Positions 1 through 40,506 of a DNA stretch of 40,506 nt are shown piece by piece; the first letter of the stretch is position 1, and every line of letters begins with the position of its first letter. The translations under genes and the position numbers were made by a program. Source of the DNA: Acidobacteriota bacterium (lineage in GTDB: Bacteria; Acidobacteriota; Terriglobia; 2-12-FULL-54-10). The stretch is from contig SHUM01000029.1 of assembly GCA_009691245.1 (NCBI GenBank), forward strand, positions 1 to 40,506, read 5' to 3'. The notes beneath the pieces were generated by a model. The model worked only from the letters and a program-made list of their open reading frames with translations, made no database searches and was not told where the DNA came from.

Positions 1-274
1 CATTCTGCGTCTCGATCCACAGCGCCGTCCCGCCCGTCTGCTCGGCGAACAGCGCGAAAGTGACACCGCGCGCTCATGCCTTTACCTCCGTGTCCTCTGC
101 GCCCTCCGCGGTTAAGACGTTTCCGCTGAATTGAATCTGCCCCGGCACAGACAAGTTCTCCGCCGCGGGCAATGCGGTGGCCATCGGGGACAAAACCATA
201 AGTATCGCCAGGGTAATTTCGGCCAGGGTTGTTGCGATGCGTGAGGAACTGGAATTTAGGGTGCGGATGCGCAT
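1..274 (-). pseudogene. 5' part of a secreted-protein gene, interrupted by an in-frame stop; continues past the left edge
   Basis: Reading leftward from the ATG at 274, preceded by AAGGAG with 10-nt spacing, the product starts with a signal peptide (basic 'MRIRT', hydrophobic stretch, 'ATALPAAEN' cleavage region) and then 'VPGQIQFSGN'. A TGA stop follows at 74-76. In the same frame beyond the stop the reading continues as 'GVTFALFAEQTGGTALWIET' up to the window edge. I recall this as a segment of a common acidobacterial exported protein type in which a 'FSG' strand is followed by 'GVTFALYAEQTGG'. The codons just before the stop lie in a short repeat-like sequence at 84-115, which suggests an insertion that broke the gene. 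Readthrough, or a stop that is real with the downstream match left over, are alternatives. An ATG at 373 in the same frame exists but has no better ribosome site. Confidence 0.5.
84..115 (-). repeat. Short GC-rich dispersed-type repeat inside the left-edge gene
   Basis: On the minus strand the sequence reads TTAACCGCGGAGGGCGCAG and continues AGGACACGGAGGT. It has the internal 'GCAGAGG / GCGGAGG / ACGGAGG' near-heptamer pattern of a repeat that I recall as widespread in cyanobacteria, acidobacteria and related genomes. It encodes the residues directly before the in-frame TGA of the host gene. Only one copy is present in this window, so its repeat status rests on recall and needs a genome search. 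Confidence 0.45.
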
Positions 275-772
275 GAGAGTCGCTCTCCTTTGAATGTACT
301 TCTTCACTTGATTCCCAAAATGTAGCTGATAGAGATTCCCGCCGCCGAAATCAATTGGCGTCGAGGGAGCCATTATCCTTCAGACTGAGCATTGTGAAAC
401 GGAAATGCTAGTTTTAATTTCGCAGGCCCAGTACGTATAGGCCCACGCGCCTTTAGGAAAAGTTTGACTCGTCGGGCACCGCCGCGCCGGACCCAGATGA
501 CAGATTCACCAAATAATCAGAATTTGCGGCTGGGTGGGACCGCCAAAAAGAGCGTGTGCAAGGGCGGGGAAGAGATCGATAATTACATAAGAGTTATTAT
601 CAGACTCGAAAACGGGCGATTTGGAGGTTTGATTTTTGGTTGCAGGCAGGCGCCCCATTGGGGTGGTCGTTTGTGGTCAATTTGGAAAAAACCATGAACG
701 TGTGCAATTTTGGTTTTGCCGACAATTTGGTCAAGTTGTCAGCCTCAAGAATGGTGTGAATGGTATTCTTAA
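275..772. other. Intergenic region, 498 bp, no convincing gene
   Basis: This is the divergent spacer between the left-edge gene and the CoA-transferase. A 77-codon frame at 464-697 has no family resemblance and no convincing ribosome site, and I treat it as chance. For the leftward gene a promoter-like pair is TTTCAC (394-399) and GATAAT (372-377) with a 16-nt spacer. For the rightward gene there is a dyad at 721-740 and a small inverted repeat AAGAAT (747-752) / ATTCTT (765-770) ending 2 nt before the ATG. The second half is T/G-rich with repeated CAATTTGG words. Confidence 0.4.
721..740. promoter_or_regulatory. 20-bp dyad, possible operator of the CoA-transferase gene
   Basis: The sequence GACAATTTGGTCAAGTTGTC has two 8-nt arms (7 of 8 positions complementary) around a 4-nt centre, 32 bp upstream of the ATG at 773. 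The size and symmetry fit a dimeric repressor site. No regulator gene is adjacent, so the assignment is only positional. Confidence 0.25.
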
Positions 773-1939
773 ATGGCCATGGAAACTCCAAAACAGGCGC
801 TGGGAAATTTGACGGTCATCGAGTTTGCTTCGTTCGCCGCGGGACCGTGCGTGGGGAAGTATCTGGCGAATCACGGAGCGTATGTGGTGAAGGTGGAGTC
901 GCGCCGCGCCCTCGATGGATTTCGCACACACTATCCGCCGTTCAAGGACAATATCGTCGGCGTAAACCGTAGCGGTGTCTTCGCCATGAACAACGATGGC
1001 GTAAAGAGCGTAGAGATGGATCTGAAGACTCCGCAAGGTCTGGAGCGGGCGTGCGCTCTGGTGGCCGGGGCCGATGTGGTTATTGAGAATTTTACGCCCG
1101 GCACAATGGCGCGGCTGGGTTTGGGCTATGAGGAATTGCGCGCGCTTAATCCGCGATTGGTGATGCTGAGCACCTGCAATCTGGGGCAGAGCGGGCCGCG
1201 CGCGCAACATCCAGGATTTGGATCGCAGCTAACGTCGCTGTGTGGATTCACAAGTTTAATTGGCACGGCGGATCGCACGCCAGCCATTGTTTATGGGCCT
1301 TATATCGACTACATTGCGGTTGGGTTCGCGTACATTGCCATACTCGCCGCGTTGGAGTTTCGTCGGCGGACCGGGCGCGGGCAGTATGTTGATCTGGCGC
1401 AGTATGAGAGCGGAGTGCATTTTGTTGCGCCGGGAATATTGCAGTCGCAGTTAACGGGAATGTCGCCGGGGCGATGTGGAAATCAGGACGAGACTGCCGC
1501 GCCGCACAACGCTTTTCCCTGCGCCGAGACGGATAGCTGGTGCGTTATCAGCGTTCATGATGATGACGAGTGGGGGAGGTTGATCGAGACGCTCGGGAGC
1601 CCCGCGTGGGCCCAAAGCGGGCGGTTCGCCACGCAACTCGCGCGCCAGGAATCAGCGGCGGAATTAGACCGTTTGTTGGCGGCTGAGACCATCCACTATG
1701 ACGCGCTATCGTTGATGGAAAAGTTACAGCGCCATCGCGTCCACGCGGCTCGAGTAAGCAATATGCGAGAGTTGTTTTCTGATCCACAACTCCAGCACCG
1801 TGAGCACTGGGCGTTAGTCAATCATCCTGAGGTTGGCCAGCATCATGTGCCGATGCCGGCATATCAATTAGCGGAGACTCCACGTCTGCCGGCGACCGCA
1901 CCCCCATTGCTTTTTGAGAACAGTCCGGCAGGACGATAG
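773..1939 (+). CDS. Class III acyl-CoA transferase (CaiB/BaiF family)
   Basis: The 388-residue product is full length for a family III CoA-transferase, which moves CoA between a CoA-thioester donor and a carboxylate acceptor through an aspartyl-CoA intermediate in the cytoplasm. The N-terminal 'VIEFASFAAGPCVGKYLANHGA' region (residues 15-36) and 'VVIENFTPGTMARLGLGYEEL' (102-122) are typical Rossmann-side motifs. Asp179 in 'GPYIDYIAVGF', followed by 'RRRTGRGQYVDLAQYE', sits where the catalytic Asp is expected. Only one subunit is encoded, as usual for this family. Two ATGs (773 and 779) are possible and neither has a clear Shine-Dalgarno sequence. No dehydrogenase or ligase lies nearby, so the substrate (for example carnitine, a bile acid, succinate/malate or formate type) cannot be told. 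A dyad lies 32 bp upstream. Confidence 0.88.
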   Translation: MAMETPKQALGNLTVIEFASFAAGPCVGKYLANHGAYVVKVESRRALDGFRTHYPPFKDNIVGVNRSGVFAMNNDGVKSVEMDLKTPQGLERACALVAGADVVIENFTPGTMARLGLGYEELRALNPRLVMLSTCNLGQSGPRAQHPGFGSQLTSLCGFTSLIGTADRTPAIVYGPYIDYIAVGFAYIAILAALEFRRRTGRGQYVDLAQYESGVHFVAPGILQSQLTGMSPGRCGNQDETAAPHNAFPCAETDSWCVISVHDDDEWGRLIETLGSPAWAQSGRFATQLARQESAAELDRLLAAETIHYDALSLMEKLQRHRVHAARVSNMRELFSDPQLQHREHWALVNHPEVGQHHVPMPAYQLAETPRLPATAPPLLFENSPAGR

Positions 1940-2124
1940 CTCTTTTCTAGAGTCATTAAATATCTTGCAACTGATTGTATCAGTGCTAGATACAGCAATA
2001 AGAGAAAGTTTCTATATATGACATAATATATATTATCAGACGTTGTTAATTTGGTGGTGGTAGGAAAATTGCAGTTTGTTGTTTGTGGTTTCAGCTAGAT
2101 ACTGCTGTTTATGGTCCTTATCCT
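1940..2124. other. AT-rich convergent spacer
   Basis: This 185-bp spacer lies between the converging CoA-transferase and peptide-binding protein genes and is much richer in A/T than its surroundings. It contains a perfect 14-bp palindrome ATAATATATATTAT at 2023-2036 and a small hairpin TGTATC/GATACA around 1977-1995. Neither is followed by a clean T-run, so I do not call a terminator. The low GC may mark an old insertion scar, but no coding remnant is recognisable. Confidence 0.4.
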
Positions 2125-3681
2125 TCAATTAATAAGCTGTAGTTCCATCATAAAGTGATAGTTACCAGTTGGATCTATTTGAAGTCCTGCTATCCGTTCA
2201 TCGTAAACGGCGACGTTATCCAAATACCAAAGATGGATGTATGGCAAGTCTTGATTCAATAACGATTGCAACTTGAGATAAGCATCACGACGTTCCGCAA
2301 GATTACTCGTCATACGTCCACGCTCGATCAGCTTGTCGGCATTGGGGTTGTGATATCTGCCCCGATTAGCTCCGGCAGGTGGAGTCTTTTCAGAGTGAAA
2401 CAAGTATTCGAAAATGTCCGGATCGTTATTTCCTCCAATCCAGCGCAAGGAAAACAGATCAAAGTTTCCCTTGGTGATGTCTGAATAGAAAGTCGCGAAT
2501 TCATAGGATCGAATCTCTATCTTTACTCCAATCTTGCGCAATTGATCTTGCAGTACGGCTGATAGTTCCCGTCCGGCTTGATCGGTTGAAGTTTTCATCA
2601 CCAATGTAAGCCTACTGCCGTCCCCGCCCGTGTGATACCCAGCCCTCTCCAGCAGATCGATAGCACGTTGTGGGTCGTACCTTTGTGACTCAAGATCAAC
2701 AGCATGGGCCCAATGACCGATTGGAAGAACACTATTGGCCGGACGAACCAAGTCTCGCCATAGATGCTTAATTAAAGCGTCCCGATCAATTGCATATGCC
2801 AAGGCCTGACGGACAGGAATGGTTAACTGTGGACTTGCAAGGTTTAGTCCTAAATATTGATAGGTATTGCCCAGTTGCTGAGACACCCGCAGGTGCGGTT
2901 CTTTTTGCAAGGAGACCACGGTGTCGGCAGGCAATGAATTCAGCACAATATCCGCACTTCCATTGCGCAGTTCCAGTGCGCGAGTGGTTGCATCCGGGAC
3001 GATTCGGAACTCCGCCCGTTCGATAAATGGCGGCGTATCCCAGTAATCAGAATTCTTTTCGATGGTAACCGACTCGTCCTGCCGCGAAGACACAAACCGA
3101 AATGGCCCTGATCCAATTGGGCTGCTTGCAAAGCCCGATCCCGAACCTTCCGGAACTATTCCGAGGGCACCCTGAGTAAGGTTCCAGAGAAATGATGAGT
3201 AAGGCTCCTTCAGTCGAATGATAACAGTCCAGTCATCAGGTGCTTCAACGGAAGCAACACGACTGAAGTTGGCGGTCTTGACGCTCTTGACCTCGCCGGA
3301 GAGCAGCGATTGCAACGTATAGCGAACATCCTGCGCTCGTAGAGGCCGGCCATCGTGGAATCGGACGTCATTTCGCAGATGAAAAACATGTGTAAGTGGA
3401 TCAGGTGATTCCCAGTGAGTTGCCAATGCTGGCTGCAATTGAGAGTGGTCGTTGCGACGTAGCAGGCTATCAAAGATTAGTTCGCCAATTCGCTCGGACT
3501 GCGCGTCCGTACCGACGCGAGGGTCGAGGCTAATGGGGCTCGACTCGATTAGCATTACGACAGTGCCAGGGTCGCGTTTTGATTGACATCCCGTGGAGAT
3601 CAAAATTGATAAAAGTACAGACCAAGCAACACCCATATACTTCCGTTGTACAAAGCCCACAATTGAATTAAGTAACTTCAT
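2125..3681 (-). CDS. Lipoprotein solute-binding protein of a peptide ABC transporter (family 5, OppA/DppA/MppA-like)
   Basis: The 518-residue protein starts with a lipoprotein signal peptide whose lipobox ends in 'ISTGC' (Cys32), so it should be lipid-anchored on the periplasmic side. The mature part has the features of SBP_bac_5: 'PISLDPRVGTDAQSERIGEL', 'VFHLRNDVRFHDGRPLRAQD', 'IGSGPFRF', 'IDRDALI' and 'YDPQRAIDLLERAGY'. Such proteins bind oligopeptides or other solutes and hand them to an ABC permease. The ATG lies 2 nt after the anmK stop, so the gene is translationally linked to nagZ-anmK. From this context I infer a murein-peptide ligand, in the manner of MppA. No permease or ATPase gene accompanies it here, so it must share one encoded elsewhere. 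The solute specificity is not provable from sequence. Confidence 0.88.
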   Translation of the reverse strand: MKLLNSIVGFVQRKYMGVAWSVLLSILISTGCQSKRDPGTVVMLIESSPISLDPRVGTDAQSERIGELIFDSLLRRNDHSQLQPALATHWESPDPLTHVFHLRNDVRFHDGRPLRAQDVRYTLQSLLSGEVKSVKTANFSRVASVEAPDDWTVIIRLKEPYSSFLWNLTQGALGIVPEGSGSGFASSPIGSGPFRFVSSRQDESVTIEKNSDYWDTPPFIERAEFRIVPDATTRALELRNGSADIVLNSLPADTVVSLQKEPHLRVSQQLGNTYQYLGLNLASPQLTIPVRQALAYAIDRDALIKHLWRDLVRPANSVLPIGHWAHAVDLESQRYDPQRAIDLLERAGYHTGGDGSRLTLVMKTSTDQAGRELSAVLQDQLRKIGVKIEIRSYEFATFYSDITKGNFDLFSLRWIGGNNDPDIFEYLFHSEKTPPAGANRGRYHNPNADKLIERGRMTSNLAERRDAYLKLQSLLNQDLPYIHLWYLDNVAVYDERIAGLQIDPTGNYHFMMELQLIN

Positions 3682-3683
3682 CG

Positions 3684-4898
3684 CTACTGGTAATCTACTC
3701 TACTTTTTTGGCCAAGAATAATTTTCCCCAATATCGCCGGATGATTCGCACCCGTAGCGCTTGGAAGACTCGAGACCTCTTGATGAAAGGTTTGATAGGC
3801 CAGCATTGCGAAAGCTGTCGCTTCCTTTGCCTTGGAAGGAATCGCCGAGTTTTCGGTATTGATGATGCGTATCGGCATGGTCGCACCGGACTTCCTTGTA
3901 GCCTCCTGTAAGCGAATTCCCAGTTGGTTCATCAGGAATGGGTTGTTGACACCCCCACCGGATACAAAGCACTCCCTGATCGGGAACTGAGTTAACACGA
4001 ACTTTCCAATTGCATGAGCAATCGTCTCTGCTGTGAACGCCGTTACTGTCGCCAAAGCATCCATCAATGAACCACCGCTCCCGCCGATCTTTCTCACAAA
4101 ATGCTCCTGTAAGTAGTCAGCGCCGAACTGTTCGCGGCCGGTGGACTTTGGAGGCTTTCGGTTAAAGTACTTTTGTCGCACTAACTCACGAATCATCCGT
4201 TCACATATTTTTCCACGGGAGGCCATGAGTCCGTCGTGATCATAACGCAATCTTCCGTTAGTGGCTTTGGAAGCCAGGATATCCATTAGCATGTTGCCTG
4301 GCCCTGTATCGAATGCGAATACATCTTCTGATGGCGCGCCAGGCGGTATGGCCGTGAGGTTTGCAATCCCTCCGAGATTCAACGCAACCCGGCCGCGCGT
4401 TTTGTGGCGATAGATCAAGTAGTCGAAATAGGGAACCAGCGGAGCTCCCTGCCCGCCGCTGGCCATGTCGGACGGTCGGAAATCGGCGATGGTCGTGACT
4501 CCGGTTCGCTCTGCGATAATTGCCGGTTCGCCAATCTGAAATGTCGAGCGGACCTTGATGCCCAACTCATTCGATGATTTACTCTGATGATAAATTGTCT
4601 GCCCATGTGATCCGACTAGACCGACGGATGCAATGGGAATCCTGGAACGGCGGCATGTAGATAGGCAGGCCCGGGCGAATAACTCTCCCAACAGGAAATT
4701 AAGCTGAGAAATTTCTCCGGCCGAGGAGGCTTCCCCGCCCGCGATGGCAAGTATGCGGGTACGCACTGCGTCGCTGTATGGAAAAGATTGGAACGCTCGA
4801 AGTTTTACACGAGCATTCCATGCACGACCGCGAATCTCCACAATCGCAACATCGATCGCGTCGGCCGACGTCCCGCTCATCATTCCCGCTACCAGCAT
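3684..4898 (-). CDS. anmK: Anhydro-N-acetylmuramic acid kinase
   Basis: The 404-residue product converts 1,6-anhydro-MurNAc, released from peptidoglycan turnover, into MurNAc-6-phosphate with ATP and water, so that the sugar can be re-used. Visible family motifs are the N-terminal phosphate loop 'GMMSGTSADAIDVAI', 'GLVGSHGQTIYH', 'NLGGIANLT', 'FDTGPGNMLMD', and 'CFVSGGGVNNPFL' near the C-terminus, all of the ASKHA sugar kinase fold. I choose the ATG at 4898 because AAAAGG lies 8 nt upstream; a GTG at 4907 would add three residues. It is slightly longer than the usual ~370 residues. It follows nagZ by 13 bp, which is the logical preceding step, and is followed by the peptide-binding protein after 2 nt. 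Confidence 0.93.
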   Translation of the reverse strand: MLVAGMMSGTSADAIDVAIVEIRGRAWNARVKLRAFQSFPYSDAVRTRILAIAGGEASSAGEISQLNFLLGELFARACLSTCRRSRIPIASVGLVGSHGQTIYHQSKSSNELGIKVRSTFQIGEPAIIAERTGVTTIADFRPSDMASGGQGAPLVPYFDYLIYRHKTRGRVALNLGGIANLTAIPPGAPSEDVFAFDTGPGNMLMDILASKATNGRLRYDHDGLMASRGKICERMIRELVRQKYFNRKPPKSTGREQFGADYLQEHFVRKIGGSGGSLMDALATVTAFTAETIAHAIGKFVLTQFPIRECFVSGGGVNNPFLMNQLGIRLQEATRKSGATMPIRIINTENSAIPSKAKEATAFAMLAYQTFHQEVSSLPSATGANHPAILGKIILGQKSRVDYQ

Positions 4899-4911
4899 GG
4901 GTTGCACCTTT

Positions 4912-6036
4912 TTACTTGCCCGTGATCGCGGGACGCTGAGAGGAGTCCGCTATTCGCTTATCGATCAACTCGGTGAGTTGCTGCAAACGATTGCGCAAAT
5001 CATTAAAGTCTCGTTCGGCTGCCTTCCCAGGAGTCGAAATTCCCAGGTGCCGCATTTTGGCAGCAGTGATTCGTGCAGCCACTTTCTCGATTAGTCCACG
5101 AAACTCCGTGGAGCGCTCCGCCTCGATGACGAGTGCGGTATGAACTTTCTCTACGTTCGCGGCGTTATGGCACACCAGTAAGATGTCGCAACCGGCGCGA
5201 ATCGCGCCGACGGCTGCTTCTTCAATGGAACGACCGACCAGCGCGCCGCCCATCTCCAGATCATCGCAGACGATCAGCCCCTCATATCCAATTCGCTTGC
5301 GCAGCAACTGGTTGATGATGGCCGGGGACAACGTGGCGGGTCGCGGCGAGGTGGTCCCGCATAGTTCACGTTCCACCTCGGGATACCAGGCATGCGCCAC
5401 CATGACCATCGGCAACTGGCCGGACAGCTCACGGTAGGGCAACAGGTCCTGATCCCAAAGCGCAGAAAGATTCTTTACGATGGTGGGCATTCCCATATGG
5501 GAGTCTATCGTGCCTCCTCCGAGTCCTGGAAAATGTTTGCCACATCCGATGATGCCCAACTTCTCGAGTCCATCCAGAAAGTCCTGTGCGAATAAAGCGA
5601 CCCGTGTGGGTGACGACCCTGCCGTTCGGGTGCCCATGACTTCTTTCGATTCATCCGATCCCAGATCGAGAACTGGAGCGAAATCGACATTCAGAGAAAA
5701 CGCCGCCAGTTCCCTGCCCGCCACTTCGCCCAATTCCGCTGCTAGCCCCGCCTGCACGGCCCGTTGCACCGAAGGCAGTGGCCCGATCAATTCGCGAAAG
5801 CGGTCCACCAAGCCGCCTTCAAGGTCGAGTGCCAGATAGGGGTGCGTGTCCGAAAGGAGCTCGCTAACTTGAGAAACTAGTATCGCAAACTGTTGTTCGT
5901 TTGCGATGTTGTGCTGGAAGAAAATTACGCCGCCTGGCTCAACCGTGCTTATCAAATCACGACACTCAGCACCCGCATCCTGACCCTCGATGCCGATAGT
6001 AAGAAGCTGTCCCGCTAGTTTGCGCAGTGGATTCAT
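4912..6036 (-). CDS. nagZ: Beta-N-acetylhexosaminidase, glycoside hydrolase family 3 (NagZ)
   Basis: NagZ cleaves GlcNAc from GlcNAc-1,6-anhydroMurNAc(-peptide) muropeptides in the cytoplasm during cell-wall recycling. With the ATG at 6036 the product has 374 residues and begins 'MNPLRKLAGQLLTIGIEG', the usual NagZ start. It contains 'LALDLEGGLVDRF', 'NVDFAPVLDL', the catalytic-loop motif 'GKHFPGLGGGTIDSH' with the Asp-His pair near residues 179-181, and 'IVCDDLEMGGAL' with the nucleophile Asp near residue 258. The frame stays open up to 6180, and an in-frame ATG at 6084 would add 16 residues, but neither start has a strong ribosome site, so the start is uncertain. It is the first gene of an apparent operon with anmK and the peptide-binding lipoprotein. 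The C-terminal tail is somewhat longer than in proteobacterial NagZ. Confidence 0.92.
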   Translation of the reverse strand: MNPLRKLAGQLLTIGIEGQDAGAECRDLISTVEPGGVIFFQHNIANEQQFAILVSQVSELLSDTHPYLALDLEGGLVDRFRELIGPLPSVQRAVQAGLAAELGEVAGRELAAFSLNVDFAPVLDLGSDESKEVMGTRTAGSSPTRVALFAQDFLDGLEKLGIIGCGKHFPGLGGGTIDSHMGMPTIVKNLSALWDQDLLPYRELSGQLPMVMVAHAWYPEVERELCGTTSPRPATLSPAIINQLLRKRIGYEGLIVCDDLEMGGALVGRSIEEAAVGAIRAGCDILLVCHNAANVEKVHTALVIEAERSTEFRGLIEKVAARITAAKMRHLGISTPGKAAERDFNDLRNRLQQLTELIDKRIADSSQRPAITGK

Positions 6037-6199
6037 AGGAAGAAAGATTATATCTGAACTCCGTAGCCGCGCTTCCGTGGACATACAAAGTCGGGAGTGT
6101 AAACGATGGCACCATGGCTCCTTTCCATTTTCGCCAAGGTAATCAACGTGCCCGGTCAGCCTGAAGCGAAAATCACGCACCAGTGTCCCGCAGACCCCC

Positions 6200-6205
6200 T
6201 ATAAT
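6200..6205 (+). promoter_or_regulatory. -10 element (TATAAT) ahead of the ABC exporter genes
   Basis: A perfect TATAAT lies 38 bp upstream of the ATG at 6244. No good -35 box is found at 16-18 bp, so activity may depend on an activator or an alternative sigma factor. A TTGACA at 6216-6221 lies too close to the start codon to serve this gene. Confidence 0.35.
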
Positions 6206-6243
6206 CGAACTATCATTGACACTAAAAGGATCAGCGCATTTGC

Positions 6244-8094
6244 ATGGCCATGAAAACCTGGCAAGACCTAAGACCTCTGTTTCCTTACTTGCGCCCCTAT
6301 CGTCAGCGGTATCTGCTCGGCTTAGGATCGCTGCTGGCCGAAGTGTTTTTCTGGGTTGCCGTTCCACAGATCATCCGCTTCGCAATTGACGATCTCACGC
6401 AAGGCGTTAGTTCGGACAAATTAATTCAATACGCGGCCTTGCTGTTTGTGGCCGCGCTGTGCAAAGGTTTCTTCCTCTATTGGACGCGCATGATCATTAT
6501 CGGAATTTCACGGGATGCTGAGTATGCGTTGCGCAACGATCTATATCGTCATTTGACGCGCCTGTCGCTCAGTTTCTTTCAGCGCAATCGGGTTGGTGAT
6601 ATCATGTCGCGCTCGACCAATGATTTAAATGCGGTGCGCATGCTCCTCGGCCCTGGCATCATGTATTCGGGCCGCACGCTGGTGATTATGGCCGGAGCGA
6701 TCGCCATTATGGCCCACATCAGCCCCAAGCTGACACTCTACACATTCACACTCGCCCCCGTCATCGCCGGCATCGTAGTCTACTTTGGAAAACGTATTCA
6801 TCACCGTTTCGAGGCCATCCAGGCGATGATGTCGGATATCAGCGCTCGTGTTCAGGAGAGTCTTGCGGGCATTCGCGTTCTTCGTGCATACGCGCAGGAG
6901 GAGTCAGACCTCGCCCAGTTTCAGACGCTCAATCGGGACTTCATGGAGCGGAATCGCAAACTGATTCGCGTCTGGGGGATGTTTTACCCCATCCTGGAAG
7001 TGCTTATGGGGTTGGTTACAGTTACGGTGCTGTGGGCTGGAGGGCGCGAAGTCGCACGGGGTGCAATCACCATTGGCGACTTTGTCGCCTTCAATGTTTA
7101 TATGGCGCAACTGGCGTGGCCTATGGTGGCGCTGGGATGGGTGGTTAATCTGCACCAGCGCGGCCTAGCCTCACTCAAGAGACTCGATACCATTCTTAGC
7201 GAAGCCCCTGAGATAGCCGATGATCCGATGGCTCACCTCATTTCGATGCCAGCGCCGAAGGACGGCGTGTCGGAGCAAACCAAAGGTGCGTCGATTGAGT
7301 TTCGTAGCTTATCGTTTTCTTACAACGGCGTTCCGGCAACCAGTGCGGCGGCACTCTCGGAGCAAAGTGGGAAAGGAACGCAGAGTCGCAAGGACAGACG
7401 CGTTCTGCAGGAGATCAATCTGTTGATACCAGCGGGCAGCACGGTAGCTATTGTCGGACCAACTGGATGTGGCAAATCGACTCTGGTCAATCTGATTCCG
7501 CGTCTGTTCGAGGTACCCACCGGCACCATCCTGATCGACGGCGTGGAGATTCATCAATATCGCCTCGCCGACCTGCGCCGCATGATCGGCTTCGTGCCTC
7601 AGGAAACATTTTTGTTTAGTGAAACCGTTCGGGAGAATATCGCTTTTGGCGTCGAACAATCCAGTGAGGAAGAGGTCCGACAGGCAGCTGAAGTAGCCGG
7701 ACTTCTCAGCGACATTGATGGCTTCCCGCGCGGTTTTGAAACCATGGTGGGAGAACGCGGCATTACTTTGTCAGGTGGTCAGAAGCAGCGAGCGGCTATT
7801 GCTCGTGCAGTAGTGCGTGACCCACGGATTGTGATTCTCGACGATGCGCTCTCCAGCGTGGACACTTACACGGAAGAGTTGATCCTCATGCGCCTGCAAC
7901 GCGTTCTGCGCGGACGCACGGCTGTCATCATTTCGCACCGTACCTCCACTGTCAAGCATGCCGACCTGATTGTCGTTCTCGTGGACGGCGCGATTGTGGA
8001 GCGGGGGACTCACGCCGAGTTGATGCAGAGCGGGACATACTACCCGGAGCTTTATCAGAAGCAACTTCTTGAGGAAGAATTAGAGAAAGCATAG
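6244..8094 (+). CDS. ABC exporter half-transporter, subunit A (degenerate Walker B)
   Basis: The 616-residue inner-membrane protein has a six-helix type IV (MsbA/LmrA-like) transmembrane domain in about residues 20-310 and an ATPase domain after residue 350. Walker A is 'GPTGCGKST' (405-413), the signature is a canonical 'LSGGQ' (509-513), and the switch His is in 'IISHR' (565). Walker B is 'IVILDDALSSVD': Asp534 stands where the catalytic Glu should be. This, with the degenerate signature of the next gene's product, is the hallmark of heterodimeric exporters such as BmrC/BmrD or TM287/288. An unusual insertion of about 25 residues ('ATSAAALSEQSGKGTQSRKD') lies between the first two strands of the ATPase domain. 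The substrate is unknown; drug, lipid or peptide export are all possible. The next gene follows after 10 bp. Confidence 0.9.
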   Translation: MAMKTWQDLRPLFPYLRPYRQRYLLGLGSLLAEVFFWVAVPQIIRFAIDDLTQGVSSDKLIQYAALLFVAALCKGFFLYWTRMIIIGISRDAEYALRNDLYRHLTRLSLSFFQRNRVGDIMSRSTNDLNAVRMLLGPGIMYSGRTLVIMAGAIAIMAHISPKLTLYTFTLAPVIAGIVVYFGKRIHHRFEAIQAMMSDISARVQESLAGIRVLRAYAQEESDLAQFQTLNRDFMERNRKLIRVWGMFYPILEVLMGLVTVTVLWAGGREVARGAITIGDFVAFNVYMAQLAWPMVALGWVVNLHQRGLASLKRLDTILSEAPEIADDPMAHLISMPAPKDGVSEQTKGASIEFRSLSFSYNGVPATSAAALSEQSGKGTQSRKDRRVLQEINLLIPAGSTVAIVGPTGCGKSTLVNLIPRLFEVPTGTILIDGVEIHQYRLADLRRMIGFVPQETFLFSETVRENIAFGVEQSSEEEVRQAAEVAGLLSDIDGFPRGFETMVGERGITLSGGQKQRAAIARAVVRDPRIVILDDALSSVDTYTEELILMRLQRVLRGRTAVIISHRTSTVKHADLIVVLVDGAIVERGTHAELMQSGTYYPELYQKQLLEEELEKA

Positions 8095-8104
8095 GAGTTC
8101 GGCA

Positions 8105-10012
8105 ATGCGTGGAGGTGGCAGCGGCAGTGGCGGCGGTAAGCTGGCAGGCAGCCCTGGAAAGGGAGGCCAAGCCGGCAGGGGAGATCACCGCGAAGAGGAA
8201 GTATTGGGGAAAGCTTATGATAGCCGGCTCATGCGTAGGTTGCTGACGTATTTAATCCCTTACTGGCCAACCGTTCTAGTGGCTTCCCTGGCGATGATAC
8301 TTCATTCGCTCCTGCAGGTCGTCGGGCCTTTCCTGACGAAGATCGCGGTGGATCGCTATCTGGTTGCTACTGACCGCCAACCTACTTTTCTTGATTCCTA
8401 TTTAAGTCCCGAGTCGCTATCTGGATTAACTCAGATAACATTGCTATATTTCGCCACCTTGATTGTTCTTTTCGGACTGGAATATCTGCAGACGTATTTC
8501 ATGCAAATGGTTGGCCAGCACGCCATGTTCGATCTGCGTTCGCAGATGTTCAGCCATCTGCACCGGCTCCCGACACAGTTTTTCGATCATAATCCCGTCG
8601 GCCGACTGGTAACCCGGATTACAGGCGACGTGGATGTGCTGAATGAGATGTTCACCTCCGGAGTGGTCGCCGTCTTCGGTGATTTCTTCTCATTGCTTTT
8701 TATTGTGATCGTCATGCTGCAAATGGATGCATCGCTGGCCCTGGCAACATTCTCCGTGCTGCCACTGATCATATTGGCCACGGCACTGTTCCGCCGTGTA
8801 GTGCGCGACTGTTACCGGCGAATTCGCACCGCGGTCGCCCGCATCAATGCACATCTCGCCGAGCATGTTACAGGCATGAGCGTGGTGCAGCTGTTCAATC
8901 GGGAAGACAAGAGTTTCGCGGAATTTGACCAGATCAACCAGGATCACAAGAAAGCGTTTCTTGATTCCGTCTTTGCCCATTCGGTCTTTTATCCTGCCGT
9001 GGAAATTCTAAGCGCAACCGCGATTGCCTTGATTCTTTGGTACGGCGGCCATCAAGTACTGGACGGCTCACTGACCATCGGAATCCTGGTTGCCTTTATT
9101 CAATATGCGCAGCGCTTCTTCCGCCCCATTCAGGACTTGAGCGAGAAGTACAATATTTTGCAAGGAGCCATGGCCAGCTCCGAACGAATATTCCGGCTGA
9201 TCGATGAGCCCGTCACCATTGAGTCTCCCGTGCAGCCGACCGCAATGCCATCTGGCGAGCAGTCTACAGGACAAATCGAATTTCGCAATGTCTGGTTTGC
9301 CTATGAAGACGAGAACTGGATATTACGCAACATCAACCTGACGATTGACTCCGGTCAAACCATCGCCGTAGTGGGCCATACCGGCGCGGGAAAGACAACG
9401 CTGACTAGCCTGCTGCTGCGTTTTTATGACGTGCAGAAAGGTCAGGTGCTGATTGATGGCCGCGACGTCCGGCAGTGGAACCTGCAGGAACTCCGCCGCC
9501 GTTTCGGTGTGGTGCTTCAGGACCCCTATCTCTTTTCTGGAACGATTGAGAGTAACATACGACTGGGAACCCCCGACATCACGCGCCAGGATGTGGAGGA
9601 TGCGATAGAAGAAGTAAACTTGGCGGAGTTTATTCGATCGCTTCCTGAGGGTCATCAGGAGGAAGTTCGCGAGCGAGGCAGCTCACTATCCGTAGGTCAA
9701 AAACAATTGATCAGCTTCGCGCGCGCTCTGGCACACGACCCGCAGATTCTGATTCTCGATGAAGCGACTTCCAGCGTCGATACCGAAACCGAATTGCGCG
9801 TGCGCGATGCGCTGACTCGAATGATCACGAATCGCACTTCCATTATCATCGCGCACAGGCTTTCCACCATTCAGCGCGCCGATCGTATAATCGTGATGCA
9901 CAAGGGCGAAATTCGGGAATCGGGTTCCCATCAAGAGTTGTTGGCGCAGAGAGGGCTATACTGGCGGCTTTATCAACTTCAATACAAGGAGCAGGAGATT
10001 GCTGTTAAATAA
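8105..10012 (+). CDS. ABC exporter half-transporter, subunit B (degenerate signature motif)
   Basis: The 635-residue protein pairs with the upstream half-transporter. After a Gly/Lys-rich, probably unstructured N-terminus (residues 1-35) come six transmembrane helices (about 45-340) and an ATPase domain. Walker A is 'GHTGAGKTT' (424-432) and Walker B is 'ILILDEATSSVD' with the catalytic Glu553 present, but the signature is 'LSVGQ' (528-532) instead of LSGGQ. In the heterodimer this altered signature would face the Asp534-containing site of subunit A, giving one degenerate and one canonical ATP site. TAGGAG, overlapping the stop of the previous gene, serves as its ribosome site 7 nt before the ATG, so the two subunits are co-translated. 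The membrane domain resembles MdlB/YheH types. Confidence 0.9.
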   Translation: MRGGGSGSGGGKLAGSPGKGGQAGRGDHREEEVLGKAYDSRLMRRLLTYLIPYWPTVLVASLAMILHSLLQVVGPFLTKIAVDRYLVATDRQPTFLDSYLSPESLSGLTQITLLYFATLIVLFGLEYLQTYFMQMVGQHAMFDLRSQMFSHLHRLPTQFFDHNPVGRLVTRITGDVDVLNEMFTSGVVAVFGDFFSLLFIVIVMLQMDASLALATFSVLPLIILATALFRRVVRDCYRRIRTAVARINAHLAEHVTGMSVVQLFNREDKSFAEFDQINQDHKKAFLDSVFAHSVFYPAVEILSATAIALILWYGGHQVLDGSLTIGILVAFIQYAQRFFRPIQDLSEKYNILQGAMASSERIFRLIDEPVTIESPVQPTAMPSGEQSTGQIEFRNVWFAYEDENWILRNINLTIDSGQTIAVVGHTGAGKTTLTSLLLRFYDVQKGQVLIDGRDVRQWNLQELRRRFGVVLQDPYLFSGTIESNIRLGTPDITRQDVEDAIEEVNLAEFIRSLPEGHQEEVRERGSSLSVGQKQLISFARALAHDPQILILDEATSSVDTETELRVRDALTRMITNRTSIIIAHRLSTIQRADRIIVMHKGEIRESGSHQELLAQRGLYWRLYQLQYKEQEIAVK

Positions 10013-10760
10013 ATTGAATCGCACTGTCAGAGCTGCTCGAATGAATATTCGTCTATCTGAAATGCCTGCCTCAAGTAAGAGTGTCTTCGCATTGATCCTG
10101 CTTTTCACAATGATTCCCGTTATAAGTGTCGGTGGCGTTCAACAAAACCCGCCGCGAGCCCTGCGTGTTTATACCAATGACGATATCCCACCCAGGTCTG
10201 AATCCGCGCCAGTTGGTGCCGCTTCGCCAAATGAAGCCAGCAATGACAGTGGGCCTGCGTCCTCCAATCCAGCAGAAGTAGGCAAGGTGGCGCCCTTTGT
10301 GCCGACACCAATGGATGTGGTTGAGAAAATGCTGGAGATCGCCAAGGTAACCTCCGCCGATGTTGTTTATGATCTCGGTTCGGGTGATGGGCGCATTGTC
10401 CTGACCGCCGCCGCAAAATACGGAGCGAAGGCTGTGGGCGTGGAGTTGGATAGGGACCTAGCAACGGAGTCCGAAGCAGAAGCAAAGCGCCGCAACCTGG
10501 ACAAACTGGTAACGATCATTCAGGGCGATTTATTCCTGACCAACGTAAAACCGGCCAGTGTGGTTACGGTCTATCTCTTGCAGGCTGCCAACCGGCAGCT
10601 ATCGCCAATATTAGAGAAAGACCTCAAGCCCGGAACTCGTGTCGTGGCGCATGACATACGAATCCCGGACTGGAAACCGGTCGAAGAATTGTCGATGAAA
10701 TCAGATGGCATACAACATTACATCTATCTGTACCGCATCCCCGATTCCTTTAAAAAATAG
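9999..10760 (+). CDS. Class I SAM-dependent methyltransferase with N-terminal export signal
   Basis: The C-terminal 150 residues form a Rossmann-type methyltransferase domain: 'VPTPMDVVEKMLEIAKV', motif I 'VVYDLGSGDGRIVLTA' (about 122-137), an acidic residue in 'GVELDRD' for the SAM ribose, and 'IIQGDLFLTNV'. In front are a hydrophobic segment 'VFALILLFTMIPVISVGG' (about 29-46) and a Pro/Ser/Ala-rich linker. The start is uncertain. TTG at 9999 has AAGGAG 7 nt upstream and overlaps the exporter gene by 14 bp; ATG at 10041 lacks a ribosome site but leaves the hydrophobic segment intact. The hydrophobic N-terminus implies export or membrane anchoring, which is odd for an enzyme needing cytoplasmic SAM. 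An N-in anchor would put the domain in the periplasm. The substrate is unknown. Coupling to the exporter suggests a shared process. Confidence 0.75.
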   Translation: MLLNKLNRTVRAARMNIRLSEMPASSKSVFALILLFTMIPVISVGGVQQNPPRALRVYTNDDIPPRSESAPVGAASPNEASNDSGPASSNPAEVGKVAPFVPTPMDVVEKMLEIAKVTSADVVYDLGSGDGRIVLTAAAKYGAKAVGVELDRDLATESEAEAKRRNLDKLVTIIQGDLFLTNVKPASVVTVYLLQAANRQLSPILEKDLKPGTRVVAHDIRIPDWKPVEELSMKSDGIQHYIYLYRIPDSFKK

Positions 10761-10841
10761 ACTTGCGCAGATGGGAAGCCTAGCATGAACTGGATTTGCG
10801 GGTGGAGACTCCCTGCCCTGCGAGAAATGATAGTGGATAGT

Positions 10842-11924
10842 TTAGCGCAGCACGGGCTGTATTGGAGTGAGGCGGAAGGCTTCGGCGCTTTGCTCACGAC
10901 GTGAATAAATTGAGTCCCGGACTACCGGGAGATATCCCGCCAACTCAATATTACGGCGCAATTCCGCCTCTTCCGCGACCAGACTATCGGGCGCTCCGGC
11001 GACAACATTTTCTTCCAGCACCACGCTGCCCGTGTCATTCGCGCCGAACTCCAGAGACCGTCTACCCGTTTCCAAGCCTACTGTCAGCCAAGACGATTGT
11101 AGATTCTCGAAGTTATCCAGATAGACTCGCGCCAAGGCCTGCATCCGCAAGTATTCTTCATTTGATGGTTTCTGCTTGGGGAGTATGGACGGATGTTGCG
11201 CTCCGATCTGGTATGGCCAAACGATCATAGCGACAAATCCATCCGTTTCATCCTGCAACTGGCGTAACCGATCGAAGTGATTCAGTCGATGCTCTAGTGT
11301 CTCGCCAAAGCCGAACACCATCGTCGCAGTGGTTCGGATGCCCAAGCGATGCGCGGTGCGATGCACGGTGAGCCACTGCTCCGTGTTGATCTTCAGCGGA
11401 CTGATGCGTTGACGAATTTCATCGTCCAGAATCTCCGCGCCGGCGCCGGGAATTGAGTCCAGGCCGGCATCGCGAAGCCGCCCTAAGGCGTGCTCCAGCG
11501 TCAGGCCGGAGACAGCCGCCAGGTTAGCTATTTCTGATGCTGAAAAACTATGCAGCCAGATTCCGAACCGCTGTTTGACTTTGCGCAAGAGCGATTCATA
11601 GTATTCAATTTTCAAATCAGGATGATCTCCGCCTTGAATAAAGATGCCCACAGCGCCCAACGAGATGGCATCTTCAATTTTCTGGAAGATCATATCCTCG
11701 CTCAAAACGTAGCCTTCCTTGCTACCCGGTGGTCGGTAAAAGGAGCAGAAGGAGCAGTAGGCGTTGCACACGTTTGTGTAGTTGACGGTGCGCTGGATGG
11801 TGTAGCTGACCAGTCGTTCGGGATGCTTTGCGAAACGAATCGCGGAGGCCGCTTCACCAAGAGACGCAAGATCGCCGTGAAACAATTCACGCGCCTGCTC
11901 TCGATTCATTCGTTGTGTCGGCAT
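10842..11924 (-). CDS. mqnC: Cyclic dehypoxanthinyl futalosine synthase, radical SAM (MqnC)
   Basis: MqnC carries out the radical cyclisation of dehypoxanthine futalosine in the futalosine route to menaquinone. The radical SAM cluster motif is 'CNAYCSFC' within 'YTNVCNAYCSFCSFYRPPGS'. Family marks follow: 'IFIQGGDHPDLKIEYYESL', 'IWLHSFSASEI', 'GAGAEILDDEIR', 'TATMVFGFGE', and the MqnC-type C-terminal 'LEENVVAGAPDS' and 'IELAGYLPVVRDSIY'. I choose the ATG at 11924 (360 residues, normal length); the frame is open to a TTG at 11993, and an ATG at 11909 is also possible. It lies downstream of bioD with a 128-bp gap that contains a promoter-like pair and an 11-bp tandem repeat, so it may be read both from the bio operon and from its own promoter. 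The related aminofutalosine synthase MqnE is less likely given the C-terminus. Confidence 0.85.
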   Translation of the reverse strand: MPTQRMNREQARELFHGDLASLGEAASAIRFAKHPERLVSYTIQRTVNYTNVCNAYCSFCSFYRPPGSKEGYVLSEDMIFQKIEDAISLGAVGIFIQGGDHPDLKIEYYESLLRKVKQRFGIWLHSFSASEIANLAAVSGLTLEHALGRLRDAGLDSIPGAGAEILDDEIRQRISPLKINTEQWLTVHRTAHRLGIRTTATMVFGFGETLEHRLNHFDRLRQLQDETDGFVAMIVWPYQIGAQHPSILPKQKPSNEEYLRMQALARVYLDNFENLQSSWLTVGLETGRRSLEFGANDTGSVVLEENVVAGAPDSLVAEEAELRRNIELAGYLPVVRDSIYSRREQSAEAFRLTPIQPVLR

Positions 11925-11963
11925 AGATTTCAAACTCACACTTCGCTGCGTGCTGCTCAAAGT

Positions 11964-11993
11964 ATCATAGATCAGACCATCTGCCAGCCGCAA
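11964..11993 (-). promoter_or_regulatory. Possible mqnC promoter
   Basis: On the minus strand TTGCGG (988-993 of the 11-kb block, that is 11988-11993) and TATGAT (11964-11969) are separated by 18 nt, 40 nt upstream of the chosen ATG. Each box matches the sigma-70 consensus only partly. Confidence 0.3.
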
Positions 11994-12000
11994 TCGGCCT

Positions 12001-12056
12001 GGCGCAATGGTAGGCGCAACTATAAGCCAACTACAGGCCCACTACATGCCAACTAC
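12001..12056. repeat. 11-bp tandem repeat at the bioD stop codon
   Basis: Four imperfect 11-bp units follow one another on the plus strand at 12013, 12024, 12035 and 12046 (GGCGCAACTAT, AAGCCAACTAC, AGGCCCACTAC, ATGCCAACTAC), with a degraded 12-bp fifth unit at 12001-12012. The unit nearest bioD contains the bioD stop codon (12053-12055). The array fills the bioD-mqnC gap and would change the spacing when its copy number changes. Confidence 0.55.
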
Positions 12057-12793
12057 GCCACGGCGCGCGGTACGCGGGCAATAATATCATCTGCCAAACG
12101 GTCGAAAATTATATCCATCTCCGGCTGACTTGTCCGCGCGGCATCGGGGATCACCCACACGGGAACACTCGTGAGCCGGCGCAGTGTGTCGGCATTTGTA
12201 TCGAGCGCGGGGAGATGCTGCGGATCAAGCGGCGAGCCTGTGGCATCACCATAAGGGTGATTGAGTACGCAGCCGACAGTCGTCAATCCCTTCTGCTGGA
12301 GAAACTCCATTGTAAGTAATGTTTGGTTGAGCACGCCAAGTCTTGAACCAGCCACCACCAATACGGGAAGATCGAGACGCTTTGCCAAATCGGCAAAGTG
12401 GAAATCCCGTGCCATAGGGACCAATATTCCCCCGGCGGATTCAGCGAGCACCCAATCATGCCCTTGGGCTAATTCCCGATAGCACCTCTCCAGCACGGTG
12501 GGATCAATCGTTTTTCCTTCCCGCTCAGCGGCCACCCACGGTGCGGCTGGAAGAGCAAATCGGTACGGGCAAATGGTGTCGAGCGGCGATTTCGTTGCGG
12601 TTGCCGCTTCGAGCAATCTGGCATCGGAAGGAATTAACGAATGCGTTGCGGGATCAAAAAAACATCCGGTTTCCACCGGCTTGAAAGGGGCCACATGAAA
12701 TCCATCGCGTATCAACGCCGCCGCCAGGCCAGCGCCGACAAAGGTCTTCCCAACTCCTGTATCTGTTCCCGTAATCAGCAATGACGCAGCCAT
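12053..12793 (-). CDS. bioD: Dethiobiotin synthetase
   Basis: BioD closes the ureido ring of dethiobiotin from 7,8-diaminopelargonic acid, CO2 and ATP. The 246-residue product starts 'MAASLLITGTDTGVGKTFVG' with the P-loop at about residues 8-16, followed by 'VAPFKPVETGC', 'DTICPYRFALPAAPWVAAE', 'WVLAESAGGILVPM', 'VLVVAGSRLGVLNQTLL' and 'GCVLNHP', all typical of the family. I choose the ATG at 12793 because AGGA precedes it by 6 nt and the family begins at the P-loop strand; the frame stays open to 12838. With this start it lies 20 bp after the bioA stop in the bioBFAD operon. Confidence 0.93.
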   Translation of the reverse strand: MAASLLITGTDTGVGKTFVGAGLAAALIRDGFHVAPFKPVETGCFFDPATHSLIPSDARLLEAATATKSPLDTICPYRFALPAAPWVAAEREGKTIDPTVLERCYRELAQGHDWVLAESAGGILVPMARDFHFADLAKRLDLPVLVVAGSRLGVLNQTLLTMEFLQQKGLTTVGCVLNHPYGDATGSPLDPQHLPALDTNADTLRRLTSVPVWVIPDAARTSQPEMDIIFDRLADDIIARVPRAVA

Positions 12794-12813
12794 ATGCAAT
12801 CCTGGTGTTTCGT

Positions 12814-14187
12814 CTAACCCTTTATAACCTCGGCACAAGCCTCGCTAATGGCCTCCGCGGAAACTGCGGCGATATGCTGCATTTCCGCAATGGTAGTGGA
12901 CAAGGGAGGATTCAGGATAACCACATCTCCCAACGGACGCAGGATCACTCCTCGACGACGCGCGGCCATTATCACGCGTTTACCCAAGCGCAGTCCTGAC
13001 GGAAATGACCGACGTGCTTTCGCATCCTCGGCTATTTCAATACCCACCATCACTCCCCATTGCCGGATGTCGGCCACGTGCGGCAGGTTTCGCAATGGAT
13101 GCAGGGCCTCCTCCAGGGCATGTATTTTGAATGGCAGCTCCTGCAGGACATTGTCCTTCTCGAAAATATCCAGCGAGGCCAGCGCCGCCGCGCACCCAAT
13201 CGGGTTTCCCGTATAAGTATGGCCGTGGAAGAAAGTCTTGCGCTCCGCGAAATCGCCAAGGAACGCGTGGAAGACTTCCTCGGTAGTCAGAGTGGCCGCG
13301 AGCGGCAAAGTGCCTCCGGAGATGCCCTTGGCCAGGCACATCAGGTCGGGAGTAATGCCCGCGTGATCGCAGGCAAACATTTTTCCAGTGCGGCCAAAAC
13401 CAACAGCAACCTCGTCGGCAATCAGCAGAATATTATTCTGCCGGCAAAGGCGCGCGAGTCCAGCCAGGTAATCCACAGGATGATTCCACATCACCGCCGC
13501 AGCCTGCATGAGTGGCTCAACGATGAGCGCGGCGATGCGCCGGCGGTCGCGTGTGAGCGTAATCTCCGCCTCGGCCAACGCGCTGCTGACTGCTTCCTCC
13601 ATGGACTGGCGACGATAGTACCGAAAGTAGTGCGGCGGATTGAGTTTCACGCAGGGGAATAGCAATTGGCGATAGGGGCGGTCGAACAGCTCCATGTACC
13701 CGACGCTGAGCGAGCCGATGGTATCGCCGTGGTAGCCCTCATTCAAACTGACGAACACATCGCGCCCCGGTTCTCCGCGCAGTTGCCAGTAGGCGAAAGC
13801 CATCTTCAGCGCCACTTCGACAGCGGTGGCTCCGGAGTCGGAATAGAAAACCCGAGTGAGTCCCTTGGGCGCGATATCGATCAGGCGCTTGGCCAGTTCC
13901 GTAGCAGGAAGATTGGACAGGCCCAACATCGTGGAGTGCGCTAATTGCGCGGCTTGTCCGGCGATGGCAGCAACGATTTCCGGCCTGCCGTGCCCATGCA
14001 GGTTGCACCACAGCGAGGATGTAGCATCGAAATATCGACGTCCGTCGCTGGCAATAAGATAGTTGCCATCACCTCGTTCAATGAAGAGCGGGTCCTCGGC
14101 CATCCACTCGCGCATCTGCGTGAATGGATGCCAGGAATGCTCATGGTCCCATTGCTTCCAGGGCTGCGGCGATTCGGAGGTTGGCAT
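12814..14187 (-). CDS. bioA: 7,8-diaminopelargonic acid (DAPA) aminotransferase
   Basis: BioA is a PLP class III aminotransferase that converts 7-keto-8-aminopelargonate (KAPA) to DAPA. The 457-residue product has 'SWHPFTQMREWMAEDP' at the N-terminus, 'SSLWCNLHGHGRPEI', the phosphate-binding 'YSDSGATAVEVALKMA', 'GYHGDTIGSLSVGY', 'LLIADEVAVGFGRTGKMFA' with Asp258 for the pyridine ring, and Lys287 in 'CLAKGISGGTLPLAATLTT' as the Schiff-base lysine. The 'WHPFTQM' and 'SSLWCNLHGH' forms resemble Bacillus-type enzymes more than E. coli BioA. Some of those use lysine in place of SAM as amino donor, so the donor here is open. It starts 5 bp after bioF. Confidence 0.93.
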   Translation of the reverse strand: MPTSESPQPWKQWDHEHSWHPFTQMREWMAEDPLFIERGDGNYLIASDGRRYFDATSSLWCNLHGHGRPEIVAAIAGQAAQLAHSTMLGLSNLPATELAKRLIDIAPKGLTRVFYSDSGATAVEVALKMAFAYWQLRGEPGRDVFVSLNEGYHGDTIGSLSVGYMELFDRPYRQLLFPCVKLNPPHYFRYYRRQSMEEAVSSALAEAEITLTRDRRRIAALIVEPLMQAAAVMWNHPVDYLAGLARLCRQNNILLIADEVAVGFGRTGKMFACDHAGITPDLMCLAKGISGGTLPLAATLTTEEVFHAFLGDFAERKTFFHGHTYTGNPIGCAAALASLDIFEKDNVLQELPFKIHALEEALHPLRNLPHVADIRQWGVMVGIEIAEDAKARRSFPSGLRLGKRVIMAARRRGVILRPLGDVVILNPPLSTTIAEMQHIAAVSAEAISEACAEVIKG

Positions 14188-14192
14188 GAAGG

Positions 14193-15386
14193 CTACGGTC
14201 CACTCCTTCTTCTTTTTGGGGCATTCATCAGCTGCGCCATTTTTTCAAAGGCGCGGAGCGCTTTCTGGAGTTGAGCTTCCGTATGCGTGGCCATCGGTGC
14301 CAGACGCAGCCGCGCCGTCCCCGAGGGAACTGTCGGCGGACGGATTCCCTGCACGAATACTCCTTGCTGCAAAAGAAATCGGCAAGCTGACATGGTACGA
14401 CGCTCGTCGCCAATTATGACAGGAATGATCTGGCTCTTCGTAGGGCCCGTGGTGAATCCCAAATCAATTAAGCCTTCTCGGAGCAAGCCAACATTGCGCC
14501 AAAGTTGGACTCTGTGCTGTGGTTCACTCCGAATGATTCGGATCGCCTCCGCAGATGCCGCCAGGACGGCCGGTGGCAAGCCCGTAGTGAAAATAAAACT
14601 GCGCGCGCGATTCACGAGAATTTCGATCAGTCCCTGGCTTCCAGCGACATACCCGCCATGACTGCCGAGCGCTTTGCTGAAAGTGCCCATCTGGACATCC
14701 ACGTCGCGCGATAATCCCAACTCCTCCACCAGACCCGCACCGCTGGGGCCGAACACTCCGGTGCCATGAGCCTCGTCCACCATCGTCATGGCTCCATGCG
14801 CGCGCGCAATTTTTGCGATTTCAGTGAGCGGGGCCTGATCTCCGTCCATGGAAAATATCGATTCGGTGATGATTAACTTCCGCCGCGCAGAGGTTTGCCG
14901 CTGCAATTGATCCGTAAGATCGGCGGCATCGGCGTGGCGATAAATGCGGATCTCCGCGCGCGACAATCGCGCGCCATCGATGAGGCTGGCATGGTTCAGC
15001 GCGTCGCTGAAGATGACATCGCCCGGTCCGACCAAGGCAGGGATGGTCCCGATATTGGCGTGATAGCCTGAAGCAAAAACCAGCGCCGCCTCAGTGCCCT
15101 TGAAGCTCGCCAATTCCTGTTCCAACTCGATGTGTGGTTCGATGTTTCCACTGATTAGTCGAGACCCGGTGGACCCGGTTCCATAGCGATGAACCGCCTG
15201 ACAGGCGGCGTTCTTGACTCGCTCGTCATGAGCGAGTCCGAGGTAGTTGTTCGAGCAAAGTAGCAGGGCCTGCCGCGCGCCCACTTTAATGAACGGGCCG
15301 GGCTCGCCGCGCAACACGCGCAGGGATCGGAACATGCCCTGCTTGCGCAGAGCGATCAATTCTTCGCGGAACAATGTGGAAGCCAT
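14193..15386 (-). CDS. bioF: 8-amino-7-oxononanoate (KAPA) synthase
   Basis: BioF condenses pimeloyl-ACP/CoA with L-alanine to give KAPA. The protein (397 residues from the ATG at 15386; a GTG directly before it is also possible) shows alpha-oxoamine synthase features: 'LLLCSNNYLGLAHDERVKNA', 'YGTGSTGSRLISGNIEPHIE', 'ALVFASGYHANIGTIPAL', 'DALNHASLIDGARLS', 'TMVDEAHGTGVFGPSGAGL' and the PLP lysine (about residue 238) in 'GTFSKALGSHGGYVAG'. It ends with a basic tail. It is the second gene of the biotin operon, 70 bp after bioB and 5 bp before bioA. No bioC or bioH for pimeloyl supply is present in the window. Confidence 0.93.
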   Translation of the reverse strand: MASTLFREELIALRKQGMFRSLRVLRGEPGPFIKVGARQALLLCSNNYLGLAHDERVKNAACQAVHRYGTGSTGSRLISGNIEPHIELEQELASFKGTEAALVFASGYHANIGTIPALVGPGDVIFSDALNHASLIDGARLSRAEIRIYRHADAADLTDQLQRQTSARRKLIITESIFSMDGDQAPLTEIAKIARAHGAMTMVDEAHGTGVFGPSGAGLVEELGLSRDVDVQMGTFSKALGSHGGYVAGSQGLIEILVNRARSFIFTTGLPPAVLAASAEAIRIIRSEPQHRVQLWRNVGLLREGLIDLGFTTGPTKSQIIPVIIGDERRTMSACRFLLQQGVFVQGIRPPTVPSGTARLRLAPMATHTEAQLQKALRAFEKMAQLMNAPKRRRSGP

Positions 15387-15436
15387 CACGTGAATGGACT
15401 ATCTGCGGCTTTTATGATCAAAGGCCGCAATAAACA

Positions 15437-15474
15437 GACGAACAAACAAACTGGCGGGCCTACGGGTTCCCGCC
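15437..15474 (-). terminator. Hairpin with T-rich tail at the bioB stop, possible partial terminator
   Basis: In transcription direction the arms GGCGGG (15469-15474) and CCCGCC (15453-15458) enclose a 10-nt loop containing the bioB stop codon. The T-rich tail AGTTTGTTTGTTCGTC follows at once. The stem is only 6 bp of G/C pairs and the tail is interrupted, so partial attenuation between bioB and bioF is more likely than full termination. A second stem, TGCGGC/GCCGCA, follows at about 15395-15430. Confidence 0.35.
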
Positions 15475-16545
15475 TACGGTGGTTTCGGCTATAACCGCTT
15501 CTGCCGCGCTGCCGCTCAAAGCCGGGGCGAGTCCAGGTGCGTAATCCGGCTGAAATTTCCTGGTCGGTTCGCGTGGCGCCGTCGCGGCGACAAAGCCTGC
15601 ATCTTCCAGCATCTGCAGATCGGCTGCAGGAACTTCGCCGCGAGTCGTGAGATAGTCGCCGATGAAAATCGAGTCGGCCACATACAGGCCCAGCGGTTGC
15701 AGAGAGCGCAGATGGTACTCGCGCCCGCCTGCGATGCGAATCTCTTTTGATGGGTTCACCAACCGGAACAGGCAGAGTATGGCCAGGCACTTCTGCGGCG
15801 TGAGTGTTTCCACCCCCCCTAGCGGAGTTCCGGCGATTGGGATGAGGAAGTTCAGCGGGATGGAATCGACATCCAGCGCACGCAGCGAAAGCGCGAGGTC
15901 AATGATCTGATCGTCCGTTTCACCCATGCCGAGGATGCCGCCGGAACAGGGAGACATTCCCGCTTTCTTCACTGCTCCCAACGTATCGACCCGGTCTTTA
16001 TAGGTGTGCGTGGTGCAGATCTCGCCGTAGTGCTCCTCGGATGTGTTCAGATTGTGGTTGATGCGCTCAGCACCAGCCTCTTGCAGGATGCGGGCTTCAT
16101 CCTCATTGAGCAGCCCCATGCAACAGCAGATGCGCAGCGGATAAGTCGCCCGGATTTCGCGCACGGCCGAGGCCACGTGCTCCAGTTCGCGAGAGGACGG
16201 ACGGCGACCGCTGATGACGATGCAATAGGTATGAGCTTTTACTTCCATGGCTTGACGCGCGCCTTCGAGCAGCGTCTCCTTCGATTGCAGCGGGTAGCGA
16301 TCCACGCCGGATTGCGCCAGTACGGATTGGGAGCAATAGCCACAGTCTTCGGGGCACAGGCCGCTCTTGGCATTGATCAGCATGTTGAGCTTGACGCGCT
16401 TGCCATGATAGTGGCGCCGCACGCGGTAGCAGGCTGAAACCAGATCGAGTAATTCTTCCTCTGGCACGCTGAGCACGGCGCGGGCGTCCTCCCGCGAGAT
16501 CAGCTTGCCGCCGAGTGCCTGCACGGCCAACTCTTGCCACTGCAT
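15460..16545 (-). CDS. bioB: Biotin synthase, radical SAM
   Basis: BioB inserts sulfur into dethiobiotin using a [4Fe-4S] and a [2Fe-2S] cluster. From the ATG at 16545 the product has 361 residues. The radical SAM Cys motif is in 'SGLCPEDCGYCSQS' (Cys64, 68, 71), and 'RICCCMGLLNEDEARILQEA', 'RINHNLNTSEEHYGEICTTH', 'SPCSGGILGMGETDDQIIDL', 'PLNFLIPIAGTPLG' and 'RIAGGREYHLR' are standard. GGGGAG 6 nt upstream decides this start over an in-frame GTG at 16572, which would sit almost on the predicted transcription start. It is the first gene of bioBFAD(-mqnC). The C-terminus has a ~25-residue extension rich in Ala and Pro that I do not recognise. Confidence 0.94.
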   Translation of the reverse strand: MQWQELAVQALGGKLISREDARAVLSVPEEELLDLVSACYRVRRHYHGKRVKLNMLINAKSGLCPEDCGYCSQSVLAQSGVDRYPLQSKETLLEGARQAMEVKAHTYCIVISGRRPSSRELEHVASAVREIRATYPLRICCCMGLLNEDEARILQEAGAERINHNLNTSEEHYGEICTTHTYKDRVDTLGAVKKAGMSPCSGGILGMGETDDQIIDLALSLRALDVDSIPLNFLIPIAGTPLGGVETLTPQKCLAILCLFRLVNPSKEIRIAGGREYHLRSLQPLGLYVADSIFIGDYLTTRGEVPAADLQMLEDAGFVAATAPREPTRKFQPDYAPGLAPALSGSAAEAVIAETTVGGNP

Positions 16546-16580
16546 ACGGTTCTCCCCGCTGTTGGTAATCACAATAGATG

Positions 16581-16609
16581 ATTATACCGATGCCGGAGGT
16601 GGCATCCAA
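16581..16609 (-). promoter_or_regulatory. Promoter of the biotin operon
   Basis: TTGGAT (16604-16609) and a perfect TATAAT (16581-16586) are separated by 17 nt. Transcription would start near 16574, about 28 nt before the bioB ATG. No clear BirA-type GTTAAC/GTTTAC dyad overlaps it, so biotin control is not shown by the sequence. Confidence 0.6.
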
Positions 16610-16662
16610 ATAGGAATGCCATCCTTAGAGGAATCGTTCAGGAAATGAACGGTAAACTTTGG

Positions 16663-17940
16663 TTATTTAATGGAAGGAAAAGTAATGGCAGCAGGCAAAA
16701 TCCGAGCTGTCTTGGTTTTCTGGACAAGGCTGGCGAAGTAGTCTCCTTCGCCGAGTTTGCGGAACATCCGGCCTGCAACTTCAGAGGCCTTCGGGCCGCC
16801 GCCCAGCTTTACTCCTGTACGCAACAGGACCACCACGGCCAGCTTCGCCGGCGAATCGCTATAGCCGGCAAACCATCCCAGCCGCGCACCATCCTGCGAA
16901 CAGGTGCCAGTCTTGCCGAGAATGTGAATATCCGGAATATTCGCGCGACGAGCGGTCCCGGCCAAAACGGCGCTTTCCATGCCATTGCGGACAGAATCAA
17001 TCGTTTCGCTGATCGGCAGTTCGCGCTTCAGCATGGGAACAAATTCTTCTCCGGCAGTTGGATACTGCAGATAGTAAAGTCTGCCACCGTTGGCCATGGC
17101 GCTGGTGAACGATGCCAGTTGCAAGGTCGTCATGGAAATTCCCTGACCAAAGCTGGCAACTTTGCCAACACCGCCAGCACTCTTCGCGGGTGCCTTCTCG
17201 GGAAATGCGCCCTGCGATTCGGGATTAATCCCGAAGGAGGCTGCTTCCCCAAATCCGAACAGTCTGCCATAGTACTGCAACCGCTCGATGCCGAGGGAAC
17301 GGCCCAATTCTTCAAAATACAGGTTGTTGGATTTCGCCAGCGCCTGCTCCAGCGTCAGATACCACTTGCGCCCCAGCTTCAGTCGGTTGGTTTCACTGTT
17401 GATGATGCCATCTCCCAGCGCAGCCAGCGCGACGGCGGGCTTGAATGCTGAGCACGGCTGGTAACCTGATTCGAGCGCGAGTTTCTGATTGACGATGGAG
17501 AGAATCTGCCCGTTTTCAGGATTCACCACGACCACGGCGCCCATCAGCTTGCCCAGCGCCTCAACCGCAGCGGCGCGCACGATTGGATCATCCCGGCTGG
17601 GATCATCATCCTGACTGGGGACACCATAGGTCGGTATTTTGCCGACTGGCGTGGGGCGCACTCGCCGCAGCGTGCGGCGGGCTATGGTTGTAGTTTTCTT
17701 ACGAGTAACAGCTTTAGGCTTGGTCGCCGAAGCAGCGCCCGTCTTGGCCACTACTTTCTTTGATTGCTTTTTTTGTGCCGTAATTTTTGGTTTAATAACT
17801 TTCGACTTGACAGTTACAGGCGCGGCGGTTCCCGTTCTGGCAAGGATCGTTTCGCTGGCACGGGCCTGCCATTGCGTCAAACACACAATGAGTACGGTCG
17901 TCAAAACTATTGAGGCTCGGGTTCTCTTCGCCATCCTCAT
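16663..17940 (-). CDS. Penicillin-binding transpeptidase-domain protein with basic linker
   Basis: The 425-residue protein has an N-terminal signal or anchor segment ('ASIVLTTVLIVCLTQWQARA'), a very basic Lys/Arg/Thr-rich stretch of about 70 residues, and a penicillin-binding transpeptidase domain. The catalytic motifs are SxxK as 'PCSAFKPAVALAAL' (Ser164, Lys167), SxN as 'AKSNNLYFEELGR' (204-206) and KTG as 'ILGKTGTCSQDG' (343). 'GAVVVVNPENGQILSIVNQ' is the usual entry strand. It should be a periplasmic DD-transpeptidase or related serine hydrolase, without the glycosyltransferase or PASTA domains of large PBPs. I choose the ATG at 17940 because AGGAAGG lies 9 nt upstream; the open frame runs to 18063. 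It lies 236 bp downstream of recA. Class D beta-lactamase-like activity is a less likely alternative. Confidence 0.85.
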   Translation of the reverse strand: MRMAKRTRASIVLTTVLIVCLTQWQARASETILARTGTAAPVTVKSKVIKPKITAQKKQSKKVVAKTGAASATKPKAVTRKKTTTIARRTLRRVRPTPVGKIPTYGVPSQDDDPSRDDPIVRAAAVEALGKLMGAVVVVNPENGQILSIVNQKLALESGYQPCSAFKPAVALAALGDGIINSETNRLKLGRKWYLTLEQALAKSNNLYFEELGRSLGIERLQYYGRLFGFGEAASFGINPESQGAFPEKAPAKSAGGVGKVASFGQGISMTTLQLASFTSAMANGGRLYYLQYPTAGEEFVPMLKRELPISETIDSVRNGMESAVLAGTARRANIPDIHILGKTGTCSQDGARLGWFAGYSDSPAKLAVVVLLRTGVKLGGGPKASEVAGRMFRKLGEGDYFASLVQKTKTARILPAAITFPSIK

Positions 17941-18176
17941 CCTGCTTTTGCCTTCCTTTGGTTCCAGTGCGAAACACCTAACGAACTTCAGGAGAATCGA
18001 GAGGGTACCCTCTATTGTTATCGGATACCCGCCCATCTCGTCCATAGAAAAAGAGCTGCCCACTGAATGGTTGAATCCAACTTCGATGTGTTAGCCCCAG
18101 AATCAAAGGGGATTGGACAGTTCGCCTAAGTGGGTGTGCCATTTTCGTAAACACTTGCCCGCGTCTGAGGGACCGA

Positions 18177-19253
18177 TTATCCGCGGCCTTTGGCCGGAGC
18201 GGCCTCCGCCACCGCAGCCGGCGCTGCTGCTGCGGAATTATTGGACGGTAATCCAAGGGCGGCGCGCAGCTCGATTTCGAGCTTATCGCGGACCGCAAGA
18301 TTCTCTTTCATATAGGTGCGGGCGTTTTCCCTTCCTTGCCCGATCCGCTCGCCCTTATAGGAGTACCACGCCCCGCTCTTTTCAAGGATATTTTTGTCCG
18401 CGGCCATGTCCAGCAGCTCGCCCTCTTTGGAGATGCCCTCGCCGTAGAGGATATCGAACTCAGCTTCTCGGAATGGCGCAGCCACTTTATTCTTGACCAC
18501 CTTGGCGCGGGTGCGGTTGCCGACGACCTTCTCGCCCTCTTTAATCGCTGCTATGCGGCGGACATCAATGCGAACGGAGGAATAGAATTTCAGCGCGCGG
18601 CCTCCGGTAGTTGTCTCCGGATTGCCGAACATGACTCCAATCTTCTCGCGAATTTGATTGATAAAGATCAGACAGGTATTCGACTTGAAAACGATGCCCG
18701 TTAGTTTGCGCAGCGCCTGGGACATCAGCCGCGCCTGCAAGCCCATGTGCGAATCGCCCATTTCGCCGTCCAACTCAGCCTTAGGGACCAGTGCCGCCAC
18801 CGAATCCACCACGACCACATCCATGCCACCCGAGCGCACCATGGCCTCGGCAATCTCCAGCGCTTGCTCGCCGTAATCCGGCTGCGAGACATAAAGATTG
18901 TCCACATCCACGCCTAACTTCTTGGCGTACCCGGGGTCCAGCGCATGCTCGGCATCCACGAAGGCGGCCAGTCCGCCCAGTTTCTGGGCCTCTGCAATAA
19001 TTTGCAACGCGAGAGTCGTCTTGCCGCTCGCTTCCGGGCCAAATATCTCCACCACACGACCGCGCGGAACTCCACCAACGCCCAGCGCCGCATCAAGGGC
19101 GATGGAGCCGCTGGAAATCACCATAACCGGCACCACGTCTTTCGCGCCCAGCCGGATGACCGATCCTTTGCCAAACTGTTTATCAATCTGCGCCAGCGCC
19201 AAATCAACGGCGCGTGTTCGTTCCGACTGTTTATCCGCCGGTTTCTCGGCCAT
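18177..19253 (-). CDS. recA: Recombinase A
   Basis: RecA forms the nucleoprotein filament for homologous recombination and triggers LexA self-cleavage. The 358-residue product has Walker A 'GPEASGKT' (72-79), '[19 protein letters not shown]', '[20 protein letters not shown]' with Walker B, loop L1/L2 regions '[14 protein letters not shown]' and '[19 protein letters not shown]', and an Ala/Pro-rich acidic-to-basic tail ending 'APAKGRG'. The ATG at 19253, with AGGGGG 4 nt upstream, is preferred over an in-frame TTG at 19271. A promoter-like pair lies upstream. I found neither an E. coli-type CTGT-N8-ACAG nor a GAAC-N4-GTTC LexA box, so SOS control is not visible. Confidence 0.97.
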
Positions 19254-19314
19254 GATTCCCCCTGAGGACAATTCAAAGAATGAGTGCTAATCGTAAGTTA
19301 AAGCGCGAACGGGC

Positions 19315-19342
19315 ATTATATATCATCGGACCCGCAAATCAA
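19315..19342 (-). promoter_or_regulatory. recA promoter
   Basis: TTGATT (19337-19342) and a perfect TATAAT (19315-19320) are spaced by 16 nt in the 132-bp gap between trpG and recA, giving a leader of about 55 nt. Confidence 0.55.
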
Positions 19343-19385
19343 TCTGAAAAGTAATACGAATAAAAAGCGAATCTACTGGAAGCGA

Positions 19386-19973
19386 TCAAAGAATCGCAGC
19401 GGGCTGTCCTGCCCAGGCGAGGAAGTTCTTGAGAAGTGTGTTGCCGGTGGGAGTGAGGATGGACTCAGGATGGAACTGCACGCCCTCGATAGGCAGCGAG
19501 CGATGGCGCATGCCCATGACGATGCCGTCCGGAGTGGATGCGGATACCTCCAGAACGTTGGGCATCGTGGATGGCTCCACCACAAGGGAATGATATCGGC
19601 CCGCATCGAATGGGTTGGGAAGGCCGTGAAAGAGCGCCTTGCCGTCATGATGAATCTTCGTGGCCTTGCCATGAACCAGCGAAGGTGCCGCGATCACGCG
19701 TCCGCCGAAGACCATGCCCATCGCCTGATGTCCGAGACAGACACCGAGCATCGGCAGTTTGCCCGCGAAATGGCGGATGCACTCCACCAGAATGCCAGCA
19801 TCCTCGGGCCGTCCCGGCCCCGGCGAAAGGACCAAGGCCTGCGGGCGCATAGCCGCAATCTGCTCCACGGTCACCTGATCGTTGCGGCGAACTTCCAGCG
19901 TGGCGCCCAGTTCGCCCAGCATCTGAACCAGGTTATACGTGAAGGAATCGTAGTTATCGAGAACGAAGATCAT
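19386..19973 (-). CDS. trpG: Anthranilate synthase glutamine amidotransferase subunit
   Basis: TrpG supplies ammonia from glutamine to TrpE for anthranilate synthesis. The 195-residue class I glutamine amidotransferase has 'DNYDSFTYNLVQML', 'LVLSPGPGRPEDAG', the nucleophile Cys79 in 'MLGVCLGHQAMG', 'RYHSLVVEP' and the His168/Glu170 pair in 'VQFHPES'. Its ATG overlaps the trpE stop by 4 bp (19970-19973), so the subunits are translated in a coupled way. As in many bacteria it may also serve PabB for 4-aminobenzoate. Confidence 0.93.
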   Translation of the reverse strand: MIFVLDNYDSFTYNLVQMLGELGATLEVRRNDQVTVEQIAAMRPQALVLSPGPGRPEDAGILVECIRHFAGKLPMLGVCLGHQAMGMVFGGRVIAAPSLVHGKATKIHHDGKALFHGLPNPFDAGRYHSLVVEPSTMPNVLEVSASTPDGIVMGMRHRSLPIEGVQFHPESILTPTGNTLLKNFLAWAGQPAAIL

Positions 19974-21655
19974 TTTCGATTGCGTCTCCGCTGGGCAGCC
20001 GCCCCGGCTGCTTGCTGTTCGGCAATGTCAATTGCCGCCAACATGGCCTGGCCCTTATTCATAGTTTCTTCGTATTCATTCTCTGGCACTGAGTCGGCCA
20101 CGATGCCCGCGCCAACCTGCACGCTGGCTTTTCCGTTGCGCACCACAATCGAGCGGATGGCGATGCAGGAGTCGAGATTCCCCGTCAGGTCATAGTACAA
20201 GACCGTTCCGGCGTAGATACCGCGCCGCGTGGGTTCCAGCTCTGAAATAATCTGCATGGCGCGAACCTTCGGCGCGCCGGTTACCGTGCCGGCGGGAAAG
20301 CAGGCCAGCAGCGCGTCCCAGGCATCCAGTTCCGGACGAAGTTTTCCTTCAATGCTCGACACCAGATGCATCACATGGGAATAGCGTTCAATGAACTTCA
20401 GACGCGCAGGTTTCACCGTGCCGTAACGGGCGACACGGCCAACGTCATTGCGGCCCAGGTCCACCAGCATGGTGTGTTCGGCCAGTTCCTTTTCATCGGC
20501 AAGAAGTTCCCGTTCCAGTGCGTCATCCTGTTCGGGCGTGGCGCCGCGGTGGCGAGTGCCGGCAATGGGCCGGTACTCAATATCTTCACCAGTCACTTTC
20601 ACCAGCATCTCCGGCGAGGATCCCAGCACACAGTCCTTTCCTAACTGCATATAGAAAAGATAAGGCGCGGGATTCACGCGTCGCAGCGCTCGATAGATCT
20701 CGAAGGAATGCGAATGGATTGCAACTTCCAATCGCTGCGACAAAACCACCTGAAATATGTCCCCGGCCCGGATGTACTCCTTGGCCCGGACGACAGCATT
20801 CAGGAACTTTTGTCGTGAAGTATTGGAGCGCACCTTCAGGTTGAGCCGCTTCGAAGTTGTCGCTGTAGCTGACGTGCTCACCGAAGGAACCGCTGGCGAT
20901 TCCAGCGCCTTCACGACTCTGGCGATATCCTCTTGCGCGTCCTTATAGGCCGCATCAATCTGCTTCTTCGTTGAGCCATCAGGAAGAAAAGCGTTGCGCA
21001 CGATCCAAATCTGGTGCTTCACATGATCGAAGATCAGCAAGGTTGAAAACAGCATCAGCACGGCATCCGGCATGGGTGTTTCACTGCCAGTCACGCGCTC
21101 ACGCGCTGGAAGTTTTATGGGCTCCTGAAGACTAATCAAGTCGTAACCCATGTACCCGACCGCTCCCGCAACCAATGGAGGTAATCCCTCAATGCGAGCC
21201 GGGCGGAAGCGGGAAAACATGCGGCGGGCAAAGGAAAGGAAATCGCCTGACACTTCCCTCCGCTGGCCGCCTTCCCAAATCTCGATGCGGCCACTGCCGC
21301 TGGTCGAGCCATTCTTTTTTGAATTGGCTGAGTCGTTTTCCTTCAACCAAAACTTTAAGATAAGCAAGGGTGCCGCATGGCGGGACGCGCTCGCGGTTTG
21401 GCCCGCCCCAAGAAATGTATAGCGGGCTATGTTCTCGCCACCCTCGACGCTCTCGAATAAGAACGAGTAATTGCCGTCCCTGAGTGTACTGAAACGGTTC
21501 CTGCTGGAGGTCGGCGCCTTCGCTTCCGAATGGGTCAGCTTCCAATACGCGGAGACGGGTGTCAGCAGATCGCCTGACACCGTGGTCCACACGGGCACCC
21601 AGTTAGCCTGCCGGGCAAGCTGGTGAAAAGTTTTCAGGTCTGAGGCAATGGGCAT
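19970..21655 (-). CDS. trpE: Anthranilate synthase component I
   Basis: TrpE converts chorismate to anthranilate. The 561-residue protein shows the tryptophan-binding region 'YSFLFESVEGGENIARYTF', 'GAVGYMGYDL', 'IFQVVLSQRLEV', 'RRVNPAPYLFYMQL', 'VLGSSPEMLVKV', 'RPIAGTRHRGATPEQDDALE', 'LVDLGRNDVGRVA', 'FPAGTVTGAPKVRAMQIISE' and 'QVGAGIVADS'. Length is above the usual ~500 residues because of a Ser/Asn/Gly-rich insertion near residues 105-135 in the N-terminal part. 'VDLGRNDVGRV' together with the adjacent trpG favours TrpE over PabB. It lies 44 bp after aroDE and overlaps trpG by 4 bp. Confidence 0.92.
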   Translation of the reverse strand: MPIASDLKTFHQLARQANWVPVWTTVSGDLLTPVSAYWKLTHSEAKAPTSSRNRFSTLRDGNYSFLFESVEGGENIARYTFLGAGQTASASRHAAPLLILKFWLKENDSANSKKNGSTSGSGRIEIWEGGQRREVSGDFLSFARRMFSRFRPARIEGLPPLVAGAVGYMGYDLISLQEPIKLPARERVTGSETPMPDAVLMLFSTLLIFDHVKHQIWIVRNAFLPDGSTKKQIDAAYKDAQEDIARVVKALESPAVPSVSTSATATTSKRLNLKVRSNTSRQKFLNAVVRAKEYIRAGDIFQVVLSQRLEVAIHSHSFEIYRALRRVNPAPYLFYMQLGKDCVLGSSPEMLVKVTGEDIEYRPIAGTRHRGATPEQDDALERELLADEKELAEHTMLVDLGRNDVGRVARYGTVKPARLKFIERYSHVMHLVSSIEGKLRPELDAWDALLACFPAGTVTGAPKVRAMQIISELEPTRRGIYAGTVLYYDLTGNLDSCIAIRSIVVRNGKASVQVGAGIVADSVPENEYEETMNKGQAMLAAIDIAEQQAAGAAAQRRRNRK

Positions 21656-21699
21656 CGCGATTGTTGGAATCTATTTCAATGCGAGTTGATGTAAGGCGG

Positions 21700-23310
21700 C
21701 TACTTATGCTGCTGCTGACGCATGCGATCGAGCTCTTCCGCCGCGGTCCGCCGCATTCTGGTCAACGGTGCTTCGTGGCCCGTCCAATATTCAAACTGCC
21801 GCGCAGCCTGCGCCAGGTACATTTCAATGCCGGAGATGGTCTGGCATCCCTTGGCCCGAGCCATGCGCAGCAGTTTGGTATCATGCGGATTGTAGATCAA
21901 ATCAAAAACAGTTTCGGCGCAGATCTGAACCGGCGTCAGCGGCGACGCATCGCGCTGCGGCCACATACCGACTGAGGTGGCCTGAATCAACAGGTCCGCC
22001 TTGGCATCGCCTAAATCCTTCAGAGCGATCTCCCCACAACGAAACTCTTTGGCCAGTTTGCTTACATTCAGCGGATTACGGCCAGCGATCAGAATACGAC
22101 GGCAACCTAGACTTCGTAAGCCAACGATTGCGGCACGGGCAGCACCCCCATTGCCCAGTATGATCGCAGAGAAATCAGCCGGCAATTTCTGCTTATCGGT
22201 CAATTCGTAGCGCACCTTCAGGGGCTCAATGATCCCCGCCACATCGCTGTTGATGGCCTCCCACTTACCTCGGCGAACCCGAACAGTGTTGGCCGCGCCG
22301 ACGGCTTGGACCAATTTATCCGGACTATCAATGTAGCGCAATATGGCTTGCTTATGCGGTAGCGTGATGCTGAAACCCGCCAGCGGATAGTCGAGAGCCG
22401 CTTGGCGAAATTCACGCACATCATCGGACTGCAGCGGCAGATATACCGCGTCGAGATCCAGCGCGCTGATGGACGCATTATGCACCGCAGTGCCGATGGA
22501 ATGCTTCACCGGATTGCCGAGCACGCCATAGAGTTTCGTTTTACTGCTCAACTTGTCCGCGCGATACCGCCGCCGCAACAGCTCCGCGTCCACTTGGCCG
22601 GGAGCTGCAACGAAAGATTCCTCGGCTGCGGGGGGCGCCGCGTAGATAAAGGCGCTGCCGCGCGAAAGAGCCAGGACACGACTCGGGATGCCTGCATCGC
22701 CCATGCAGAACCCCACCCATTGGGCGTCATTTACCTTCGCTTGTTCTTGCAATTCATTCAGCAGGCGCACGACATCGCTCTGACCCTTGGCCGTGGGAAC
22801 GATCTTATATATATTGGCTGGTATCTTGCGTAGTCTGCTGACCACCGGGCCGAGCGGAGGAGTCTTCTTGAAATCATGAAAGGAGAGGATGACGGCGGCC
22901 TTTTTTCTCAAGGCTTCCAGCAAGTCCCCCGCCGCGCCGGCCGTGCTTGATTGGGCCGCCTCGGCGCTTTCAATCTCCACATCGACCAGGCGGCAGCCCG
23001 CCTCGGCGGCGCTGATCAGCAGACGGAGTTGCTCGTCCACTGTTCCGGAGAACTTGCCGCCATTGGGTTCGCGCCGGCAGGTGGCCTGGAGAATCGCTCC
23101 GGGCGAGGATGCAATTAGATTGGCGATTTGCGGAATCGCATCGGAGGGCCGAGTGAGCCAGTCGAGACGCAGCTCCACGAAGGGACTGTGCGCCAGCGCG
23201 CGACGTGCGCACACCATCAGCTCGTTGATGGTTGTGCCGGTCGCCGCAATGCATATCTTGGGAAAATTCACTGACCGCGCGCGGACACGCTTAACTGTTC
23301 CAGATGTCAT
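21700..23310 (-). CDS. aroDE: Bifunctional 3-dehydroquinate dehydratase (type I) / shikimate dehydrogenase fusion
   Basis: The 536-residue protein joins two shikimate-pathway enzymes. Residues 16-235 are a type I dehydroquinase: 'FVELRLDWL', His145 in 'ILSFHDFKKT' and the Schiff-base Lys169 in 'IYKIVPTA'. Residues 258-525 are shikimate dehydrogenase: 'YGVLGNPVKHSIGTAVHNAS', catalytic Lys320 in 'ITLPHKQA', 'GAANTV', the Asp in 'AINSDVAGI', the NADP loop 'GNGGAARA' (386-393), 'ATSVGMW' and 'DLIYNP'. In the substrate loop the usual Ser-x-Ser is Ser271-Ile-Gly273, so one carboxylate-binding Ser is missing. Fusions of this kind channel dehydroshikimate and occur in plants and several bacterial phyla. 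It is the first gene of aroDE-trpE-trpG; the ATG at 23310 has no strong ribosome site. Confidence 0.93.
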   Translation of the reverse strand: MTSGTVKRVRARSVNFPKICIAATGTTINELMVCARRALAHSPFVELRLDWLTRPSDAIPQIANLIASSPGAILQATCRREPNGGKFSGTVDEQLRLLISAAEAGCRLVDVEIESAEAAQSSTAGAAGDLLEALRKKAAVILSFHDFKKTPPLGPVVSRLRKIPANIYKIVPTAKGQSDVVRLLNELQEQAKVNDAQWVGFCMGDAGIPSRVLALSRGSAFIYAAPPAAEESFVAAPGQVDAELLRRRYRADKLSSKTKLYGVLGNPVKHSIGTAVHNASISALDLDAVYLPLQSDDVREFRQAALDYPLAGFSITLPHKQAILRYIDSPDKLVQAVGAANTVRVRRGKWEAINSDVAGIIEPLKVRYELTDKQKLPADFSAIILGNGGAARAAIVGLRSLGCRRILIAGRNPLNVSKLAKEFRCGEIALKDLGDAKADLLIQATSVGMWPQRDASPLTPVQICAETVFDLIYNPHDTKLLRMARAKGCQTISGIEMYLAQAARQFEYWTGHEAPLTRMRRTAAEELDRMRQQQHK

Positions 23311-23404
23311 TATCTAACCATCATACGGAAGGGTGCCTCCAGTGTCGAGGAATCCTTGCGGCAACGCGACAAATTCAGTTGCCCAAATATTCCAAATTTG
23401 CGGT

Positions 23405-23421
23405 TGTGCACAAATTGCACA
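23405..23421. promoter_or_regulatory. 17-bp dyad between divergent aroDE and DUF4159 genes
   Basis: TGTGCACAAATTGCACA has perfect 6-nt arms and a 5-nt centre. It lies in the only divergent spacer at the head of the large plus-strand cluster (23311-23558), 95 bp from aroDE and 137 bp from the DUF4159 gene. The spacer also has several repeated CCAAAT words but no strong sigma-70 promoter that I can see. The dyad is a candidate operator for one or both directions. Confidence 0.3.
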
Positions 23422-23558
23422 CTTTCACGGAATTTTCCAAATATGTCGCCTCCCGCTGATTTTTCCCTGCACCCTCCCCGCGAGACGCCCGGACTGGCCA
23501 CGGAATGGTCTGGACTGGTATGCTGGGTGGAAGTCATCCCAGTAATCGTGGAAGGTTC

Positions 23559-24434
23559 ATGTATAAGTCGGACCGAGCAAGGGCAAAGTACGGCATGGGT
23601 CTGGCGCTTGCCTTAGGTCTGGTAATTTGCGCGGGAGCTGTCGCCGGGCGCGGAGCATTCCAAATTTGGAGCCAGACCCCACCCTCTCCCGGGTCTCGAC
23701 AGGTGCCGCCTCCTTTGCTCCCTCCGGAAGATGAAACTCCCCTCGACATGACTACCGACGGTCCGACCACCGACTACGAATTTCTGTTCACCCGCCTGGC
23801 CCACTACTCGCCGGGATTCCAGTTGAGCAACGATGGCCAGGCCTGGCCCACCGACTACCCCAAAGCGGATCGCCAGTTTCTGCAAGGCCTCTTGCGCTAC
23901 ACCGCCATCGAAGGCCGCAAGCAGGAGCACGTCGTGCGGCCCACTGCGGATGAGCTGTACGACTTCCCCTTCGTCTATGCCGTCGAGGTTGGTTACATGC
24001 AGCTCTCTAACGACGAAGCCCAGCGCCTGCGCCAATATCTGCTGCGCGGCGGATTCATGATGGTCGACGACTTCCACGGCACCCGCGAGTGGGACAGTTT
24101 CGAAGCGCAGATGAAGAAGGTCTTCCCGGAATATGAGATCGAGGACATCAACGTCTCCGACCCCATCTTCCATTGCTTCTTCAATATCGAGGAGCTGTTC
24201 GAGCTGCCAGGCCTGCAATTTTTATATTCGGGACGCATCTTCGAGAAGGACGGCCGCGCGCCGCGCTACGCCGCCATCCGCGATGCCACCGGCCGCATCC
24301 TGGTGATGATCAACCACAACGTCGACATGGGCGATGCCTGGGAGTGGGCCGACCTGCCGCAATACCCCGAGCGCTACACCTCGCAAGCCTACCGCCTCGG
24401 TGTGAACTACATCGTCTACGCCCTCACCCACTGA
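23559..24434 (+). CDS. Exported DUF4159 protein
   Basis: The 291-residue protein begins with a signal peptide ('KYGMGLALALGLVICAGAVA') and a Pro-rich linker, followed by a DUF4159 domain from about residue 70 to the end. It shows 'DYEFLFTRLAHYS', 'DYPKADRQFLQGLLRYT', 'FVYAVEVGYMQLSNDEAQRL', 'YLLRGGFMMVDDFHGTREWD', 'SDPIFHCFFNI', 'RIFEKDGRAPRYAAIRD', 'ILVMINHNVDMGDAWEWAD' and 'YRLGVNYIVYALTH'. I recall DUF4159 as related to the amidotransferase-like fold and often coded beside MoxR/DUF58/vWA genes, as here. Its activity is unknown. The ATG at 23559, after GGAAGG, is preferred over one at 23505 because the signal peptide then starts normally. It opens the plus-strand cluster but is separated from the next gene by 590 bp. 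Confidence 0.85.
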   Translation: MYKSDRARAKYGMGLALALGLVICAGAVAGRGAFQIWSQTPPSPGSRQVPPPLLPPEDETPLDMTTDGPTTDYEFLFTRLAHYSPGFQLSNDGQAWPTDYPKADRQFLQGLLRYTAIEGRKQEHVVRPTADELYDFPFVYAVEVGYMQLSNDEAQRLRQYLLRGGFMMVDDFHGTREWDSFEAQMKKVFPEYEIEDINVSDPIFHCFFNIEELFELPGLQFLYSGRIFEKDGRAPRYAAIRDATGRILVMINHNVDMGDAWEWADLPQYPERYTSQAYRLGVNYIVYALTH

Positions 24435-25024
24435 ACCACGTCACAGTGCCGCGCGCGTGAGCGAGCGGGCCTATGGAACCATACGCTGCGGCCGCCTGGG
24501 TTTGGGGTTTGATGCGCGCGCTGGAATGCAAAATTACGTTTGAGAAGCGTCGAAACGACTGTCTCTGGAATTCAAGAACGCTCATCCCAACCTTCCCTGG
24601 CGCCGAATCACCGGCATGAGAGACTTCCTGATCCACGATTATCTGGATGTGGACTTGGAGATCGTCTGGCGCACGGCCACCGAAGACATCCACGAACTGA
24701 AGCGGGCATTGGCTACGACTAGATGAATTTTCCACCAAGATCAACGTGGTGCAGAACTGGCCACGCAGAATAGATGCCGAGCTGATGCAGAACATGCCGG
24801 TGCAGTAATTGCGCGCCGTCGCGTCACAGAGTCGCGTTTTGCCGAGGGCCGTTCAACAAAATAATTGACAATTGGAAGAAAGCGGCTGCAAGGCTGCGAC
24901 GGGGTGGCGCCGTGATGCGCAGAAAAGCATTGCGCGCGGCCACCGTTGCGGTCAGAATTGCATCCAACGGCAAGTTGGTGGAGCATTAGGTGGGAAAGTT
25001 TTGACTGGCGCTTGAGGAGCACGG
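24435..25024. other. 590-bp gap with gene debris between the DUF4159 and vWA genes
   Basis: Besides the HepT-like remnant at 24544-24726, the next frame at 24725-24808 reads 'FSTKINVVQNWPRRID...' to a TAA. It looks like the end of another protein and may be a second remnant, but I cannot name it. A perfect -35-like TTGACA is at 24865-24870 without a matching -10 box. GAGGAG lies 5 nt before the ATG at 25025. No intact gene is visible. Confidence 0.45.
24544..24726 (+). pseudogene. C-terminal remnant of a HepT-like (DUF86) HEPN toxin
   Basis: Sixty sense codons without a start, ending in TGA, encode 'EASKRLSLEFKNAHPNLPWR' followed by 'RITGMRDFLIHDYLDVDLEI' and 'VWRTATEDIHELKRALATTR'. This matches, from memory, the second half of HepT/DUF86 ribonuclease toxins, including the HEPN active-site motif Arg-x4-6-His in the form 'RDFLIHDY'. 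An in-frame TGA at 24541-24543 and the absence of the N-terminal helix ('DxLeAI...VRNLEIIGEA' in intact members) show that the first half is missing. No MntA nucleotidyltransferase antitoxin remains. It is therefore a decayed toxin-antitoxin locus, not a working gene. Confidence 0.65.
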
Positions 25025-27304
25025 ATGGGCGAGGCCATCTTCCGATTTCTGTTTAAATATCCGCCGATCGCCTTCGAGCGCGGGCGGGTGACGCTGGCCT
25101 CCGGCTGGCCCGTTTGGCTATTGATAATCCTCGCGCTGGGCGGCGCGGCGGCGCTGGGATATTTCCTGTGGCGGCAAAAGTCGCGGCTCCCGCTTACCAG
25201 CAAGCTGATGGTCTGGGGCGCGCAGTCGATTACGCTGGCGATTCTGCTGCTCCTGCTGTGGCGACCGGCTCTGGTGTTATCCTCATTAGTTCCGCAGCGC
25301 AACGTGCTGGCTGTGCTGGTGGATGACTCTTCCAGCATGGCGCTCACCGATGAAGGCACAATCCCGCGCGTCGAGCAGGTTCGCCAGACCTTTGCCGACG
25401 ATGGCGCGTTGCTCGCCGAACTGCGCGAAAAATTTCAGGTCCGCACATACTCCTTCTCCAATCAACCCCGCAAACTAATTACCGCCGCCGACTTGCAGGC
25501 ATCCGGCAAGTCCTCCCGCGTGGAAGAAGCCGTGGGACAGATTTATGGCGAGTTGCGCCACCTGCCGCTGGCGGGCGTCGTGGTGGTCTCCGACGGCGCG
25601 CAAAATGCCGGCAAGCCTTCGCCGGAAAATTTGCAGGAGATGCTGGCGCGCAAGATTCCTATCTACACGCTGGGCGTGGGTAATCCTCAGATGGAGCGCG
25701 ACATTGAAGTAACCGACATTGTGCTGCCGCGCACGGCGCTGCCCGGTTCTACGGTTACGGCTGCCGTTTCTCTGCGCCAGCATGGCTACATCGGGCGCGC
25801 AGCGAAGGTGGAATTGCGCGAAGGCAACCGCCTCTTGAAGAGCCGCACCGTGGAGTTCGGCCCCTCGCCCGTGGAGACGGTCAACATCAACTTCACGCCT
25901 GAGACCAAGGGCATACGCGAGTACACCGTGGTCGTTTCTCCCGCTGGCGGTCCCGAGCCGATCATGGAGAACAACGCGCAATCGCGCGTGGTGGAGGTCC
26001 AGGACCGCGTGGCTAAGATCCTCTATATAGAAGGTGAGCCGCGCTGGGAGTATAAGTTCCTGCGCCGCGCCATGGAGGAGGACAAGAGTTTCCAGATCGC
26101 CAGCGTGCTGCGTACTTCGCAGAACAAATTCTATCGTCAGGGAATCGAGAATCCCAAGGAACTGGCCACCGGCATTCCCAGCATGAAGGAACTGTTTCAA
26201 TATGACGGCTTAATACTGGGCAGCATTCAGGCATCATTCTTCTCGCCGGAGCAGCAGCGCAGCATCTACGAATTCGTCAGCAGGCGCGGCGGCGGACTCT
26301 TAATGCTGGGCGGACGCATGGCCTTCGCCGACGGCGGCTATCAAGCTTCCACGCTGGCCGACCTGCTGCCCGTGGAGCTGGACAATCGTGGAGCTACTTC
26401 GACGCTGCATCGCCTGCCAGCGAAGTTTCGCCTGACTGCGCGTGGCATGGAGAAAATTCAGATCAACACCGGCACGGCCAGCGATGATACAGCCTCGCAG
26501 CTTGCCTGGGACAAACTTCCGCAGCTAGCCAACTATCAGACCACAGGCAAGCCCAAGCCCGGCGCGGTGGTCCTGGGCGAAGGCGTGAACGAGGGCGGAG
26601 ATATAGTGCCGCTGCTGATCGCCGAGCATTTCGGGCGCGGTCGCACGGCGCTGTTTGCCACTGACAGTTCCTGGCGCTGGCAGATGCAGATGCCTTCGGA
26701 GGACCACTCGCACGAATTCTTCTGGCGGCAGTTACTGAGTTCCATGGTCACCGAAACGCCGCGCTTCGTCAGCGTTATGCCGGAGAAGCCGCTCTACGCC
26801 GATGAAGAAACGGTTCGCCTGGTGGGCCATGTCTATGACGAGCAGTTCGAGCCTGTCAATGCCGCCGAGGCGGTGGCCACGGTGAATTTCCCGGACGGCT
26901 CGAAGCAGGAAGTCCTCATGACTCATTCGGTGGAAGAGGATGGAGTCTTCTATGGCGAGATGAAAGCCGCGCCGGCGGGCATCTACAATGTGGAGTTAAG
27001 CGCTAAACTAGCGGACAAACAGATTGGAACCAGTTCGGCATATTTCCAGCGGGCCGACGGCGTGGTGGAACATTTCTCCCCGGAACTAAATGCGCCGTTT
27101 CTGTCGCGCATGGCCGAGCAGACCGGCGGAAAGTATTATCCGCTGGCGGAGGCTGGGAAGCTTCCCGAGCAGCTCACCTATTCGCCCGCCGGAGTGTCGG
27201 TGCCGGAAGTGCGCGATCTCTGGGACATGCCGTTGTGGCTCCTACTGATATTGATGGCGAAGGGCATTGAGTGGATGATGCGCAAGCGCTGGCGCACGGT
27301 GTAG
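25025..27304 (+). CDS. Membrane protein with vWA and amidotransferase-like domains
   Basis: The 759-residue protein has two N-terminal transmembrane helices (about 29-48 and 62-80), a vWA domain directly after ('VLAVLVDDSSSMALTDEG' with the MIDAS residues Asp100, Ser102, Ser104; 'LAGVVVVSDGAQNAG'; 'IPIYTLGVGNP'), and beta-sandwich-like segments. An amidotransferase-like fold region follows ('AKILYIEGEPRWEYKFLRRA', 'QYDGLILGSIQASFFSPEQQ', 'GGGLLMLGGRMAFADGGYQ', 'GRTALFATDSSWRWQM'). One helix lies close to the C-terminus ('MPLWLLLILMAKGIEWMM') with a basic tail. No catalytic Cys of glutaminase type is seen, so it is probably a binding or scaffolding protein with a periplasmic middle part. GAGGAG, 5 nt from the ATG, fixes the start. 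It belongs with the MoxR, DUF58 and BatA-like genes downstream. Confidence 0.85.
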   Translation: MGEAIFRFLFKYPPIAFERGRVTLASGWPVWLLIILALGGAAALGYFLWRQKSRLPLTSKLMVWGAQSITLAILLLLLWRPALVLSSLVPQRNVLAVLVDDSSSMALTDEGTIPRVEQVRQTFADDGALLAELREKFQVRTYSFSNQPRKLITAADLQASGKSSRVEEAVGQIYGELRHLPLAGVVVVSDGAQNAGKPSPENLQEMLARKIPIYTLGVGNPQMERDIEVTDIVLPRTALPGSTVTAAVSLRQHGYIGRAAKVELREGNRLLKSRTVEFGPSPVETVNINFTPETKGIREYTVVVSPAGGPEPIMENNAQSRVVEVQDRVAKILYIEGEPRWEYKFLRRAMEEDKSFQIASVLRTSQNKFYRQGIENPKELATGIPSMKELFQYDGLILGSIQASFFSPEQQRSIYEFVSRRGGGLLMLGGRMAFADGGYQASTLADLLPVELDNRGATSTLHRLPAKFRLTARGMEKIQINTGTASDDTASQLAWDKLPQLANYQTTGKPKPGAVVLGEGVNEGGDIVPLLIAEHFGRGRTALFATDSSWRWQMQMPSEDHSHEFFWRQLLSSMVTETPRFVSVMPEKPLYADEETVRLVGHVYDEQFEPVNAAEAVATVNFPDGSKQEVLMTHSVEEDGVFYGEMKAAPAGIYNVELSAKLADKQIGTSSAYFQRADGVVEHFSPELNAPFLSRMAEQTGGKYYPLAEAGKLPEQLTYSPAGVSVPEVRDLWDMPLWLLLILMAKGIEWMMRKRWRTV

Positions 27305-27333
27305 CAGTAAACAGGAGATGAAAAATTAATGGG

Positions 27334-27423
27334 GTCGTCATTCCGAGCGCAGCGAGGAACCTGCTTTTGATCTTGGGGTGACGGCAGGAAAAGCAGGTTC
27401 CTCGCTGCGCTCGGAATGACGAC
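27334..27423. repeat. Palindromic element, copy 1 (perfect 35-bp arms)
   Basis: The arms at 27334-27368 and 27389-27423 are perfect inverted repeats of 35 bp around a 20-nt loop; the outer part reads GTCGTCATTCCGAGCGCAGC. It fills the gap between the vWA gene and the caspase-like gene and would form a very stable RNA hairpin. Two more copies lie at 28575 and 32662. The 'GTCATTCCGAGCG' type is a common intergenic palindrome or MITE-like sequence in diverse bacteria, from memory. Confidence 0.9.
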
Positions 27424-27465
27424 GTTTTAGGTTTTTTCCCAGTATTGGTTGAGGCATGTAAAACG

Positions 27466-28551
27466 ATGGCGTCAGCTTCAAGGCAGTTTAGACTTCAATG
27501 GCCGCTACGGATGTTTCCGGTGCTGGTGCTTTTCGCCATGGGCGCCGCTCAGACCGCCCGCGCGCAAGCGCCAACGGCTGCGTCCGACGCCGCCAACCCG
27601 CAGACCGTGGCGGTAATACTATCCGGCATTGGGGGTGACGCCGATTACGAAAAGATCATCGACGGCTGGGGCAAAGATCTCTACAGCACGCTCAGCGCGA
27701 GCGGGATGACCACCAGCCTCAGCGGAGTGAACAATGCCAATCTCTTCTGGCTGGCGGGCAAGAAGCAGGAAGGCGCCTACGCGGAATCGACCAAGGCGGA
27801 GATCACCAAGCTAATGGGCTCGCTCGCAGGGCGACTGCGTCAGCAAGATGTGCTGAGTCTGTATCTGATCGGGCATGGCAGCCACGACGACTACGACTAC
27901 CGGTTCAATCTGCCGGGACCCGATCTCACCTCCGGTGAAATTGCCGCGCTGCTTGCGCCCATCAAGGCCGAACGCCAGCTCGTTGTTAATATGACCTCCG
28001 CCAGCGGCGGTTCCATCCATGACCTGCGGCGCAAGGGCCGCGCGCTAATCTCCTCCACTACCGCCGGACAGGAGCGTAACTTCTCCGTCTTCGCACGCTA
28101 CTTCGTCGCCGGCGTGCAGGACGCCGCCGCCGATGCGGATAAGAACGAGGCCATCTCCGCCCTGGAGGCCTATCGCTACGCGATACGGGAAGTAACCCGC
28201 TACTATGAGGCTGCCAAGCGCATCGCCACCGAGCACGCCATTATTGAGGACAAGGGCGACACCGACGGAGTCCGCGAGCCGACCGCTGAAAATGGCCAGG
28301 GTCTTCTGGCCGCGGCCGTAACCGTGCGGCGGCTAGGCAAGGCGAGCGAAGCTCTGGAGACGCCGGAAATTCGTGCGATTCGCTCCAGGAAGCGCGGCAT
28401 CGAGGAGGCCATCGAGCAATTGAAATACACTAAGGCGTCGCTCGACACCAAGGAATATTTGAAGAAGCTGGAAGGCTTTCTGGTGGAGCTGGCGCGCACC
28501 CAGGCGGCGCTGGACAAATTGGAAGAAGCGGCCGGCGCGGGCGCTAAGTAA
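27466..28551 (+). CDS. Exported caspase/C13-like protein with Ser at the catalytic Cys position
   Basis: The 361-residue product has a signal peptide ('MFPVLVLFAMGAAQTARAQA') and then a caspase-hemoglobinase-like fold: 'TVAVILSGIGGDADYEKIID', 'LSLYLIGHGSHDDYDYRFNL' with the expected catalytic His (about residue 137), and 'ERQLVVNMTSASGGSIHDL', where the family's Cys before '(x)SGG' aligns with Ser178. 'ALISSTTAGQERN' and 'DADKNEAISALEAYRYAIRE' are the usual following strand and EF-like helix segment, then 'TEHAIIEDKGDTDG'. The last ~80 residues form a predicted coiled coil ('SRKRGIEEAIEQL...'). It may be a pseudoenzyme or a serine-type variant. I choose the ATG at 27466; a TTG at 27445 is possible. 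Palindromic repeats lie on both sides. Confidence 0.7.
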   Translation: MASASRQFRLQWPLRMFPVLVLFAMGAAQTARAQAPTAASDAANPQTVAVILSGIGGDADYEKIIDGWGKDLYSTLSASGMTTSLSGVNNANLFWLAGKKQEGAYAESTKAEITKLMGSLAGRLRQQDVLSLYLIGHGSHDDYDYRFNLPGPDLTSGEIAALLAPIKAERQLVVNMTSASGGSIHDLRRKGRALISSTTAGQERNFSVFARYFVAGVQDAAADADKNEAISALEAYRYAIREVTRYYEAAKRIATEHAIIEDKGDTDGVREPTAENGQGLLAAAVTVRRLGKASEALETPEIRAIRSRKRGIEEAIEQLKYTKASLDTKEYLKKLEGFLVELARTQAALDKLEEAAGAGAK

Positions 28552-28574
28552 GTTATTAACGCTCCAGTTTTGTT

Positions 28575-28664
28575 GTCGTCATCGCGAGCGCCGCGAGGGA
28601 CCTGCTTTTGCGTTGGCGCGGTGACGGAGCAAAGCAGGTTCCTCGCTACGCTCGGAATGACGAC
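28575..28664. repeat. Palindromic element, copy 2 (imperfect)
   Basis: The left arm 28575-28609 and right arm about 28630-28664 match copy 1 with several changes (GCGAGCGCCGCGAGGGACC on the left, CTCGCTACGCTCGG on the right), so the stem has a few mismatches. It lies between the caspase-like and TPR-peptidase genes. Confidence 0.88.
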
Positions 28665-28671
28665 GGTTTGT

Positions 28672-28709
28672 AGTGGTGGGTAGTTAAGAAAGTGGTGGGT
28701 GGTTAAGAA
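28672..28709 (+). repeat. Two 19-bp tandem repeats in the leader of the TPR-peptidase gene
   Basis: AGTGGTGGGTAGTTAAGAA at 28672-28690 is followed at once by AGTGGTGGGTGGTTAAGAA at 28691-28709, then a partial third GTTAAGAAA ending 2 nt before the ATG at 28721. These purine-rich units replace a normal ribosome site, and their copy number could affect translation. Confidence 0.7.
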
Positions 28710-28720
28710 AGTTAAGAAAC

Positions 28721-31492
28721 ATGTTGCGCAATGTAAGCAAACTTTGGCCTGGAATGTTCGCCACGATCGCCATCCTCTGCGTGTTGGCGATTCCCTGCCT
28801 CGCGCAGACTCCCCGCGTTCTAGTGAATCCTGCGCAGGGGACCACTCCCGCGCCTGCTGCCGCGACGCAGGCTGCCCCGCCCTCGACCCCGCTCGAAGCG
28901 GCGCGCCAGAACGTGGAAAAAGGCGAGTACAAAACCGCCATCGAGCAGCTCGAAGCATTGTTGGCGAAGAACACCAGTCCCACCGAGTCCATGCCGCTGC
29001 TGATGGAAGCGTGGCTGGCAACAGGCGAATATCGCAAAGCCTCCGAGCGCGGCGAGGAGTATCTAGCGCGCCGCGCCGAACCACCCGTGATGGTGGCGGT
29101 CGCCGAGGCCTGGTCGCGGGTGGGAGAATACGAGAAGGCCGAGCAGCGCGTGGCCAATCCCACTACCATCGGCGGACTTTGGATGCGCGGCAAGTTGGCC
29201 GCGCGGCGTGGCAAGTGGGACCAGTCCGACCGCGACTTTGAAGAGGTCGTCGCCCGCGCCGCCCGCAGCACCATTCCCAGCTCAGCCGACCAGCTTACGG
29301 TTGCCGACTCTCTGGTCGAGTTGAGTCGCTATCAGGACGCCAATGGAGTTTTTCAGGCGCTGGAAAAGGCGTTTCCCGAAAACGCCACAGTGAAGGCGCG
29401 CTGGGGCGAACTGATGTCGGCGAAGAATAATCCCTCCGCTGCCGGGGCATTGTTCGGCGAAGCGTTGCAGATCAACCCCAATCATCCCGTGGCGATGGTG
29501 GGCATGGGCGTGCAGATTGCCGATGCGTTCGGTAGCAAAGGCAGCGAGCTGATCGCCAAGCTGCTGGAAGTGAATCCGAATCTGGCCGAGGCGCGGCTGT
29601 TGGCGGCGCGCATGAAGTTGGAAGAGGAAAAATGGGAAGAGGCGTCAAAAGAACTGGACGAAGTGGACAAGGTAAACCCTCGTTCGCTCGAAAGCTGGGC
29701 GCTGCGCGCGGGGCTGGCCTTCCTTCAGGACAAGACCAGCGAAGTGGAGCAGACCTGGGTGCCGCGCATCCTGAAAGAAAATCCGCGCTACGGAGAAGTG
29801 TTCGAGTTGCTCGGCGATCTCGGCGTTACGCATCGCCTGTATGAGGAGTCGGTTGGCTACTATAAACGTGCGCTCGAAAAGAACGAGCGGCTCGACGCGG
29901 CGCGCTCGGCGTTGGGCATCAACCTGTTTCGCCTCGGCAAGGAAGAGGAGGCCAAACGCACTTTAGAGGCGGCCTACGAGCGCGACCGCTTCAACATCTG
30001 GACCGTGAACACGCTGCGGCTGATGGACAGTTACTCGCGCTTTGACTCGTTCGAGACGGACAAGTTTCGCGTCAGACTGCACCAGAAAGAGTCCGCTCTG
30101 CTGCGGCCATATGTGGAATCAATACTTAAAGAAAGTCTTGAAACAATAACAAAAAGATATAATTACACGCCGACTCAAAAAGTAGTGTTTGAGATGTTCC
30201 CGGACCATGAAGACTTCGCCGTGCGTACTCTCGGCATCCCCGGACTAGGCGCGCTAGGCGCGTCGTTTGGCCCGGTGGTGGCGATGGACGCACCTTCGGC
30301 GCGACCGACGGGAGAGTTCCACTGGGGCAGCACGCTATGGCATGAGCTGGCCCACGTCATCACGCTGGGCATCACCAAGAACCGCGTGCCGCGCTGGTTC
30401 ACCGAAGGCCTCTCGGTCTATGAAGAGGCGCACTCGAAGCTGGGCTGGGGCGATCCTCTGAGCCTTACGACATTCCATGCCTTGCAGAAATATGGCCTGG
30501 TGGCCATGAACGAACTGAACGGTGTGTTCGTCCGGCCCAAGTATCCCAATCAGGTCGTCTTCGCCTACTTCCAGTCGGGGCTGATCTGTGAATACATCAT
30601 CGACAAGCACGGTTTCGCCAAGATCAACGAAATGCTGCGGGCCTATGGCGAGGCCAAGACGGACGCGCAGGTATTCCAGGAAAAACTTGGCGTGAGCCTC
30701 GAAGAGTTCGACAAGCTCTTCAAGGAATATGCGCGGGAGAAAACCTACGACTTCGGCAAAGCAGTCGATTTCTCAAAGATGGAGGACCAGTCGATCGAGG
30801 CTCGCTTTGTCCATCCTCCAGGAACGGGCGGAGAGGGCGAAGAAGAGGGTGAGGAAGAAGAAGAGGGCGATCCGCAAGCCTTCGTGAAAGGTCTACTTGA
30901 AGAGGCGCAGGGTACTTCGCAGGACTTCATCGGCAAGCTGCGCACGGCTTCCCGGCTGCGCAAAGAGAAGAAGCTGAAGGAAGCGATCCAGATCGCCGAG
31001 GAAGCTAAGGCCATGCTGCCCCCTTACACAGAGGATGGCAACGCGTACGAGTTGCTGGCCGACATCTACATTGAGCAGGGCCAAAAAGAAAAGGCCGTGG
31101 CGGAGTTGCTGGAGTGGCGGCGCCATCGCGGACGCAATCCCGAGGCCTTCAGCAAGCTGGCCAATCTGCTGCACGAGCAAGGCCGTCGCAAGGAAGCCAT
31201 GCAGGTGGTGGAAGACTCGCTCCAGGTGGCCATGTACGATATTAAGTCGCATCAGAGTCTGGGCGACTGGAGTTTGGAAGAAGGCGACAATGCCACCGCG
31301 ATCCGCGCTTTTCAAGGCGTGCTGGCGCTGAATCCTCCCGACCAGGCCGCCGCGCACTACAAGCTTGCCACGGCATACATGAAATTATCGAAGACCGCCG
31401 AAGCCCGCGAGCAGGTGCTGGCCGCGCTGGAGATCGCGCCCGGGTATCGCCCGGCGCAAAAATTGCTTTTAGAATTGGCCGGAGCCGAGTAG
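28721..31492 (+). CDS. Exported TPR protein with HELAH metallopeptidase (MA-like) domain
   Basis: The 923-residue protein has a signal peptide ('MFATIAILCVLAIPCLAQ'), N-terminal TPR-like helices over about residues 55-440, then a gluzincin core. The zinc-binding helix is 'HELAH' (541-545) with Glu542 as general base, and 'PRWFTEGLSVYEE' supplies the third ligand Glu562. This fits the peptidase MA-like superfamily. An acidic linker ('GEGEEEGEEEEEGDPQ', near residue 705) leads into a second TPR block to the C-terminus. It is likely a periplasmic protease or protease-derived scaffold presenting TPR surfaces to partners. An AT-rich stretch at 30112-30192 marks the junction between TPRs and peptidase domain. 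Only weak ribosome signals precede the ATG. The neighbouring caspase-like and MoxR/vWA genes suggest a proteolytic part of an envelope machine. Confidence 0.82.
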   Translation: MLRNVSKLWPGMFATIAILCVLAIPCLAQTPRVLVNPAQGTTPAPAAATQAAPPSTPLEAARQNVEKGEYKTAIEQLEALLAKNTSPTESMPLLMEAWLATGEYRKASERGEEYLARRAEPPVMVAVAEAWSRVGEYEKAEQRVANPTTIGGLWMRGKLAARRGKWDQSDRDFEEVVARAARSTIPSSADQLTVADSLVELSRYQDANGVFQALEKAFPENATVKARWGELMSAKNNPSAAGALFGEALQINPNHPVAMVGMGVQIADAFGSKGSELIAKLLEVNPNLAEARLLAARMKLEEEKWEEASKELDEVDKVNPRSLESWALRAGLAFLQDKTSEVEQTWVPRILKENPRYGEVFELLGDLGVTHRLYEESVGYYKRALEKNERLDAARSALGINLFRLGKEEEAKRTLEAAYERDRFNIWTVNTLRLMDSYSRFDSFETDKFRVRLHQKESALLRPYVESILKESLETITKRYNYTPTQKVVFEMFPDHEDFAVRTLGIPGLGALGASFGPVVAMDAPSARPTGEFHWGSTLWHELAHVITLGITKNRVPRWFTEGLSVYEEAHSKLGWGDPLSLTTFHALQKYGLVAMNELNGVFVRPKYPNQVVFAYFQSGLICEYIIDKHGFAKINEMLRAYGEAKTDAQVFQEKLGVSLEEFDKLFKEYAREKTYDFGKAVDFSKMEDQSIEARFVHPPGTGGEGEEEGEEEEEGDPQAFVKGLLEEAQGTSQDFIGKLRTASRLRKEKKLKEAIQIAEEAKAMLPPYTEDGNAYELLADIYIEQGQKEKAVAELLEWRRHRGRNPEAFSKLANLLHEQGRRKEAMQVVEDSLQVAMYDIKSHQSLGDWSLEEGDNATAIRAFQGVLALNPPDQAAAHYKLATAYMKLSKTAEAREQVLAALEIAPGYRPAQKLLLELAGAE

Positions 31493-31579
31493 CATCGAAC
31501 TTACTTGGACATTGGCTCGGGCATGGGCTTTAGCATTGACTGAATCACCGCACTTTTACACGAGAGGGACGGACCACGC

Positions 31580-32614
31580 ATGTCGCTGACGAGCACACCA
31601 CAGATCACCGAAAGCAATGTACGCGAGCACCTCGCACGGTTGCACGAATACCGCACGTCAATCACCAAACAGATTCGCAAGATGGTCATCGGCCAGGACG
31701 AGGCCGTGCACCAGGTTCTGGTCGTCCTGCTGGTCGGCGGACACACGCTGATCACCGGCCTGCCCGGTCTGGCCAAGACGCTGCTGGTGAAGTCCGTGGC
31801 CTCCGCGCTGGGCCTGATGTTCAAGCGCATTCAGTTCACTCCCGACCTGATGCCTGCCGACATCACCGGCACCGACATCATTGAAGAAGACATGGCCACG
31901 GGGCACCGCGTCTGGAAGTTTGTCCCCGGCCCCATCTTCACGCAGGTGCTGCTGGCGGACGAGATCAATCGCACGCCGCCCAAGACGCAGTCGGCGCTGC
32001 TCGAAGCCATGCAGGAGTACAGCGTTACAGTGCTGGGCAAGACCTATAATCTCGACAGGCCCTTCCTGGTGCTGGCGACGCAGAACCCCATCGAGCTGGA
32101 AGGCACCTACTCGCTGCCCGAAGCGCAGCTCGACCGCTTCATGTTCAACATTGTGATTGGCTATTTGAGCGAGCAGGAGGAAGTGGACGTGGTCAACGCC
32201 ACCACCTCCGGCTTGGCAGTGGAGATTGAGCCGATGACCAACGCCGAAGAGGTCCGCCTCTTTCAGGCGTTAATCCGCAAAGTACCGGTGGCCGACAGCG
32301 TCGCGCGCTACGCCGTGCAGTTGTCGCGCGCCACGCGACCCACGGACCCCTCCTCGCCCGACTTTGTGAAGAAGTATGTGAACTATGGAGTGAGCGTGCG
32401 CGCCGCGCAATATATGACGCTGGCCGGCAAGGCCTCCGCGGTGCTCGATGGCCGCTTCAACGTTTCCGTCGAGGATATCCAGCGGCTGGCCGCGCCCATT
32501 CTGCGCCACCGCATCCTGACTAATTTCCACGCCGAGTCCGACGGCATCACCACCGACGAGCTGGTGCGCCGCCTGATCGAGGCAGTGCCCGTGCCGAAAT
32601 CAGGCTTGTCGTAA
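31580..32614 (+). CDS. MoxR-family AAA+ ATPase
   Basis: The 344-residue cytoplasmic protein has Walker A 'GLPGLAKT' (60-67), 'IQFTPDLMPADITGTDIIEE', Walker B 'VLLADEINRTPPKTQSALLE' with Asp127-Glu128, sensor 1 'VLATQNPIELEGTYSLPEAQ' and 'LDRFMF', the full MoxR set. MoxR ATPases act as chaperones that, with vWA-domain proteins, help insert metals or assemble protein complexes. Three vWA proteins are coded in this cluster, with DUF58 and BatA-like genes directly after it, the classical arrangement. GAGAGG/GGACGG upstream provides the ribosome site. Confidence 0.93.
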   Translation: MSLTSTPQITESNVREHLARLHEYRTSITKQIRKMVIGQDEAVHQVLVVLLVGGHTLITGLPGLAKTLLVKSVASALGLMFKRIQFTPDLMPADITGTDIIEEDMATGHRVWKFVPGPIFTQVLLADEINRTPPKTQSALLEAMQEYSVTVLGKTYNLDRPFLVLATQNPIELEGTYSLPEAQLDRFMFNIVIGYLSEQEEVDVVNATTSGLAVEIEPMTNAEEVRLFQALIRKVPVADSVARYAVQLSRATRPTDPSSPDFVKKYVNYGVSVRAAQYMTLAGKASAVLDGRFNVSVEDIQRLAAPILRHRILTNFHAESDGITTDELVRRLIEAVPVPKSGLS

Positions 32615-32661
32615 GAAGTCGCGGAAGTCGGATTGTCATAAGCCGGTTGATTGTTTTTGAA

Positions 32662-32746
32662 GTCGTCATTCCGAGCACAGCGAGGAACCTGCTGTTCTAT
32701 CGTGCGCTGTGAACAGCAGGTTCCTCGCTGCGCTCGGAATGACAAC
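32662..32746. repeat. Palindromic element, copy 3
   Basis: The left arm 32662-32697 and the right arm 32711-32746 match copies 1 and 2, with compensating changes next to the loop (CTGCTGTTC / GAACAGCAG), so the stem is kept while the inner sequence differs. The loop has 13 nt. It lies between the MoxR and DUF58 genes. Confidence 0.88.
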
Positions 32747-32810
32747 CTCATTAAGAAACATGACAGCAACACGCAAGGTTCGCCGGGCGTTCGAGTCGAG
32801 TTGAGGCCGC

Positions 32811-33818
32811 ATGAGCTTCCTGGGCAATCTACAATCAAACGTTGAGCAGGCCGCGCGCAAGGCCGGGTTTGGAGGGCCTGCGGGCGGCTCCACCACCGGG
32901 CCGACGCGCTTCCTTGATCCGCGCATACTGGGCCGCATCTCCGATCTGCAACTGGTCGCGCGCAGCGTGGTCGAGGGCTTCCTCACCGGACTGCACCGCT
33001 CGCCCTTCACCGGCGTCTCCATTGAGTTCGCCGAGTACCGCCTGTACACGCCCGGCGACGATCCGCGCTCCATCGACTGGAACGTCTTTGCTCGCAGCGA
33101 CCGCCACTATCAGAAGAAGTATCACGGCGAGACCAATACCGAGCTGACCATCCTGCTGGACGTCAGCGCGTCGATGGGCTTCGGCGGCAACTACAAAAAT
33201 GTGAATGGGGCGGAGGACGCGCCGGCCATCAGCAAGTATGAGTACGGATGTTATCTCGCCGCCTCGCTCGCCTACTTTGCCAGCCAGCAGCGCGACGCCA
33301 CCGGGCTGATTCTGTTTGACTCGGAGATTCGCGAGCGCATCCCCGCGCGCATGAGGCGCGGTCAGCTTCCGCGCATCCTGCACGCGCTGGACAATGCCAA
33401 GCCGGGCCAGACGACTAATCTGGCGGGAGCGCTCGACAAGCTGGCTGGCATGTTGCACCGCCGGGGCGTGATCGTGCTGATCTCGGACTTCTACGAACAG
33501 CCGGAAAAGATCTCCGACTCGTTGCAACGTCTGCGCTTCGGCGGCAACGACTTGATCCTGTTCCATCTGATGGACCCGCTCGAACTGGAATTTAATTTGG
33601 ACGAGCCGGTGCTGCTGGAAGACCTCGAGACGGGCGACCGCATGGAAGTGAATCCAGAGTACGCCGGGCCGCAGTATCGCAAGCTGATTGAGGAACACAT
33701 CGGGCGCATTGGCCAGGATGCACGGTCCGCGCGCATTGACTATGAGCTGGTGCCCACGTCGCGCCCGCTTGACTATGCGCTGTTCCACTACCTGTCCGCG
33801 CGACAGCGCCGAGGCTGA
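32811..33818 (+). CDS. DUF58 protein with vWA-type MIDAS motif
   Basis: The 335-residue protein has the DUF58 core 'YRLYTPGDDPRSIDWNVFAR' (76-95), 'HGETNTELTILLDVSASMGF' with DxSxS at Asp117, Ser119 and Ser121, and 'RRGVIVLISDFYEQPEKISD'. DUF58 proteins are the usual direct partners of MoxR ATPases and resemble vWA domains that bind a divalent metal through the MIDAS. No membrane helix is visible, so it probably acts in the cytoplasm next to the membrane. GAGG 5 nt before the ATG supports the start. The next gene follows after a perfect palindrome. Confidence 0.92.
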   Translation: MSFLGNLQSNVEQAARKAGFGGPAGGSTTGPTRFLDPRILGRISDLQLVARSVVEGFLTGLHRSPFTGVSIEFAEYRLYTPGDDPRSIDWNVFARSDRHYQKKYHGETNTELTILLDVSASMGFGGNYKNVNGAEDAPAISKYEYGCYLAASLAYFASQQRDATGLILFDSEIRERIPARMRRGQLPRILHALDNAKPGQTTNLAGALDKLAGMLHRRGVIVLISDFYEQPEKISDSLQRLRFGGNDLILFHLMDPLELEFNLDEPVLLEDLETGDRMEVNPEYAGPQYRKLIEEHIGRIGQDARSARIDYELVPTSRPLDYALFHYLSARQRRG

Positions 33819-33823
33819 GCGTG

Positions 33824-33908
33824 ACAGAGCCGCGACCGGAAGGGAGCGGTCCTTAATGGGTACCGATAATCGTCGAGCGTGACCGCTCCCTTCCGGTCGC
33901 GGCTCTGT
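33824..33908. repeat. Second palindrome family, perfect 28-bp arms
   Basis: ACAGAGCCGCGACCGGAAGG begins the left arm (33824-33851); the right arm is 33881-33908 and the loop is 29 nt. The arms are fully complementary. It starts 5 bp after the DUF58 stop and ends 19 bp before the BatA-like ATG. The sequence is unrelated to the other palindromes here. I recall similar 'CAGAGCCGCGACCG' palindromes as multicopy in acidobacterial genomes. Confidence 0.9.
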
Positions 33909-33927
33909 TAACGAGGCTGCTAAAACA

Positions 33928-36027
33928 ATGCAATTTCTTTCGCCATGGTTTTTGCTGGGAGCCTTTGCGGTGGCCGTGCCCATCTGGGTGCATCTCATCC
34001 GCAGTGAAGAGGCGCAGCGCATTGCCTTCAGCTCGCTGATGTTTCTGCGCAAGGTGCCCTTGAAATCCGCCTCGCGGCAGAAGCTGAAGCACTTGGCATT
34101 GCTGGCGGCGCGAACCGCTTTGCTGGTCCTGCTGGCGCTGGCTTTCGCGCGACCATTTTTTCCGGGAGGCGCGCCGTCGCTGCTGACCGGTTCCGGCAGC
34201 CGGCATCGCGTCATCTTACTCGATACTTCCTTAAGTATGCAGATCGGCGACCGCTGGCAGCGCGCCACGCAGGCCGCTGGCGAAGTGATTGACGATGTCA
34301 GTGAGAACGACGTCGGCCAGATCGTTACGTTTTCCTCCGACTTTGAAATTCAAAATCTTCCCTCCGCCGACCGCGCCGCGTTGCGCGCCACGCTCGCGGG
34401 ATTGCAACCCACCGCTGGAACCACCTCTTACGAACATGCCTTCCGCGCCATTGAGCGCATTCAGGAAGACTCCGGCCGCGCGCTGGCCGTAACTTTTATT
34501 TCCGATCTGCAGAAGTCCGGCGCGGGTGGCAACGCGCAAGGGTTGTCCGTGCCTCCCGTCGCTGAGTTCAAGGTAGTCGATGTGGGCTCGGCGGCCACGC
34601 CGAACTTTGCGGTCTCGGACGTGCGCGTGCGCCCGCTGGTCTTTGGCGGTCGCTACCCGGAGCGCTTGGTGGCACAAGTGCGGGGCTTCGGCACCGAGGT
34701 CGCGACGCGGGACTTCACCCTTTCCGTCACGGGAAAAGTCATCCAGCGCAAAACGGTTACGGTGCCGGCCTCTGGAATGGCGCTGGTCAGCTTCGATCCA
34801 TTCGATGTCCCGCAGGGAATCAATCGCGGCGAAGTGCGTGCCGTAACCGCCGACGAGCTGCCCGCCGACGATGTCTTCCAGTTTTCTCTGGAGCGCCGCG
34901 AGCCGTTTCGAGTCCTCTTCCTGCGCAACACGGGCGATGAAGGCGAGTTGTTCTATTTTCGCAACGCGTTGGCCGCCGAGGCCAATTCGCCGTGGCAGTT
35001 GGAAGTGCGCACTCCGGGCGACGACACCACGCATCCGCTGAATCAATACGCGCTGGTAATTCTTAGCAACGTGCCGCGCATTCCCAACGAATTGGCTGAT
35101 GGCCTGCGCGCGCTGGTGCAACGCGGCGGCGGGATCATAATCACCGCGGGCAATCGCTTCCCCGCTCCGGAGCTGGAGCAGCAGCTCGCCGCCTTCTGGC
35201 CGGCGCACGCCACGCAGAAGCGCCTGCTCACACGCGACGCCGAGCGCCTGATCCTGCTCGGCGAGTACGAGCGCAGCCACGCCATCTTCCGCGATCTGGA
35301 AGACGCCGGTGGCGAATCATTGCGCGCCGTGCAAGCCTACGGGTATCTAAGCCTTCAGACCGATGGGAGTCCAGAGTCGAAAGTATTGATGCGCTTTGCC
35401 AATGCCGATCCGGCGCTGGTCGAGCGGCAATACATGGGCGGGCGTGTGCTGCTGCTGGCCACCGCGCTCGACAATATCTGGAATGACTTTCCGCTGCATC
35501 CCGTGTTCATTCCCTTCGTGCATCAGATGATGCGCTACGCCGGAGGCTATCCCTCCGACCCGCCGGCCTATCGAATTCCCAGCACGCTGTCGCTGCAAAA
35601 CTTTGCTCGCGCCGGGCAAGCCGGGCAGGCCTGGGACGCAATTGGTCCGGACGGCAAGCGCGTAGTCGCCTTTGCTCAGGAGAACCGCGCCGACTTCCTG
35701 CTGCTGCGTCAACCGGGATTCTACGAGATCACGCAACGCGCCGAGAAGCATCTGATCGCGGCCAATATTGACCCGTCGGAGTCCGATCTGCAACCGCTGC
35801 CGGAAGAAGACCGCAAACTGCTCGCTCCTGCAACCGACACGCAAGGTCCCGCCGCTGTAACCGGCGCCCCGGAATCTGAGAAAAAGCAGTCGTTTTGGTG
35901 GATACTAATGGTAATGGCGCTGGCGGCAGCGCTGATCGAAATGGTTTTGGCGTTTCCGTTCCTGACCAAGCAGCGAGTGCTGGCGAATGTTGAATCCCAG
36001 CCCGCGATGGAAGGCGAGGAAATCTAA
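33928..36027 (+). CDS. BatA-like membrane protein with vWA domain
   Basis: The 699-residue protein starts with the aerotolerance-regulator N-terminal domain: a helix 'PWFLLGAFAVAVPIWVHLI', 'IAFSSLMFLRKVP' and a second helix 'LALLAARTALLVLLALAFAR' (56-75). A vWA domain follows ('HRVILLDTSLSMQIGDRWQR' with Asp99, Ser101, Ser103; 'ALAVTFISDLQKSG'), then beta-rich periplasmic regions, an amidotransferase-fold-like part ('QYALVILSNVPRIPNELADG', 'LVQRGGGIIITAGNRFPAPE') and one C-terminal helix ('FWWILMVMALAAALIEMVLA'). It resembles the 759-residue vWA protein upstream in plan. It is likely an assembly partner of MoxR and DUF58 in the inner membrane. Its TAA overlaps the next ATG by one base, so translation is coupled. 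Confidence 0.9.
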   Translation: MQFLSPWFLLGAFAVAVPIWVHLIRSEEAQRIAFSSLMFLRKVPLKSASRQKLKHLALLAARTALLVLLALAFARPFFPGGAPSLLTGSGSRHRVILLDTSLSMQIGDRWQRATQAAGEVIDDVSENDVGQIVTFSSDFEIQNLPSADRAALRATLAGLQPTAGTTSYEHAFRAIERIQEDSGRALAVTFISDLQKSGAGGNAQGLSVPPVAEFKVVDVGSAATPNFAVSDVRVRPLVFGGRYPERLVAQVRGFGTEVATRDFTLSVTGKVIQRKTVTVPASGMALVSFDPFDVPQGINRGEVRAVTADELPADDVFQFSLERREPFRVLFLRNTGDEGELFYFRNALAAEANSPWQLEVRTPGDDTTHPLNQYALVILSNVPRIPNELADGLRALVQRGGGIIITAGNRFPAPELEQQLAAFWPAHATQKRLLTRDAERLILLGEYERSHAIFRDLEDAGGESLRAVQAYGYLSLQTDGSPESKVLMRFANADPALVERQYMGGRVLLLATALDNIWNDFPLHPVFIPFVHQMMRYAGGYPSDPPAYRIPSTLSLQNFARAGQAGQAWDAIGPDGKRVVAFAQENRADFLLLRQPGFYEITQRAEKHLIAANIDPSESDLQPLPEEDRKLLAPATDTQGPAAVTGAPESEKKQSFWWILMVMALAAALIEMVLAFPFLTKQRVLANVESQPAMEGEEI

Positions 36028-39000
36028 TGCAGACTTTCCAGTCGTTTTCAAAACCGCCGGAGCGATCCAGGCAAACGGGTGGGCACCCCAACGAGCAGAT
36101 CGCCGGTTACCTCGGCGATGTGCGGCGTCGCCTGCAATGGCAGACGGCGGCGCAGGGCCTGGGTGTCTGCGGCGTGGTGGCCCTCGTTGCCACCGTCGGT
36201 ACCGTTCTGGCCGTGAATCACTGGCGTTTTTCGGAGTCGGCAGTCACGATGGGATCCATTTTCCTGTGGACCGCGCTGCTCGCCGCCGGCGCCTACTTTC
36301 TGGTGCGTCCGCTGCTGCAGCGCATCACCGACGCGCGTATTGCCCGCTTCGTCGAGGAGAAGCATCCCGAGTTCAAGGATCAGTTGGTAACCGCTGTCGA
36401 ATTGCAGCAAAACGCCGCGACCAATGCCTCATCACAGATTTTCCAAAGCATCCTTGCGGAAGAAGCGATGCGCAAAACGCCGACTGCTCCGCCCAACTCG
36501 CTGGTCGATCCCAAACGCATCTGGAAGCCGCTGACTTGGGGCCTGGGCTCGGTAGCCATCATTTTATTTCTAGGATTATTTGGGCCGGGCGTGTTTCGCT
36601 ATGGGACCAAGACGCTCTGGATCGGCTGGGCACAGGCCAAGAACAATCCGCTGTATCTGATTAACCTGACTCCCGGCGACGTTACCGTCGGTCGCGACGC
36701 GGATCAGGAAATTCTGGCCACCGCCGAGGGCTTCCTGCCCGCCGACATGAAGTTGCACGTGCTCTACGGCAAAAATGCCGCTTGGGAAGAAGCCTCCATG
36801 CTGCCCGGCGACAAGGGCGCGGGATTCCATTTTTTGTTGATGAACATTCAGGAGCCGATCCAGTATTACGTTGAGTCCAACGGCGTGCGCACCGCGCAGC
36901 ACACCATCTCGGTGATCGCCGTGCCGCGCGTAGATCGCCTGGAAGTGAAGTTTCACTATCCGCCCTACGCCGGCATGGAGGACGTTACCGAGCAGGCTGG
37001 CGGCGACATCATCGCGCTGAAGGGCACGGAGATCACACTCACCGTCCACACCGACACGCCCGCGCCCGGCGGAAGGCTGGTGCTGGATGACAACTCCGCC
37101 ATTGAATTGAAGAAGACGGGCGAGAAACAATTGCAGGCCGTCTTCAAGCTATCCAAGGACGCTCTCTATCACGTGCGTCTGCAAGACCCGCAGAGCCGCG
37201 AAGCGCGGGCCAGCGAAGAATATCTGATGCAGGCCGTCAACGACATGGCGCCCACGGTGCGCCTGGTCCGTCCTGGCAAGGATCTGAAGCCGACTCCGGT
37301 CGAGGAAGTCATTATTAACTTCGAGGCGCAGGACGACGTGAGGCTCTCTAACCTCGACCTGCAATACATCGTGAACGGCAAAGAAAAGAAGACCGTCGCG
37401 CTAGTGAAGAATGGAAAGACGCAGCAGGTAACTGAATCTCACCTGATCGCGCTGGAGAATTATACGCTGCAACCCGGCGACCTGATCTCCTACTATGCCG
37501 AAGCGAAAGACGCCGCCGGAAACGCCACCCCGACGGATATGTTCTTCCTGCAGGTGCGTCCCTTTGAGCGCAACTACACGCAAAGCCAGCAGGGCGGCGG
37601 TGGTGGCGGTGGAGGCGGCGGGCAGGAAGATAGTTTCCTTTCCGAGCGCCAGAAAGAAGTGATCTCCGCCACGTGGAATGTGCTGCGCGGCAAAGACAAG
37701 CAGCGCGCCGACCAACTAGCCGAGGCCGCTGAAGTCCTCTCGACCGTGCAGCAGACCGTGAAGGAGCAAGCCGAGACTTTGCAAACACGCATCGGGCGGC
37801 GCGAGCTTACCGGTGTCAACCAGGAATTCAACGCGCTGGCGGAAAACCTCAAGAAAGCGGTCGAGTCCATGGACCCGGCCATTGCGATGCTCAAGGGGAA
37901 GAAGTTTGAGGATGCGCTCACGCCGGAACAAACCGCGCTCCAGTATTTGCTGCGCGCCGAGGCCACTTATCGCGACATTCAAGTTGCCTTCGGACAGCAG
38001 GGCGGTGGCGGTGGCGGCGGCGCCAGCGCGGGCCGCGACCTGAGCGACCTGTTCCAGTTGGAACTCGACACCGACAAGAATCAGTACGAGACGCTACAGC
38101 AAATGGCCGCAGGAGGCGCGGGCGGAGCCATGCCCGGTCAGGAGATGGACGAGATCATGCGCAAGCTGCAGGAGCTTGCCCGCCGTCAACAGGAGATCGC
38201 GCGCCGCGAGCAGGAGAATCAGAAGGACTCGATGCGCTCGGCCAATCGCTGGGAGCAGGAGATGCTGCGCCGCGAGACGGAGGAGCTGGCGCGAAAGCTG
38301 GAGCAGCTCTCGCGTCAGTCGAACTCTTCGCAGATGCAGCAGGCTAGTCGCTCACTCTCGCAGGCCGCGCGCGACATGCAGCAGGCCGGACAACAAGGTC
38401 AGCCAGGCGGACAATCGGGCCAGGGCGGGCAGCAGCAGAATAGTCAGAATCAGCAGAACCAGCAGAGTCGAGGCCAGCAAGGTCAGCAGCAGAGCCAACA
38501 ATCTGGTCAGCAGGGCGATCAGCAGAACGCGCGCAATCAGCAGGGCGGCGAACGGGGCGGCAGCGAACGCGAGCGAGCGCTGGAGCGTCTGCGCGAGGCG
38601 AGCAACGCGCTGGCTGGACAGCGTAGCAGCATGGAGGGTCAGCGCCTGAGCGAAATGTCCAATCGCGCCAAGGATATCGCCAACCTCCAGCAAGGGATCG
38701 CTGAAGAGACGCGGCGCATGGCCGCCCGTGGCGAGAATCGCTCGCCGGGGCCGGAGGAGCGGCAGGCGCTGTCGGAGACCATCAACGATAAGATTCAACT
38801 GCTGGAGCAATTGCGGCAACTGGAGCGTGACATCAACGCCGCCGCCGGCCGCATGGCTGGCAGTCAGCGCGAGACGTCCGAGCAACTTCGTGGAGCGTCT
38901 TCGCACATGCAGGAAGAGCGGCTCAGCGACAAAATTCGGCAGGGCGCGTATCTCTCTCAACGCGGATTGTGGCCAGCGGCTGCGCCGGTGGAAGATGAGT

Positions 39001-39908
39001 TGAGCGGGAATCTGGATGAATTAGCGCGCCGTCTCGATGGCGCGCAGCGCGCCACGCAGCAGGACGGCGCGAGCGAAGGCGACAAGCTGGCGCGTGCGCT
39101 GGAAACGGCGGAGCGCGTTCGCCAGGGTCTCGAAGCAATGGGCGGTCAACCTCCCGGGGAGCGGCCCGGACAGGGTGGCCAGCAACCCGGCCAACAGGGG
39201 CAGGGTCAACAGCCCGGTCAACAATCCGGACAACAGCAGGGCCAGCGCGGCGGAAATCAAAATGGTAATCAACCCGGCAACCAAGGCCAGCAACCAGGCC
39301 AACAAGGTCAGGGCCAACAACCGGGCCAGTCCGGCCAACAGGGACAAGGGCAAGGCCAGGGCCAGGGACAGGGACAGGGGGGCAGTCAGGGTAGTCAGGG
39401 TGGCAATGGCCAAATGAGTGATGGTCAGGGTCAGATGTCTGGCCAGCGTAACCCCGGTCAGATAGGCGGCGGTCGAGGCGATGGTCGCGCGGGATCCTTC
39501 GCGGGCGGAAATGTTGGCGAGTCCTACAATCCCGGCGGGTTTTATCCGGGCCAGTATACTCCCGAGCAGATGCGGCAGATGGATCGTCAATTCGGCGAGC
39601 TTTCGCGCGAGGCCGGCGAGCTGCGCGAACTGATGGGTAATGATACGGAGTTTGGCAAAATGGTGATGGACCTGATCCGCTCCATGCAGAATCTGGACGC
39701 GGGCAACTTCCCTGGCGATCCGGCGGAGCTGGACCGTCTACGCAGCGAGTTGACCGATAAATGGAAGGAACTGGAGCTGCGCCTGCGCCGCGAAATGCAG
39801 ATGGGGGAGCCCGAAGCGGTACGGCTTAGCGGGCAGGAGCGGGTGCCGGAAAAGTATCGCTCACTGGTTGAAGAGTATTACCGCTCACTATCTCGCAAGA
39901 AGCAGTAA
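36027..39908 (+). CDS. Large membrane-anchored DUF4175-type protein with Gln/Gly-rich regions
   Basis: The 1293-residue protein has two helices near the N-terminus (about 45-63 and 75-95), a third at about 172-190, and beta-rich domains to about residue 510 ('FHYPPYAGMEDVTEQAGGDI', 'DMAPTVRLVRPGKDLKP'). Long coiled-coil segments follow, interrupted by a Gly run (about 521-530) and Gln/Ser/Gly-rich low-complexity blocks near residues 787-845 and 1045-1150. The C-terminal part is charged ('ELRLRREMQMGEPEAVRLSG'). This is the plan of DUF4175 proteins found after BatA genes. Most of it should lie in the periplasm, where it could span or brace the envelope. The low-complexity DNA is a minisatellite, so length may vary between strains. 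Start and stop of the BatA-like gene overlap (TAATG). Confidence 0.82.
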   Translation: MQTFQSFSKPPERSRQTGGHPNEQIAGYLGDVRRRLQWQTAAQGLGVCGVVALVATVGTVLAVNHWRFSESAVTMGSIFLWTALLAAGAYFLVRPLLQRITDARIARFVEEKHPEFKDQLVTAVELQQNAATNASSQIFQSILAEEAMRKTPTAPPNSLVDPKRIWKPLTWGLGSVAIILFLGLFGPGVFRYGTKTLWIGWAQAKNNPLYLINLTPGDVTVGRDADQEILATAEGFLPADMKLHVLYGKNAAWEEASMLPGDKGAGFHFLLMNIQEPIQYYVESNGVRTAQHTISVIAVPRVDRLEVKFHYPPYAGMEDVTEQAGGDIIALKGTEITLTVHTDTPAPGGRLVLDDNSAIELKKTGEKQLQAVFKLSKDALYHVRLQDPQSREARASEEYLMQAVNDMAPTVRLVRPGKDLKPTPVEEVIINFEAQDDVRLSNLDLQYIVNGKEKKTVALVKNGKTQQVTESHLIALENYTLQPGDLISYYAEAKDAAGNATPTDMFFLQVRPFERNYTQSQQGGGGGGGGGGQEDSFLSERQKEVISATWNVLRGKDKQRADQLAEAAEVLSTVQQTVKEQAETLQTRIGRRELTGVNQEFNALAENLKKAVESMDPAIAMLKGKKFEDALTPEQTALQYLLRAEATYRDIQVAFGQQGGGGGGGASAGRDLSDLFQLELDTDKNQYETLQQMAAGGAGGAMPGQEMDEIMRKLQELARRQQEIARREQENQKDSMRSANRWEQEMLRRETEELARKLEQLSRQSNSSQMQQASRSLSQAARDMQQAGQQGQPGGQSGQGGQQQNSQNQQNQQSRGQQGQQQSQQSGQQGDQQNARNQQGGERGGSERERALERLREASNALAGQRSSMEGQRLSEMSNRAKDIANLQQGIAEETRRMAARGENRSPGPEERQALSETINDKIQLLEQLRQLERDINAAAGRMAGSQRETSEQLRGASSHMQEERLSDKIRQGAYLSQRGLWPAAAPVEDELSGNLDELARRLDGAQRATQQDGASEGDKLARALETAERVRQGLEAMGGQPPGERPGQGGQQPGQQGQGQQPGQQSGQQQGQRGGNQNGNQPGNQGQQPGQQGQGQQPGQSGQQGQGQGQGQGQGQGGSQGSQGGNGQMSDGQGQMSGQRNPGQIGGGRGDGRAGSFAGGNVGESYNPGGFYPGQYTPEQMRQMDRQFGELSREAGELRELMGNDTEFGKMVMDLIRSMQNLDAGNFPGDPAELDRLRSELTDKWKELELRLRREMQMGEPEAVRLSGQERVPEKYRSLVEEYYRSLSRKKQ
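39160..39460 (+). repeat. Coding minisatellite (CAGGGCCAACAACCGGG-type)
   Basis: Imperfect short units built from CAACCCGGCCAACAGGGGCA-like and CAGGGCCAGGGACAGGG-like words encode 'QQPGQQGQG', 'GNQPGNQ' and a run of Gly-Gln pairs inside the DUF4175-type gene. An earlier, less regular Gln-rich block lies at about 38385-38560. All units keep the frame. Confidence 0.75.
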
Positions 39909-39916
39909 AATCGGGA

Positions 39917-39932
39917 TTCGGCAATTGCCGAA
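39917..39932. promoter_or_regulatory. Perfect 16-bp palindrome before the PilZ gene
   Basis: TTCGGCAATTGCCGAA begins 9 bp after the DUF4175 stop and ends 18 bp before the PilZ ATG. As DNA it could be an operator; as RNA it gives a short hairpin just upstream of the GGAGAG ribosome site. Confidence 0.35.
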
Positions 39933-39950
39933 CCGGAGAGTAATCAAACC

Positions 39951-40307
39951 ATGTGCGCCGTTCGAGTGGGTGATTGGTCGGGACCTGAGCAGCGCAAAGC
40001 CCGCCGAGTTGCGCTGGGCGCTTCCATCGAGTGTCGGGATGGATTTGATGTCTATCAGGGTAAGGCGGAAAACATTAGCGTCACTGGTTTGCTGATTCGC
40101 AGTGAAAAGCAGAGCAGCGAAGACAAGGTGCTGGCTGTGTCGTTTTTCCTGCCCGGCCATGCCACGCGGATTCAAGCAGAAGCGCGGGTCGCCCACATCG
40201 TTCCCGGCGTATTCATGGGCCTGGAGTTCTCCACAGTTTCAGAACTCACACAATCCGCCATTGAGCAATATGTAAACTCGGTCCCTACGAGTGAACTGAA
40301 ACCTTAG
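39951..40307 (+). CDS. PilZ domain protein, probable cyclic-di-GMP receptor
   Basis: The 118-residue protein is a stand-alone PilZ domain. The c-di-GMP motifs are 'RKARRVALGASIEC' (RxxxR at about residues 15-19) and 'ENISVTGLLIRSE' (D/NxSxxG with Asn instead of Asp), followed by 'SFFLPGHATRIQAEARVAHI' and 'GVFMGLEF', the usual closing strands. It should bind cyclic-di-GMP in the cytoplasm and act on a partner protein. GGAGAG 10 nt upstream supports the ATG. It follows the DUF4175-type gene by 42 bp on the same strand, so the cluster may respond to this second messenger, although the gene might also be independent. Confidence 0.88.
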   Translation: MCAVRVGDWSGPEQRKARRVALGASIECRDGFDVYQGKAENISVTGLLIRSEKQSSEDKVLAVSFFLPGHATRIQAEARVAHIVPGVFMGLEFSTVSELTQSAIEQYVNSVPTSELKP

Positions 40308-40402
40308 AGTTGCTGCCACATTAAGATTGCTGTCTCCCGCTTTTTGGTTCCTTAGGTATAACAATCATCTTGAGTAATTTTGCCTGGCAGCGTCTCCGCA
40401 TC

Positions 40403-40433
40403 TTGCAGTCAGCGCCGGTTGCCATGTTACAAT
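40403..40433 (+). promoter_or_regulatory. Promoter-like sequence near the right edge
   Basis: An extended -10 element TGTTACAAT (40425-40433) lies 19 nt downstream of TTGCAG (40403-40408). No gene start follows before the window ends, so the target would be beyond the edge. The rest of 40308-40506 shows nothing else recognisable. Confidence 0.3.
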
Positions 40434-40506
40434 CACCGTTCGGGTGAATCGCTCTCGCCGCGGTATCATTTGCCAAAAAATGATTGATTGGCGCAAGAAT
40501 GGGTCC

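Follow-up and report, generated by a model that had tools for sequence, protein, structure and literature searches.

A caspase-fold protein with serine at the nucleophile position in a MoxR-DUF58-BatA operon of Acidobacteriota, probably an exported pseudopeptidase

The window, i.e., the whole stretch of 40,506 nucleotides analysed here, is one contig of a 3.43 Mb genome, and the closest to it among named relatives are Candidatus Solibacter/Bryobacterales MAGs (Acidobacteriota). Its genes run in the order DUF4159, VWA + GATase1-like, pseudo-caspase, TPR + Peptidase_MA, MoxR, DUF58, BatA and DUF4175-like, the gene under study being encoded with MoxR, DUF58 and BatA/VWA genes and thereby a member of a MoxR/Bat-type operon. 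The features are listed below; neighbour counts over 117 loci are lower bounds because contig ends truncate many of the loci, and residue counts refer to 118 aligned family members (rows).

23505..24434, + strand: DUF4159 protein (E 2.3e-48; in 76/117 loci)
25025..27304, + strand: VWA + GATase1-like protein, immediately upstream (in 109/117 loci)
27466..28551, + strand: CDS of the caspase/legumain-fold protein, probable pseudopeptidase (ATG start, stop at 28551)
27466..27564, + strand: probable signal peptide (hydrophobic stretch ending ARA-QA, by eye)
27874..27876, + strand: His of LIGHGS, H144 (invariant, 118/118)
27997..27999, + strand: Ser at the catalytic-Cys position, S185 (S94, E8, T4, N4, A3, G3, P2 in 118 rows)
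28003..28005, + strand: Ser of the SGG motif, S187 (S114, A4; equivalent to the C-x-S-G Ser of Cys-type relatives)
28132..28167, + strand: EF-hand-like loop D-A-D-K-N-E-A-I-S-A-L-E, residues 230-241 (pattern in 118/118)
28363..28545, + strand: C-terminal helical hairpin / coiled coil, predicted (AF2 model)
28721..31492, + strand: TPR protein with Peptidase_MA (HExxH...E), adjacent downstream (in 72/117 loci)
31580..32614, + strand: MoxR AAA+ ATPase (AAA_3, E 3.1e-60; in 77/117 loci)
32811..33818, + strand: DUF58 protein (in 89/117 loci)
33928..36027, + strand: BatA/VWA membrane protein (in 94/117 loci)
36027..39908, + strand: DUF4175-like large protein (match below the Pfam cut-off; in 71/117 loci)

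Residues are numbered from a TTG at 27445, which together with an ATG at 27511 is an alternative in-frame start; numbers counted from the ATG at 27466 are lower by 7, so that S185 and H144 correspond to Ser178 and H137, respectively. From N to C terminus, the protein has a probable signal peptide, a caspase-like domain and a helical hairpin. A first-pass annotation made from the sequence had called it exported and had noted a terminal coiled coil, and both descriptions hold: besides the hydrophobic stretch with its cleavage-like site, a hydrophobic 12-mer lies near the N terminus in 104 of the 113 relatives with enough upstream residues, and AF2 models a helical hairpin at about residues 307-367, with no fewer than 45 further residues beyond the domain in 118/118 rows. 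The protein is presumably periplasmic. The two motifs on which that annotation relied, an intact LIGHGS and a TSASGGS in place of the nucleophile motif, are likewise present, the latter as VVNMTSASGGS.

In Pfam, the window protein matches Peptidase_C13 best (PF01650; E 7.7e-4), at 19.5 bits and thus below the 22.8 cut-off. C13 was matched by 35/64 aligned family members at E <=0.1 (best 5.7e-10), and no match over the curated PF01650 cut-off was found in 61 genomes of relatives. Peptidase_C14 (PF00656) weakly matched 4/64 members (best E 2.9e-4), the window protein not among them, while for the window protein NCBIfam yielded no match above cut-off and phmmer against PDB sequences one chance match only. 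Structure prediction, which the first-pass annotation had proposed as a check, placed H144 (model residue 100) directly after strand b3 (92-99) and S185 (model residue 141) directly after strand b4 (133-140). The AF2 model was computed from a three-row alignment (window, L001, L002) and has a mean pLDDT of 58.7, with values of ~62-90 by block across most of the first ~140 residues and low confidence at model residues 160-260; a single-sequence model had a mean pLDDT of 45. The three-row model matched plant legumain (5obt_A; Foldseek E 6.4e-5; Z 14.9, rmsd 2.7, 155 residues), GPI8 (8imx_K, Z 13.8) and metacaspase-4 (Z 12.4) in the PDB. As modelled, the fold is that of caspases and haemoglobinases with legumain as the nearest solved structure, an assignment that is confident only in the first half of the model.

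The family profile also reached Arabidopsis metacaspase-4 (6w8r_A) by sequence (E 6e-6), and in that alignment S185 falls on the residue before HSGG; in the alignment to a Pseudomonas aeruginosa plasmid 'peptidase C13', it falls on the Cys of VSACYSGG. Since the two profile alignments and the AF2 placement agree, the original assignment of Ser178 to the Cys position is right. Among the non-family matches, 17 loci and L155 were inspected, and 13 of these relatives align over the motif: 12 have Cys there, nine of them in the exact S185 column, and in L192, L196 and L201 the Cys was put one column off by the aligner. The thirteenth, an acidobacterial caspase-like protein outside the family (L188, 911-2008), has Pro at the nucleophile column and is a possible independent pseudo-caspase.

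With the window protein as query, matches were obtained in 6/7 genomes of its order and in 114/396 sampled Acidobacteriota genomes, and the family profile search extended this to 127/396. The family is delimited by a clear gap in E-values, nearly all members lying below 1e-57 (two split genes, whose second pieces lie above it, being the exception) and the weak caspase-like matches between 1e-16 and 1e-5. Outside the phylum, Gemmatirosa kalamazoonensis (Gemmatimonadota) has one more member on its megaplasmid, and the operon around it is the same (VWA-GATase, pseudo-caspase, TPR-peptidase, DUF4159, MoxR, DUF58, BatA). That member (L154, 6223-8738) is split over the overlapping ORFs 6223-8139 and 7860-8738 and, lying in two overlapping frames, possibly contains a frameshift or an error in the sequence. 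Scans of viral contigs and phage records found no family member. The 118 rows consist of the window, L001, L002 and 115 of 116 further stretches, and 64 of the 118 make up alignment A1; a locus with only a coiled-coil fragment (L153) and the second fragment of L130 were dropped, and 14 genomes, mostly close kin of included ones, were left out of the count (G319, G287, G276, G166, G132, G316, G174, G114, G095, G123, G304, G113, G219 and G110).

Cys occurs at the S185 column in 0/118 aligned members, so the homologues with Cys that would have spoken against the first-pass assignment were not encountered. That annotation had also proposed checking whether homologues conserve the Ser, and the idea of a conserved nucleophile was rejected: Ser is found in 94/118 rows, or a hydroxyl residue (Ser/Thr) in 98, and Glu, Asn, Ala, Gly or Pro takes its place in the remaining 20. 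When a maximum-likelihood tree was computed with this column removed, it required at least nine switches between a hydroxyl and a non-hydroxyl state, with at least six of them forced by well-supported branches. Most of the Ser losses (14/31 rows) sit in a subfamily including L077, L087, L102, L103, L105, L116 and L119-L129, where F/Y/A/S/M-P mostly stands for the GG after the motif Ser and the gene order is often DUF58-BatA-DUF4175-VWA-pseudo-caspase. A Cys shifted to the next residue was considered as well and rejected, given that Cys is found at residue 186 in only 10/118 rows; it stands there directly before SG, one residue nearer to SG than the Cys of the Cys-type relatives.

H144, by comparison with S185, is invariant in all 118 rows, including the 20/20 without a hydroxyl residue, and ranks 2nd among 249 columns by entropy, S185 ranking 55th (six top-ranked columns are a window-only insertion with spuriously high rank and are to be ignored). 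G143, G158, D160, D230, E241 and E263 are also invariant, D269 is kept in 117 rows and S187 in 114; in the 20 rows without Ser/Thr, H144, G158, D160, D230, E241 and S187 are each present 20/20. The loop D-x-[DN]-x-[NDS]-x-x-x-[ST]-x-x-E, found in 118/118 rows, has a spacing that we take to be that of an EF-hand loop, with Pfam EF-hand_5 weakly matching 5/64 members, and judged from this sequence pattern it may bind Ca2+. A similar acidic loop occurs in most Cys-type relatives alignable at that region, so that it was inherited and then kept after the loss of the Cys.

Because the nucleophile position is dispensable (20/118 rows, at least nine changes), the family reads as a phylum-scale pseudopeptidase rather than a serine hydrolase. 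The first-pass annotation had left the choice between an inactive binding protein and a serine-type hydrolase on a caspase fold; the repeated loss of the hydroxyl with an unchanged core supports the former and disfavours the latter. We nevertheless weighed a working serine-type hydrolase with a His/Ser dyad, at least in the Ser clades, the Glu, Ala and Gly members then being secondary losses. Ser/Thr in 98/118 rows and the invariant His would fit such an enzyme, as would the most similar solved folds, which are mostly active enzymes, and the window's own well-supported clade has Ser in 16/16 rows and the larger group holding it a hydroxyl residue in 30/31. The 16/16 leaves room for activity in that clade, and an invariant His is equally expected of an enzyme, both of which stand against the pseudopeptidase reading. 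The nucleophile, however, changed at least nine times without change at His, at GPD or at the acidic loop, and by entropy the Ser comes only 55th among 249 columns. Natural Cys-to-Ser homologues are also reported as inactive, both on the same fold (Trypanosoma brucei metacaspase 4, TbMCA4; PMC6657590) and on the papain fold (SERA5; PMC4671257). A serine hydrolase is thus unlikely. Somewhat less likely still is its narrower form, in which the domain would truly act as a serine-type hydrolase or acyl-transferase in the window's clade, a catalytic class not known in clan CD, and would be coupled to a chaperone system of the MoxR-VWA type, the other lineages having since lost the activity.

Catalysis could alternatively reside in other residues, either as a hydrolase or ligand-binding enzyme acting through S187 or with a metal held at H144, D160, D230, E241, E263 and D269, all of which are conserved in 114/118 to 118/118 rows. 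Most Cys-type relatives, however, have the Ser equivalent to S187 as well (in C-x-S-G), and D230-E241 matches the acidic loop of those relatives, so that the conservation is explained by inheritance of fold and loop. The AF2 model, moreover, places S187 past the nucleophile site; we give this enzyme little credence.

Among the neighbours, the TPR-peptidase carries an apparently intact gluzincin metallopeptidase motif (HELAH...E) in the window and HExxH..E in 70/74 relatives, from which it follows that the catalytic loss is specific to the caspase-like protein and no general decay of the operon. The VWA-GATase1-like protein (25025-27304) is possibly a second dead enzyme of the operon. The GGGLLMLGG segment of its GATase-like domain, presumably the nucleophile elbow, has no Cys in the window, and a nearby Cys occurs in 1/111 rows; going by these sequences, this domain is probably non-catalytic too. 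Its gene is absent in 8/117 loci, two of which begin at a contig end (L055, L152), and in the remaining six the TPR-peptidase stands in its place.

The explanation we regard as probable is that of an exported pseudopeptidase serving as a Ca2+-stabilised, peptide- or partner-binding subunit of a MoxR-DUF58-BatA envelope system. It builds on the computational observations of fold, Ser position, absence of Cys, repeated nucleophile loss, invariance of His and acidic loop, and operon linkage. Its pseudopeptidase part is well supported, and the partner and the role of Ca2+ are put forward as suggestions. Given that relatives often carry residues unable to cut at the Cys site, the protein most likely serves a cell-envelope machine by binding or as a scaffold, and not as an enzyme. 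In this scheme, the catalytic Cys of a legumain-like domain would have been lost at or before the base of the family, with Ser now the usual, but not necessary, occupant of its position. Ca2+ in the EF-hand-like loop may stabilise the domain, and the pocket of His and Gly-Asp, together with the C-terminal helical hairpin, would bind a peptide or a partner, the latter most likely being the VWA-GATase-like membrane protein encoded just upstream. Within the MoxR-DUF58-BatA (Bat-type) envelope system, the protein would then be a subunit with a structural or sensing role, beside the still-intact metallopeptidase.

That metallopeptidase might itself be the real partner, with the pseudo-caspase presenting substrates to it. 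The TPR-Peptidase_MA gene is adjacent downstream, its protein keeps the active-site motif, and it is found in 72/117 loci, which would suit such a role; however, it was not seen in the other 45/117 (some cut by contig ends), while the VWA-GATase gene is missing from only 8/117. We see this partnership as having a small but real chance of being correct. The pseudo-caspase could also act on an active caspase-like peptidase of its own cell as a dominant-negative regulator, in the manner of cFLIP or TbMCA4, a mode of action often reported for pseudo-caspases (PMC6426788). Searches of the genome to which the window belongs, however, gave no match to C14, C13, CHAT or C11 peptidases at E 1e-3 (in the C25 search the controls were silent), which argues against a dominant-negative role; the regulator hypothesis was rejected on these grounds and is left with a very low probability. 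A defence system was rejected as well, PADLOC giving 0 matches for seven operon proteins.

In comparison to known systems, the family shares with C13 peptidases (legumain, GPI8; PF01650) the fold, the His motif, the motif spacing and the best Pfam match. It differs in that the catalytic Cys after b4 is absent in 118/118 rows, in its sub-threshold score, and in being bacterial, exported and operon-bound with an extra C-terminal helical hairpin. With the pseudo-orthocaspases (bacterial p20, C14) it has in common a bacterial caspase fold and a broken dyad, the Cys being replaced in 118/118 rows here. According to PMC6426788 and PMC3501461, Ser is a common Cys replacement in these proteins, which are mostly Tyr-Ser and are found in Alphaproteobacteria and Cyanobacteria; Acidobacteria are unmentioned in the main text of PMC6426788. 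In the present family, by contrast, the His is always kept, the affinity is to C13 and not C14, and the linkage to a MoxR-VWA operon is near-constant. TbMCA4 offers a caspase fold with Cys replaced by Ser that is reported as inactive but functional (PMC6657590), and differs as a eukaryotic C14 metacaspase and a single protein versus a phylum-wide family. The MoxR-VWA ternary conflict systems likewise combine a MoxR ATPase and a VWA protein with a caspase-like domain, which in them takes the effector position, is reported as inactive in ~70% of cases and has been proposed to bind peptides or to be dominant-negative (PMC7159879). In those systems the VWA protein carries the caspase-like domain as a fusion, and the third component is VMAP, iSTAND or FtsH, whereas the pseudo-caspase is exported as a protein of its own and encoded in a Bat-type operon that includes DUF58 and BatA; neither DUF58 nor 'Acidobacter' is mentioned in the main text of that paper. 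Finally, the Bat (Bacteroides aerotolerance) operon has the same clustering of MoxR, DUF58, a BatA-type VWA membrane protein and a TPR protein, to which the window operon adds DUF4159, the VWA-GATase-like protein and the pseudo-caspase. What the Bat proteins do is itself described as unsettled (PMC3557215).

The first-pass view that either reading would be unusual was overstated for the inactive one. Pseudo-caspases are a known kind in bacteria (PMC6426788, PMC3501461) and in TbMCA4 (PMC6657590), including Ser-for-Cys pseudo-metacaspases and pseudo-orthocaspases, with SERA5 as a papain-fold analogue (PMC4671257), and inactive caspase domains in MoxR-VWA systems have been reported (PMC7159879). 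The present family is distinct from the known pseudo-caspases in its C13 affinity, export, constant His, phylum-wide occurrence and operon. In the open-licence literature searched, no paper describing the family or the operon was found, and this exported, operon-locked pseudo-caspase family appears to be undescribed. The 118 aligned sequences form a large natural series in which the nucleophile drifts and the His and acidic loop stay; the family is therefore well suited to testing which features a pseudo-protease retains, and for what reason. For the MoxR-VWA (Bat-type) system, whose biochemical function is unsettled, the pseudo-caspase is a constant and testable partner, and the identity of its own binding partner would inform on the role of the envelope machine.

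Two further observations concern the surroundings of the operon. A fusion of type I 3-dehydroquinase and shikimate dehydrogenase (21700-23310, - strand) adjoins it in the window, as also in L139, L141 and L142. In addition, palindromic repeats with 35-nt arms and a ~20-nt loop, perfect to near-perfect, lie on both sides of the pseudo-caspase gene (27334-27423 and 28575-28664) and again further downstream (32662-32746). A 26-base half-site pattern gave 100 matches in the genome (50 per strand, <=3 mismatches) and 0 for the reversed control, and the repeats look like a REP/BIME-type interspersed element.
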